A model generated the notes under the pieces. The model made no database searches. It was not told the origin of the DNA and saw only the letters and a program-made list of their open reading frames with translations. A DNA stretch of 64,000 nucleotides from contig KV918992.1 in the NCBI GenBank assembly GCA_002049455.2, forward strand, positions 1-64,000, given 5' to 3'. Both the position numbers and the translations under genes were made by a program. Below are positions 1-64,000 of this stretch, piece by piece (within the stretch, counting starts at the first letter, position 1; each line of letters begins with the position of its first letter). This DNA comes from Porphyra umbilicalis (Eukaryota > Rhodophyta > Bangiophyceae > Bangiales > Bangiaceae).

Positions 1-1430
1 GACTATCGAGTCACTGGCGCGAGCCAATGACAAGTTGGTCGACGACGTCGAGGCCCTGCGCAAGGTCGACTCCCACGAGGAGGAACGCCGTGTGGCTAAG
101 GCTCGCCGTCAGTCGGGCGACAAGACCAAGAATGTCAAGAAGACGAGCAAGGCGACTAAAGGCAAGTCCGTCCGCAAGGACGATCCGGCTAACGCCGTGC
201 TTTCCTCATCTTCCGATGATTCTGCCACTGGGTCAATCCCGACGTCGTCAGACGACGACAACTCCAACGCGACGGACATATCCTCTTAGGACGATGTCCA
301 TGGGCCGCCAGGCCCGCCGTTGCCCCCAATTGGGTCCTCGCCGAGCGAAAGCTCGAGCGAGTCGGACGCGGCCGCGCGCAAGCGCCCCACGCCCCCCACC
401 AAACGAAAGGAGCGACTTGAGAAAGCCGACAGGATCAAGGTGATCCGCCCGGCTAATATCCGCTGCAAGACACTCGTGGACTACAGGACGTACTTCCTCA
501 TCGGACGTCAACTGACATACACGCCTAAGGAGGCACAACGGTCGCACCGTCTCAACAAACGTTTGGACGGAGCGTTCCACGGGCAACAGCCGTTCACGGG
601 AGCCCTGGCCTTGGGCATCTTCACGTTCTTGACGACCTTCCGCCGCGCATGCGACGCGGCTGGGCTGACGCACGGTCAAGCCCTTCCGCGTATGGTCTTT
701 CGACTAGCCGGCAACGCCAAGATGGCCTTCTCCGGCGCGCTTAACAGCACTCTCGGACGTAAGCGTTATGCCATCCGTACATACGGAGATGCCGTCAACT
801 GGCTTCTTTCGAAGTACGCGACACACGCAACAATGGCTAACGCCTACCAAGACATCATTATGATGAAGAAGCAACAAGACAACGAGGCGCCCATGGCTTT
901 TGGTCACCGCGTGGAAATGCAATGCGACCTTCTGAACGGTTTGTTCAGCATCCAAGACGTTAAGGAGGTCTTCATAACGGATCTTTCGGACCTTGTGCAA
1001 GCGCACGGTCGGGTCTTGAATGACCAATTCCCGGATCGAACGATAGAAATTCTATCAGAGACGGTTGCGACCGCCCAGTTGTACTGGCACGACACCAACA
1101 AGCTGCGCTTGCAGCTCAAGATTACCCGCCCAACGGCGATCAGAGTCGCTTACGGGACCCAAGACGAGCGGACGACGACGGAACGACCGTTCACACCGGT
1201 TCGCACCCCGCCGCCCCCTCGGGCCGCCGTCCCTCAAGCCAATCGGGCTGAAATCTGTTACAACTGTAACAAGCCAGGTCACTTCGCCGCACAGTGTGCC
1301 GAGCCGTATCGCCCTCGCGAACGTCGCCAACCGCCTGTCGGCGTTCATGCCATTGCAGACGGTGACGTCGAGGAAGACGAGATGGAGCATCCGGCCGATG
1401 CCGTCGAGGCTTTGGAGGCCTGAGCGCCCG
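1..1430 (+). mobile_element. Partial Ty3/gypsy element, gag portion, cut by window start
   Basis: The translation closely matches the gag of the element at 2788-13056. It shares the Ser/Asp-rich linker, the conserved capsid-like stretch, and a CCHC zinc knuckle of the form CYNCNKPGHFAAQC near 1256-1298. Similarity to the other copy stops shortly after the gag end near 1430, and no protease or reverse transcriptase follows. It is a broken, truncated fossil copy of the same family, with about one or two breaks in the visible part. Its true left end lies outside the window. Confidence 0.85.
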
Positions 1431-1727
1431 ATGACTTGTTTCGAGCCGTCTAGGCGCGCGCCAGGGTGCCTTTTCGACGGCAACCCCGCGATGGCGGGGC
1501 GCCACCACCGGCTGGCGCTGCACCTTCGATAGCTGCTGCCTGCAAGCTCTTGGCAGGGCGCGGCCTTCTGCGGCCGAAGATCCCCGCAAAGGCATACGGT
1601 AGGACGTACACCCCAGCCCGCTGATCAGCCCCTGTGAATGTGGCCTGCTTGTTTCGGGCATGTGCCATGTACCTGAGCAGGTGACGTGATTAATGATGGC
1701 AAGGGGATCCGAGTTCTGCGTCTAGTA
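1431..1727. other. Non-coding stretch between two mobile-element remnants
   Basis: There is no convincing reading frame, RNA gene or repeat here. It separates the truncated gag copy from the transposase remnant on the other strand. Confidence 0.5.
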
Positions 1728-2782
1728 TCACACAGCGACCGTTAGAGAGTGCTGCACCCAGACACAGGGCACGCACACATACAGCATGTGATACAACAGA
1801 GAATGACAACGCTTGGAAGCAGACGGTGGGTCCAAAACTACTGAAGGACAGACATTTCCTGGTCCAGGTACGTTGCTCGCCCTGCTGCGACGACCCATGA
1901 ACTCAATGCGCTTGTTAGCGACCCGCAGGTTTGCGGCAATGGTCTCGCAGAGAGGATAGTAGCCCTTGCGAATGTGGCGTAAGACAAGTCCCACGCGGTG
2001 CACCATCATCCTAGTGACCCCCGTATCCAAAACCTGTAGCATCTCGCATGGCACAAGGGGGCTGATAAGCACGGGAAGAGACTCTGATATCAGCAGTCAG
2101 CATGGATGATCCGGCAGGCTGACAATAAAGAGGAGAGCCAAAAGAAACGCTCACACGGTCACCGGACGTGCGGCTGCCAAGCGAGCAAGGGGAGCGAAAC
2201 TAAGAAACGCACGTGAAGGGCGTCGAATCCGATCGTCTTGCAGAGTAGAAAGAATGCAGTCGACAGGCCTTCCATACCGGCCACAACAGGCACGCGGCTA
2301 TGGGCACTGTGGGCTGCCCTGGGATCCGTGCGTCGTAACAGATCTTGTTGACGCTGACGATGACCCGCACTCTCCAATTGCGCCTCGACGGTTCGCACCG
2401 CCTCTCGGTCGTCAGCCGACAGCGCGTGGAATGAACCTCCTTTCTCGACATGCACTCTGCTACTTAAGCACGGAAATGTTGCGTGACCTCCCTTCAAGCA
2501 CAGCACGGATTTCTCCTCCGGCTCGTCGCACATGTACATCAGGATGCGGGGGAAGGGGACGTAAGTCTTTCTCCCCTGTTTGTGCAAGACGCCCTTGTGA
2601 CACGCCGTGATGGTGGTGCGAAACGCGAGGAAGAGAGCACGCTGAAAGATTGCTGCGCGGCGCTCGCAGGCCCGCAAGTCGGCGGACGGCTCCTTCAGCT
2701 TCCGAATCACCGGGATGTAGGCGATGGGCTCCCACGTGACGTCGCCCGTCACGACGCTCACAACACGGACGCGCAAAGGATA
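1728..2782 (-). pseudogene. Plavaka/KDZ-like transposase remnant, downstream part
   Basis: Minus-strand reading at about 2159-2782 gives a stretch beginning KIYPLRVRVVSVVTGD and including WEPIAYIPVIRKLKE, FPRILMYMCDEPEE and a Cys-containing tail. This order resembles the region of Plavaka-type transposases (CACTA-like DNA transposons) in which a price-and-progress-like core is followed by a CPRC-type zinc site. A second minus-strand piece at 1728-2072 (LQVLDTGVTRMMVHRVGLVL and following) resembles the region after the catalytic core. The pieces are not in one frame. The coding sequence is interrupted at its upstream side by the retroelement at 2788-13056 and seems to continue at 13062-14400. 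The family assignment rests on recalled motif order and is moderate; an unrelated KDZ-like family is the alternative. Confidence 0.45.
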
Positions 2783-2787
2783 GATCT
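2783..2787. repeat. 5-bp target-site duplication (left), GATCT
   Basis: GATCT directly precedes the 5' LTR and is repeated directly after the 3' LTR at 13057-13061. This is the 5-bp duplication typical of Ty3/gypsy integration. Confidence 0.9.
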
Positions 2788-3180
2788 TGTAGCATATCTC
2801 TGCTACCAATTGGCAATTAGCCACGGGTAGCCCCCTTGACTAGCCGAATCCACGGATGTGTGTGACTCGGCTTGTGGCACGCCCTTTGGGGGGTTACTTC
2901 CGCATTGTTTATTTTTTATTGCTTGTTTGCTTGCCTGTCTTATCTGTCTGCCGGCACTCAATACGATCGCTTGATCGGATGGTCGATCGACCAGTGCCGT
3001 TGTTTGTATTGAACCACCATGGGTCCGGGGTCGCCGTCGTGGGCACCACCCGGCTCCCCATCGGATGCCCTTCAACAAAAGGTCTTCTTCCTCGCCGCGA
3101 CGGCGATAGAACTCGCTTTATTGCTTGGCTACGGTCGGTCTCAGTACACTGGTAATTGAACTAACGTTCTTAATACCACA
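2788..3180 (+). repeat. 5' LTR
   Basis: This 393-bp copy begins TGTAGCATATC and ends TAATACCACA, and matches 12664-13056 except at about six sites. A T-rich patch near 2907-2925 is a candidate core promoter region. The TG...CA ends and equal length to the partner define the borders. Confidence 0.95.
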
Positions 3181-3182
3181 TT

Positions 3183-3199
3183 TGGTGGAGCAGCAGGGG
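3183..3199 (+). promoter_or_regulatory. Candidate tRNA primer-binding site
   Basis: Two bases after the 5' LTR the sequence reads TGGTGGAGCAGCAGGGG. Starting with TGG is what is expected for pairing to a tRNA 3' CCA end. The tRNA species cannot be named from this window. Confidence 0.5.
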
Positions 3200-3410
3200 A
3201 TACCCTCGCCTTCATCGTGCCTCGCGGCACGGTGTCCCCGAGAACTTTCTCGCTGCCTCGTGGCATTGTGACGGTGTCGATACGGTCGCTTAGCGCGCGG
3301 GGCGTTAGCCATCGACTTGTGGGCGTGGTGCCGGGGGCATCACGGTTGTGATCTTCGACGTTGGCGCGCAGGGCGTTAGCCAAGTCAGAACACTTCGTTC
3401 AGGTCCCAGT

Positions 3411-5057
3411 ATGTCTACTGGTGGAACAGGCGGCACTCGGCGAGCCAGAGACGGCAAGCTGCCAGCTGGCTACCGGCCGCCGGGCGGGGGACAAGGCACT
3501 CCTGCCGCCTCCGACGCCCCCACGGACGGTGCTCCAACTCCTCCCATCCCTGCGGATCAAGCCGCCCCCGGGCAGAAGCAGGTGGTGGAGAGCCTGAAGG
3601 CGGCCGTTGAAGCACTTCAGCGACGCCTAACGGCCCAAGAACAGACTAACGAGTCTCTGGCGCGAGCCAATGACAAGTTGGTCGACGACGTCGAGGCCCT
3701 GCGCAAGGTCGACTCCCATGAGGAGGAACGCCGTGTGGCTAAGTCTCGCCGCCAGTCGGGCGACAAGACCGAGGACGTCAAGAAGACGAGCAAGGTGATC
3801 AAGGACAAGTCCGTCCGCAAGGACGCTCCGGCTAACGCCGCGCTTTCCTCATCTTCCGATGATTCCGCGTATGGGTCAAGCCCGACGTCGTCAGACGACG
3901 ACAACCCCAACGCGACGGACACGTCCTCTTCGGACGATGGCCACGGGCCCCCAAGCCCGCCGTCGCCCCCAAGTGGGTCCTCGCCGAGCGAAAGCTCGAG
4001 CGAGTCGGACGCGGCCGCGCGCAAGCGCCCCACGCCCCCCACCAAACGGAAGGAGCGACTTGAAAAAGCCGATAGGATCAAGGTGATCCGCCCGGCTAAT
4101 AGCCGCTTCAAGACACTTCTGGACTACAGGACGTACTTCCTGATCCGCCGTCAACTGACGTATACGCCTAAAGAGGCACAGCCGTCGCACCGTCTCAACA
4201 AACGTTTGGACGGAGCGTTCCATGGGCAACAGCCATTCACGGGAGCCCTGCCTTTGGGCATCTTCACGTTCTTGACGACCTTTCGCCGCGCGTGCGACGC
4301 GGCTGGGCTGACGCACGGTCAAGCCCTTCCGCTTATGGTCTTTCGACTAGCCGGCAACGCCAAGATGGCCTTCTCCGGCCCGCTTAACAGCACCCTCGGA
4401 CGTAAGCGTTACGCCATCCGTACCTACGGAGATGCCGTCAACTGGCTTCTTTCGAAGTATGCGACACACGCAACCTTGGCTAACGCCTATCAAGACATCA
4501 TTACGATGAAGCAACAAGACAACGAGGCGCCCACGGCCTTTGGTCATCGCGTGGAAACGCAATGCGACCTCCTGAACGGTTTGTTCGACATCCAAGACGT
4601 TAAGGACGTCTTCATCACTGGTCTTTCGGACCTTGTGCAAGCGCACGTCCGGGTACTGAACGACCAGTTCCCCGACCGAACCCTGTCCGAGACAGTCGCC
4701 ACCGCCCAGATGTACTGGGACGGCACCAACAAGTTGCGTTTGCAACTCAAGATTACCCGCCCAACGGCGATCAAAGTCGCTTACGCGACACAAGACCAGC
4801 GGACGACGACGGAACGACCGTTCACACCGGTTCGCACCCCGCCGCCCTCTCGGGCTGCCGTCCCTCAAGCCAATCGGGCTGACATCTGTTACAACTGTAA
4901 CAAGCCGGGGCACTTCGCCGCACAGTGTGCCGAGCCTTATCGCCCTCGCGAACGTCGGCAACCGCCTATCGGCGTTCATGCCCTTGCCGACGGTAACGTC
5001 GAGGAAGACGAGGTCGAGCATCCGGCCGACGCCGTGGACGACTCGAAAAACGTCTAG
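3411..5057 (+). CDS. gag: Retrotransposon gag protein
   Basis: The reading frame begins with ATG (MSTGGTGG...), encodes 548 residues and lies downstream of the primer-binding site. The N-terminal third is Pro/Gly-rich with a short charged coiled-coil-like stretch (residues about 65-110). A Ser/Asp-rich disordered linker follows, then a conserved globular gag domain. A single CCHC zinc knuckle (CYNCNKPGHFAAQC) and an acidic end complete the protein. The copy at the window start is strongly similar, which confirms the family. The product would form the particle core and bind element RNA. Confidence 0.9.
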   Translation: MSTGGTGGTRRARDGKLPAGYRPPGGGQGTPAASDAPTDGAPTPPIPADQAAPGQKQVVESLKAAVEALQRRLTAQEQTNESLARANDKLVDDVEALRKVDSHEEERRVAKSRRQSGDKTEDVKKTSKVIKDKSVRKDAPANAALSSSSDDSAYGSSPTSSDDDNPNATDTSSSDDGHGPPSPPSPPSGSSPSESSSESDAAARKRPTPPTKRKERLEKADRIKVIRPANSRFKTLLDYRTYFLIRRQLTYTPKEAQPSHRLNKRLDGAFHGQQPFTGALPLGIFTFLTTFRRACDAAGLTHGQALPLMVFRLAGNAKMAFSGPLNSTLGRKRYAIRTYGDAVNWLLSKYATHATLANAYQDIITMKQQDNEAPTAFGHRVETQCDLLNGLFDIQDVKDVFITGLSDLVQAHVRVLNDQFPDRTLSETVATAQMYWDGTNKLRLQLKITRPTAIKVAYATQDQRTTTERPFTPVRTPPPSRAAVPQANRADICYNCNKPGHFAAQCAEPYRPRERRQPPIGVHALADGNVEEDEVEHPADAVDDSKNV

Positions 5058-5062
5058 GCCGG

Positions 5063-8000
5063 GTGCCCGACTTGGGGTTGCCCGGCGGAACGCGAAAGCG
5101 TACGGTGACAAGACTCTTACGTCGTGCCCTTCGGCACTATGAGATCGCAGCCACGTTGGGCCCATGCCCGCGCATAATGCGAAGTTGCCGCCCTGTCTTA
5201 GACACGGGCGCCGGGGTGGACATAGTGCGAACTAGTGTTCTCCCTTCGAACTGGATGGCTTACGCCGACGAGTTGACTACGCTTCCGCGCATCCGAGATG
5301 CAAACAACAATCGTCTTGTGACGAAGTATGCCATACATCTGTATGTAGACACCGGAGGTGTGCGTCTATTTGACCGATTCCTCGTTGCCGACAACTTGTC
5401 AGTCCCGTGCATTCTTGGCACCGAGTTCATTGAACAAAACATCGAGGGCATTCTGCCGCGCTTTCGCAAGATCGTCTGGCAAGAGCACGTGCGATGCACG
5501 GAAGAGCAACCTCGGCCAACGCCGATCTTAGCTTGTCTTAACGACAGCGCGTGGGACCGCCACTGGCAAGATAAACCCGCTCGGGTTCGAGCCTGCAAAC
5601 AGGTGCGTGTCAACGGACACAAGGAGGAGTGGATCATGGCCACGTGCGACACGCCTGGTATGGTTACCATCACACCGAACATTCGGTTGTGCCGACACAA
5701 GTCCATGGCAGTCGCCCGCGGCATCGCCATCGTCAAAACCGGACGAACCATTCCTGGTCAAGTTATGCAACTTCGGCAAGGACCAAGTCATTGTTCGCAA
5801 GAACTCTACCTTGGGGTTTGCAGAACCCTACCAAGGGCCGATGCTCTCCGCCGTCTTGGATGACAACACCCCAAAGGGTGGAACCGATAACTCATCGAAC
5901 GACGCGAGTCGTGACCCACTCGAGGACCTCGACCTCAGTGAGGCACCCGAGTACCTGCAAAAGCAGATTCGAGACATGCTTAAGACGCATTCGTCTATGT
6001 GGGATGGAACCCTTGGCGTCATCCGTGCTACGGAGCACGCCATCGTCACTCCTCCCGACGCTCTGCCCATACGGGCCCAACCCTACCGCACCGGGCCGTT
6101 CAAACGGCAGATCATCGCTGATCAGATCAACAAGATGTTGAAGCTCAACGTCATTGCCCCTAGCCATAGTGCTTGGGCAAGCCCCGTGGTAATTGTACCA
6201 AAGAAGAACGGCAAAGCCCGGTTCTGTGTCGACTATCGTCGGTTAAACAACATCACCAAGAAGGATGCGTATCCCTTGCCTCGGATGGAGGACTGCCTCG
6301 ACTCCTTGGGAGATGCCCAGGTGTTCACGTCTCTTGACTGCACCGCGGGGTACTGGCAAGTACCCTTACGCAAGGACGACCAAGAGAAGACGGCGTTCAC
6401 GACGCAATGTGGTATATACCACTGGTTATCCATGCCTTTCGGCTTGACGAACGCGCCCGCTACCTTTCAGCGCGCATTGGATATTATCCTCTCGGGTTTG
6501 AAGTGGCAGATATGCCTCGTCTACTTAGACGATGTCATCATCTTCTCCGCAAACGCGGAACAACACGTCAAAGACGTTGACACGGTTCTTCACCGTCTCC
6601 GCGAAGCCGGGGTCACCCTCAACTTGGAAAAGTGCACGTGGTTCTCCGATGAGGTCGAGTACCTAGGACACATTGTCCGCCCCGGGCAACTGCACGTGCA
6701 CAACAAGAACGTGGATGCTCTGAAGCATGCCAAGTTCCCAACCACAAAGACCCAGCTGAAAAGCTTCTTGGGCATGTGCAACGTCTATCGACGGTTTGTC
6801 AAAGACTTTGCCAAACGAGCAAAGCCCCTGAACGCCCTGACTAGGGCCGAGATCCCACCGGATTTACCACCACCGACGGACGTGGCTATCGCCGCCTTCG
6901 AGGACCGTCGCAACGCACTGTTGTGCCCACCGGTACTTGCCTTGCCGAAGGCCAATCGTTGACGTGGACGCATGCGCCGACCAAGTTGGTTGTACCCTCC
7001 TCCAAGAGGAGCCGGGCGAACTGCTTCACCCTGTCGGGTATTGGAGCCGAGGACGCACTGCTGCAGAGCAAAACTACTCCACCACGGAGCGAGAATGCCT
7101 CGGTGTTGCGTGGGCTGTCCTCAAGTTGAGGCACTTCCTCGACGGACAACGCTTCCTCATCCGAACGGATCACAAAGCACTTAGCTGGATCTACAGCACA
7201 ACCGACTCAAGCGGATGCTTGATGCGATGGCGACTTCGCCTCTCCGAATATACATTCGATATGGTTTATAAACCAGGTGCATCTCACCACTTGTCCGACT
7301 TCCTGTCGCGCGCCTCTACGGTGGCGCCGCCAGAAGATATCCATGATGATATACCTTGTCTGGCATTGGCCGAGACGGCCAACGGCTTAAGAACGGGGAG
7401 GTACACGGGTACCGACACACCGGAACCGGTGGAGTTCGACGATGTTGTCGAAGCACAACAAACAGACGACTTCTGCATCGAGATGTCCACTCGCGTGGAG
7501 CGCGGAACGGCCAAGGCCTTCTTCCGCGATGAGCATCACGCTCTGTACCGCCGTGCGCCTTACGGCAAACAATTGGTTATTCCAAAGTCGCTACGCGAAC
7601 GCGTGTTGATCCTCGAGCACCACGCAACCGTGGCCGCCCATCCTGGTATGAACCGGATGTATTACACCATGCGCAAGGCATACTACTGGCCTTCAATGGT
7701 GACGGATATTCATTCGACCATCACCAAGTGCACAACGTGTGCGCAAAACCGCCTCGCCTTGCGGCGACACACCACGCCCTTGACCCTGTTCCAGGCTACC
7801 GAGCCTCTCACGGAGCTATCCGTTGACATCTTTGGGCCCATCCCGGCCTCCAAGAAGGGCAACCGCTTCATCTTGGTTATCACCGACCGCTTCGCCAAGC
7901 TCACCAAGTGCGTCGCCTTGCGGCGAATCACGGCTATGTCAGTGGCGTCAGCCATCATCGACGCGTGGGTGTCAGCCTACGGGCCACCGGACCGAATCCT

Positions 8001-9516
8001 ATCGGACCAAGGGCCCCAGTTCATGTCGAACTTCTTCATCGCTGTGATGAAAATGCTTGGCATTGAAACGGTTCGCACCACGGCGTATCATCCCCACACC
8101 AATGGGCAAGTCGAACGGTACAACCGTACCATGGCTACGCAGCTGCGACACTACGTCGCCGACGACCCATCACGATGGGATGAGCTATTCCCGGTAATCA
8201 CCATGGCGTATAATAGCCAACCACATCGATCGATGGGCATCGCCCCATTTGAGCTTGTTATCCCAAGGCGGATCCCCAACCTCACGGTTCGCAACTTGCC
8301 CCCGGGCACTCCGCTTACCAATAAGGGAACGCTCAAGGATGGGTCACCCCTAGCTCGCAAGCGCGAGTTCATGGCCCGCCTGCGCAAGCAGATCCCCATC
8401 GTGGTCGAGGCCTTGCGTAAGACGCAACAACGATACAAACGTAACTTCGACCATCGGGTCGCAACCCGCAATGCGGACGTCAAGATCGGCGACTACGTAT
8501 ACACGACCAACCACGATCGGCAAAACAAGCTGCAAAGCAAAGCCATTGGACCCTTCGTGGTCGTCGACGCGGACGCGGACGCCTCCACGTTTGTCATTGA
8601 CATTGACGGCGAGGAGAAACGCGTCAGCAGTGACCATGTCACCCCCGCTCCTCGTCCAACGACGACGGACAAGGCTCCACACCCCTTGCTAGATGGTCTA
8701 GACCAACGCAAGTCAACCCCGGCAACTGCCGATGAGTATGTGATCGACAAACTCCTAGGCTCACGCCAGACGGGTGACAGCTATAGCGCTAAGGTGCGCT
8801 GGTTCGACTACGGGTCGAAAGACGACACCTGGGAACCCCTGGAGAACCTCCCCCGCAACCTGGTGGTGCGTTTCCTTCGACAGAAGAAGAAGCATGTACC
8901 GGGGTACGAGTGGACAACGCCAACGCGACGAAGTCGCCGACAGGCCGGGCTCACAACCGTGGCCAACATCGTCATGGACTCCACGTGGATACCCACTATC
9001 CAACATGTCCATGTTACCGGTGACGGAGTTATCCATGCCGATGTCTCTTGGACAGAGTCAAGTACCGACGTTGCAATTAAGGAAGTAATTCCTGTGGCGT
9101 GGCTCAAGTCCACTCTGCCGTCCATGACGCGCAACTTTGCGTATGACCCCCAACTTGCCTTGCGGCATTTCTCTCGGCTGAACCGTGTTTACGGCCCGTA
9201 CACATATGTGTGGCCGAAATCCGCGCAGGCGACACTGATCGGGAGCGATCCCCCCGTACCAGTGCTCCCCAACGGGTTTCTGGTACCTCCGGTGCAACAC
9301 TTGGACTCAGTCCTTCGACGCTTGGTAACAACCACAGAAGAAGCAACCGTGGTAATACCACAATGGACCAACGCCAGTTGGTACGCTACTGCCATACGTG
9401 CATGTTTCGAGTACGAAGTGCTTTTATCAGCAGACTCAAGGGATACAAATCCCACAACATGGGCCATGATGGCCTGCCACTTCCTTCATCGCTATGACGA
9501 TAAGCAGAAAAACTGA
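5063..9516 (+). mobile_element. pol: pol region of the chromovirus: protease, RT, RNase H, integrase, chromodomain
   Basis: Recognisable parts in order are as follows. An aspartic protease lies around 5.2-5.5 kb with DTGAG. Reverse transcriptase lies around 6.0-6.8 kb with the VYLDDVIIFS active-site motif. RNase H lies around 6.95-7.35 kb. The integrase zinc-binding part lies around 7.6-7.75 kb and its core around 7.8-8.3 kb, including a D..D-35-E-like pattern. A chromodomain lies around 8.73-8.88 kb (VRWFDYGSKDDTWEPLENLP). About 200 residues follow the chromodomain, which is longer than usual, and include VVIPQWTNASWYATAI. The parts are not all in one frame; family read-through or a few breaks would explain that. 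It is treated here as a fossil element and not reassembled. Confidence 0.88.
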
Positions 9517-9658
9517 GAAGTGGATACGAACATGTCAAACGACAAACAACAACAAGACGAAGAAACATCAACACCCTAAAAAGGCGTAAGACCCCGACAT
9601 TGTCAACCCCACCCCCCCACCGGGGTCAACCGAGCAAGTCACTGAGCAGTGAACCTCG

Positions 9659-10144
9659 CTACTCCTCGTCGTCACGACGACGCGAGTCCCGACGGGAATC
9701 GCGGCTCGCGCCAACACTGGCCGCCGACTCCTGCGAGACACTACGCGCACGCGTGTTGCGCGCCGAGTGCGGAACCCCCGTCGACGGGCCTCCACCCTCG
9801 TGGGTCCGACGACCAAGGATGCTCTGCGCGTTGAAGCGCGCCGGCGCGGCCTCCTCCTCTGGCTGAATAGCCTCGAGGTGCTGGGCGAAGCGCCCGTAGT
9901 TGGCTTCGCCGTCAACGGCGCGAGCCACGGCATGTCCAATAATGGACAAAGCCGACTCGACACCCCGTCCGTCCGCGCGCTCAACAGCGGTACGCAAGCC
10001 TGCGATCTGCTCGACCCAGGCGCTAGCCACCGCCGACAAGGCTGCCCCGCGGGGCGCGCGAACGCGTACATCGCGCGCGCGCGCCGACCTAAACAAGGCA
10101 ACCGCCGCGGTTGACGACGCGCGGGTCGGCCAAGTGGCATCCAC
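9659..10144 (-). CDS. Second antisense open frame in the retroelement 3' region
   Basis: A minus-strand frame of about 160 codons lies immediately downstream of the larger antisense frame (10229-11599), in a different phase. Its composition looks protein-like, with a helical stretch around AVASAWVEQIAGLRTAVERA and an Arg/Ser-rich end, but no family is recognised and no ATG opens it. It may be an extension of the same antisense product, a separate small protein, or chance. It is part of the fossil element. Confidence 0.35.
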   Translation of the reverse strand: MDATWPTRASSTAAVALFRSARARDVRVRAPRGAALSAVASAWVEQIAGLRTAVERADGRGVESALSIIGHAVARAVDGEANYGRFAQHLEAIQPEEEAAPARFNAQSILGRRTHEGGGPSTGVPHSARNTRARSVSQESAASVGASRDSRRDSRRRDDEE

Positions 10145-10228
10145 CGACCGTGGCGGAGAGGGCGAGCGATCGCGCCGCGGTGAACGCGGGCGGTAGCGGC
10201 CCTCGCGGGCGTCGCCAACGGCGTGAGC

Positions 10229-11599
10229 TCAGGTCCGACGACCACGACGCCACACCCCGGGATGGTTCGAAGTAATTCGAGCCATCGGGAGTGGCGCGTT
10301 CGGGTCCAACGCCCAGTCGAAATCGACACAAGGGTGGCGCAGGCAAAAGCCGTATTCCTTGGTCGGGTCGACCGTGACCCGCACCTGCCGGGCTTCCCCG
10401 GAGTCGCGGTCGCGCCAGACGACGTCCTTAAGGACCTCCCGCCAGGGAAACGCCGTCACGGCTTGACGCATCTTGCCGTACAAGACGTACTTGGCCTCGC
10501 CGTCGGGCGCGTCCTTCAACTTGGACGTATCCAACGCGTCAAAATGACGAAGCGTCTTCGTGTCCAAGTGGACGAAGAGCTTGTCCTCCTGCAGGGTGTG
10601 AACCCACGCAGCAACTAAGTTGCAGTAGTACTCGGAGTACACCTCCTGCCAGACGGAGCTGTAAGCGTTGCGCAACGCGTCCGCCATGTAGGACACCACC
10701 ACGGGGGTCGCCACCCACAACCCCGTGTGGGGCTCCCAGTCCGGGATAGGCGGAAGCCAACGGGACAAGTCGAACGCCCGTGGCGCACGGAGAAATCCAG
10801 CCGCCCACGCGGTAGGCATCAACTCGCGACCGCGAAAAAAGCGCGTGTCAGCGGCCCGACGGTGGTCGGAGGGGAACATCGGCAGCCGAAAGGGGTTCGG
10901 CAACCCGGTGACCCGCGGACTGCGGTCATCTTCGACATCGTCGGTCTCCTCGTGCTTCACCAGCGCGAGCTGCTCGAGGTACGGCTCCAGACCGGAGTCG
11001 TGCCCGAAAGGGACCGAAAGGTCCTCGGCGAGAGCCCTCTTGAGGAAGACGGCCTTCGGCCAGTTGCGCAATAAGCGACAAAACGAGTTGGCCGCTGCCT
11101 CGATCGACTCTGTACCCTTCACAGGGAACATAAGCGCATTGGCGTACACCAAGCGGTGGAACGGGTGCAACGGCAGTTGGTACCGCACGACCTCGTTGCA
11201 AAACGACATCACCTCGTATACACGACGCTGAGGTCCCTGGCTCTCGAAGTACGGGTCCCCATGGACCTCGGCCACGCGGTCGCCCGCGTGGTCCAGCAAC
11301 CCGGCTTGCGCCATCACGTCGATGAAGTCGGGCAACGCCTCGTAGTGAGCGTACACACGGCGCGTGTGCGCACGAGCGCGATTGCGTACGCACATCTCAT
11401 ACAGACGGTTGTCGGTGACCCGTGGGACCCCATCGACCACCTTCACAGGGTTGGCGTGCACGTAGTACGAGCCGCGAGGCCGAAGCTGGCGCAAGACCTC
11501 TGGGTCCGCGGAGCAATCCACTTCCGCGTGGCCACCCGCGGCGGCATGCGCCCCGTCGACGGCCTCACCGCCACCGGCAACACCGCCGTCCACCGCCAT
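10229..11599 (-). CDS. Antisense ORF (456 aa) between pol and 3' LTR, unknown function
   Basis: The first in-frame ATG on the minus strand is at 11599 (MAVDGGVAGGGEAVDG). The product is well mixed in composition, with globular-looking aromatic-rich stretches such as YSSVWQEVYSEYYCNLVAAW and LFVHLDTKTLRHFDALD. That is unlike the low-complexity shadows common in this GC-rich window. The coding direction opposes gag-pol. Antisense genes at this position are known in some plant Ty3/gypsy elements, but the protein itself is not recognised. The open frame extends upstream of the ATG through an Ala-rich repeat to 12112. Alternatives are a captured host gene or a second gag-like gene. Confidence 0.6.
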   Translation of the reverse strand: MAVDGGVAGGGEAVDGAHAAAGGHAEVDCSADPEVLRQLRPRGSYYVHANPVKVVDGVPRVTDNRLYEMCVRNRARAHTRRVYAHYEALPDFIDVMAQAGLLDHAGDRVAEVHGDPYFESQGPQRRVYEVMSFCNEVVRYQLPLHPFHRLVYANALMFPVKGTESIEAAANSFCRLLRNWPKAVFLKRALAEDLSVPFGHDSGLEPYLEQLALVKHEETDDVEDDRSPRVTGLPNPFRLPMFPSDHRRAADTRFFRGRELMPTAWAAGFLRAPRAFDLSRWLPPIPDWEPHTGLWVATPVVVSYMADALRNAYSSVWQEVYSEYYCNLVAAWVHTLQEDKLFVHLDTKTLRHFDALDTSKLKDAPDGEAKYVLYGKMRQAVTAFPWREVLKDVVWRDRDSGEARQVRVTVDPTKEYGFCLRHPCVDFDWALDPNAPLPMARITSNHPGVWRRGRRT

Positions 11600-11639
11600 C
11601 GCGGCGGAATCCGCGATCGCGTTGGTCGTCCGGGGGGTG

Positions 11640-11880
11640 TTTACCCTGGCCGTCGCCGCCGGGCTGGCCGCGCTTGCCGCCCTTGCCGCCGTCGCCGCCG
11701 GGCTGGCCACGCTTGCCGCCCTTGCCGCCGTCGCCGCCGGGCTGGCCGCGCTTGCCGCCCTTGCCGCCGTCGCCGCCGGGCTGGCCACGCTTGCCGCCCT
11801 TGCCGCCGTCGCCGCCGGGCTTGCCGCCCTTGCCGCCGCGCTCGCCGCCCTTGCCGCCGGGCTTGCCGCCTTGCCGCCGT
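11640..11880. repeat. 39-bp tandem repeat, about five copies
   Basis: Units containing GCCGCCGGGCTGGCC and CTTGCCGCCCTTGCCGCC recur at 39-bp spacing, with alternating GCG/ACG variants. The last copies are degenerate. Thirty-nine is divisible by three, so the array stays open in all frames; on the minus strand it adds Ala-rich sequence before the antisense ORF. Confidence 0.85.
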
Positions 11881-12029
11881 GCGCGCCGCCCCCCCCACTC
11901 CGCGCAATCCCACACTCACCGGGCCCAACACCTCGCAGTGTGCCACCTTGCGGCGACGCACCCCTACTCAACCTTGCCGTTAGGCAGCGACCTGTGCGCA
12001 AGCACGAAGACACGGGATGGCCCCGTGCC

Positions 12030-12663
12030 GATAACAACGCGGACCCGCACCCCGGCTTCCGCCGTGTCGTCGGGGGAGTCAACACCCCGACGAGGGCGGC
12101 GCCTGCCGGCACAACGACAACCAGCTGGTGCTACCCCGCGCGCCCGACTCGGTGCTAACCGGCCTGGAGGTGTGAACCCCACACCCACGCTCGGCACCAC
12201 GGACCCGCGTCCCGGCTTTCGCCGTGTCGTCGGGGTAGTCAAACCCCCGACGAAGGAAGCGCCACTCGGCGCCGACGACGGTTGGCCCAACGCGTGTTGC
12301 ACGACGCACCCGCGCACCAACGGGTCTTAACCCCGACGCTGGTCGCCTGTCAACCGGCCGTCTGGCCACCACGCCGACGCCGACGCCGACTCCCCTGCGA
12401 GGGCGCGCGTACGCGCAAGCGCCGGTCGGATCCGCAGCGCCAGCTGCCCGCCACCCACGCCCACGCGTGTGTGGCGGGACGGTCGCGACCGACGACGGCG
12501 AACCGCCACCTCCCCCCAATCGGGACTGGGCGGCGCGCCCCCCCACGGCTCCCACCGCCTGGGCGGTTGCGCCCGCGCGGGCCCGTCAGGGGCCGCGATC
12601 GCCCAATCGAGTTTCACCATCCTCGGATCTCACCGGGACGGTTCGAATCTCGCGTTGGAGGTA
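12030..12663. other. Retroelement 3' untranslated region with degenerate duplication
   Basis: Two diverged copies about 165 bp apart (near 12040-12110 and 12205-12270) share GCCGTGTCGTCGGGG and CCCCGACGA-type ends, giving small internal inverted repeats. No strong polypurine tract precedes the 3' LTR; the best candidate is the short GGAGG just before 12664. No gene is seen. Confidence 0.5.
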
Positions 12664-13056
12664 TGTAGCATATCTCTGCTACCAATTGGCAATTAGCCAC
12701 GGGTAGCCCCCTTGACTAGCCGAATCCACGGATGTGTGTGACTCGGCTTGTGGCACGCCCTTTGGGGGGTTACTTCCGCATTGTTTATTTTTTATTGCTT
12801 GTTTGCTTGCCTGTCTTATCTGTCTGCCGGCACTCATTACGATCGCTTGATCGGATGGTCGATCGACCAGTGCCGTTGTTTGTATTAAACCACCATGGGT
12901 CCAGGGTCGCCGTCGTGGGCACCACCCGGCTCCCCATCGGATGCCCTTCAACAAAAGGTCTTCTTCCTCGCCGCGATGGCGATAGAAATCGCTTTATTGC
13001 TTGGCTACGGTCGGTCTCAGTACACTGGTAATTGAACTAACGTTATTAATACCACA
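12664..13056 (+). repeat. 3' LTR
   Basis: This 393-bp copy of 2788-3180 differs at about six positions. It ends TACCACA and is followed by GATCT. Confidence 0.95.
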
Positions 13057-13061
13057 GATCT
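13057..13061. repeat. 5-bp target-site duplication (right), GATCT
   Basis: An identical copy of 2783-2787 directly abuts the 3' LTR. Confidence 0.9.
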
Positions 13062-14400
13062 TGTGCGCTGCGTTCGAAAACAAGATGCAGACGTCCAGAG
13101 CATGAAGAACGAGGTGGCGTCGAGTCAGTGACCAGCACGACCGACTCGCCTTCCCCACACCGTATCACAAACTGCACCAGACACGAAAGCGGTCAGCGAA
13201 GCGCACCAGATCCCCACCGTACGCAGCAGCTCAGTACCAGGGCACAAATCTCCGGACCAAGAACGTTGGCTAGCATCGCTTAACAAATGAAAGCCCAAAA
13301 CGAAGCAATGGTCGTCGACTTTGTCCTCCATCAAGGCCGCCGCGGTGAGACCGACGGCGTCGCCGTCCATCCGGGTCTCTTGAGTGTTGGAAGGCGGAGC
13401 AGGCCCATTGGACCCGCTCCACGGCCGCACCGTCGTGCCTTGCTTGAGAATCGCCGAGGTCACTTGCAGCGCGGGACGGAAGAGCACGACATACTCGTGG
13501 CCGTCCACGACGAGGGGACACTTCTTCCACCCCGCATCAAGCATCGTGAATCCAGTCCCGGAACGCATTGACAGATTTAAAAGAGTTGCGCAGCGACTTG
13601 TCGTGCCCTTCGTCCATCGGCATACCCGGCTTGGTTCCGCCCCAGGTGTCGAGCAGTTCCCATAGCTTCTAGATTCCCTTCAGGGACAACCCCCCGCCAT
13701 CGCACTCGAGGGCAAACCTCTCAATGGCCCGCAGCCAAAATGAGTTGAAGCATCCGGTTTGCCAGCCCTTGTGTCGGGTTACCTGGGGCTATGACCGCTT
13801 CCAGTCACGTTCGTCCTCGTAAATAGCCTGCACGACGTTTGTAGCGGTCGTGTCCGTGTAGTCAGGCTCGACCGCCGGCCCGGACTCCCGTCCTCCGGAC
13901 GCGAGCCGCCGGCACTTGCGCGCCGGGCTGCCACCGCCCGCCTCAACCTGGTGGCGGGACACGTCCATCAGTGCCTGAATATCAAGTCGCACTGCATGGT
14001 CAATGTCAGTGGCCGGGTTGAGAGCACCTCAGACAGTCGAACTTGGCTCGCCACCACACTCGTAGGCCTCCTCCGCCGCGCTGGCCGTGAAGGTGCGCGC
14101 CGTGGTACGACGCTGCGCTGCACCACCCGGGCAGTGACCAGTCCCCGCTGTGCATTGGGGAGCTCCGCGCCAACTTTGTGGCGCGGGGGTGCTCGCGCCT
14201 CAAATGGCGCATCGTGAACGATGCCTCTGACGTCAAGCTGCGTCTCGTGCCCGTCAAGCACGCGCGGCGGTTGATGTTTGTGTTCCATGACTTCTTGAAC
14301 CTCGCCGGTTGCTGCGGCGTGGACGCGGACGTACCCATCATGAGCATCCTACTTCGGGAGCGCCTTGACATGCGTTTTCTTATCAGCGCTTGTTTTCCGT
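13062..14400 (-). pseudogene. Plavaka/KDZ-like transposase remnant, upstream part
   Basis: Minus-strand frames at 13125-13568 (GWKKCPLVVDGHEYVVLF and following), 13789-13992 and 13968-14371 look like the N-terminal part of the transposase whose later part lies at 1728-2782. The stretch next to the retroelement (DVCILFSNAAHKIYPL across the insertion point) shows the two sides were adjacent before insertion. Frames are broken, so this is an old non-functional copy. No terminal inverted repeats were identified. The family call is moderate. Confidence 0.4.
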
Positions 14401-15213
14401 AGGATGTAGGGTAAAAGTGGTGTCATTTGTTGTGCTCTATCGGTCGAGATGGAGGACGACCCAGACGCTAAAGAAACCTCAGTCGCCACCCACCGCCGTC
14501 GCCAAGGGCGCGCCACTGCCACAGGCCTTTGCGCCTCCCCCAATGTTAATTTTTGGCCGTGTTGGAATGCGGCGGCTCACAACGCTGCCTAGGCACCAGG
14601 TCCTGCCCCCCCTGGCAGCCGGTGACGCAGCTCGTTCTTCGACGGCCGCTTCCCCTTGCGCGTCCGCCAAGTACCGCCCCATCCACGAGAGGGGATGACA
14701 CTGCTGGTCGGTCCAGCGCCACCCCCGTGTTGCGCATCCTACCAGCGCCGCCCCCCCTGCGACGAGGGACGACACTGTTAGTTCGCCCAGCGCCACCCTC
14801 CGTTGCACGTCCGCCAAGCGCCGCCCCTTTCACTTTGGGGGACAATGCTGCTGGTCCGACAGCGATCGAGGTATTCCAGGATGAGGACTCGGTCGCACGT
14901 GCTTCTCCCCCCCGAGGGAGGTCTCATACCCTGCTGCTACTCCAGCAGCAAAGCGCTGCTGGATGCAAAAAGGATGAGGAGGACTCGTCGTGAGCCCAGA
15001 TCACGGAGAGTAGGTGGGCAGGGGTCGCTTGAGTGGGAAGCAGTCCACTCTTACCCCGCCCTGTCCGCGTTTCGGACGACACGGACGAGGCGGTGCGGCA
15101 AACAAAGGACAAACGACGGTACGGCGCCGAGCAGCCCCACTGCCCCGACCGTCTCGATGGGGGGGCGATGCCGCCGCCCCGACTGCGCAGCCGCAGCGGC
15201 CCGCGCTTGACCG
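14401..15213. repeat. Non-coding region with about three degenerate 75-bp tandem units
   Basis: Between about 14656 and 14870 the motifs CGTCCGCCAAG, GCGCCGCCCC and GACACTG-TGGTC recur in the same order three times at roughly 75-bp spacing. The rest of the stretch has no recognised gene. Confidence 0.5.
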
Positions 15214-16495
15214 GAAATCCCTGTCCTTTGGGACAGGGTACTATCCAGCATGTGCATAGGGGCCCCCATTCTAGATTTTTTCCGAGCTAGTGCACGTTGC
15301 CGGAGTGCTTGCGAAAAAGCGGGGTGGCCGCGGAGAGACCTCGTACGGCTCAGGCGGACGTCACCGTACGGTGAGTCCGACATGGTGAGAAGCGTCACTC
15401 TGCAACAAATTTCTGCAGGTGTTTTGGCAGCATGGCCGTACGTTGGGCGTTTGTGAGGTCCAACACTGTGAAGGAAGGTTTTTTTTCTCCTTCAGATGGC
15501 TTGAAACGGGGGGTCTGTGCTTCAGACGAGCTGGAAACGAGGATGCGTGCTGCATATGACCGCGTCGGGTGAGGAATTGAGGGCGTTATTGGTGGAACCT
15601 GCCTCTGAGATGCTCCAGACGGTGTTTTTGTTCTTCAAAAAATTTGAACACGCAGGAGAGGGCCAAGATCGGGGACAGCCGAGACGCGTGGAACGAGGCG
15701 TGACCGTGGCGCGCAGTGACTGAAGCGGGCAGTCGCGAGTGGCGTGACGCAGCTGCCCGCGTGGTGCCGTGCACGGGCCTGTGACGAGGAGAGGGCGGCG
15801 TCGTGCGTGTGGCCCGTGCGAGGGGGTGGTGGTGTCGCGGTGGCGAAATTGGCCGTGCGGGATGTCGCGCAGCTGACCGCGCGGTACGTCGTGGGAGGAG
15901 GAGACCGGGCAGGGTGGTACGTTCGGGGGGTCGTGGCGGGGTTGAGGGGCCGTGGGGCTGGAGGGGGGGGGGGTGAAAACTCTGCTGGCTTGCCGGTGGC
16001 AGCCCCTACGGCGGCGGCGGCGGCCCCTGCACCCGCGCCCCCTGCTGTGATAGGCTTGCTGCTGGCAAAAAATCGAGCCACCATGGACGAGGAGGCGGGA
16101 GTAGCGTGGCGTTTGCCCTGGGGGGCGGGTGGGCTGCGCGGTAGCGGCGGCGAAGGCGGACGTAGGTGTGAGGCCAGAGGGCTCGGGGGGGTCAGGCTGT
16201 CGGCGAGCCGTTCGTGACTTGGGACTTTCGCAAGCACGGCGTCGCCTGGGTGGGGGGCCGGCGCGCTCCGGGGCGGACGGCTCGGGTGCGCGCGCCTGCC
16301 CGTGGACGCCCGCAGGGACATGAAGATAAAGACCAATGCAGTGCATGAAAAGTATAGCCACGTGCCAAGTGAAGCGCGACAAGGCATGTTTCAAGTGTAC
16401 ATAATGCTTCAGAAAATACACACAAATAGATGGTCTTCGATCACAGCATAACTCCAGGCCAGGGTGTTTTCGCGTACGCGCTTTCAGTCCAACCA
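15214..16495. repeat. Direct repeat copy 1 (about 1.28 kb), uncharacterised repeat family
   Basis: The sequence from the hairpin CCCTGTCCTTTGGGACAGGG (15219) to CGCGCTTTCAGTCCA (about 16495) is repeated with high identity at 18254-19768. No protein family is recognised. Long minus-strand open frames inside it are not conserved in full length in the second copy. The borders are not TG...CA and no polyprotein lies between the copies, so LTR status is not supported. Confidence 0.8.
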
Positions 16496-18253
16496 CTCCT
16501 CCGCGGCGCACTTTCCAGTGGGGGGCCCTGAGGATCCCCCGGCCGACGCCCACCAACCGGCCGCGCAGCAGGCCCAAAACCGTCGTCAAGAGCACGTCTG
16601 CTTTTGCGTGTTTTGGGACGAACAGATTATCTGCAAACCGCCCTCGGGCTCTGTCAAGGCTGGGTTTTTTCAGAAAGGGCGCAAAGATAATCTGTTCGCC
16701 GGGATAGATGCATCTCCACTCGTAAAAAGAGAGACACAGCATAAGACGTGTACACTTCACCCTTCCAGAAAGAGAGAGAGGTGGAGAAGCATCTATGGCC
16801 CTGCTAGCAGGCGCAATGTGTGGAGTGAGGAACGATTCCTGTTCTCGCAAACACAAATATGCAAGGACCTCGCGTGCGATGGCCTCTGACAGCCTGTGAA
16901 GTGGGGTCGATCTGTTTTTTGCACAGGAATTTCCCTGGACTTTAGTCTAGGGTGCTTTCTCACACCCACACGTCGAAAAAAAAGTCCTTTTTTCTAGTGC
17001 ACGTTGCGGAAGTACTTAAAAACCCCTTTTTGGCGGTCCGTTTGGCTCCCTACGCCGTTGGAGGACGTCCCCCGGCGCTTTCTTGACTATGGGAACATGC
17101 GCCGGGGCTGCCCGCATCTTTCTGTGAAGTTGCTAGAGGTGGCGACGTCTTCATCGCCCGTACGGTCCGCGGAAGCAGAATCGTGGTTAAAAAGGTGCGT
17201 GAGGGCAGGTGCGGCGTTTACGGGGTCGTGGGGGCAGGTGGACGCGGCCACGAACGGCCATGATGTCGCAATTCCGCGGTAGTTGGCCAGAATCGGGCTC
17301 TGCGGGCCCTGTGGGAGACGTCGGTTTTGATTTTTCAAACAGGGGGTCGTGTCGGCGCTGAATGCGCTGCGGCCTGCGTGGTCGCGTCCCTTCCCGTAAC
17401 ACCCGCGCGCGTCTGGTGGGGGCGGCGGCCACCGCCGCTGGCGGTGTTGCCGCCGCGCCTGCCGCCGACGCGGCGGTGAGCAGTGGACGACCGTGCGCAC
17501 GACGCGCGCCCGCACACGGCAGCGAGTGGCGCCCGCGGCCGCGCCGGCCGCGGCCGCGGCGGTGCCGGCGGCGGTGGCGGCGGCGGCGTGGCGCCCCTGC
17601 TATTTTCTCGCTCCACCCCGCCGCCCGCCCCCCCGTGCCATCGACGGCTTCTTCCCCCCCCCTCCCCCTCTGTGGCCCCACATACCCCCCCCTCCCCATC
17701 CACCGCGTCGCCGCCGCGCACGTGCGCATCGCGCAGCTCGGCCTCGAGTCTGCGCTGCGGCAAGCGACGACTGCCCAGCCAGCGTCTGCCGGTGGTTGCT
17801 CGGATGGTGGCGGCCGTGCCTCGGTGGCAGCCGCCGCCCGCCACGGCGGTGGCGGCCGCTGCTAACCCTCCGGTGGGTGCGGCAGGAGCCCCTCGCGGCG
17901 ATCACCTACCCCCCCTCGGACAAAGACAAAGCGCTGGTCGTCGAGGAGCGTGCGGGCGGCCGCTACCCACCAGTGGGCGGGTACCCCCCGACGGCAGCAG
18001 CTGCCGCTCGTGCGGGCCGCGGTGGACGCCACGGCGGCGGTGGGCGGAGCGCCCCCTACGCCAGCAAGCGGTGGTCACGTCGGCGACCGCCACCACCGCC
18101 GCCATGGCCGCCTTCCTCGTCTCCTTTTTTCTGATCTCCCGCTCGTACGTGCGCTCCCAAGCGGCGCCGGTCGTGCAGGTGACGCTCACCCGGGAGGCGG
18201 TGCTCGACTTGCCTATGTATCTTTCGTCGTGTGAAAACAGTTCTATCGTTTTG
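16496..18253. other. Region between the direct repeats; possible decayed coding DNA at 17.6-18.25 kb
   Basis: 16985-17080 is a short third, diverged match to the repeat (CTAGTGCACGTTGC). From about 17695 plus-strand frames read protein-like patches: AHVRIAQLGLESALRQAT, then PLAAITYPPSDKDKALVVEE, then a hydrophobic AAMAAFLVSFFLISRSY. They lie in different frames and the last runs into the repeat. This may be a broken or intron-containing host gene, or chance in GC-rich DNA. No family is recognised. Confidence 0.3.
16619..16698. repeat. Short inverted repeat/hairpin
   Basis: CGAACAGATTATCT at 16619-16632 is perfectly inverted at 16685-16698, enclosing about 50 bp. It could be a tiny MITE or a transcript hairpin. 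Confidence 0.6.
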
Positions 18254-19768
18254 CAAGTCCCCTGGCCTTTAGGACAGGGTACTATCCAACATGCGCATAG
18301 GGGCCCCCATTCTAATTTTTTTCCGAGCTAGTGCACGTTGCGGGAGTACTTGCGAAAAAGCGGGGTGCACGCGGAGAGACCTCGTACGGCTCGGGCGGAC
18401 GTCGCCGTACGTTGAGTCCGACATGGTTAGAAGCGTCAACTTGCACACTATCCGTACATGTATTTTTCCACGATGGCTGTACGTTGGGCGTTTGTGAGGT
18501 CCAACCATGTAGAAAGAGGGTTTTTTTCTCGTTCAGATGGCTTGAAACGGGGGGTCTGTGCTTCAGACGAGCTGGAAACGAGGATGCGTGCTGCATATGA
18601 CCGCGTCGGGTGAGGAATTGAAGACGTAATTGGTGAAACATGCCCCTGAGATGCTCTGGACGGTGTTTTTGTTCTTCAAATTTTTGAACGCGCAGGAGAG
18701 GGCCAAGATCGGGGACGGCCGAGAGTCGTGGAATGTGGTGTGACCGTGGCGCGCAGTGACTCAAGCGGGCAGTCGCGAGTGGCGTGACGCAGCTGCCCGC
18801 GTGGTTCTGTGCGCGGACCTGTGACGAGGAGAGGGCGGCGTCGTGCGTGTGGCCCGTGCGAGGGGGTGGTGGTGTCGCGGTGGCGGATCCGGCCGTGCGG
18901 GATGTCGCACAACTGACCGCGCGGTGCGTCGTGGGGGGAGGAGAACGGACAGGGGGGTACGTTCGGGGGGCTGTGGAGGGGTTGAGGGGCCGTGGGGCTG
19001 GAGGGGGGGAGGGGTGAAGACGCCGCTGGCTAGCCGGTGGCAGCCCCTACGGCGGCGGCGGCGGACCCTGCGCCCGCGCCCCCTGCTGCGATAGGCTTGC
19101 TACTGGCAACAAGCCTAGCCATCATGGACGAGGGGGCGGGAGTGGCGTGGCGTTTGCCCCAGGGGGCGGGTGGACTGCGCGGTAGCGGCGGCGGAGGCGG
19201 ACGTGGGTGTGAGGCCGGTGGGCTGGGGGGGGTGAGGCTGTCGGCGAGCCGTGCGTGGCTTGGGACTGTCGCAAGCACGGCGTCGCCTGGGTGGGGGGCC
19301 GGCGCGCTCCGGGGCGGACGGCTCTGGCGCGCGCGCCTGCCCGTGGACGCCCGCAATGACATAAAAATAAAAACCAATGCAGTGCATGAAAAATATAACC
19401 ACGTGCCAAGTGAAGCGCGACGCGGCATGCTTCAAGTCTATGGCGCGTCGCCAAAGAATGATCGGATCCGAGCAAGTTCCACAGCAAGTTGCAGCATGCT
19501 GTGACCGTGCTGTGACTGTGCTTTGAAATAAAATTGCATGCTGAGGGCTCCTGGATGGCTCTGTGGGAGGCAAGGACGATCACAGCAATTTTGAATTCTG
19601 TGCTGTGAGCTGCTGTGAACTGCTGTGACTTGCTGTGAGCGTTTCTCAGATCCGATCATTCTTTGGCGACGCGCCATAAATAATGCTCCAGAACTTACTC
19701 GTATAGATTGTCTTCGATCACAGCACAACTCCAGGCCAGGGTGTTTTCGCGTACGCGCTTTCAGTCCA
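18254..19768. repeat. Direct repeat copy 2 (about 1.28 kb plus a 237-bp insertion)
   Basis: This copy is colinear with 15214-16495 except for the MITE at 19441-19677. Its end continues into a duplicated 30-bp unit built around TTTTCGCGTACGCGCTTTC (about 19740-19797). Confidence 0.8.
19441..19677. mobile_element. MITE, 237 bp, TA target duplication
   Basis: Terminal inverted repeats of about 32 bp (one mismatch) begin TGGCGCGTCGCCAAAGAATG and are flanked by TA on both sides. Copy 1 of the host repeat lacks the insert, giving an empty-site comparison. The interior is rich in CTGTGA repeats. It has no coding capacity. The TA target suits the Tc1/mariner group. Confidence 0.88.
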
Positions 19769-20526
19769 GGGTGTTTTCGCGAACGCGCTTTCAGTCTGTT
19801 TCTTCAAACAGGAACACGGGCCTTCAAGAGGCTCAAACCAGTCAAAAACAGACGTGCTTTTGACGACGGTTCTGGGCCCGCTGCGCGGCGCCGGCGACGC
19901 GCACGTGCGCACGGCGCGCCGTCGGCGGCGCGGCGGCGCGCGCGCGCCGCGCCGCGCCGCCCCCGCCGCCGCCGCCCGCCGCCCCCGCCGCGCGTCGCCG
20001 CGCGCGGGTGCCCCCTCGGGCGGCCACGCGAGCGGCCACGCGCCGCCCACGCGCGCGGCGGCCGCCGCGGCGGCCGCCGCGGGCGGCCACGCGGCGGGTG
20101 GCGAGCGGGCGCCCCGCGCCCGCACCGCGCCCCCGTGGCGCACCGGCGTCGCGCGTCCGTGGCGGGAGGGGGGGGGGGGGGGGGGCGGGGCGCCCCCCCA
20201 CCCCAGGCCGCCCCCCCCACCCCCCACCCCCAACGACGGCGGCGCTGCAGAGGCGGCCGCCGCCGTCCCGGCCTGCCGCGTCGGCAGCGGCCGGCCTGCC
20301 GCGTCGGCAGCGGCCGGCCTGCCGCGTCGGCAGCGGCAGGCGTGCGGCGGGCCTTTGAGCGGGTCCTCCCCCCCCCCCCCCCGTCTGCGCGGCGGGCGGC
20401 GGCGGGTCGGACCCGCCCCGCGCCGCCCGCGCGACGCGTCGACCGTGGCGCGGGAGACGGCGCGTGGCGGCGTCCCCCCCCCCGCGGCTCGCGTCGGCCG
20501 ACGGCGGCCGCCACCGCCGTGGTGCC
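19769..20526. other. Extremely GC-rich low-complexity stretch upstream of a gene
   Basis: It contains runs of CGCC/GGCGGC, an 18-plus-base G run near 20169-20186, and a tandem CCGCGTCGGCAGCGGCCGGC repeat at about 20275-20340. 19835-19889 is an inverted copy of 16561-16611 (shared core CCGTCGTCAA). All frames are open simply because stops are rare; no gene is supported. Confidence 0.5.
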
Positions 20527-21605
20527 ATGGCGCCCCCCGTCCCCCGCCGCCGCGCGCGCGCGTCGGCCGCCGGCGGCGCTGCCGCCGTTGCCGCTGCCGC
20601 CGCCCACCCTATCGTCGCACCGCCGCCGTTGCCGCCGCGGCGGCGGCGGCGGCAGCGGCACTGTCGGTCGACGGTGGCGGCGGTTGCCGCCGCCGCCTCG
20701 GCCGTCGGCGCCGCCGTGGCCGCCGCCGCCGCCGCGGCGCCGACGCCCGTCGCAGCGTCGACGGCGTCGACGGAGAAGCGCGAGTGCAACGCGACGGTGC
20801 AGTTGCAGTTCTTCTACACGTCGATGCGCGTGTACCTGGTACGTGGGGGGGGGGGTGGGGTTGGGCGGGCGGTGCCGCTGAGGGGGACGGGTGCGGGGGG
20901 GGGTGGGGGGGACGGGTTGTGGGGCAATGGGACGGGTGGATAGAGGAAAGGGGCGGACACCCGCTGGCGCGGGAGCGCCCAAGCCGGGGCAGCCCCGCGA
21001 CGCAGCACCACTGGCAGTCGCTAACCGCTGTCCCCCCGCAATGGACGGTTCGTCCCCCTCTTCCCTCCTCCCCCCACCCGCTCCCCCCCCCCCCCGCCCC
21101 CCCCGAGCAGGACAGCACCTTTCAATACGAGCCCCCCGTCGGCGACGCGCCCAACCACTACCTCACCCTCGACATCCCCATCGGCAGCCGCCTCGGCCTG
21201 TCGGGCCACCGGGACGTGAACCCCGACACGCACGCCGTCGCCGCGTCCATTACGTGGGCGGACCCCGCGGGGGGCCCCGCGGGCGCCCCCCTCACCACCT
21301 CCGTCGAGTCGTGGGAGGGCGCCCGCGTGTCGGCCGCCTTTGCCCGCACGTGGACGACGGATGGGGAGGCGGCGCCCGACTGGCGCCGCCTCGTCGACGT
21401 GGGCGCCGACGTGGACCCGGTCTTTCACCCGTACGGGCCGCCCAACGCGTCGTACGTGGCCATCCCCGAGGAGCAGAGCGTGGGTCGGCCGGGGAACCAA
21501 TTCTGGGTCGCCCTCCGCTCCCCGCCCGTGCCGTCGGGCGCGTGCCGCAGCGCGGCGGCGGTGCTCCCGCGGTCGTCCCCGCCGGCGGCCGCGTCGGCGG
21601 GGGAT

Positions 21606-21636
<31 letters not shown>

Positions 21637-22218
21637 AGGCGTCGGGGCTGTCGACGGGCGCCAAGGTCGGCGTCGGCGCCGCCGCGGCGGTGGCGGTGGC
21701 GGTGGCCGCGGCATTGGTGGGTGCCGGCTGGCGCCGCCGCGCCCGCAGCGGTGGCGGCGGGGGGGGTCGGCCGCCGCGGCGGCGGCGGCGGTCGCGGCCG
21801 CCGATGGCGGCGGTGGGGGCGGCGGCGGCGGCGGTGGCGGCGGCGGCGACGGGGGGGCAGCGCCGCCGACCGACGACGCCCCGTGGTCGGTCGAGGCGGC
21901 CGCCGCGGAAGCCGAGATGGAGCAAACCATCCTCGCGGCCGTCGACGCACTGTACACGAGCGGGGGGGCGGGCGCGCCGGGCGGGGGGCACGCGTCGCCG
22001 CCCATGTCAGACGTGACCGCGTCGGCGGGCACGGGCGGGCCGCCGACGTACGAGCCGCTGTCGGATGTGACGGACGGGTTGGTCGGGGGGGGGGGGGGGA
22101 GAGGGGGCGGGGGGGGGGGTTTACGTCAGCGCCGCCCATGCCGCCGGCGCTGCAGTCGCCTCCGCCCATGCCGCCGGCGCTGCAGTCGCCTCCGCCCATG
22201 CCGCCGGCGTTGCTGTGA
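20527..22218 (+). CDS. Putative single-pass type I membrane protein, one intron
   Basis: Exon 1 begins at an ATG in good context (GTGCCATGG) and ends TCMRVYL-like at 20838. Exon 2 begins at 21111 with DSTFQYEPPVGDAPNHYLTL, in phase 0. The extracellular part carries Asn-glycosylation sites (NAT just before the splice, NAS in exon 2) and a compact aromatic domain with SWEGARVSAAFARTW and a PNASYVAIPEEQ stretch. A clear transmembrane helix follows at about 21660-21735 (VGVGAAAAVAVAVAAALVGA) with a basic stop-transfer. The cytoplasmic tail appears to shift frame at G runs (around 21755-21770 and again near 22085-22120). It reads EMEQTILAAVDALY and PPTYEPLSDVTD, then ends in a tandem Pro repeat and stop at 22218. 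No family is recognised. The N-terminal start and the tail are uncertain. Confidence 0.55.
20839..21110 (+). other. Spliceosomal intron, 272 bp
   Basis: A canonical donor (CTG|GTACGT) and an acceptor with a long C-rich tract (CCCCGAGCAG|GAC) join two open frames in phase 0. The interior is G-rich and has an in-frame stop if read through. Confidence 0.75.
22128..22216 (+). repeat. Three tandem 30-bp units at a gene 3' end
   Basis: The unit CCGCCCATGCCGCCGGCGCT plus TGCAGTCGCCT repeats nearly three times and would encode Pro/Met-rich repeats at the C-terminus of the membrane protein. Confidence 0.7.
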
Positions 22219-22905
22219 GGGGGGGGGGGGGGATTGCGTGCTTGTGGACGGGGTGTAATACATGACTGCTTTTTCGTTTGCTTCGCGCGCGGGCGCCTCG
22301 AAGAACACAACCCGGCGGTCGGCCGACGGGGCTGGTGCCGCACCTGCCGCCGCAGCGTCATATAGAGGCGGCGGCCGCAAGGCGGGTGACCGCATCGGTT
22401 GGAGCGAGGCGCCCAATCTATTCACACGCGGCGGCGGTGGCCGACCGCTGGCGCCCCAACCGCCCCGCCCGCCCCACGCGGGCCCCGTGGCGGCGGCGGG
22501 CGCACCGTCCTCCCCCCTCCCGCTATGCACACACACACAAGCTCGAGGCGGCCGCCCGGGCGCCATCATGCAAGCACACGCGCACGGGGTAACAAGCAAA
22601 GGTGCGCAGCGGGTGCGTCTCTGTGACGGGGCCAGGAAGCGGGCTCCCAGAGGGGCGGGTGTGGGCGCACCCCCCCACTGGCAACCAGTCGTGCGCAGCA
22701 CGCCCAAATGTGGGCGTGCCTCCGTCCAGGGCGGCGGCGGTGGCAGCTCCCCCCCCCACGCAGCTCGCCGGCTCGAGGACCACCTCAGTGGGCACGGACG
22801 CTCGCGCCCGCGGTCCGCGGCGGGCGGCTCACCCCCCCCCCCCCCGCCCGTCCCGAACGCGGCGCACGGCGGTGGCGACGCGGCGCAGCAGGCGCTCCCG
22901 CCGGC
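22219..22905. other. Intergenic, no supported gene
   Basis: This is the space between a plus-strand gene and a minus-strand gene whose 3' ends face each other. Frames on both strands are open but of biased composition. Nothing is recognised. Confidence 0.4.
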
Positions 22906-24734
22906 TCACGCAACACGCGTCGGACGCTTGGGCCCACTCGTTGGCGTCCCACCCGTCCGCCTCCCACCCATCGCCGCGGCGGTACCAGCGGCGGGGGCGG
23001 TCGCCGCCGCCGCCGCCGCCGCCCTTGACGCCACCGCAGCCGACGACGCTGCTGCCGCCGCCGACGACCTTGGCCGCCGCCGCCGCCAGGCCGGCAGACG
23101 ACGAAGCGGCGCGGACGCCCCCCCTGCCCGACGGCCGCCACCGCCGCCGCCGCCGCCACACGCCCACCCTAGGAGGGAGTAGGGACTCACCGGCCGCTCC
23201 ATGGACGTGGGGCGGGGCACCAAGTCATCAGACAAATCCCACCCGGTGCCGGCGAGTGGCGCCGGCGCGTCCGCCGCCGCCTCGCTTCCCGTCGACCAGG
23301 TGCCCCACGGGCGCGGTCCGAGGGCGTCGGCCACCCCCCCCGCCCCCCCGTCGGCCGACGGCGGCGAGGCGGCAGCGGCACCACCACCGCCGTCGGCGCC
23401 CGGCTCGGAGCGGCTTTGGCAGAGGGTCCGCCCGCGGGCGCCGCCGGCCGCGCGGGGCCGCGGCCGGTAGCCGCCGCCGTCGGGGCGTTCGAGGAGCGAC
23501 ACGCGGCCGGTGCGGAGGTAGGACCAATCCGCCCGCGCGTCGGCGGAACACACGTTGCGGCGGATGCGCACGGGCGGCGGCGGCGGGAGGGGGGGGGGGA
23601 CGGCGCGGCGGGGGCGGCCGACGGGGGGCTGGCGGCGGGCGTGGCCGACGCCTTGACGGCATCCGATGCGACGGCCGTTGCCGTCATTGTCGCCGCCGCC
23701 TCCGCCGCCGAGGGGGCGGGCGCGGCGGTCGATTTCGTGGTCGCAGCGGTTGGGGTCTTGTTCTCCTTGTTGCCCGGCCGCTCGGTGCGGCGACGGCTGC
23801 TGCTGGCTGCCTCGGCGGATGCCTCTCCGCTTGCTGTGCGCGGTGGCTTGGTCCCCACCGGCGCCTTGCCCGACCGGCTGCGCGCGATAAACACCTTGGG
23901 CCGCGGCAGCGGGCCGGGGGACATTGGGCGCGCCGCCACTGGGGCGGATGCCGCCGCCGATGCCGAGGGCGGCGGCGTCGCGCGCAGCGGTGGCGGCGGC
24001 GTCGACAGACGCGGCAGCGTTGACGGCGGCTGCGCGTCTTGTTCCGGCGGCGGCTGCGCGACTGTTGCCGGCGGCAGCGGCGCCTGCTTCACCAGCGCCG
24101 ACCCCTGCGGCACGGGCGACGGCGCCAATGGTGACGGCGTTGGTGCGGCTGTCACCTTTGGCAGCCGCACGTCACCGGCGGTCGCGGCGCCCTTGCGACG
24201 CGTCGCTGGCGCCGCCGTCGGCAGCCGCAAGTCGCCAGTCGTGGCCGCCCCCGTGCGCGGGACGGTCGGGCTCGGCGGCGGCGGCGGGGGCGGCAGCCGA
24301 AAGGACGCTGCCGACGGCGGGCCATTGTCGCCCGCTTCCCCGCCATCGTCGTCGCTGCAGAGGGTGATGGTACTGCCGCCCGTGTTGCTCTTGACCAGCG
24401 GGTGGCCTACTACTGCCGCGAGGGGGCCGCCGCCGCAAACGGTGGGCGGGCAAAAGCGGCCGCGGCACGCGCGGCCGCCGCCCTTGGCCGTACCGCCGGG
24501 GATGGGGAGGCTGCTGCCGTCGGCAGGGGTGGCGTCATCCCCAGAGGCGGGCCGCGGACCAGCCGTTGGGGAAAGGGAGGGGGGATCGCTCAGCGACAGC
24601 ATGGCCGGAAGCTTAGCCGACGGGGGGGTGATGGGCGACGACGGCGGGTCGTACACCCCCGCCTTGGGCGTGGCCTCGGCCGCCGCGCTGATGGTGAGGG
24701 CGGGCACCCGCGTCGCCGCCGCGGCTGTCGACAT
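22906..24734 (-). CDS. Long disordered Pro/Ala/Ser-rich protein, unknown function
   Basis: The first in-frame ATG is at 24734 (MSTAAAATRVPALTISAAAE). The product is mostly low-complexity, with punctuating conserved-looking motifs: TITLCSDDDGGEAGDNG, RPKVFIARSRSGKAPVGTK and a KEN-box-like GNKENKTP near 23760. After a C-run in the coding strand near 23590 the sensible sequence continues in another frame: RNVCSADARADWSYLRTGRV, then GWDLSDDLVPRPTSMERPVS. It reaches a stop at 22906 or leaves through a possible donor GTGAGT near 23190. It may be a nuclear scaffold or cell-cycle protein, but no domain is recognised and the end is uncertain. Confidence 0.45.
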
Positions 24735-25890
24735 GTCGGCGCGTGGCCAGCAGCGGCGCGGGCGGCCGACGAAAGTCGTCACAAACGTCTCACGGGCAGC
24801 GGCGGCAAGCGGTGAGGACGAGCAGAGGGCGCGAAGTCCGGCGTCGCGACGCGGGCAGGCAGCCGTCGTACCGCTGCAACACCCGCACGGAACGTCCCCG
24901 GACGTGAGCAGAGGTGCACGATGCAAAAGCGTCAACGCGCGTGCGGGTCGCCGTGCAGCCTCTTTGTACCCACAGGCGCGCCCTCAGGACCGCCGCACAA
25001 AGTCTTGCAGGCCGCCCCTCGCCACACTCTCCACCCACGCCCGCTCCACGCCGCCCCCCACCCCCCAGCGCATGCCACGTGGGGAGGCTGCTGCAAGGAG
25101 CGGCAAGCGGACCACGTCGGTGCGCCCCTGCGCTTGCGCGTGTTGGCTACCCCGACCCGTTCAAATTGTGCCACGCCGTAGACGATAATGTGCACTCGCT
25201 CGACGGCCGCGGGGCACCGCATTTTCTCCCGGTGCTGGCACCGCGCCGCTCGCGCAGCCTGCGCGTCGCGCCCCGCGCGCCATGCCGCGGGGGGGACCGT
25301 ACCGGCCGGGGACGCGCCGAGACACCCCCCGCCCGAGGCCGTCCAACAGTGCCGCCGAGACACCGCCGTCGGCGGCCAACAGGCAGCAGGGAGGGAGAGA
25401 GGCGCGCGGTGAGGGGGGCCCCCTCGTGGACGCGTTTGGGGACCCGCGGCCGCCGGTCGTGAGCGGCGGGGCTTTGCCGCCGCTCATCGCCGCCTGCGGG
25501 ACGACATGCGGGGCCGGCGCGGGGCGGCCGCCCCGGCCTCTCTCCCCGCTCGACGCCACGCGGCTCGGCGACGGCGCCCCGCCCAAAAAAGAGGTCCGCG
25601 GGGCACCCAATCCCCGCCCGTGCCGACCAGTGTGGCGGCGGTGGGCGGCGCGCGCCTCTGTCGTGCGGGCCACCGCTCACCCGGCGTCGACCGTTTCTTT
25701 GTCTTGCCCTGCGCGCTGGGAGCGCCGGCGTCGCGGGAGGTGGCGACAACATGGATGGTCGATGGGCCTCGCGACTGGCGGGGCAACAGCGGCCTCGGCG
25801 ACACCAATTTCAATCACACGGCGGGCCGCTACGGCCGCACCCGTGGCCGTCATTGTCATCCGGGGCTGTCCAAGTTGACGAGATTCCACG
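24735..25890. other. Intergenic region with weak coding hints
   Basis: A minus-strand frame from an ATG near 25487 to 25161 and a plus-strand frame at 25282-25878 both look mildly protein-like, but they overlap and cannot both be right. Neither matches a known family. It may contain a 5' exon or promoter of the minus-strand gene. Confidence 0.3.
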
Positions 25891-27962
25891 CCGTCAGCTT
25901 CCGGTAGAATCCCCATCGGGGGGGGTGTTCGGTGGGCATCGAAGCCCATCGAATCGGGTGTCCGGTTGGAACTGATGGGGCCCCGATGGGGACAATGCCC
26001 GGGGGGAATCGGCCTCATCGGGCACCCATCGGCGAAAGTCACGAGACCGAGGCTGCTGACAGCTCTCGTGCGACCAACCAGAATCCCAATATGCACATCA
26101 TGCCTCAGGAGCCTTTTGGAAGGGAATGATGCAGGCAAGTTGCAAGTGGGTGTACCTAGGGGTATTGATCGTGTCCGGTGGTGACACCTGTCCAAGAAAC
26201 ACGCGCGCCTGGGCGTGTTTCTCTTTTTCTTTGCCATGCATTTCTTGCTCAGCTAGGACGATTCTGATGACGTACGCGTGGTGTCTGGCACGAGAAAAAA
26301 GTGCTCATGGCGATGCATATGCGAACCAGGGCAATACGCGTACTGAGAGAAGTGGGTGCGGGACTCGTCGCGGCGGCCGGCCGGCCGCTTCCCGTGCGCC
26401 GGCGGTGGGGACGGGTCCACCGCAAGCCCTACAGAACTCTAGGAAAACGACCCGCCCGTTCTGCCTTGCCCCCCCCCCACCGAGGACCGGCCGCCAAAAT
26501 CAGTCGACCATGACACCCCACTGCCACAGGGGGCGACGCCCTCCAAAGTCCGCAGCCGGCGCCGGCACGGTCCGCGGCGACCTCCCCGGCGCCACTGACA
26601 TCGGCGCAGCAAAGGTCGCCGCAGCGAGCGGCTGCGGCGCGCGGGCAGCCGGACGGTTGGACAAATGAGAGAGGCCTCCCTGTGGATGCAGCGCCAGCTG
26701 TGCGGCAGCCGGTGGAGATGGCCGCGGCCATGGTGGTGGCGGGGCGGCACGACGTGCACCGCAGCTCGTGCGGTCGAAAACGTCCTCGTCCACCACTGTG
26801 CCGCAGGCAGCTGGGTCGCCGCTCGCCACACAGGACCGTCGCCACCTTCCTTCCCCCCAGCCCCGACCAACGCCCACGCAGCTCCAACGTACCATCCCAC
26901 TGGCGCGTGGGGGTGGCCGCAAGCAACATGGCTTGAGCCCCGGCGGGCGCGCGACGGACCCACCGCCAACGGTGGCGGCGGCGGCGGCGGCAGTGGCAGC
27001 GGCGGGGAGCCCCCACGGGCGGCACCCCCTGCCGCGGCGACCCGACCGCGGCGCCCCCCCGCGTGACAGCGTCGCAGACGGCGCGGCATCCCCCCCGCGC
27101 CGGCGGCACGCCGCCGCCCGACCGACCACCTCCGCCCGGCCAAGCGGCGCGCGTGGGGGCGCGCCGAACGGGAAAAAAGTCGTACAGCCGCCGGGTCAGA
27201 CGGCAAAGGGACGACAAGCAAAAAAAACAAAAAAAAAACGCCGCCACGCGCACGGACGCAAGGCGGAACGCGCGGCCGACGCGGTCGACGGCGTCGGGTC
27301 GGTTCCGTCAGCCACGGCGGCGTCCCTACCGCCACGGTGGCGGCGGCGGCGGCACCACTGCCCCCCGCCCCACCCCCCCCCCTCACACGTGCACGAAGAG
27401 GACGAGGGTGCCGCGGACCCCCCCCCATCACCCCCCCCCCCCCCGCTGCTTGGTTGCTGACCGTCGTGCCAGTGGCGGCGGTGGTGACGGTGGTAAGCAG
27501 CGAGCCGCTCGCATCGGTGGTCTGGTAGGGGAGCGGGAGGGACGAGGGGGTCGGGGCAAGTGGTGAGGGTGCCCATGTGGATCGCAGGCGAGAGGCAAGA
27601 CGGTCACACGGCGATCAGACGACGAGTCGCTTGAAGGCGTCGAACCCAGGCCAGTGCATTTGGCAGCCAAAGACACCATGTTTGATGGTAACTCGCCTTC
27701 GTCCTAGTCCTTATCTTCACACGTGGCATGCTTTACATCAGCGCCCTTGCATGACGAGCCTCGGCTGTCGGCTGTTCGGCCCGGAACTCCGGGCGGGGCT
27801 CGTGAGAACGCCCATCGGAACCCCTGTTCGGTGGGCGCTCGATGGGCGTTCGATGGGCCTCATCGGGTCCCATCCGGCCCCATCGAAACGCCGATTCGAT
27901 GGGCTTGGGCGCCTGGTGGGGGCCGATGCAGCCAGTTGGGGAATTCTTCCGAAAGCTGACGG
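25891..27962 (+). mobile_element. Terminal-inverted-repeat element, copy 1 (about 2.07 kb, non-autonomous)
   Basis: Both ends start CCGTCAGCTT(C/T)CGG.AGAAT. They share subterminal GCCCATCGAATCGG blocks and many CCCATCG/CGATGGG hexamer-like motifs, giving an imperfect TIR of roughly 100 bp. Most of the element recurs in reverse orientation at 28404-31064. No transposase is encoded. A target duplication could not be established. Confidence 0.65.
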
Positions 27963-28403
27963 CTCCCGCCCCCGCCGTGACCAGCACCGACTGCGCAAGC
28001 TGTCATGCTTCCTCCTCGTTGACGGTACGTGGTCCGGCGGGTGCCCACGAGCCGGACCACGAACCTCATTCGTGCCCCTAAAGGTTGTACGCAAGGCGGT
28101 GCCCCGCGGGGTCCGTGGAGGGTGGCGGCTCCGACGGTGCCCCTTGTGCCACGTGAGAGCACGGCGAGCCGAGGCGTGGTCCGACAGCGCCCGCCGTTGC
28201 GGAGGCTGACAACGTCAGCGTGCGTGATCGGGGGCGGTCACCGCGAATCTCGCGACAGCCACCGGTAAGCGGTGCGGCGCGGGAAAAAAAACCGGCGCGG
28301 AAACGGCCACAGGGGGGTGGCCGCCATCATGAGAGCGCTGCGTCCCCGCCACGCGCTCAACGTAACAGCGTCAAGGACCGGGCCGATCTCGTTTAGGGGG
28401 CCC
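27963..28403. other. Spacer between the two inverted element copies
   Basis: This 440-bp unique stretch forms the centre of the large inverted repeat. No gene is supported; short open frames on both strands are unremarkable. Confidence 0.5.
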
Positions 28404-31064
28404 ATCGTCAGCTTTCGGTTGAATCGCCCAACGGGCCCCACCCGCCCCCATCAGGCGCACTTTCCCATCGGATTCGCGTTCCGATGGGGCCAGATGGGAC
28501 CCGATGAGGCCCATCGCGCGCCCACCGGTCGCCCACCGAACAGGGGTGCCGATGGGCGTTCTCACGAGCCCCGCCCGGAGTTCCGGGCCGAACAGCCGAC
28601 AGCCGAGGCTCGTCATGCAAGGGTGCTGATGTAAAGCATGCCACGTGTGAAGATAAGGACTAGGACGAAGGCGAGTTATTATCAAACATGGTGTCTTTGG
28701 CTGCCAAATGCACTGGCCTTGGTTCGACGCCTTCGACGGACTCGTCGTCTGATCGCCGTGAGACCGTCTTGCCTCTCGCCTGCGATCCACATGGGCACCC
28801 TCACCCCTTGCCCCCACCCCCTCATCCCTCCCGCTCCCCTACCAGACCACCGATGCGAGCGGCTCGCTGCTTACCACCGTCACCACCGCCGCCACTGGCA
28901 CGACGGTCATCAACCTGTCCACTTTCATCACCCCCTCCAATAGCCGACAACGCAGGCGGCCCAGAGGCGCGGCGCGGCACCGGCACTGCGTCCACGGGGC
29001 GCCGGGTGGCGTTCACTCCATTTCCGCGAGGGCACGCGCCGAGGCGGGCTGCGGATCGTGTACGGCGACGACGGCGTCACCCCGTTGCAGCCGTCTCACC
29101 GGCCTCTGCGAGGCCGCCGCGGGCGGCGGTTCGAATGGATCCCTCTTTTGCCGCCGCCGCCGTCGTCCTCCCCACGGTGCGTTGGCGGATCTGAGAGTCT
29201 TTGTTGGCAGCGGTAATGGCGCATCGTCTATGTTGGGGGTGGGACTGGGGGCTGGCGGGTGGCGGCCGCCGCCGCACGCGACGCACGCGCTCGTCTTCAC
29301 CGTCGCTCGCGCACCCGCCGTGTCCACCTTTTGGAGCGGTTGGCAGTGCCGGGAGGGGTCGTGGGACGGCGAATCACGCAGAGCTGGGAAGGAGCAGCGG
29401 CATGGCGACGCCGGGGGCGTGCGACAGCGGCCTCGAGGTTGTCTGATTCGCGAAGACGACGCGTCCCGTCATCAATTTTGTCGCATGGCTACTCGCCGTG
29501 AAGGACGGGGGGGGGCCACCAGGGCCTGGGGCCGGCGGGGGGAGCTCCTGGTGACGGTCGCGGTGGCGGCTGGGTGACGCCACGAGGGGCGGCGGCGGTG
29601 GCCGCCGCGGTGGTGCACTCACCACTTGCAGCTGCAAGGGGCGGGGCGTTTTAAGAATTCGTCACCTCCGACGCCAATGCGCAGAGCGCCGGCCGCCGCG
29701 GGTGTGGCCGTTCTCGGGCGCCGCCGCCCGTCGTACCCTGATGGAGGACGTGGCCACATGTGGAGAGGGGCAGCGGCGACACCGTGGCCCCTTTTCCAAT
29801 TTGGCCGCCGCGACGAGGGCATGGACGCTGCACAATTTGGCTGAGTGGAGCTGCCACCACCTCCACCCCCCGACACCGCCGATCACCCGCCGTGGATGTG
29901 AACAGTGACACTTTGAGGCGAGAGGCACTCGGGCGGGCGGGCGGGCGGGCGTGTCGGCTGCCTGTGGACGTGACCGTCCCTTCCGCGACGACTGGGACCA
30001 CCACTGCCTGCGTCGCCGGGTGTTGCTTGCGGCTGCCCCCACGCGCCAGTGGGATGGTACGTTGGAGCTGCGTGGGCGTTGGTCGGGGGTGGCAGGGGGG
30101 AGGGAAGGTGGCGACGGTCCTGTGTGGCGAGCGGCGACCCAGCTGCCTGCGGCAGTGGTGGACGAGGACATTTTCGACTGCACGAGCTGCGGTGCAGGTC
30201 GTGCCGCCCCGCCACCACCATGGCCGCGGCCATCTCCACCGGCTGCCGCACAGCTGGCGCTGCATCCACAGGGAGACCTCTCACATTTCTCCGACCGTCC
30301 GGTTGCTCACGCGCCGCAGCCGCTCGCTGCGACGACCTTTGCTGGCGCCGATGTCAGTGGCCCCGAGGAGGTCGCCGCGGACCGTGCCGGCGCCGGCTGT
30401 GCACTTCGGAGGGCGTCACCCCCTGTGGCAGTGGGGTGTCATTGTCGACTGATTTTGGTAGCCGGTCCTCGGTGGGGGGGGGGCAAGGCAGAACGGGCCG
30501 GTCGTCTTCCTAGAGGTCGGTAGGGCTTGCGGTGTACCCGTCCCCACCGCTGGCGCACGGGAAGCGGCCGGCCGGCCGCCGCGACGAGTCCCGCACCCAC
30601 TTCTCTCAGTACGCGTATTGCCCTGGTTCGCATATGCATCGCCATGAGCACTTTTTTCTCGTGCCACACACCACGCGTACGACATCAGAATCGTCCTAGC
30701 TGAGCAAGAAATGCATGGCGAAGAAAAAGAGAAACACACCCAGGCGCCGCGCGCGTGTTTTTTGGACAGGTGTCACCGGTCACGATCAATACCTCTCGGT
30801 ACACCCACTTGCAACTTGCCTGCATCATTCCCTTCCGAAAGGCTCCTGAGGCATGATGTGTTTATTGGGATTCTGATTGGTCTCAGAAAAGCTGTCAGCA
30901 ACGTCGGTCTCGTGACTTTCGCCGATGGAGCCCGATGAAGCCCGGGCCCACCGGGCAAATCGCCCCATCGGACGCCCATCAGTTCCAACCGGGCACCCGA
31001 TCCGGTGGGCCCCGATGCCCACCGAACACCCCCGCCGATGGGGATTCAAGCAGAAGCTGACGAT
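28404..31064 (-). mobile_element. Terminal-inverted-repeat element, copy 2 (about 2.66 kb), inverted relative to copy 1
   Basis: Ends begin ATCGTCAGCTT and are inverted. 28404-28911 pairs with 27455-27962, and about 30015-31064 pairs with about 25891-26935. The centre (28912-30014) differs from copy 1 and is longer. Shared sequence includes an ISCSARTIL-containing frame and a region around CCGCCACCACCATGGCCGCG, but no recognised protein. The arrangement is either two insertions in opposite orientation or one large foldback unit. Confidence 0.65.
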
Positions 31065-31137
31065 GCGAGGCCCGACACCGCGGTTGCTCGAGCGGGTGCA
31101 CGGAGCGCGCCGCGACAGCGCTTGGGGGTGGCCCGGT

Positions 31138-31145
31138 GGCTCTGG
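31138..31145. repeat. 8-bp target-site duplication (left), GGCTCTGG
   Basis: GGCTCTGG abuts the left end of the 18-kb transposon. The identical octamer abuts the right end at 49128-49135, and each lies exactly nine bases outside the perfectly matching 25-bp TIR core. Confidence 0.85.
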
Positions 31146-31179
31146 GTACATGCTAAAACCAGTTCCCGTTCGAGTCTCT
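31146..31179 (+). repeat. Left terminal inverted repeat of the 18-kb transposon
   Basis: Nine outer bases, partly matching the other end, are followed by 25 bases (31155-31179) that are a perfect reverse complement of 49094-49118. The core starts AAAACCAGTTCCCG and ends CGAGTCTCT. Confidence 0.88.
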
Positions 31180-31743
31180 TTCTACCAATGAATCGTCGTT
31201 CGAGTCTCCGCTCCGGGCGAGGCCTGCGTCCCCGATTTGTGCATCTGCAGGACATGGGGGGGGGTTCGTTCGAGTCTGTTTCAGGCTCCTGGAGGGGGGT
31301 GTGACGTGTGCTAACCTGGAATCCTCCGTGGGCGTCCCGTCCACGTCATCATCACCGACGGAGGTGACCTGGGGAACCGGCTCGCATTCCTAATTGAATT
31401 ATGGAAGACTTACTTGGCCGTCGCGGGCTGGTGGCTGGCGCCGGCGGCGGGTCGTTCTCGCGCGCGCTCGTCGTGATGATTTGGCGGGCGATGCTGGCGC
31501 CACGGTTGGCGCGACGAGCGTCCCCCACCCCCATTTCAGGAGCGCCGATTGCCGCCACCCGCCCGCACCGCCGACATTTTGCGCGGGCGTCACGCCGCTG
31601 GGGGCGCTTTCGGCTGGCGGCATGGATCCGTGCTGGGGCGCTCGCACGCTCCTGCGCTGGGCCGGTCGCTGCGTGATACGTTGCCACGCTGGCCGGGGTG
31701 CACGCCCGCTCCCGCGTCGCTGTCGGCCCCAGCGCACCGCTTG

Positions 31744-32047
31744 CTGGGGGCGCTGGGGGCCGGGACCCGGCGGCCGCTGGGGGTGCTGGGCGGGGCGCGC
31801 GGGCTGCCGCTGGGCGCGCTGGGGGGCGGGCACCGCCGGCCGCTGGGGGCGCTGGGCGGGGCGCGCGGGCTGCCGCTGGGCGCGCTGGGGGGCGGGCACC
31901 GCCGGCCGCTGGGGGCGCTGGGCGGGGCGCGCGGGCGGCCGCTGGGCGCGCTGGGGGGCGGGCACCGCCGGCTGCTGGGCGGGCTGGGCGGGGCGCGCGG
32001 GCGGCTGCTGGGCGCGCTGGGGGGGCCGCACCGCCGGCCGCTGGGGT
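31744..32047. repeat. 66-bp minisatellite, left array, part 1 (about 4-5 copies)
   Basis: The unit contains GGCACCGCCGGCCGCTGGGG and GGCGCGCGGGCTGCCGCTGG. Period 66 bp keeps every frame open, so the long apparent ORFs here are a by-product. Confidence 0.9.
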
Positions 32048-32389
32048 CGCCGAGGTGTGCGCTGCGCTTCGCGGTGGCGTCGTCGCGGGGTGCACTGCGC
32101 TTCGTGGTGGCGTCGTCGGGGGTCTGGTTGCGCCCCACGATGGGACCTGTGGCGTGCCACGGTTTGGGTGCCCTGGGTGGCGGCGGACGTGTGCGCGGTT
32201 TTAGCGCGATGGGGTTTGCGTCGTTATTGCGGGGCGGTCATTGGCAGCCGACAGCCAATCATGCTGCCACATTGTGACTGCGGATTGACTGTTGACTGGG
32301 CGCACTTTTCGGGTGGCTCTGCTGGCGATTGCGGGCGCCCGGCGGGCCGTGTGGTCGCCTGCTGGGTGGGGCGCGCGGCCGGCCATTGG

Positions 32390-33581
32390 GCGCGCCGGCG
32401 GGCGGGCACCGCCGGCCGCTGGGGGTGCTGGGCGGGGCGCGCGGGCTGCCGCTGGGCGCGCTGGGGGGCGGGCACCGCCGGCCGCTGGGGGCGCTGGGCG
32501 GGGCGCGCGGGCTGCCGCTGGGCGCGCTGGGGGGCGGGCACCGCCGGCCGCTGGGGGCGCTGGGCGGGGCGCGCGGGCGGCCGCTGGGCGCGCTGGGGGG
32601 CGGGCACCGCCGGCCGCTGGGCTGGCTGGGCGGGGCGCGCGGGCGGCCGCTGGGCGCGCTGGGGGGCGGGCACCGCCGGCCGCTGGGGGCGCTGGGCGGG
32701 GCGCGCGGGCGGCCGCTGGGCGCGCTGGGGGGCGGGCACCGCCGGCCGCTGGGCTGGCTGGGCGGGGCGCGCGGGCGGCCGCTGGGCGCGCTGGGGGGCG
32801 GGCACCGCCGGCCGCTGGGCTGGCTGGGCGGGGCGCGCGGGCTGCCGCTGGGCGCGCTGGGCGGCGTGCACCGCCGGCCGCTGGGGGCGGTGGGCGGGGC
32901 GCGCGGCTGGTCGCCGGGCGCGCTGGGCGGCGTGCACCGCCGGCCGCTGGGGGCGGTGGGCGGGGCGCGCGGCTGGTCGCCGTGCGCGCTGGGCGGCGTG
33001 CACCGCCGGCCGCTGGGGGCGGTGGGCGGGGCGCGCGGCTGGTCGCCGTGCGCGCTGGGCGGCGGGCACCGCCGGCCGCTGGGGGCGGTGGGCGGGGCGC
33101 GCGGCTGGTCGCCGGGCGCGCTGGGCGGCGGGCACCGCCGGCCTCTCGGGGCAGCGGGCGGGGCGCGTGGCTGGTCGCTGGGTGCGCTGGAGGACTGGCA
33201 CCGCCCGCGCCGGGGCGGGCTGGGCGCTGCGCGCGGATAGCCGTTGGGCGCGCTTGGGGGAGCGCACCGTCATCCGCGGGGCGACCAGGGCGGGGGGCGC
33301 TGCTCGTCGTTGGGCGCGCTTGTGGGCGGGCACCGCCAGCCGCTGGGGGCGCTGGACGGGGCGCGTGGCTGGTCGCTGGGCCCGGTCGGGGGCGGGCACA
33401 GGCGGCTGCTGGGGGCGCTGGGCGGGACGCGCGGCTGGGCGCTGGTCGTGCTCGGGGGCGGGCACCGCCGGCCGCTGGGGGCGGTGGGCGGGGCGCGCGG
33501 CTGGTCGCTGGGCGCGCTGGGCGGCGCGCACCGCCGGCCGCTGGGGGCGGTGGGCGGGGCGCGGGGCAGGTCGTTGGGCGC
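32390..33581. repeat. 66-bp minisatellite, left array, part 2 (about 18 copies)
   Basis: The same unit as 31744-32047 follows after a 340-bp unique interval. Two sub-families occur in blocks: CTGCCGCTGGGCGCGCTGGG units first, then units with GGCTGGTCGCCG. Copies past about 33235 are degenerate. Confidence 0.9.
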
Positions 33582-34058
33582 AATGGTTGTGGAGCTGCGC
33601 CTTGCCGCTGCTGTGGTCCGTGCTGTGTCGCTCTTGTCGCCCCTCTTCATGGGCGGCATCTCGGCGCACCTGTTTACGTTGGGGGGTGCGTCGCGCGGGG
33701 GTGTGGCGTCGTTGGGCTTGTCGCCGGCTTTTTGCATGGGCGCGTTGGAGTGGACGTCGGTTTCTGTGTTGGGGACGATGGGGAGGTCAACGTTTGCGGT
33801 GTTGGCGTCGGTGGATGGGACGCTCTGCGATTCGGTGGGGTCGTTGGGTGGCCAAACAGGAGGTTGCCGACTTGGTGCGCGGGGAGGGGAAGCGTTCCAA
33901 GGCCCAATAGCCGGCGTGCGCTGGAAGTTGCTTTGTACCCCTCGCTTTCGTGTCCATGCGTGTCTTGGCACGTGGCGTCAATGGATGGTCTTGTCGTGTG
34001 GGGAGCCATGTCTACGATGAAAGACTTTTATCTGTCTCCCGCATGCTGCTGCTCCATA

Positions 34059-37000
34059 CTAGTACAAACTCGCACTCCCCCTCTCCGTATTCCCCACCCC
34101 GTCCACGTACTTCTTCCGGTACCATCGTGGCCACTTGCTTGGCGTGAGCTCCGTCTCGACATCCTTGTACATGGCAATGACATTGGACAGCGCCTGCTGG
34201 TACGTGGTAAAGATGATAAAGTTGTCTTGGTTCATCAGGCGGAGGTGGTGCTCCTGGCGGCGGGAAAGGGCGTTCCGCTCCTCGGACGAGGAGGTATTGA
34301 TACTCTCCATCGAGCAGTAGGAGTCCGGGTTCATCGCTTTCGTGCACGACACGTGATTTTTACGCCAGTGGAAGCGGTCGACCAAGAACGAGACGGCGCG
34401 CGCGACGAACGGCAGGCGGCACAACGCTGTCTTTAGCGTCGCGCAGGCGAAGTCATACACCACCTGCGACGGCAGCGTGGCGCACCGCTGCGCGATGAAC
34501 TCGATCGGCATCCGCTGCCCCTCGGACCCGTCCAGCACGACGACGCCGATGCACTTGGGGTGGGTACAGGTGCAGAAGGCCCCGAACGTCCCACCCGTGT
34601 ACTTGTTCTCCTTGCCCATCAGGTGGTTGCAGTCCGGCTCGTCCGTGGCCGCCTGGGCGGTGCCGTAGAAGAGTGGGATGGGCCGCAATACGGGGAAGTT
34701 GGGCGCCCACACACCCGACGATAGGAAATCCTCGGGGGACTCGTCGGTGATGCCGTACGCCGCCTTGAACGACGCCACTGACGCAGGCGTGTCAATCCAC
34801 GTCGCCGTGTACTGGGCGGGGGTGAAGCACTCGAGCGGGTGGGCACTGGCCATCTGCGCCTTGGTAAAGTTGTCGATGGGCGGCTGGTCACCGTCGCCGG
34901 GCGCCATCCCGTCGTCGCCACCCGGTTGCGACACTTGGTTGGCCGCTACAAACGAGTCGTACGCCGCCGCAGTGTCTTTGAGCGCCGATAATAAGTCCGC
35001 AAGCACGGGGCGGAGGCCAGCGTCGCGCTCGAGGCCAGGTCCAAGACAGGCCACAGCGGCGCGAAGCAGCCGCAGCTCGCACACGTCCGCCCGGTCAAGC
35101 ACGGCAGCCAGCTTGGTCGACGTAAAGCCGTCGCTGCTCAGCACGTTGATGAGCGCGTCGATGGCGCTCCAGTCCCCGTCGGGGGCCCAGACCACGAACG
35201 GGTCCACTGTCACCGCCCGCACAAAGTCGACCACCTTGAGCGTCGCCGCCGCCGTGGTCGGGATGCTCGGCTGCAGCCGGAAGAGCATGTCGGCTTCCAG
35301 CGAGGTGCCTTTCGCCCCACCCGTATCCGCCAGCGCCGGCTCCGTGAACAGCTCGGCAAACCGGGCGAGCGGCGCAAAAGTGTCCCAGTACTTGCGGGGC
35401 GCCGCAAAGGACTCGCCGTCGACGGACACGCGGTCATCGGCCGACGTGAGCTCCTCGTCGGACTCCTCCACCTCCGACTCGTCGGAGTCGGCCCCGCGCA
35501 CGCCAACATCGATGCTGCCAGCGGGTAACGGCCGCTGCAGACCAGGTGGCAGCTGGCCGGGGTGGCCGAGTTCCGCTTTGGCGTCCACCGCCATAGGATT
35601 CGCACCCCCTCCACCGTCACCGACAGAGGCGGTGGGAGGGCGTGACGCCGCCGCTGTGGGCCCCCCCATCTCCGCCGCCTCGGCCTCAGCAACGGCGGTG
35701 TTGGGCGCCGGCCCCACCTCGGCGGGGCGCGCGCGCACTACGTCCTGGATCCGCGTCATTAGCGGCTCGGGCACACGCCGGAAAAGGTCGAAGCTGGCCG
35801 CTACAACTTGGGTACAGAGGGAGCGCGCCACGAGCTCGCAGCGAAAGAAGCGGCGCAAGAAGGTCGCCAGGGCAGGCCGCACCCCCCCGTCGACGGTGGG
35901 GCACCAGCCACGCCCGGCAGTAGATGCCGACGTCCCGTGCCGTTCGGACCCCGCAAACGACACCTCCCGGCCGTCGACGGAGACGTTACCCAGCAGCGTC
36001 GACACGGCCATGACGTAGCCGCGCATGCTCGTCACCGTCGTGACAGTCTTGGAGGAGCCCGCCGCCGCCTTGGACGCTGTGTTGAGCACAGAGCCCAGGG
36101 CCTTGGCCACGGCCGAGTCAGTGACCATGTGGGCGTGCACGCTCGCCCGCGGGATGGCGCTCGTGCGGATCGTGTGGCGCTGGAAGCGTCTCTTGTATTT
36201 GAGCTTGTAGCCCAGCTGCAAGCCGTCGAAGCACAGGACGTCGATGACACCGCTCGCGGAGACGCACTGCGCGCAAGTTGACACGTCCAGCGGCAGACCC
36301 TTGATTACCAGCGACAGGTAGAGCGTCAGCGCCTTGCGCAAGGTGGCAACGCTGCGCAATCTGCTCGAGCGCGGTGCGTACTTCAGCGCGGCCGTGAGCT
36401 CGCTGTAGCCGGCGCGCAAGTACGAAGAGGACCGCAAGGAGCAGCCGTTGCGGGACAGGTTGACCGCCAACTCAAACAAAAAGGCCTCGGAGTAGGCCGT
36501 GAACGGCGACGAGAAGACCAGGCCGTGCTCACGACCGTCGGGCATCACCCGCAGCAGGCAATTCGGGCACCGCCACGAGTACACCTTGGCCATGGCCGAG
36601 CCATCGTCGAACTCAACGCGGCACTCGTGCGGAATGGGCGGCTTGAGGGGGCTCGGGGGGACCCTGCAATACGGGCAGAGTGCCTCGGCGGGGAAGTTGA
36701 GGATGGTCTCGGAAGTGGCAGCGGCCTCCACCAGGTTGATACGCGTCAGCTGCGCCGCCGTGGGCGGCACCAAGTCGCGCAACAGCCGCGACTGGTGCAC
36801 CTGGTAGAACCGCGAGAAGAGCATGTACGGGTTGTTAGGGGCAACGGGATTGCCTCCCTGCTTCACCGGGTCGTCGTCCGGGAAGCGCATGTTGGGCGTC
36901 CCGTCGTCGCCGTCGTCGAAGCCACCGTGGCCGCCGCCCGCCGCCGCCGCGACTGCAGCGCTCTGGTGGATGCACTCGCCGTCGGCGGTCGGGCAGGCAA

Positions 37001-38069
37001 CGCACACCCACTTCTTGGCGACGGTCCGCCGCACGACGGCAAAAGGCCAGCTCCCCTCCCCCCCAGAGACCGTGCACAGGGACGCTCCGTACGGGATGGC
37101 AGTCCCGGCAGCGCGGGCCACCCCGCGCACCGACGACTCGAGCACCTCAAACACCTCCTCCAGTGTCATCTGCGCGGCCGCCCGGACGGCCTCGAGGGCC
37201 GCCTCCATGTCCGACTCAAACGTGCAGCCCGTGTCCAGGCACTTCTCAGGCCCACTGCATGACGACACGGGGCGTTTGACGCCGCCCTTGGTCTGGAGGG
37301 TGACGCAGATCGCCACCGTCTGCTGCTTGCAGATGTCGGCGCGCACACGGGAGCGGCCGAGCTTCAGCAAGACGCCGACCGCCCCGCTGCGACCCAACGT
37401 CCACCCCCGCGTCCTCAACGCCTTCTTGGATACGCCCGTATGTACTCGGAGCGCCTCCAGCCCCGACAGCGCACGCGCCGCGATGCCCTCCTCTTCGTAG
37501 TTGTCCTGCAAGTTCTTGTGCATCTCGTTGCAAAAGAGCGCAACGAGCACGGGCCGCATGCTCTCCCGCACGTTGTTGAGGCCCCGCCCCCGCCCCCGGC
37601 CTGGGCCAGGCCCTCGCCAGCCAGCATAGTTGCCGACCCTCATTGCCCGCCCATCCGCACGCCGTCGACGCGCAGGGATGCGAGCGTCGGGGAGGTTGCC
37701 AGCTCCAAACATGTCCGCCATGGCCGCCCCACCATCGGCCAGCAGGTCGGCCGCGGTGCTGAAGCCCATGCGGCCCGACAGGCCGGCGGATGACACCGGA
37801 GTCGTATTGCGCGGCTCCCGAGGGCGCGGCGGATCGGACCGAGCGGCCGAATAAAGCCCGTTTCCGGCAACGCTCCTTGCCGTCACGTACGAGAGGGGCG
37901 GCTGCCCGTCAGAAGGAGGGGAGGGGCTGCCCCCGTCGCAACCGCTCGCCGCCGCGACCGACGCGAAGAGGACGATCCACGCGAAGAAGAGCAGCCAAGG
38001 CGACGGGGGACACGCCAAGGCTGCAAAAAGTAGGGCAGCAACGGTCGCCAGCGTGCGTCGTGGGGCCAT
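34059..38069 (-). CDS. KDZ/Zisupton-like transposase (1336 aa)
   Basis: This is an uninterrupted frame from the first ATG (MAPRRTLATVA, context GCGCCATGG) to the stop at 34059. In order, there are two hydrophobic N-terminal segments, then an Arg/Gly-rich stretch and a helical region. A SWIM/CxC-like zinc site CVACPTADGECIHQ (about 36.97-37.02 kb) and a CPYC...CPNC zinc ribbon (about 36.56-36.68 kb) follow. The putative catalytic core has FDGLQLGYK (36.2 kb), YDFAC (34.45 kb), DRFHWRKNHVSC (34.36 kb) and NTSSSEERN (34.28 kb). The core matches the D...D...E layout of KDZ transposases, including YDxAC and FHW-NH-C. About 580 residues, with an acidic disordered part, separate the first two Asp motifs, as in families with a helical insert. 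The hydrophobic start is odd for a nuclear enzyme; a later Met (MGFSTAADLLADGG) is an alternative start. It lies inside the TIR-bounded element. Confidence 0.8.
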   Translation of the reverse strand: MAPRRTLATVAALLFAALACPPSPWLLFFAWIVLFASVAAASGCDGGSPSPPSDGQPPLSYVTARSVAGNGLYSAARSDPPRPREPRNTTPVSSAGLSGRMGFSTAADLLADGGAAMADMFGAGNLPDARIPARRRRADGRAMRVGNYAGWRGPGPGRGRGRGLNNVRESMRPVLVALFCNEMHKNLQDNYEEEGIAARALSGLEALRVHTGVSKKALRTRGWTLGRSGAVGVLLKLGRSRVRADICKQQTVAICVTLQTKGGVKRPVSSCSGPEKCLDTGCTFESDMEAALEAVRAAAQMTLEEVFEVLESSVRGVARAAGTAIPYGASLCTVSGGEGSWPFAVVRRTVAKKWVCVACPTADGECIHQSAAVAAAAGGGHGGFDDGDDGTPNMRFPDDDPVKQGGNPVAPNNPYMLFSRFYQVHQSRLLRDLVPPTAAQLTRINLVEAAATSETILNFPAEALCPYCRVPPSPLKPPIPHECRVEFDDGSAMAKVYSWRCPNCLLRVMPDGREHGLVFSSPFTAYSEAFLFELAVNLSRNGCSLRSSSYLRAGYSELTAALKYAPRSSRLRSVATLRKALTLYLSLVIKGLPLDVSTCAQCVSASGVIDVLCFDGLQLGYKLKYKRRFQRHTIRTSAIPRASVHAHMVTDSAVAKALGSVLNTASKAAAGSSKTVTTVTSMRGYVMAVSTLLGNVSVDGREVSFAGSERHGTSASTAGRGWCPTVDGGVRPALATFLRRFFRCELVARSLCTQVVAASFDLFRRVPEPLMTRIQDVVRARPAEVGPAPNTAVAEAEAAEMGGPTAAASRPPTASVGDGGGGANPMAVDAKAELGHPGQLPPGLQRPLPAGSIDVGVRGADSDESEVEESDEELTSADDRVSVDGESFAAPRKYWDTFAPLARFAELFTEPALADTGGAKGTSLEADMLFRLQPSIPTTAAATLKVVDFVRAVTVDPFVVWAPDGDWSAIDALINVLSSDGFTSTKLAAVLDRADVCELRLLRAAVACLGPGLERDAGLRPVLADLLSALKDTAAAYDSFVAANQVSQPGGDDGMAPGDGDQPPIDNFTKAQMASAHPLECFTPAQYTATWIDTPASVASFKAAYGITDESPEDFLSSGVWAPNFPVLRPIPLFYGTAQAATDEPDCNHLMGKENKYTGGTFGAFCTCTHPKCIGVVVLDGSEGQRMPIEFIAQRCATLPSQVVYDFACATLKTALCRLPFVARAVSFLVDRFHWRKNHVSCTKAMNPDSYCSMESINTSSSEERNALSRRQEHHLRLMNQDNFIIFTTYQQALSNVIAMYKDVETELTPSKWPRWYRKKYVDGVGNTERGSASLY

Positions 38070-40974
38070 GGCGCATTCAACGAAAGGGCACAAAACCAAA
38101 AGCGGGCCAGCGGTGACAACCAGCAGGAGCCCCCAAGCCAAAGCGGCAAAGTGCAGATGCACGGGTAGCGCGACGACGACAAACAAATCAAAGCCCTCAG
38201 CGGGAAGAGAGAGGCACCTCAAAAGTCAGAACCGCACACTGTCGGGCGGGCTCACCGCCTTCTCATGGGGGTACCCATATTGTGGACGCCAGTGCGGGGC
38301 TGCCAACGTCACCAGTGTGGGGCTGCCTACAACTCCAGTGTGGGGCTGTCGAAGAAAGGAGACGAGACGCGACCAGACACGACCGTACATTCGACACACA
38401 GACGCAGCCGTCACTTACGAGTACCAGAGGGGGCAGGCACTGAACGGTCACTCCTCACATAGTACGGCTCGGTCCAAGATGGTGGGGAGGGTCATGTGCT
38501 GAGGGATCCTCCACTCCACTCATGTTGCACCAAACGGCCAAGTCGCTAGCCGAGTGGTGTCGCCACAGGGCGTACCCAGCACCGGCCAGCCGGCTGTGTT
38601 ACCATCGCTGCAGCCAGCGGGCCGGCCACATCGCTGGCGACAGCCACATCAGATCAGATGTAGTTGACAGCGACAGGGGGCAGTGCCACTTTGAAATTTG
38701 TTCTAATCAGTTGCAAATATGAGCCACAAATGCGACCCACATAATTGTGGTAACTGTCTGATTTCAGTCCGGAACGGCAGACGGTGCCTCGCCTACTGGA
38801 AGCTCAGCACACACCGGAGCGTGGATGGAGAGCCGTGTGGTGCCCGTGGAGCCAGAGGCAAGTCGATACAGAACGGATGCGCCAAGCTGCGAAATCTGAC
38901 CCACAGGTGAACACATAACTGTATTCACAAGAAATAGTACATGCCTCGAGTAACTCGGTGCATCGTCCTGGGGCGATCTTCGGTCTCTCTCTCGTTCGTC
39001 CTGATGAGCTATAGCAACGGGCAGCGCTTCCACCCCAGCCTCTTTTCCTGCGTTTTTCTTGCCACATGTATGTTACAGCCCTCTGTATGATGTGTTGGTG
39101 TGCTCAGCATGTACGCATTAGCTCTGCGGGACTCGCCCACCGGCAAGCACTACCCGCGGATTCTCATGTCAGCGTCCGCGTCAAGAAAAAGCCGTCCCTT
39201 GGCCCCAGATGCCGCCTTTTGGCCACTTTCTTTTGCCCATCACCCTTTTGGGGTCGTCAGCAACGCACTACAACCAGTTCAGACTGCATATACCTCCATG
39301 CCAGGCCTGGCGCACACAAAATACACTGTAATCATACAGAAGCGGCCTTTCGCCGCCGGAGCACCGTGTACTGACCTCACTCTGGAAGGACACTTGATGG
39401 ACACCTTAAGGGTGAGTTCTGAAAGAGCTCAGCGTAGTTTGGTGGTGCTGTGCCAGACAGTGGCTTCACGCGGTTGCTGCCACCAGGCGCGTCCATTTCG
39501 GCTTCAAGCTGTGCGCACTCTTCAACGCAGCGTGCCCCGTGCGAAAAAGGTACATGAGCAGATGGGGGGGGGGGTTCTTGTTGCTCTGATACACAATCGT
39601 GCTGCGCCATGCGACAAGGGGGAAAAGACGGACACACAATGCACCGCTTTTGCACGAAAACGCAATGTGGTCCCTGGACCTTGCTGTGTCTGGTTTTTCG
39701 ATGGGGGCTGCGTGCGCTCGGTCGCCGTACGTGTATCGATGGTGATGGTGTGAAGAAACCCAACAGAAAACCCGTAGCGAGAGCGGGAGTGGCACGCCAC
39801 TGACGCCCCTCCCCACCTTGGCGCACCCAAAAAGACATGAAGGACGGGTCTGCTCATGAAACCATCCACATGCGCACTCGCATCAGCCTTCATAGAACCA
39901 TGACGGACGTTTTTTTTCTGAGAGTGTTTTGGTAGAGTTGGGCGTGGATGTGCCCTCCCAAGGCCCTTGTGGGACACCATGGCAGTGGGGAAGTAGGTAT
40001 ACGAGCACCGGACAGAGAATCGTAAACGTTCTTTTGCGTGGATGTGATGCATGTCAACAGACACCCCGTGGGTTCTTTTTGTGGAAACTCTCGATGGAAC
40101 GGCTTTGGCTTCAAAACGAGTACAACCGAAGCGCAGGCGCAAAATCCACTGGATGTTGCAGTGTCAGCAAGATATACTCTGGGCATCCGGCCCCCCACTG
40201 GGGTGTGGTTGACGGCTGGTGCTGGTAGCCCCTCACGTAACGGCTAGGTCTTCCCCAACTGTGCGTACTTCCACGCTCAGGAAAGCATCCGACTGCCCCC
40301 CGCTCCCTGGCCCGCGCACCTCCCTGCCCCACTCAACCAACCCACCAGCACGGGGCACCGCATCCAGAGGCCACCGCCCTTTCTGGTACGGCTACGTTGG
40401 GGGGGCTCGGGGCCGCCTGCGGCTTTTTCTCGAGCCAGGGCTGGCGGTAGCCCACCCCACGCCCGCCCGCCGCCCCCCCGACACCTCTTCCGTGGCGGCC
40501 GACACGGACGCGGCCGCCGCCGCCACTTGACACCCATACTGCTTTTTTCCCAATGCGACGACAGCGCCGGTACCACCCCCGCCGCCGAGCGCGTCCACTC
40601 CCGCGCCACCATCACCACAGGCGCGGTGCCGGCGATGCCGAGTATGGGTGTGTTCCATACAAAACTGCAGTACCGCTGCCAGCTCGCCCCCCCCCGCACC
40701 GCCTGTCTCCTTGCCCCCTCTACCCCACTGATGGGGGAGGCCTCCAGTTTCATTAGCAAGTGTCACAGCACGAGGGAAAGAAAAGAGCGTTTGCCAGCCG
40801 CTTTAATGCGCACCCACAACACAAACAGACGAGAAAAAAGAGCACCGAACCAACATGGACACAACCATCACGAAGAACACCGCTTGTTCCCACTTAAACG
40901 CCGGCTGGGGTGGGGGGGGGGGAAGAGGAGGGGGGCACCGCCGGCATGGCCACGTTGGTCACGGCCAGCACTAC
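38070..40974. other. Interior of the transposon upstream of the transposase; no firm gene
   Basis: This is less GC-rich than its surroundings and likely includes the transposase promoter. Minus-strand patches at 40530-40760 (SFVWNTPILGIAGTAPVVMV) look protein-like but have no clear start or family. Plus-strand frames at 39.1-39.75 kb are unremarkable. Confidence 0.4.
38285..38352. repeat. Three tandem about 24-bp units upstream of the transposase
   Basis: CCAGTG(C/T)GGGGCTG recurs three times at 23-26-bp spacing, about 215 bp upstream of the transposase ATG on its strand. These are candidate regulatory or protein-binding repeats. Confidence 0.6.
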
Positions 40975-41457
40975 CTACCCACCGTGGATGAGCTGGACCA
41001 CCACCGCCACCGCCGCGACCCTCCCCCCCCCCTCCTCCTCACCACCGCAGGCTTCCACCACCCCACCACCGAGAGCCCCTACCACAACGACGACAAACAG
41101 TGCAGAGATGAGTGCCAAGAGCCGGGGGAGGCGGGGAAGGGCGCCCGCTACTTGGGACCGCCCGACTTGGCACCGTTGCCGGCGGCAGGCGCGTGGATTT
41201 CGGGCGCGCGCAACGGCGACGCCGGCTGCGGCCAGCCCGCCCCAAAGTCCCGCGGCGGTGGCGGTCAGGGCGTTGTACCGCTCAATGTCGGCGGCTGTGG
41301 GCCCAGCGGGGGGCGCGGCCGCAGGCGCCGCCGGAGCGACTATCGGCTCAGGCGGGGAGGAGCCGTCAGCCGGAAGTGCAGCAGCAGGGGGCGCGGATGG
41401 TACCTCCCCCGCCGGCATGACGATCGCCTCCGGTCGGGAGCCGCCATCAGAGGGCAT
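40975..41457 (-). CDS. Possible small single-pass membrane protein in the transposon
   Basis: From an ATG at 41457 (MPSDGGSRPEAIVMPAGEVP) the frame encodes 160 residues. A Pro/Ala-rich N-terminal half precedes a short helical ADIERYNALTATAAG stretch. A basic segment and a strong hydrophobic helix (LLALISALFVVVVVGALGGG) follow, with a short tail. Codon-level composition differs from the surrounding low-complexity DNA. No family is recognised, and the frame could continue upstream without an ATG. It is co-oriented with the transposase and Ulp1 genes. Confidence 0.35.
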   Translation of the reverse strand: MPSDGGSRPEAIVMPAGEVPSAPPAAALPADGSSPPEPIVAPAAPAAAPPAGPTAADIERYNALTATAAGLWGGLAAAGVAVARARNPRACRRQRCQVGRSQVAGALPRLPRLLALISALFVVVVVGALGGGVVEACGGEEEGGGRVAAVAVVVQLIHGG

Positions 41458-41751
41458 GGGAGGCAATCCAGCCGTGGTTCGGTGGGAGGAGGAAGGGGCT
41501 CGCCAAAGCGAAACGGGTATGGGAGAAGATGGGGCTGAGGGCAAGGTCAGCAGTAACGGTCACTGTTGCGGGCGCTGGGAACAGAGGGGCCTCTGGACGA
41601 CGGTGCAGAGGGCGCCACAAGGATTGGCATCACAGCAGGGTTGCTTGATCGATACGCCCGACGGTCAGGAACCTGGCCAATAAACCTCGTGACCTCGTTT
41701 GATCTGGAAATTGAGCAGGTTTGAGCCACGAGTGTTTTGATTGAGAATCGC

Positions 41752-43095
41752 TTATCCACGTGACATTGGCCAATAGGACCCCAGACGAAAAATCTGAAGC
41801 CTTGCACCGTGCACCGGGTGGACTAGAAACCGCCGCGTATCGGCTCTAGCGTGGGAACCGCCGCAGATCCGCCGCCAAAAGAACACGCGACCGCAGCGTT
41901 GCATCGTCCGTTGCCCCGCTTCTGCCATGGCTCCCCCACCGCCACATTTGGCCTTCGCGCCGTCCGCGGCTCCCTTCTGGTTGTTGGGCCGCCCCAATAA
42001 TCTCGGTTGTCTGGTCGGGTCCCTCCACTGAAAGAGTGGCCGCCGCCCCGTCTCCTCCTCCACCACCGCGCCTACCACTGCACGGTGGCGACTCCACGAG
42101 TGGAGCACGTGGGATCCGAGACGGAGAAGGATAGTGGCGGCGGCTGCGGCGGGCGGAGGTCGACAGCCGCGGGGGGGAGAGAATGTGGCGGTACGGGGTG
42201 GTTTACTTCCGATGGGGGGGGGGTGGGGGGGAGGAGGACCGGCGGCGGCGCACCTGCCGCACCACAGGGACGAACGACGAGTCCGAGAGCGGGCCGGCCC
42301 TGGCGGTATGGCCTCAGCCTCACTCTCGCGCCGCCGGACGCCTGCCCGGCGCGCAGGGAGATGGCTTCGAGTCCACCCCCGCCCCCGTGTGCCGGCCACC
42401 GCCGCCGCCGCCGCCGCCAGCCTGCCATGACCGGTGCGCCTGCCGCCCCCGGTGGGCGCGGCGCGCGCCGGATCCACACCAGCGTGACGGGTGCGGTCGG
42501 TCGCCCGACGGCAGACGCGTCTCGTGTGGCAACTGCCGACGTCGCGCACCGGCCACCGGGTGCGGGTGCGGGGGTGTGGGCGCGAGAGCGGTTGGCGGTC
42601 GCGGTCGGGAGTCAGGCACGGCGGCCGCCGGACAGCGCGTCGTCGGTCATGGGGGACCCGGTTGGGAGGCGCCTTGGGGGGGTGGCTGCCCGCGTGCCCG
42701 GCCGGCGGCCGACCCCTCTCGCCACCCCACGCGAGGTGCGTCGGGGCGCGGCGGCGCGTGGGGACACGCCGGCGCCATCCCCGCGTCGGACCGTCGGCGT
42801 GTTTCGCGCTGTCCCGCCCGTTGCTGGGGTGCAGACAACCCGCGCCGTGCTCATTGGCGTCGGCGCCAATGGGCGGGTCGGCACCGTTGGGCGCGGGGGC
42901 GCTTTGGGGGGGGAGGCGCCGCTGGTACCTGCCAGCTGCGGGGGGAACCTGGTCACCGACAGCGACCGGCGCGGGGCGGCTTGCGTTGGGCGTCGTGCGT
43001 CGCGTAGTAGTGGAGGTGTGAGCCGGCGGTGCTGCCGTAGTGGGCATTGCCGGCATGGGGCGCTTCTTTTTGTCCACTGTGCTCGACCGCAGCAA
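41752..43095 (-). CDS. Doubtful open frame downstream of the Ulp1 gene
   Basis: This long minus-strand frame is Arg/Pro/Ala-rich without recognised motifs. The first part (TVDKKKRPMPAMPTTAAPPA) looks more protein-like than the rest, and the better composition seems to move to another frame after a C run near 42905. It may be a broken accessory gene of the transposon or merely stop-poor DNA. Confidence 0.2.
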   Translation of the reverse strand: MLRSSTVDKKKRPMPAMPTTAAPPAHTSTTTRRTTPNASRPAPVAVGDQVPPAAGRYQRRLPPQSAPAPNGADPPIGADANEHGAGCLHPSNGRDSAKHADGPTRGWRRRVPTRRRAPTHLAWGGERGRPPAGHAGSHPPKAPPNRVPHDRRRAVRRPPCLTPDRDRQPLSRPHPRTRTRWPVRDVGSCHTRRVCRRATDRTRHAGVDPARAAPTGGGRRTGHGRLAAAAAAVAGTRGRGWTRSHLPARRAGVRRRESEAEAIPPGPARSRTRRSSLWCGRCAAAGPPPPHPPPIGSKPPRTATFSPPRGCRPPPAAAAATILLRLGSHVLHSWSRHRAVVGAVVEEETGRRPLFQWRDPTRQPRLLGRPNNQKGAADGAKAKCGGGGAMAEAGQRTMQRCGRVFFWRRICGGSHARADTRRFLVHPVHGARLQIFRLGSYWPMSRG

Positions 43096-43122
43096 ACAAC
43101 GAGAAAAAAAGGATGTTGGCTT

Positions 43123-46068
43123 CTAAACTACAGCGACAGCGCCACCGAGGGGCGGCGCGCTGGCACCTCTCCACGCAAATCGTGCGCTCGCATAGTAACG
43201 CCCACGAGAGAGAACATGGTGAACGAGCGCGAGGCGCAGTAGGTCCGCGCGGGGGCGGGTGGAACCTAAAGGACAGCCACCCATCGCACACACAACATGA
43301 GCGACCGCATACACCCCACAACTATGGCCGTCTGGCTGCGTTGGGCCCTCGCACCGGGTGACCTTCCACCCCTGGCTTCCGCAAGGAATCCCACCCGGAA
43401 ACGCCGCCTGCTTGTCCGCCACTGCGTTGCACAGGAGGAGTATCCTCTCAATGGCCAACGCCATCTCCGTGTCCCTCGTGCCGGGCAGCGAGTCGTACAC
43501 AAGCACTTCCCTGCCCATGACGTTGACGACCGCCGACACCCAGTGGGCGTTGCACAGATTCACCACCATGCCAAGCCACCGGCAGGCGCCGACCTCAGCG
43601 GCGACCTCGGTCGCGGCCGTCTGTGCAGCCACAAGCGCCACCTCCGTGCCCCTGATGCGTAGGACGGACGCCACTTGCTCTATGAGGAGGGCGTAGCCGC
43701 CAACCGAGCGCGCCGCGACACGCTGCTCGACCATGCACGCGTTGATCGTGGCGGACGTCAGCCACGACGTCTGGCACGCGCTCGCCACCTCTCGGATGTT
43801 GACCGTCTGCCCGCCGTACGCATTGTCGCCCGCCTCGGCACCGTTGGCGCCGAACGCCTCATCAAAGAACCGCCACGCGTCGTCGCCGATGCGGCTGTTT
43901 GAAAGCCACTCGAAGACCTCACCAGCAACGGCGGCGACGGAGGCTGACGGCGAGAAGATGGGGCCAAGCCCCACCGGAAAAAAGTCCAGGGAGCCCGCCA
44001 GGTCCCCCAGCCATGCAAACGACTGCTTCAGCATCGCCACGTCCTTGTTGAACGTGTGCACGGATAGCATGTCCATGACCGCCTCGCGGGTGAGGGTCGT
44101 GCGCGGGAAGGAGTTGCTGCTCACCTTGAGGATGGCATCCGAGTTTTTGGAGGTCGAGGCGTCGATGTTGGTGCTGTAGTACTTCATGCACTCGACCACG
44201 ATCTCGTAGGGCAGCAGCAGGGACTGGGACCGCCTCGCCTCGGTGGCGGCCTGCCGCTCCTCGTCGTCAACGAACGCGTTTTCGATGCTCGACGAGTCCA
44301 TCTCCACCGAAACCACGTCCGTCGAGGCGGCCAAGCCGCGCAGCGTGCAGCTGTCCGCGTCCCGCAGCACATGCGAGAGGGGTATCGAAGAGCCCGACGA
44401 CGGCGAGCTGTCGTTGGCGTCGCCCGTGGCCGGCGTCGAGCCCTTAGCACCCACCGCCAAGCCGTCTACGTCCGTGGCTGCCGCGGCTGCGGCGGCCTTG
44501 TTCGCCGCCGGGCTCGCCATCTTGGTGGTCGTGGTGTGCTTGGTCGGGCCGGTGCCCCGCTTCTTCTTTGGGCTCTTGCCCGACTCCTTCTCCTCCGAGC
44601 TGCCCCGCTTCTTTGTCAGGGGGGCGAGCCCCGACGCGGCCGCCTCGGCGGACCCAAACTTGGACCGAAAGTCAGACGTCCACCTGACCTTGAGCTCCAT
44701 GCACAGGTTGTACATCCAGTAGTCGCTCAGCCACGCCGCCACGATCACGGCGAGGCGCCGCTCCCCGCAGCTAGTCTTGACGATGTTGTGCCACGGCGGG
44801 TACAGGCAGCCGGCGTGCACGGTGATCTTGTCCTCCTTCTCCTCAGTCTGCCAATAGTTCATCAGCAGCTCCATGGGGCACGCCTGGGGCCACGTCCACT
44901 GGAGGCGGCCCTTGCCCGGTGGCGTCACGGCGATGCTGATGCGCTTGAATATATTCTTGACGCGCGTCGTCGTCATCTGGTTGATGGTCGCCAGCCCGAG
45001 GGACTGCAAGACGTCAGTCACCATCTTGCTCGTCAAGATGCGGGTGCCGACCGCCCCTGACTTGGCCTTGAGCAATACGGCGGGCGGGTGCAGAGAGAGC
45101 GGCGGGCTACCGTCGGGGCCGTCAACAACGACGACACTCCCAGCCCCGACGCCCGCAGCCGGTGCGCTTCCGCTGCGCGACCGTCGCTGCCCCCCCGAGC
45201 CGCCGCGACCGGTGATGACAGCCGGCCCAAACGAGGGTCGACGCGCTTGCCACCACGCTTGCTTGAATGCACTCTTGAACGCGTCGGTCGCGCTGTCCGA
45301 CACGCAGTCGATCACCTCGCCGTCGTACGGGCGGCTGGTGGAGCCATCCCCGCGCTCGACCACCAGGTACACGCCCGAAAAGCACTTGTCAACGCGCCCG
45401 AGCGCGGCGCCCAACGACAGCATGCCATGCAGCAGCGCCAGTGCGGGTTCGGGCGTCGTGGGCGGCACCGGCAGGCTGGCCGACGACGGCGCAGGTGCGG
45501 AGGCTGCCCCACTCGGCGGCGCCGAGTAGGATGACGCACACCTTCCGCTGCCGGCCGCCGATACCAAAGCCGATGAGGGTGCTGCGGGTGATGGTCGCGA
45601 CGGAGGTGGATGCGACGGAGGAGAGCGCGACAAAGGAGGGTGCGTCTTGGCGCCCCGCTTCATGGAAGCGGCAGCCGCAGAAGCGGCGGCCGCCCCGCGA
45701 GGAGACAGGCGTCTATTGGGTGACGCCGCACGGGGGGTGGATGGTGATGAAGAGGGCGGCGAGCCGCCCGCGCAAAAAGGGAGGGGGGGCAAGTGCCGAG
45801 GCGCCACATCCTCAGCGGAAGGCGGAGCATCTGGAAAAGTCGGGGGGGGGGACACGTGGTCGGGTGTGACACATGGGATGCTTGGAAGGGGAAACGGAGT
45901 GGGTGCAGCAGCCGGCGACCGAGGAGAGAAAGGGTCCCGAGCACAAGGAAGCACACGCTGGATGGGGCGAGGAATGGAGAAGGCTGCAGCGGATGGGGAG
46001 GGCGTCTGCATCATGCTGGGAGCCAAAGAAAGAGGTGCGGGGCAACCCACTGCCGTTCCCGAGTCCAT
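43123..46068 (-). CDS. Ulp1-like (C48) cysteine protease protein of the transposon (981 aa)
   Basis: An uninterrupted minus-strand frame runs from the first ATG (MDSGTAVGCPAPLSLAP). The first 200 residues are Pro/Ser/Ala-rich. The middle has a conserved-looking globular part (MVTDVLQSLGLATINQMTTT; SDYWMYNLCMELKVRW) and a Lys-rich nuclear-localisation-like KKKRG stretch. The C-terminal 250 residues carry the peptidase signature: NAHW (catalytic His, about 43.55 kb), VLVYDSLPG (Asp, about 43.49 kb) and QPDGHSCGVYAV (oxyanion Gln and catalytic Cys, about 43.32 kb). Ulp1 enzymes cleave SUMO-like modifiers. Copies inside DNA transposons are known, for example in plant KI-MULEs, with unclear roles. 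It lies within the TIRs and is co-oriented with the transposase, so it is probably part of the element. Confidence 0.8.
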   Translation of the reverse strand: MDSGTAVGCPAPLSLAPSMMQTPSPSAAAFSIPRPIQRVLPCARDPFSPRSPAAAPTPFPLPSIPCVTPDHVSPPPTFPDAPPSAEDVAPRHLPPLPFCAGGSPPSSSPSTPRAASPNRRLSPRGAAAASAAAASMKRGAKTHPPLSRSPPSHPPPSRPSPAAPSSALVSAAGSGRCASSYSAPPSGAASAPAPSSASLPVPPTTPEPALALLHGMLSLGAALGRVDKCFSGVYLVVERGDGSTSRPYDGEVIDCVSDSATDAFKSAFKQAWWQARRPSFGPAVITGRGGSGGQRRSRSGSAPAAGVGAGSVVVVDGPDGSPPLSLHPPAVLLKAKSGAVGTRILTSKMVTDVLQSLGLATINQMTTTRVKNIFKRISIAVTPPGKGRLQWTWPQACPMELLMNYWQTEEKEDKITVHAGCLYPPWHNIVKTSCGERRLAVIVAAWLSDYWMYNLCMELKVRWTSDFRSKFGSAEAAASGLAPLTKKRGSSEEKESGKSPKKKRGTGPTKHTTTTKMASPAANKAAAAAAATDVDGLAVGAKGSTPATGDANDSSPSSGSSIPLSHVLRDADSCTLRGLAASTDVVSVEMDSSSIENAFVDDEERQAATEARRSQSLLLPYEIVVECMKYYSTNIDASTSKNSDAILKVSSNSFPRTTLTREAVMDMLSVHTFNKDVAMLKQSFAWLGDLAGSLDFFPVGLGPIFSPSASVAAVAGEVFEWLSNSRIGDDAWRFFDEAFGANGAEAGDNAYGGQTVNIREVASACQTSWLTSATINACMVEQRVAARSVGGYALLIEQVASVLRIRGTEVALVAAQTAATEVAAEVGACRWLGMVVNLCNAHWVSAVVNVMGREVLVYDSLPGTRDTEMALAIERILLLCNAVADKQAAFPGGIPCGSQGWKVTRCEGPTQPDGHSCGVYAVAHVVCAMGGCPLGSTRPRADLLRLALVHHVLSRGRYYASARFAWRGASAPPLGGAVAVV

Positions 46069-46580
46069 CGCGCAGTGCCCCACGACCTGGCAGCCGGCAC
46101 CCGCCGCCTGGCACGCGGTACCCACCACCCAGCACCCGACGTCCAACAACCAAGCGCGCTCACGCGGCCACTCGCAGCACCCGATATCCTCGATCACACA
46201 CGCTCTGGCACCAGCTGCCGTGCACACGCCGTCGCCACCCACCGACCCAGCAAAACCAACTCCTTCCTACTCGTCGCCGCCACTCTGTGCCGAGCCGATT
46301 CCCCCGACCTGCAACGCACTCGTCACGCAAACGTACGGGCTAGCGCACAAAAGGACGCGCTGTGGGAGAAGCGTACTAAGCGATCAGAGGGCCCCCATAG
46401 CGATCCCCCAGGGTGTACCCACGAACAGCGGGCGGGTGGGGGGCGGCGTGGACCGCCTGCCCGGGGGACGCAGCGAGCAGGCGGGGTGGCCAGCCGCGAG
46501 CTCTGGATGCAGCCCGTATCGGGGCGCGCGCGGGAGAGCGGCAAAAAACGAATCCACCACACTGCACGCGGCCCGCCCCA

Positions 46581-46724
46581 GTCGGCGGCGCGCCAGCCTG
46601 CCCAAACAGCGGCGCGCCGGCCTGCCCAAACGGCGGCGCGCCGGCCTGCCCAAACGTCGGCGCGCCGGCCTGCCCAAACGGCGGCGCGCCGGCCTGCCCA
46701 AGCGGCGGCGCGCCCACCTGCCCA
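46581..46724. repeat. 24-bp tandem repeat, six copies
   Basis: GGCGGCGCGCCGGCCTGCCC plus AAAC repeats six times with minor variants, inside the right part of the transposon. Confidence 0.85.
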
Positions 46725-46779
46725 GCTGCCCCCGTGGCGCGGTGCGCGCGCGCGCGCAGCGGTTCCACAACCGGCGCCG

Positions 46780-47300
46780 GTCGAGGGCCGCCCCCAGCAG
46801 CCCCCCCCCCCCCCAAAGAGACCCGCCAGGCGCCCCCCGAGCGCGACCGACCCCCAGACAGGCAGCGACGCGCGGCCCCAACAACCGCCCCAACGATCCC
46901 GCGGAAGCCCCCCCGCGCCAGGCGCCGGTGGCCGGCCCGCACCGGCGGGCGTGCAGCGACAGCGCGGCGCCCCCCGAAAAAGGGCGCGCAAAAACCCGCG
47001 GCGGCGCGGCGGCGCGGCGGCGTGGCGGCGCGGCGACAGCGTGCACCCAGCGCCCCGTCGCAGCCGCCGGCATGCGGGAGGGCCGCCCCCAGCAGCCCCC
47101 CCCCCAAGCGACCCGCCAGGCGCCCCACGGGCGCAACCGACCCCCCGACCGGCAGCGACGCGCGGCCCCAACAACCGCCCCAACGACCCCGCGGAAGCCC
47201 CCCCGCGCCAGGCGCCGGTGGCCGGCCCGCAGCGGCGGGCGTGCAGCGACAGCGCGGAGCCCCCCGAAAAAGGGCGCGCAAAAACCCGCGGCGGCGCGGT
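46780..47300. repeat. Tandem duplication of about 290 bp
   Basis: The block starting GAGGGCCGCCCCCAGCAGCC and ending in AAAAACCCGCGGCGGCGCGG occurs twice (about 46785-47010 and 47077-47300), followed by a GGTGCGGCGGC microsatellite to about 47390. Open frames across it are by-products. Confidence 0.75.
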
Positions 47301-47583
47301 GGCGCGGCGGTGCGGCGGCGCGGCGGTGCGGCGGCGCGGCGGTGCGGCGGCGCGGCGGTGCGGCGGCGCGGCGGCGCGGCGGTGCGGCGGCAGCACCCAC
47401 GCAGGGCCCCCCCCCAGCCGCCGGCGTGCACGCCCCCGGCCGTGCCGGGCGGCCGAGAAATTGAGCCTGTATTCCCACCAGTGGCGTGGCGGTGCGTAGC
47501 GGACCCGCATGCGTGCAACGACCGCCACCGCGCAGCCCGCGACCGCAAACAGCGGAACCGGCGTGCGTAGGGCGCCCCCACCC

Positions 47584-48712
47584 CCAGGCGCGCCGGTGGC
47601 GAGGGCCAAAAAACCGCCCCAACGACGCCCGAGGAGCCCCCCCCCTGGCGCGCCGGTGGCGAGCGCCAAAAAACGGCCCCAGCGAGCTGCCAGGACCCCC
47701 CCCCCAGGCGCGCCGGTAGCACGCGCCAAAAAACCGCCCCAGCGACGCCCCAGGAGCCCGAACCCCCCCAGGCGGGCCGATGGCGAGCGGCCGAAATCAG
47801 CCCCAGTGACCCCCCAGGACCCCCCCCCCCAGGCGCGCCGGTGGCGAGCGCCAAAAAACGGCCCCAGCGAGCTGCCAGGACCCCCCCCCCAGGCGCGCCG
47901 GTAGCACGCGCCAAAAAACCGCCCCAGCGACGCCCCAGGAGGCCCAACCCCCCCAGGCGGGCCGATGGCGAGCGGTCGAAAGCAGCCCCAGTGACCCCCC
48001 AGGACCCGCCCCCCCAGGCGCGCCGGTGGCGAGCGCCAAAAAACGGCCCCAGCGAGCTGCCAGGACCCCCCCCCCAGGCGCGCCGGTAGCACGCGCCAAA
48101 AAACCGCCCCAGCGACGCCCCAGGAGCCCGAACCCCCCCAGGCGGGCCGATGGCGAGCGGCCGAAATCAGCCCCAGTGACCCCCCAGGACCCCCCCCCCC
48201 AGGCGCGCCGGTGGCGAGCGCCAAAAAACGGCCCCAGCGAGCTGCCAGGACCCCCCCCCAGGCGCGCCGGTAGCACGCGCCAAAAAACCGCCCCAGCGAC
48301 GCCCCAGGAGGCCCAACCCCCCCAGGCGGGCCGATGGCGAGCGGTCGAAAGCAGCCCCAGTGACCCCCCAGGACCCGCCCCCCCAGGCGCGCCGGTGGCG
48401 AGCGCCAAAAAACGGCCCCAGCGAGCTGCCAGGACCCCCCCCCCAGGCGCGCCGGTGGCCAGCGCCAAAAAACAGCCGCAGGGACCCCCCAGGAGGCCCA
48501 ACCCCCCCAGGCGGGCCGATGGCGAGCGGCCGAAATCAGCCCCAGTGACCCCCCAGGACCCCCCCTCCCAGGCGTGCCGGTGGCGAGCGCCAAAAAACGG
48601 CCCCGGCGAGCAGCCAGGAGCCCCCCCCCCCCTGGCGCGCCGGTGGCCAGCGCCAAAAAACAGCCGCAGGGACCCCCCAGGACCCCCCCCCAGGCGCGCG
48701 GCTGACGAGTGC
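47584..48712. repeat. About 62-bp minisatellite with 186-bp higher-order structure, right array
   Basis: Monomers begin AGGCG(C/G)GCCG.TGGC and contain CAAAAAAC(G/C)GCCCCAGCGA. Three monomer types (GCCAAAAAACGG, CGCCAAAAAACCG, GGCCGAAATCAGCC) alternate, giving a three-monomer unit of about 186 bp. The array ends about 400 bp inside the right TIR. Confidence 0.9.
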
Positions 48713-49093
48713 CCAAAATCCGCCCCAGCGACCGCCCCAGGGCAGGGCTGGCGGTAGGAGTGGAATCCTTCTCCTGGGATGAGTATCATCAACAGCCCGC
48801 CGCTTGTCCACAACTGAGGGATGGCGGATGGTGCTGGGAATGACATCAGGGGAGCACGCCGGCGCCAAAAAGCAGCACCATTTCAACTCGCCACCCCAAG
48901 TACTGAAAGTAAACCCTTTGTACTGTCCAGACACAGCGTATGTACAGCAGCGTCCCGACACGCTCCGACACACGCCGCAACGTAGCGCTCTGCATCGGCG
49001 ATTGCGCGCCTTGACGTTTGACATAGACTCGAAGACTTCGCGGTCTGGAGGCTGGAAACCGTGGTTGCAAAATCGTCGAGTGCGGGGTCTGTG

Positions 49094-49127
49094 AGAGACT
49101 CGAACGGGAACTGGTTTTCTCACCCTC
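49094..49127 (-). repeat. Right terminal inverted repeat of the 18-kb transposon
   Basis: 49094-49118 is the perfect reverse complement of 31155-31179; nine less conserved outer bases follow, then GGCTCTGG. Confidence 0.88.
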
Positions 49128-49135
49128 GGCTCTGG
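49128..49135. repeat. 8-bp target-site duplication (right), GGCTCTGG
   Basis: Exact copy of 31138-31145 at the symmetric position outside the right TIR. Confidence 0.85.
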
Positions 49136-50023
49136 AGTGGCGTCCGCGTACGCAACTCGGGAAACGTGGCTGACAAATTGGGGGCCAAAGGCGGCCCCCA
49201 CCCGCTCCGTTGCTGATCCACACGACCTGGGGGGCCCTCAACGGGGCAAGAAGTAGGGGTGCCCCTGCACCCGGCGCTTGACAACTGCGTCGCTGTATGC
49301 TTGCGTGAATCATGCGATGCGGACGAGGAGATCGGTCCGGGTCGTGGGTGCTTTGGGGCTGATATCGGGGAGCCCAATGAGGTGGTACCACCTCCGGCCA
49401 CGTCAGACGCTCTCGGGCCAGCCGTTGCCTCCGAATCGGTGAGCGTCTGCGCTGTGGTGGTGAGCACCGTGGACGGCCCGAACGGCATCTCCACGGGCAC
49501 CGCGTGGACCGAACCGCCCTTGATTGGGCTATCGGCCAAGCACGCTCTGGAGGCTCTCGACGGCCATTGACGAGACGTCCCTGACGGCTGACGGTGGGAT
49601 GGCAATCATTGCTGGCGCGTGTGCCCATGATTCCAGGAGATAAAATTTGTATCTTTCTTGAAGTGGCACCAGGGAGTGACTGTACAACCGAGAAATCATA
49701 TCAAGGTTGTACTTTCTGATGGGGCGTGAGTACTTTCACTTGAAAACCGCTCTTGTTGATCGGTTCCCGCCCTCGTGGCCGCCGGTGCCCCACGACGCGA
49801 ACGAGACGTGCGCGCCTGTCTTCGTCTCTCCCCCCCCAACCCCTCGTCCCTAGTCGCTGGAGCGCTTGTACTTCCTTGTTTGCTGCTCCTCAGACCTTCC
49901 CACTCTTGTTCGTGCTTCCATTTGCATATTTTCTGGTGCGTGGTCGTGCCAAGCTCTCACGCCGCTGTATCTCTCCTGCCCCGTTGGCCATTCCCAGCTG
50001 GTGCCCCCCCCGTCATTGTCGTC
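49136..50023. other. Intergenic region and likely promoter/5' UTR of the SmB gene
   Basis: The first 470 bp have open frames of no recognised family. 49620-49760 is AT-richer, and 49800-50010 is pyrimidine-rich, as expected near a transcription start and leader. Confidence 0.4.
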
Positions 50024-51051
50024 ATGGCGCCCGCCAAGGCTGGCGGGGGCGGCGGCGGCGGCAAAATGATCCAATACATCAACTGCCGCATGCGCGTGTC
50101 GCTCGACGACGGCCGCACGCTCATTGGTAAGCTGCTGGCGTTTGACAAGCACATGAACGTGGTCCTCGCCGAGACGGAGGAGTTTCGGCGCACGCGCAAA
50201 AAGAAGGCGGCGGCTGCGGCGGCCGCCGCTGCCGCGTCGGCCAACGGGGGCGCCCCCTCGACGGCCGACGCCAACGGGACGGGGGCGTCGTCCGTTGCCG
50301 GCGCGGGCGTTGAGAAGCGCACGCTCGGCATGGTCATCCTCCGCGGCGAGTGCGTCGTGTCGCTGACCGTCGAGTCGCCGCCGCCGCCGCCCAAGAAAAA
50401 GGCCCCAAAACTTCCCGCGTCCATCTCCAAGGCCGCCCCGGCGGGCCGTGGCGTCGCCGCCGCCGCCCCGCCGCAGCTGTACGGGGCGGGGGGGGCGGGG
50501 CCCCCGCCGGGGGGCGGGGGGGGGGGGGCGCCGCCGGCGTTGGCGGCCCCGCCCTGCCCGCTGGCCGCGGCTTTTCGCCGGGCCCGCTGCACCGCGGCGG
50601 CGTCGGCGGCGGGCCGGGCGGGCCCGGCGGGCCCGGCGGGCCGCTGCCGCCGCTACCTGGCGGCGGCATGCCCCCCCCCGGTGGCGGCGCCTTTGCGGGT
50701 GGCGGCGGCATGCCGCCCGGTGGTGGTGGCGGGGTTCCCCCGGGCGCCATGCCCCCGTTTGGTGGTGGCGGGCTGGCGGTGCCGCCCCCCCACATGGCGC
50801 CACCGCCTGGGTATGGGGGCAACCCCGCGGCGGCGGCGGCGGCGGCGGCCGCCGCGCAAATGGCGGCAGCGGTGGCGTATGGGGGCGGGATGCCTCCGCC
50901 GCCAATGGGCATGGGCGCGCCCCCGCCGGGGGGGATGGGGCGCGGCTACCCGCCCATGGGCGGGCCGATGCCCCCACCGGGGGGGCGGGGGGGGGGGCGC
51001 GGCCGGGGGGGTTACCCGCCGGGCGCGCCCCCGGGCGGCCGCAAGTGGTAG
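50024..51051 (+). CDS. SNRPB: Small nuclear ribonucleoprotein SmB/B'
   Basis: This is a core spliceosomal protein of the heptameric Sm ring on U snRNAs. From ATG 50024 (MAPAKAGGGGGGG) an Sm fold follows: Sm1 has MRVSLDDGRTLIGKLLAFDK and HMNVVL at residues about 22-49, and Sm2 has LGMVILRGECVVSL near residue 105. SPPPPPKKK then opens the Pro-rich tail typical of SmB. The tail's Pro/Gly/Met-rich part (PPMGMGAPPPGGMGRGYPP) and RG-rich end (GGRGRGGYPPGAPPGGRKW) lie in another frame, and the switch coincides with a G run around 50512-50528. A one-base homopolymer error is more likely than a real break. The loop between Sm1 and Sm2 is enlarged by an Ala-rich insert, and the usual RGEN of Sm2 reads RGEC. 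Confidence 0.9.
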
Positions 51052-53598
51052 GCTCTGGGGGGGGGGTGGGTGGGGGGCGGAGCGGTGTGCGGCGCGGGTG
51101 TGGGGGGGAGGGACCACCCGTGCTGCTGCGCGGACGCGTGCTGTGGGGCGACGCTGGGGGCGGTGGGGGGGTGGGGGGGTGGGGGGCGCGGTGGTGCGTG
51201 CTGGCGTATCGTGAATGGCGGCGACGGTGGCAGCGGCGTGGCGTGGCCGGTCCCGGACGGGTACCCCTCCATCGCGGTGAGGGGCTCAGAGCCGCGTCAT
51301 ACTACAGCCGTGTCCTGCAGAGAAGAACGTTTGCTATTGTCAACTAGGTCCTGACTGGCATCGGCGCTGCGGGAAAGGCGGTCAGAGGGACAGCAAAGCC
51401 GTCGGCAAATACAGATCGGCCGGTTCGTCCGCGACAACCCGTCTTAGACGGGTCGCAGAGCTCCGTGAGAAAGACATCTGGTTCGTGTGTCTGCGTACGT
51501 CACCATCTTCTCAGGTGACGCAGGACAAAGGCGCTTCGATTGGATAATGGAAGGCACGCACCAATAAAGCCGGCGTCTTCACCACCGACTGGGTTCATAG
51601 CGGCACGTCATGAGGTTGCCCAAGTCGTCGTGATTTGCCCAGCGCAATGGGCCGTGACGTTTCCTAAGCGGTATGGCTCCACGCGGCTGTTGTGTGCAGT
51701 CCAGTGGATTGAATCGCACCGTATATTCAATTTGAGGAATCGGGCCTCGCTCCAGATGGGAACACCCGCGACAGAATCTCAAGAGAGTACAGTAAAGGTG
51801 AGACGACCCCGAAAATACCGACGCTTCTTCCTCCTCACCCACCGTCCGCAGACCCCATCATCTGAGTTGGTGGCGCGACATGGCGTGCCCCAAGCCATGT
51901 CGCGGGCTTCGGGCAAGCCATGTCGCGCCACACTGAGGCGGCACATCGAAAATAGCGGGACCTGGGTCACTCACAAGATTTCCTAGCCCGCATTCTCCTG
52001 TCCAACAGTAGTGATTTTCTTGGGCATCTTTGAAGGGTGGTTCAACCGCCAACCGCACACCGCCGCATTCTTTGACGCCAACCCTGCCAAGAGGCCGCCT
52101 AGCACTGATATGGCCACAGGCTACTTCTGGCAGCAGTGAGCGGTGGAGCGCCCCTCCACTGGTCAGCGGCGGCCACGAAAGGCGGAGGTGACAGCAAGGA
52201 TCGACGATCGAAGCGTGGCGTTGACCCCGTGCTTCCCCTCGTGCGAACCTTGTGTCATGCAGCCCCCCGGCCCCCCATCGAATTGCCTCACGGGCCGCAT
52301 TGTTCGCTGCTGTTCCACGGTGTCGGCGGTTCTCTTGGTTGCGATTGGTCAGCACTACCTTTTGCGCCACAGCCGACCTTGACTCTTGCAGCAGACAACA
52401 GGCGCACCACCACGACCCGGCATTCGCGCTGCGTGGCCCACTTCAATTCAACAGCGCTGGACGACGTGTGTCCTCCTTGCCACACACGTTCGTGTGCCGC
52501 GGTTCCCCGATTCAATCCAAGCTCGTCATTCAATCAATAGCAACGACCCCATTCGATTGGTGCAGGCGATGGCAGGATGCTTTTTTTAAAAATTGTCTGG
52601 TCTCGACGCCAGGCTGTGCAGTGTCACTGCAGCTGGCTCTGCCGCGGTCGCGCCGCGGTCTCCGCCGGTGACCGTGTGCCGCGCCACTGCGTGGCCGATG
52701 ACCTTCAGGGGTTGGCAGGCAGACCTGTCAATGAAGCTCCGGCCAGGCAAGCGTGTGCGAGGCTGGGCAGCAGGGCGGGGTTGGCGCAGGCTGGTGTGGT
52801 GCTGCCGCGACCCGCCTGTACCAAGGCTCTGCTTGGACGCCTCTCCGTGACCGCGCGCCTGCGCGGCAGAACGGTGGAAATCGCCGCAGACCAGACACAC
52901 TCTGATTGCACGTCTGGTGGGTGTCCTGTGTTGGCCAGCCGCGCGCTGCTGTCCTGATGCCCCCCACGGCCACACACCAGCGGGTCGATGCGAGGATCTC
53001 AGCCACAGTCATGCCTGATGTCGCGGCGGCGCGTGCGCGCCCCGTCGGACTGCGCCTGCGGCTGCGCGACACACACTGCACGGCGCCACAGCTATCGCTG
53101 TCCTTTTGCTGCTGTACCGCTCCCGCCGCGCAAATGGGTCGGCGGCCTTTGGCATCAAGACCGTTGGCACATTGGCGCGCGCGCATCGTCTGTCATTTTG
53201 CCGGCCTGGCTATCCTGCCTCCCCTGCCCACACTTGGGTACTTGGCGTGACCTCTCGGGCGCTGGTAATAATAAGGCGCCTGCAGGGATTCGCTCGCGAC
53301 GTCTCGGTGCGAGTACCTTGAGCGCCACCCACGCCACGCGCACTTTGGCCGTGGTGGCCTTGAACACCCTGCTGCTCTGCTCGGCTGTGGACGTGTACTC
53401 CCCACCCCCACCCCTACTTTCCCCCACACGCACCGGCTACATCTGTTCAAGACGCCTCTCTCTCGTCGCCAGTGATCGGCACGGTGGATCAGGATCCAGG
53501 CGACACAGGCCCCTTGTTTGAGCTCCTCTTTTTCCCACCGTGCCTGTTGCCTTGATCCTCCGGCTCTTCCCTTGGCTTCTCATCGTCACCTCCCCACC
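51052..53598. other. Intergenic region between SmB and the zinc-finger gene
   Basis: The first 200 bp are G-rich 3' flank. No protein family is recognised in any frame. 51871-51930 forms a hairpin. The last 200 bp are pyrimidine-rich and probably the promoter/5' UTR of the zinc-finger gene. Confidence 0.45.
51871..51930. repeat. Hairpin with 20-bp arms
   Basis: TGGCGCGACATGGCGTGCCC at 51871-51890 is inverted at 51911-51930 with one mismatch. The loop itself contains a further CCATGTCGCG copy. Confidence 0.75.
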
Positions 53599-54981
53599 AT
53601 GACGACTGCCGTCGCTGTGCCCCGCGTCGTCGGGCCGACGCCCCCTGTCCCCGCTAGCCTGACCGCTATTGCGGCCGCTCGTGCCACCTCCCCTGTCCCC
53701 ACTGCGGCCAGCCCCGTCGGGTCACCCGTCTCGGCCGCCGCGCCTCCTACGACGGCGGCCGTGCCCAAGGTGACAACGACGACGCCCTCCCCGTCGGAGC
53801 GGTACTGCTGCCCCCACCCGGGGTGCTCCCGCGCCTTCTCAAGGTCCTACAACCTGAAGGCCCACCGCCGCATCCACAGTGGCGACCGCCCGTTTGTGTG
53901 CGTTGTCCCGGCCTGTGGCAAGACCTTCCGCTGGCGGAGCAGCTTGACGTCCCACACGGCCTGGCACGCCCGGCAGGGTGATCGCCCGACCGGGGCACCA
54001 ACTGGCTCACCTGCCAAGGGAAAGGCAGCGGCGGCGGCGGCGGCCGCCGCCGCCGCCGCTGCGGCGGCAACTGCGGCTGCGGCGGCGGCGGCCAGCAAGG
54101 CCGCGGCTGCGGCCGCTGCTACCACGCCAGCTGTGCAGCCGCCGTCGTCTGCTGCTGCCTCTGCTGCGACCGCTGCTCCGCAGAGGCCAACAACGAGCAG
54201 TACGGCTGGTGTACCGGCCGCCCCCAGGACGTTGGCTCCCCCCGTGGCGCCGGCCTCGTCCGCCCCGCTGCGCCCCGCTGCGGCCGTGAAGCCGGTCCAG
54301 CCGGTGGTGGTTCCCGCCGCCGCCAAGGCGACCATGGCTTCCCTCGTCAAGACGCCTGCCACTATGGCGGCGGCGCTGCCTGCGGGCCCCTTCCCCGTGC
54401 TGCAAGCGACTGCAGTACGGGCGACTGTTGGCTCTAGCCCGCGGCCAGCGGTGCGGCTCTCCTCGCCCACGGGCTCGTCTGTGTCGGCGGTGACTTCTAC
54501 GACGGGTAGCCAGAAGCGGCCACGCACGACTATGGACAGCTCCTTGCCGACCATGTCTCGTTGCAGCACGGTAGTGCAGGACGACAGCGAGCCGCGCACC
54601 AAGAAGGCGGCGGTGTCGCACCCTGCCTCGGTAATGGTTGTCCCAGTACCCCCGCCCGCCGTGCAAGCTGTGGCCGAGCCTGAGGACTACGTCACCGTGC
54701 CCGGGTCGCCAATGACCTTGGAGGACGACTCGGACTCGTACGCGTCGTTTGAGCTGCTAGACAGCGTGGACACGGTGCACCCAGATTTGGGGTCGGTCGG
54801 TGGACTGGTTACCCGGGACCTCGAGTCTGCTGGACTCGTCAACATGAGCGCCATCATGTCGGAGAGCGCCGCCAACGCGATGTTTACATGCATCTCCCCG
54901 GGCATCCCGCAATTGGATCTGGACAGCTCGCTGCCGCTGCTTGACCTGGACGCGTTGCAATCCCTCTTCCCGGAGCAGTAG
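53599..54981 (+). CDS. C2H2 zinc-finger protein, two fingers, probable transcription factor
   Basis: ATG 53599 is in strong context (CCCACCATGACG) and the product has 460 residues. Two adjacent TFIIIA-type fingers occur. Finger 1 has C71, C76, H89 and H93 (CPHPGCSRAFSRSYNLKAH); finger 2 has C101, C106, H119 and H123 (CVVPACGKTFRWRSSLTSH). They are joined by a canonical SGDRPF linker. Pro/Ser/Thr-rich sequence precedes the fingers, and long poly-Ala tracts (about residues 138-170) follow. A Pro/Ala-rich middle and an acidic C-terminus (LEDDSDSYASFELLDSVD; LPLLDLDALQSLFPEQ) resembling an activation domain complete the protein. Two fingers suggest a short DNA site. No intron is apparent. The target and process cannot be inferred. 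Confidence 0.88.
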   Translation: MTTAVAVPRVVGPTPPVPASLTAIAAARATSPVPTAASPVGSPVSAAAPPTTAAVPKVTTTTPSPSERYCCPHPGCSRAFSRSYNLKAHRRIHSGDRPFVCVVPACGKTFRWRSSLTSHTAWHARQGDRPTGAPTGSPAKGKAAAAAAAAAAAAAAATAAAAAAASKAAAAAAATTPAVQPPSSAAASAATAAPQRPTTSSTAGVPAAPRTLAPPVAPASSAPLRPAAAVKPVQPVVVPAAAKATMASLVKTPATMAAALPAGPFPVLQATAVRATVGSSPRPAVRLSSPTGSSVSAVTSTTGSQKRPRTTMDSSLPTMSRCSTVVQDDSEPRTKKAAVSHPASVMVVPVPPPAVQAVAEPEDYVTVPGSPMTLEDDSDSYASFELLDSVDTVHPDLGSVGGLVTRDLESAGLVNMSAIMSESAANAMFTCISPGIPQLDLDSSLPLLDLDALQSLFPEQ

Positions 54982-57900
54982 CTTCCTCGCCCGGCTCTCA
55001 GCGTCATCGTCGGCGTACCCATTCACTCAGCGCGGCGCGGTTCTTGGTTGACCTTGTGTGTATCTTTTTTTTTTGCTTCGCTGGATTGTTTTGTCTTTCT
55101 TGCGTGTGTCCTCCCTTAATGTATTTTTCCTTGTCTGTTCCACGCCTGTTGTTTCTTCCCCTTTTACCTCACTTGCTGTACATACAAGACTGCAAGCTTA
55201 CGCTACATCGCTCGAATCGTAAAACACCTAGGACTTCGTATTGTTTCCCAGCCTCGTTGCCCGACCCCTGTCCACCCACCGGTCGACTTGCATTTTGACG
55301 CGGCACGCACCAGGCTGACGGCTCGTACAGCCGCGTATCGCCTGAATGTCGGGCACCCCGGCCGCCATCGCCAAGGCTAGCACTGCTGCGACCAACCCAT
55401 TTGTGGCAGACGAGCCACCACCTTCGCCACAGGTCATCGTGTCAGCGACTTGCCACGCTTGCAAGCGCACCAGGTCGCTACCCTCTCTGTGGCTAGGATC
55501 ATGCAAGGACGCCGCCACCTTCTATTGGAACGGTCCAAGGGTCGTCGACTCTGGAGAATCGCACCAGGCCAACGCGCTGTCCCCCCATCCCCCCCACCCC
55601 CCCGCCCACCCGCCCCCGCCCGCCCCCGCCCGCCCGTGACCAAGCGCTGGAAGGCCACTCTAGGGCGGTCCGGACGAAGTTGTTCAAATCCGAGGGGTCT
55701 GGATCGTGTCGTCACCCCTGGGCCTGCCGCGTCGGCCAGCGCCGCCACGCCACCGGCGGTGACCGGGTCACGAGGCACGAAAAAAATGAAACGGGGGCGG
55801 CGACCGGTGCGGCTGACAAAGCTCCGTCGGTGGCGGCGGTCGCAGACCACTGGCAGCTGCCGGACAAACACCCACCGTTGGGGCGGTTGGGAAGCGTTCG
55901 GGACCACTGCGAAGCAAACAGACAGACGGTTGGATGCGGTGCACTCTCTCTCGAGCTCTCGAATGCGTGGCAGGTGGGTGGGAAGCACAGCGAAGCGTTG
56001 TAATACACCAAAGGCCAAAGCGCCTGCAAGAGGTGCGCTGCTGGCAGTTGACACACACCCACACACGCGCGGTTCGAACAGTGCTGCTGGCGGGGCCCAA
56101 CTGCAACTGTCACTGTCGGCGTGTTTGCTGCCGGCATCTACTGTGCGACGGCTCTGTGGGTCTGTGCAAGGGGGGTGTGGGTGACCCCATGGGGCTCACG
56201 TGTGAGGCGGACAGCCGCGCAGTGTGTCGTCAGCCACGACTCAACGGCGGCATCGCCGGCCCCTGGGGTGGGGTGCCCATGCACTTGATCCGCGCTTGTG
56301 GGTGGCCCAGCGCATGCGCGTTCGTTGTGCTTCGCTCAACGGCAGCTCTCCCGCGTCTCGCGTTCCCCATTCCGGATTTGTCGCACCAAAGTCAATCAAT
56401 ATGTATCAATCTAATCTATGGGCCAATAGGAGCGTGGGTCACGCCACAGCGATCGTGACCAGTTTAGTGGGCACTTCAAAAATGCCGATGCCGTCCGGCG
56501 CGTCAACGAGCTGTTCGACAAAGCACGTGGACCAGTGGTTGAGGCCCTTTCGCAGACCGCTTTCGCAGAAGATGGGGCCCGCGATTCGAAGCTCCTATTG
56601 GCTCGTGACGGTCGCCGCGGGGTGCGCTGCAGCCCGGTGCATCCCCGATTTGTCAACATACGCGGCCGCGCCGCGTATGTTGACAACCCCGGGATGCACC
56701 GCGCTGCACGTAGTTCCGGCGAAGGCGCAAGAGTTGACATCAGTAAATTTACTATTTGAAGATCAATTTGTCTCTATCCAACCCCCAATTCTGTCCCTGT
56801 GACCGGCGGCGACCGCATCAGCCCGTCTGACAAACCACTCTCGTCACTTCGCCTCGCGGAACCCATTCTTGTGTCTTGCCCCTACGTCAACAACATCCCT
56901 TCCACCTGTTCACCAACCAACCACAGCCTCTTATATTCCTGCCGAACGGCTGCGGTCGCTGCTGACACAGCAAGATCTTCCGACAGACTGACTGGTACAG
57001 CGTGGCGGCGTGCACGCAAAATACTTCACAGATGTCAATGTTGCTACCGCCTCCCCAGTATCACATGGCCAGAGCTGTACGACAAGAATGATATCGCCTG
57101 CGATGTGAAAGACAAAAGCTCAAAAAGCCAACCAGGTCGACGACGGCATCCGCTGGCGTGCGCATGGCGCAGGAGCCCTGTCGCGGGCCTGCACGTCGTC
57201 AATATCAGAACGAGTGCTTAAGCCAGGGGATGGAGAGGATAAAACACGCCGAGGACACATGGTCGCAGACACCATATCGACATGCGTCGCGGAGGCAGTC
57301 TGCCAAACGGGCGGGTACATCGTGGTACGAGTCGGTGCGAAGGTGGCCATCTAGAACGTCCAGGCCAGTATTGACAGTATTGATATCAATCAATTGGATC
57401 GTACTGGGAATATACTTGGCTCGCGTGCCTCGTAAATACAGTAACGCTCTGTCTGGTGCCCGCATGTTCTTTCGCAGATAATGCACCCCGGTTCAGCGGG
57501 CCCGGCGGAACTGCGAAACGTGCTGCGAACGGGCCTGACTCGGCTAACGACTCGACCCGTGCTGCACATGCGACCCGCAGTTTGCACCGGGGCCGGTTCA
57601 AATGCTGCACGCGGGCCACTGGGGGGACCGATAAAAATACAAACCAACGGCCCGCCCGGCGTGTGCAATCACTGATTGCGCCGTCTCCTGAAAACCCTTG
57701 GGGCCCCAAGGGTTATCAGCCCCCCCGGGGGGTTTGCTTGGCGGGGGGGAGCTCTGGCGCTGACCGTGTCTTTCTGTTGAGGTCCTGGATTTTTCAGCGG
57801 CGGGGCTACGAGCCCCCGCGCCGCGACGCGCTCACCGTCGGGTGCGCGCATCTGGGCGAGCTCTCCCGCTGCATGTTCTCGACCCGTCGGCCCGTCCCAC

Positions 57901-58183
57901 CTGCCGCCCGACTCCACTTCTCCGCCGTTGCGGCGTCCACCAAGACAAAAGGAATAGTACGTCAGGAGGGCAATGCCAGAGGACGCAGCCGTCGCCGACA
58001 CACCACGACCGTGTGGGTGCCGCTGGCTGCCCCGCCCGTCTGCCAACTGTCCCGACAGCTTGTCCGCGGGCGGTGGCGGTGCGCTCGCGGCGCCGCTCCG
58101 GTCGGCCCGCCGCGCGCGTGCACCCCCGCCATCCACACGCGAGGGAAGGGGCAATGGGGGACAAACGCTGCCCCGCGTCCGCC
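54982..58183. other. Long intergenic region; 3' flank of the zinc-finger gene, then unassigned DNA
   Basis: 55040-55200 is T-rich and probably holds 3' UTR and polyadenylation signals. Overlapping open frames on both strands at 55434-56184 have no known family. A strong palindrome sits at 56627-56706. 57.46-58.18 kb downstream of the glycosyltransferase has open frames without recognisable content. Confidence 0.4.
56627..56706. repeat. Long near-perfect palindrome (about 80 bp)
   Basis: The centre TACGCGGCCGCGCCGCGTA is flanked by TTGTCAACA and TGTTGACAA. Outer arms share GGTGCATCCC / GGGATGCACC and GCAGC / GCTGC. It could extrude as a cruciform or be a relic of a small inverted-repeat element. 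Confidence 0.8.
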
Positions 58184-60481
58184 CTACGCCCCCAGCGCGT
58201 GCGCATTGACGGGCGGCGGCCGCCCTGCGCGCGGCGGCGGCGGCGGCAGACGCAGAAGCGGCGCGCCGACGGCTGACCCCCACCGTGCCTCGAGGCCGAC
58301 GGTCGGCTGGGTGACGGTGCGGGCGCCCGGCCGCGGGGCGGCCGCCCCCCCCCCCCCCCCGACCCCGTGGCGGCGGCGGCGGCCGCCACCCCGCGCGCCG
58401 CAGCCACGTCGAGCCGCCGCAGGGCGGCCAAGTGACTGCGCACCGCCGCCGCCTCGTCCGTCGCCAACCCCCCCCAGCGCCCTGCGTCCGACACGCCCAC
58501 GTCGAGGAGCGCGCCCGCCAACACGTCGGGCGCGCCCATGGCCAGCCGCGCGGTGTGGAGGCACGCGGCGAGCAGCTCCCCCCGCGCGTCCCCGCACCGC
58601 TTGTCGTGCCACACGTGGAGGAGGCCCGGCTCCGCGACGCGCACAATGGCCAGGTGGGGGCGGCGGCCCCCCCCCCCCCCCCCCCCCCCCCCCCAGCGGG
58701 CGGGGCCTCCCCCGCGAGGGCCTGGTAGAGCGCGACGTCCTCCCACCCCCACCCGCGGTACGCGGTGGCAGCGTCGGCGTAGCCGCCCGCCGCCCCAAAA
58801 AAGTCAGACCGGTGCACACACACGTGGCCAAAGGCGCCACCGCGCCACGCGCCAACGTTGGGGGCCGGCCCGCCGACGCCCCCAGTGTCGGCGCCCTCGT
58901 CGCCGGGATCCCCGCCGCCGGGGTTGGCCCGCCCGACGCCCGGATACAGGGCGTACATGATGGGGAAGGCGGCTTGCCGCCCGCGGATGGCGCCAAAGCG
59001 GCACGCGTCGAGCGTCGCCGCGTCCCACACCACGTCCACGTCGGCGAAAAAGAGGAGCGCGCCGTCCCCCGCCGCCGCCGCGCCCGTTCGGAGGGCGACG
59101 GCGCGGGAAAAGGCGGCGCCGCTGCGGCTGCTACGGGCGCCGCCGCCGCCGCCACCCGCGTCGCCCGCCGTCGGCACGACCGTCACCGACGCGGGGATGC
59201 CCTCCACCGCGTCAACGTGCACGCCTGGGAGGGCGGCGGTGCGGACGGCCGCCTCCACGGCGGCCACGGCGGGGCCGCGGCGGACGCTGCCGCCGCCGCC
59301 GCCGCCGCCGCCGCTCCCCGTGGCGGAAGGCCCCGCCTCAAAGACGGCCAGAATGGCGACCACGTGCACGCGGCCGCTCGCGCGCGCGGCCGCAAAGCCG
59401 TCGAGCCACCGCCGCAGCGCCGCGGGCCGCCCCGCCAGCGGCACGACGACGGTGATCGGGACGGACGGGGGCGTGACGCCCTCCTCCAGCGCGACCACGC
59501 ACCCGCCGTCGAGGCCGCGGGAGACGGTCACGGCCGCCGCCACGTCGCGGCCGCGGCGGAGGTAGTGCGCGTGCAGCCGCACCTCCACGCCGGCGGTGCG
59601 GCTGAGGCGGTAGTCGGCGCGGCGGACCGACCAGCCGGGGGGGGGGGGCGGGGACGCCACCACCGGCGGGTCGTCGCCTTTGGTGGTGGGGGGGGAGGGG
59701 GGGGTGTGCCCAGCCGCGCAGCCGCCCACCGCCACCATCGGCGGGCAGGTGGCGCCGTGGCGGCGCCGGTGGCGGCGATGGGCGGCGTCGTGGGGTCACC
59801 CGCGGCGGCGGCGAGCGCGGCGGCGGCCACAACGGCGGCGGCGGCAATATCGCCCGCCACCCCCGGCGCGCAGCCGGCGGCCCCCGCCAGCACGCACCCC
59901 GCGTCGGCGTGGAGCGAATAGTACATGGAGGCGGTTGCTTTGAGGGTGACCGCCGACCACGGCTGTGTCGTGCCGTCTGACGCGGCGTGCCGCCTCACGA
60001 GCGCGCACGCGTCTCTGTCGCCGCCGCCGCCGCCGTCATCCCTGCCGGCCCCGCCGCCAAGGAGGCCACCCGCAGCGTCCCCGCCTGCGGCAACGGCTGC
60101 CGCCGCCGCGGCGGCGCGGGGAAAGGGAAAAGCCCCCACGGGGGACGAGGCCAGCAGGGACCCCGGGAGGGACGCGGCGGCCGCCACGGTGGCGGTTCGG
60201 GACGACGCGGCGGCGGCAGCGGCTGCCGGCGGGGGCTCCCCGGCCACCCGGCTGCCGCCGCCGCGGCCGCTGCTGTCGCGCGGCGGTGCCGACAGCAGCA
60301 CCGCCGCCGCGAGGAGGAGGGCGAGCAGCACCGTCACCCCAGCGGCGGCTGCCGCAGCGGTGGCTACGGCGGTGCGGCCGTGGCCGCGGGGGAGGACGAC
60401 CCCCCGAGCCGCCGCACGTACCGCCCGTAGCAGCCGTGGTGGGAGCGTCAGCCGCGGCGGCCGCCGGGGGGGCGCGGCCAT
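58184..60481 (-). CDS. Chondroitin N-acetylgalactosaminyltransferase-like glycosyltransferase, type II Golgi protein
   Basis: From ATG 60481 (MAAPPRRPPRLTLPPRLLRA) a hydrophobic anchor VTVLLALLLAAAVLLSA near residue 55 is followed by a disordered stem. The luminal domain shows VPITVVVPLAGRPAALRRWL at the start of the fold and FFADVDVVWD with the DVD metal-binding motif. It also shows HVCVHRSDFFGAAGGY, GWGWEDVALYQ, and LLHVWHDKRCGD followed by an LAACLHT stretch. These correspond in order to the GT7/CHGN domain of animal CSGalNAcT enzymes (YRSDF, GWGGEDVHLY, HLWHEKRC). The sequence changes frame at C or G runs: near 59640-59700 in the stem, at 58670-58694 inside the domain, and near 58341-58359 at the end. 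The C-terminus is therefore uncertain. In a red alga the acceptor would more likely be a cell-wall galactan than chondroitin; that is inference. Confidence 0.78.
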
Positions 60482-61455
60482 GTCCCCGCCGCCGGGGGGG
60501 GGAGAGCGGGGCGCCACGTCAGTGTCGGGTGGACGCAGCCGTCGCAGACGCCAGGGGGGAAGGTCAGCAGGAGCGGGATGGGGGAAAGACGGAATGGGGG
60601 AAGGCAGAGTCGGGGAAGGTGTGGTGCGGCGCGGGGAGGCAGAGGCGGCGGGCGAGCCCGCCGCGGACCGCGCCGGGACGGCGGCCAGCGGGCCGTCGAG
60701 CGGTCGCGGTCGCGCCGTTGCGGGCGCCAGCGAGCCCGAAACGGCTCCTCAGTCACACGTCTAGGCCGACGCGTCTTTCGTCCGCCCTCTTACAGTTGCA
60801 GGAATTGTGGCGAAGGGCGCACGCAGTCCCCCCAGTTGGATTTCATGAACCGCAACCGAAGGTGAAGGAGCGCGACAAGCCTCGGAGCGTGAGGCATGAC
60901 AAGAAAAAAGCGCAGCAGCTCCGGTTGGGTTCACTCGCGCCGCCCCCCACACAGTCGTGGTCATGCCCTCTCCCCCTCCCCTCCTCTGCCCAACCGCATC
61001 ACATTAACGGCGGTGGCAGCGGCCGCAGAGGCGGCCGTGAGCAGCGGCGAGGGAGGCAGCGGAGCAGCAGCGTCGGCAGCAGCCTGCCGCTGATCGAGGC
61101 CACGGCAGCGAGGCAGCACCAACGCCAATGTTGCTGCGCGCCAGCCGCCGATGCCGGCATGCCGCCGCCGCCACTGGCGTCACCACTGGCGTCCCCACCG
61201 ACCGCCTCCGCCGCGGCCACCGTCGCCACCGTCGGCGGCGGCAGCGGCCAACGCTCTCCCATCCGCGACTGGTGGCAGGCGGCGGCGGACGCCGCGGCGG
61301 CGGACGCTGCGGCGGCGGGTGGCATTGCTGTCGCCACGGCTGCCGCGTTCGTGGCGGCCGTGCCGCCGTAGCGGCAAACGACCGCGCGACGGGCGTCGCG
61401 TAGTGGCCCCGCGACGGCTGGCGGCTGCCGCGGTCGTTGCGGCGGTGCCACCGCC
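60482..61455. other. Divergent intergenic region
   Basis: It lies between a minus-strand and a plus-strand gene, so it probably holds both promoters. 60770-61000 is less GC-rich. A plus-strand frame ending at 61371 (QRSPIRDWWQAAADAAAADA) may be an upstream coding piece but has no family. Confidence 0.4.
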
Positions 61456-61962
61456 ATGGAGCGGTCCCAAGTCGACCGGTGCGAGGCGTTTGGCGTTGGC
61501 CCGCCTGGCGAGCCGGCGAGCGCCGCTGCCATCCTCCTCTCCATCATTGTCATCCTTCCCGAGGCGATCGCCATGGTCGTGCTCGTGATGAGCACTGGCC
61601 GCTGGGCGTGCCGCAGCTACATCACCCTCTTCCTGGTACTGTTGCCTGGCCTGACGTCCACCCCAAGTATCATCTCGTTGGCCACGGGGCAGGTGTCAGG
61701 CGACCGATGGCGAGGCGCCACCATGCGGGAGCACGTGGCGGTCGAGGTGGGCGTGTCCATGGCGGCCGACCGCACAGGGGCGGTGGACCTGCGGCGCATA
61801 ACGGGGTTTCCCATCTTCCGCACAAGACAAGGATTGTCATACGGCGGATGGGCTTCCGCCCCCGGCTCCTCGCCGGCCTTTCCGCGGGTGCGTCGACAAG
61901 CCGCGAAAGCGGGGGCTCCCGCGACGGCGGCGGCGGCTCTAGCGGCGGTGGTGGGACGGTAG
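61456..61962 (+). CDS. Putative small membrane protein, unknown
   Basis: The ATG is in strong context (ACCGCCATGGAG) and the product has 168 residues. Two hydrophobic stretches lie at residues about 22-46 (AAAILLSIIVILPEAIAMVV) and 53-72 (SYITLFLVLLPGLTS). A polar region with few repeats follows, with an Ala-rich end. Composition is balanced compared with the surrounding low-complexity DNA, which favours coding. No family is recognised, and an upstream exon is possible. Confidence 0.35.
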   Translation: MERSQVDRCEAFGVGPPGEPASAAAILLSIIVILPEAIAMVVLVMSTGRWACRSYITLFLVLLPGLTSTPSIISLATGQVSGDRWRGATMREHVAVEVGVSMAADRTGAVDLRRITGFPIFRTRQGLSYGGWASAPGSSPAFPRVRRQAAKAGAPATAAAALAAVVGR

Positions 61963-62619
61963 AGACACACAACCCGTGGGCGCGGTCGGCGCAGTGACGA
62001 CGCTGCCATGGGACAACCCGCCGGCCATGGGCACATCCACCGCGGGTGGGGAGATTGCCGTGAGGCGGCCGCCGAGTCGGACCGTCAACCGTCTTTGTCG
62101 CAAATCGCGTCGCCGCACGCTGCGTCGCCCCCCCCGCCGCCGCCCACCGGCGCACCCCGCCGGCTGGCGCGGCGGGTGTGGCGACGACGGCCACGAGGCG
62201 GCCCGCGCGCGCAGCTGCACCGCCGCCCGCCGCCGCCCCGCCCCGCCGCGGGGCCGCCCCGCCAGCGGCCCAGGGGCCGTGACCGCGACAGACGCGGCGA
62301 CCGGCGGGCGGCGGTGGCAACGCCGCCGCGGCGGCGCGGCGGCGGCCGGGGAGGGGGACCACCCCCCCCCGCGCCGCCGCGCGTGCAGCATGCAAAAGCC
62401 GGGGGGGGGGGCGCGTCGGCGGCGGCAGCGGCCGCCGGGGGGCGCCCGCCACGTGCGGGCGGCCGCCGGGGGGGGGGGGCGCGGCGCGCGCCGGGGGTGT
62501 GCCACCCGCGCCCGCGTCGAGCGCCGATTCGCGACGCGGATCAAGCGGATGGACATTGGCGCCACGACGGTGGCGCGGCGGTGCGGCGGTGGTGGGTCGT
62601 CCACGGCTCGCGCCGGCGC
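61963..62619. other. Intergenic GC-rich low-complexity DNA
   Basis: CGCC/GGCGGC runs and several G8-G10 tracts are present. Open frames on both strands are explained by composition. Confidence 0.45.
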
Positions 62620-62894
62620 GCTAGTGTCTATTCTACTGCTCCCGAGGCTCAAATGAGGCTCCCTCTCATATGGCCTGGAAAGGCGCCCTTTTTGGGGTGT
62701 CTGGGGCACCCCCTCCGAGTTTTCATCGTACACAGCCGCCGAGTTGGCCCATAGGTGAGTGGACTGCGCCGAGTCCAGATCTATTCTCAGAAAGAGCAGC
62801 CGAGGCCGGGAACATGGTCACAGAGAGGCATCGAAAACAGCCTCAAATGAGGGGAATCGGCTCAAATGAGGCGGCCAGTAGAATAGACACTAGC
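62620..62894. mobile_element. MITE, about 270 bp, TA/CTAG flanked
   Basis: GCTAGTGTCTATTCTACT (62620-62637) is perfectly inverted at 62877-62894. Taking TA as the target gives a 267-bp element with 14-bp TIRs (GTGTCTATTCTACT). The interior has three copies of CTCAAATGAGG at 62648-62876 and no coding capacity. It is AT-richer than its surroundings and ends about 95 bp before the p40 start codon. Confidence 0.85.
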
Positions 62895-62989
62895 AGACGG
62901 CGCGCGCCCACGGAGCGGATCGCCCGCCCTCCTCGACGTCCTCGCGGGGCAGCGGTCGGCCGCTCGCGGGCGTGGCGGCGCCGTCCACC

Positions 62990-64000
62990 ATGACCGATCG
63001 CTCCCGCATCCGGTATCGCATCCACCCCCCGACGTCGCCGCTCCCCGCGGCCGTCGCCGCCGCCGCGGCGTCGTCGGTGCTCTTCCCCCACCGCATCCAG
63101 CTTGTGCTGCCACTCCCCCCCCCACCGCGGCGGCCTCTTGCGCCTCGTCTGACACCCCCACCTCACCACCCCCGCCCCCACCCCCACCCCCACCCCCACC
63201 CCCACCGCCGAGGTACACGCTGCTGCGGGACGTCCCCCTGACCGCCCTCCTCTCCCCCGCGTTGCACGCGGCCAACGGTGGGCTCTCTGTCCTCCCCGCC
63301 GCGGCGGCGCTCGACCGCGCCAACAGCTTTTGCGTGGCGCCCGCCGCCACCCCCACCCTCCGCCTGTCGGTCGACAAGGACACGTACGTCGGCCTCGGGG
63401 TGGCGGGCGGTCGGGCGCTCCGCGGCGACCACGCGGTCGCCACCGCCGGCCGCCGCTACGCCGTCGACGTGCCGCTGCCGGTGGCGTCGCCCAAAGTCGC
63501 CGCCCGCCTGACGTGGTGCCTCGGCCGGGCGCGCGTCGGCGGCGTCGACGCGCTCGCCGCCGTGGGGGGGGGGGGGACGTCGCCCTCCCGCCCCCCGTCG
63601 CCGCCGCCGTGGGGGGGGGGTGGCCCGCCGCGTGTGTGGGGTGACGACCGAGACGGCGGCGGCGGCGGCGGTGTTGGATGCGGGGCGGCTGCTCGGCGCG
63701 GCGGCGGCGGTCCGGGGGGGGGGGGGGGGGGGGGGGGGGGACGCCATTGCCGAACTCGTCGACTGGCTCGGCGTTGTGGCCGCCGCGGGGGTGGCCGCCG
63801 CCGCCCCGCGCCTCGCGCCGGCCGCCGCCGATGGGGGGGGTGACATCACCGCCGGCGCGGGGGGTGCGGCCGCCGCCGCCTCCGCCAGTGTGGCCGACCC
63901 CCGCGCGCCGTCGCCCTTTGACTATGACTATGCCGCCGCCCTGCCCGCCGACCACGCGCTGCGGACGACCACCTACACGGGCTTCCTGCACCCGACGACC
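62990..64000 (+). CDS. RPP40: Ribonuclease P/MRP subunit p40 (Rpp40), partial at window end
   Basis: This is a protein subunit of nuclear RNase P (tRNA 5' processing) and RNase MRP. ATG 62990 has a near-perfect context (TCCACCATGACC). In order with human Rpp40, SSVLFPHRIQLVLPLP aligns to the first conserved strand. RDVPLTALLSPALH aligns to the NLPLHELITPEF block, and TLRLSVDKDTYVGLGV to the LSLDKDTYEETGL block. YAVDVPLPVASPKVAARLTW aligns to the following strand. IAELVDWLGVVAAAGV aligns to the ELFDWLGAV block and then HALRTTTYTGFLHP closes the visible part. Frame changes occur at homopolymers: a C run near 63113-63123, G runs near 63568-63580 and a 25-base G run near 63716-63740. These are probably sequencing or assembly errors. 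A CCCCCA microsatellite (about 63175-63205) encodes Pro. The gene continues past the window. Confidence 0.8.

Follow-up and report, generated by a model that had tools for sequence, protein, structure and literature searches.

An 18-kb cut-and-paste KDZ transposon carrying transposase and Ulp1 genes in the red alga Porphyra umbilicalis

Structure of the element

The window analysed here is a stretch of 64,000 nucleotides from the genome of Porphyra umbilicalis, and a DNA transposon of 17,982 bp occupies positions 31146-49127. Its ends were set by the adjoining target-site duplications together with 19 other paired copies. The octamer GGCTCTGG abuts the element on both sides (31138-31145 and 49128-49135), and a 25-bp inverted repeat, perfect in this copy, lies nine bases inside each end, with its left arm at 31155-31179 (+ strand) and its right arm at 49094-49118 (- strand); both the inverted core and the octamer nine bases outside it lie exactly where the first-pass annotation had reported them. 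That annotation put the chance of the octamer match at 1 in 65,000, a figure that becomes 3.9e-5 (about 1 in 26,000) with the base composition of the window. Doubt over the GGCTCTGG duplication is removed because duplications are also present at other sites of the family.

The termini of the element are GTACATG..CACCCTC. The outer nine bases differ between the two ends, with GTACATGCT on the left in 20 of 20 paired copies and TCACCCTC on the right in 19 of 20; since these are end-specific and unlike one another, the inverted repeat is subterminal. The outermost 157 bp on the left (31146-31302) and 118 bp on the right (49010-49127; both + strand) are common to the non-autonomous copies and are probably the cis-acting ends. 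Three subterminal copies of GTTCGAGTCT on the + strand (at 31168, 31198 and 31268, spanning 31168-31277) are putative transposase-binding sites, and the only other exact occurrence on either strand of the window is at 49096, on the - strand within the right arm.

Two genes were described at this locus as unbroken, and both are open throughout. The first (34059-38069, - strand) encodes a transposase of 1336 aa with the reported KDZ-type motifs FDG (residue 614), YDFAC (1205), FHW-NH-C (1233) and NTSSSEERN (1258), and its candidate catalytic residues are D615, D1206 and E1263. A cysteine-rich part (36558-37010, - strand) begins with a CxxC...CxH motif (36966-37010), which we take to be SWIM-like, followed by CPYC and RCPNC, which fall in a stretch weakly matching CxC4. 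The second gene (43123-46068, - strand) encodes a protein of 981 aa that matches Ulp1/Peptidase_C48 (PF02902) above the cut-off (E 5.5e-9; 36.6 bits against 20.7) and has the triad motifs HW (43528-43548), YDS (43480-43500) and Q..SCG (43306-43338), all on the - strand. On these sequence features it is assigned to Ulp1/Peptidase C48 as a putative SUMO protease.

Paired minisatellite arrays, also noted previously, are found on the + strand: on the left (31743-33581) a 66-bp unit in about 28 copies, and on the right (46583-48741) units of 24, 290, 8 and 185 bp. Arrays are present at corresponding places in two other large copies (C202 and C141); any role for them in the element would be conjectural. 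The gene-free middle stretch is generally less conserved than the transposase and Ulp1 genes. Long open reading frames over the minisatellites (such as 31622-33910 and 45662-47464, + strand) were judged not to be genes; they have no Pfam match, and their matches between copies are mostly piecemeal. A 434-aa open reading frame at 41752-43056 was likewise rejected, its single match being a partial one to C202 (41% over 145 aa).

Other copies and movement of the family

Other copies with the same ends are present in the genome (20 paired copies). Perfect 8-bp duplications flank 17 of the 20; counted by distinct site, the figure is 15 of 17. The target octamers show no clear consensus across sites. 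Four paired copies are 16.6-18 kb long and ten are non-autonomous copies of about 1.9 kb; C91 is 9.5 kb. C109 has no matching duplication, and none of the unpaired ends that were read matched its right octamer. An empty site with a single octamer, proposed earlier as a check, was not recovered for the window insertion: the genome search with this site returned only its own flanking sequences and a dispersed repeat contained in the left one. This negative result says little, because the sequence flanking it on the right, and most of that on the left, is single-copy in the assembly.

Three of the 1.9-kb copies are nearly identical: C87 has 99.3% identity to C1 and 99.0% to C60. All three lie in different flanks; near-identity at different sites suggests that the family has moved recently. 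The large copies C232, C202 and C141 are mutually old (Ks 0.28-1.0) and the transposase of C36 is split over two frames, so that present activity of the window copy can only be inferred. Transposase and Ulp1 are both intact in three of the four large copies. Ka/Ks for the transposase is 0.16-0.21 (C232, C202 and C141), and there are no internal stops.

Relationship of the transposase to the KDZ superfamily

Compared directly with the Pfam KDZ family (PF18758), the window transposase fell below the gathering cut-off and gave no match; that score is a detection threshold and not a defining trait. Among 15 aligned proteins, the window protein included, KDZ was matched by two at E ≤10, the best at 0.0049. 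BlastP of the transposase against three open reading frames of the same genome that do match PF18758 gave E-values of 2e-12, 8e-12 and 2e-11, the first being to L013, which is above the PF18758 cut-off. Comparison of the window family with the PF18758 set by hhalign gave 95.7% with an E-value of 1e-8 over 266 columns; of eight KDZ loci, six (all but L012 and L016) were carried forward.

D1206 and E1263 align by profile with a D and an E that do not vary across the PF18758 set, and are themselves invariant in the 13 rows of their own family that cover them. D615 stands opposite the first D of the set in a weak alignment (1.1 bits) outside the profile match; in its own family 13 of the 15 rows have D at this position, and P0015 and P0016 have E. 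The CxC4 match in the window transposase is weak (E 0.027; 14.8 bits against a cut-off of 26.9), and ten of the 15 aligned proteins match CxC4 at E ≤10, the best at 0.0077. A structure model of residues 424-1336 has a mean pLDDT of 41.8, too low to support an RNase H fold, and searching the PDB by sequence with this protein gave no match.

The sequence and profile comparisons place the predicted catalytic domain as homologous to that of the PF18758 members, and hence in the KDZ superfamily. The KDZ identity first proposed from motifs thus stands on BlastP and profile comparison with PF18758 members, although not on the direct Pfam score. The further label of Zisupton-like fits the 8-bp duplication and the inverted repeats, but these do not separate Zisupton from Dileera.

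Association of KDZ transposases with Ulp1

Of 25 transposase loci in the window's clade, 15 have a Ulp1 match no more than 15 kb away, in a convergent layout at 11 and in tandem at four, the latter being the window subfamily. The eight of these 15 Ulp1 sequences that were compared form a single lineage. Ulp1 is also fused to, or directly downstream (0.7-1.1 kb) of, 20 of the 28 PF18758 matches, and is there of another type, judging from the three of the 20 that were compared. A Ulp1 tree of 16 rows gave no resolution and had one very long branch. With that row, C28 and C187 removed (13 rows), the lineages split with support of 100/100; with C28 and C187 kept, support is 76/93 and both fall beside the window lineage, with a warning of long-branch effects. 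The three KDZ-Ulp1 layouts thus probably come from two Ulp1 lineages. It is possible, and we suggest it only tentatively, that within one red-algal lineage KDZ transposons recruited Ulp1 modules on at least two occasions, once as the fused or following type and once as a separate gene that has shifted between convergent and tandem layouts; since support for the split varies with C28 and C187, a separate recruitment of the fused type rests on few rows.

The Ulp1 gene could instead be a chance passenger without function for the element. Its constraint is lower than that of the transposase, and 10 of the 25 window-clade loci lack a Ulp1 match inside the 15-kb limit. We nevertheless consider this unlikely: Ulp1 Ka/Ks is 0.31-0.37 (C232, C202 and C141, without internal stops), well below 1, and the gene recurs at the other 15 loci, as does its other type downstream of PF18758 matches.

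Discussion

The locus holds a real and complete 18-kb cut-and-paste KDZ transposon, and the first-pass reading was essentially right: of the three conditions it set for refutation, two came out in its favour (copies with the same ends, and comparison of the protein with KDZ), while the search for an empty site gave none. We interpret it as a potentially autonomous element of the 8-bp-duplicating Zisupton/Dileera type from a divergent red-algal lineage, and give this model a probability of about 0.93.

A giant element might also be moved in trans, its own genes being passengers. The giant transposon families of Ectocarpus are described as often having pseudogenised transposases and as presumably mobilised in this way (PMC12477816); here, the transposase of C36 is split, and C20, at 18.3 kb, has no transposase or Ulp1 match. 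Against this, C232, C202 and C141 keep both reading frames open and under constraint, and each of the four 16.6-18-kb copies has transposase sequence between these ends, which makes this explanation improbable. Membership of another 8-bp-duplicating superfamily such as hAT, which usually makes duplications of this length (PMC12730594), with a protein that merely resembles KDZ and scores below the Pfam KDZ cut-off, is very improbable, as both sequence and profile comparison align the C-terminal catalytic part of the window protein with PF18758 members, and no other Pfam transposase family matched this protein at E ≤10 (HMMER filters drop most weak matches).

The size of the element, first thought unusual, does not appear so: giant KDZ transposons are already known in other algae, with elements of 30-32 kb in brown and green algae, among them Ectocarpus elements of up to 30.3 kb and a moving Chlamydomonas element of 31.7 kb (PMC12477816). 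The window element, like these, is well over 10 kb; it differs in its red-algal host and in the two-gene content kept in its large copies, and the word Ulp1 is absent from the main text of that report. Red algae also have giant EnSpm elements, which measure 16-20 kb in Chondrus. These are likewise large multi-gene DNA transposons (PMC6431247, PMC12477816), but have a transposase of another superfamily.

Within KDZ, Zisupton was in 2025 the only group called well characterised, with ends and duplications (PMC12730594). It shares with the window element 8-bp duplications and inverted repeats (PMC12730594) and very long transposases, which in fish and nematodes reach 1400 aa; Zisupton genes are described as multi-exonic (PMC9297572), whereas the window transposase is a single unbroken reading frame. 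The window element further differs in its separate Ulp1 gene, its minisatellite arrays and a transposase below the PF18758 cut-off. Kyakuja belongs to the same KDZ group, but its 7-bp duplications, CA..TG termini and lack of inverted repeats (PMC12730594) all differ from what is found here. Zisupton DNA transposons occur in fish, fungi, algae and some nematodes. In the literature collection searched, no paper was listed for Zisupton together with Ulp1, and the papers listed on Zisupton in red algae, on KDZ transposases and on transposases of Porphyra umbilicalis show no Porphyra KDZ element. An association of Zisupton proteins with Ulp1 or SWIM domains may already have been described, in which case the novelty would be less.

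In the mechanism we propose, the 1336-aa transposase would recognise the ends, with the GTTCGAGTCT repeats as the probable contact sites, and excise the element with a predicted D-D-E active site. Insertion into a staggered cut would yield the 8-bp duplications, with no evident sequence preference. The 1.9-kb non-autonomous copies, which share only the outer ends, may be moved by the window element or its close relatives. Ulp1 would be a co-inherited accessory. Its most likely task would be to strip SUMO, or a modifier like it, from one of two kinds of target: the transposase, or host proteins that act in silencing or repair.

The element offers a KDZ transposon that is complete and has defined boundaries, with both of its genes intact and with non-autonomous partners. 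Its short ends (157 and 118 bp) and transposase are suited to a mobility assay. The repeated pairing of KDZ transposases with Ulp1, in three layouts, makes it possible to ask by experiment how SUMO bears on the control of transposons. If Ulp1 was indeed recruited repeatedly, these KDZ transposons would repeatedly have been selected for the ability to remove a SUMO-like modifier, for example in escaping SUMO-dependent silencing or in controlling their own transposase.

Ends, target duplication and surroundings of the window element

The inverted core, the nine-base spacing and the flanking octamer GGCTCTGG are all present as described in the first-pass annotation. The octamer is indeed duplicated on both sides of the interval proposed there, but the duplication itself lies just outside it, at 31138–31145 and 49128–49135, and the transposon is therefore 31146–49127, or 17,982 bp. 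The nine outermost bases of the left and right ends are unlike, yet each is conserved among copies: GTACATGCT is present on the left in all 20 paired copies (left end matched to right end), and all but one of these 20 have TCACCCTC on the right. Four occurrences of the decamer GTTCGAGTCT are seen in the 64-kb window, both strands counted, with three at the left end (31168–31277) and one at the right (49096–49105); these are candidate transposase-binding sites. The decamer looks like a tRNA B-box sequence, which we take to be probably a coincidence. A genome search for an empty site, confined to the window insertion, found none.

A dispersed repeat at 30986–31066 stops about 80 bp short of the transposon's left end and has 28 other genome matches of 39–83 bp, one of them at window 25892–25968. 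Elsewhere in the window, three successive forward-strand ORFs at 3411–9516, encoding a zinc knuckle, a reverse transcriptase, and an integrase with chromodomain, look like a Ty3-type chromovirus-like retrotransposon spread over several frames. An LSM-domain protein (50024–51214) and a match to CHGN, chondroitin N-acetylgalactosaminyltransferase (57669–59738), are probable host genes.

Copies elsewhere in the genome

Copies sharing these ends, for which the first-pass annotation had proposed a search, were sought in the genome (83.8 Mb in 665 contigs, the window being on contig C232; copies are named by contig). There are at least 32 matches to the left end and at least 35 to the right, partial ones included. 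Twenty-two left matches start at the first base; a right end could be assigned to 20 of them, which were compared, but not to those on C237 and C92. Perfect 8-bp duplications flank 17 of the 20 paired copies, or 15 of 17 counted by distinct site; a single octamer match has a chance probability of 3.9e-5. No clear consensus emerges from the target octamers. The C128 duplication has one mismatch, C36 is flanked on both sides by the 9-bp repeat CTTGGTGAC, and C109 has no duplication.

C109 (locus L047) shares its left flank with C294 (L054) at 99% identity. The right flanks of these two 1.9-kb copies are unlike, and only C294 has the duplication; ectopic recombination, duplication or an assembly join are possible explanations. 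C290, C278 and C523 (L052, L053 and L059) have nearly identical flanks in common on both sides and thus represent one insertion, its triple occurrence reflecting either segmental duplication in the genome or redundant assembly.

Size classes and non-autonomous copies

Four copies are large, at 16.6–18.0 kb (C232, C202, C36 and C141), ten of the 20 are of about 1.9 kb, and one further copy is 1.1 kb. The three representatives of the single C290/C278/C523 insertion are 4.3 kb, with about 2.4 kb of extra sequence within the non-autonomous core, and C91 is 9.5 kb. The C20 element (L075–L076; C20:231909–250238; 18.3 kb), which has a perfect 8-bp duplication, is a 1.9-kb-type copy holding large inserts, its pieces of that type being separated by more than 12 kb of other sequence; it has no match to the transposase or Ulp1.

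In nine of the ten 1.9-kb copies the match to the window element is limited to 157 bp on the left and 109–118 bp on the right; C55, the remaining copy, matches over 157 bp on the left and two right-hand pieces (69 and 116 bp). Since only the ends match, these ends probably suffice in cis. C87 shares 99.3% identity with C1 and 99.0% with C60, and the three lie at different sites, which indicates recent movement.

Genes and minisatellites

Both the transposase and Ulp1 genes are free of internal stops in C232, C202 and C141, with pairwise protein identities of 74–90% (transposase) and 55–84% (Ulp1) and Ka/Ks values of 0.16–0.21 and 0.31–0.37, respectively. In C36 the Ulp1 frame is open and the transposase is divided between two frames; the public P. 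umbilicalis protein BU14_0085s0030 matches this transposase in two pieces, agreeing at all 925 ungapped positions of one and at 176 of 177 in the other, the gaps falling where the public gene model omits stretches. This match identifies the host as P. umbilicalis. Conservation is generally lower in the intergenic stretch than in the genes, and no third gene was identified there. Minisatellite arrays near both ends occupy matching places in the three copies compared, with unit lengths that partly differ. No minisatellite of score 150 or more was found in C87, the one 1.9-kb copy examined, so movement in trans does not require the arrays in cis.

Relationship to KDZ transposases

The first-pass annotation had placed the transposase in the KDZ group; a profile search of the protein gives no Pfam KDZ call (PF18758), but homology to PF18758-matching ORFs is recognizable both in direct sequence comparison and when alignment is compared with alignment. 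The genome contains 28 PF18758 matches, 19 of them above the cut-off, two of these passing together with their neighbours. Residues 1147–1302 match three such ORFs (E 2e-12 to 2e-11), two exceeding the cut-off singly and the third just below it (26.1 versus 26.6 bits), and profile comparison of the window-family and PF18758-set alignments gives 95.7% (E 1e-8). The candidate catalytic residues D1206 and E1263 lie opposite invariant residues in that profile alignment; D615 (FDG) is placed opposite the invariant D of IDG only by a weak alignment. Structure prediction gave no usable transposase model. The 8-bp duplication and inverted repeats agree with Zisupton and Dileera and disagree with Kyakuja, as these are described in PMC12730594.

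Association with Ulp1

There are 114 Ulp1 matches in the genome. Twenty of the 28 PF18758 matches have one 0.7–1.1 kb downstream on the same strand, a placement with a chance of about 0.2% per locus; the remaining eight have none within 10 kb. Open-frame length is equal in both domain searches for 14 of the 20 pairs, which therefore have the KDZ and Ulp1 domains in one frame, and in the other six the frames of the two domains differ or are interrupted.

Grouping 47 matches by contig gives at least 25 loci for the clade of the window transposase, with 35 of 1304 candidates scored; several of the 25 have internal stops or are fragmentary. Among the 25 examined, 11 have a convergent Ulp1 within 15 kb on the 3′ side, four – the window subfamily – have a tandem Ulp1 on the 5′ side, and ten have none within 15 kb; for one of these ten, the Ulp1 match of a different KDZ copy lies at 17 kb. 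A 13-row Ulp1 tree separates five convergent and three tandem sequences from three fused and two others with support of 100/100, from which we infer that the Ulp1 partner of the window clade was probably co-inherited and re-oriented; support for the split falls to 76/93 with two rows added, and the tree is unresolved with a third. On the 13-row tree, the fused-type Ulp1 looks like a separate recruitment.

Relation to known elements

KDZ elements of more than 10 kb, up to 30.3 kb, are described in Ectocarpus, and a mobile one of 31.7 kb in Chlamydomonas; giant EnSpm elements are described in red algae (PMC12477816 and PMC6431247). Algal Zisupton was recorded earlier (PMC9297572 and PMC8226300). 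The kind of element is thus already known. For one red alga, Chondrus crispus, 1181 Repbase entries are reported, the relevant passage of PMC4455052 being silent on KDZ among them. In platyfish, a Zisupton protein isoform was noted to have an F-box domain (PMC12062965), another ubiquitin-type association beside the Ulp1 pairing found here. As far as our literature search reaches, the founding papers lying outside it, what is new is the family itself, together with the divergence of its transposase, the ends and partners now defined for it, and its recurrent pairing with Ulp1.
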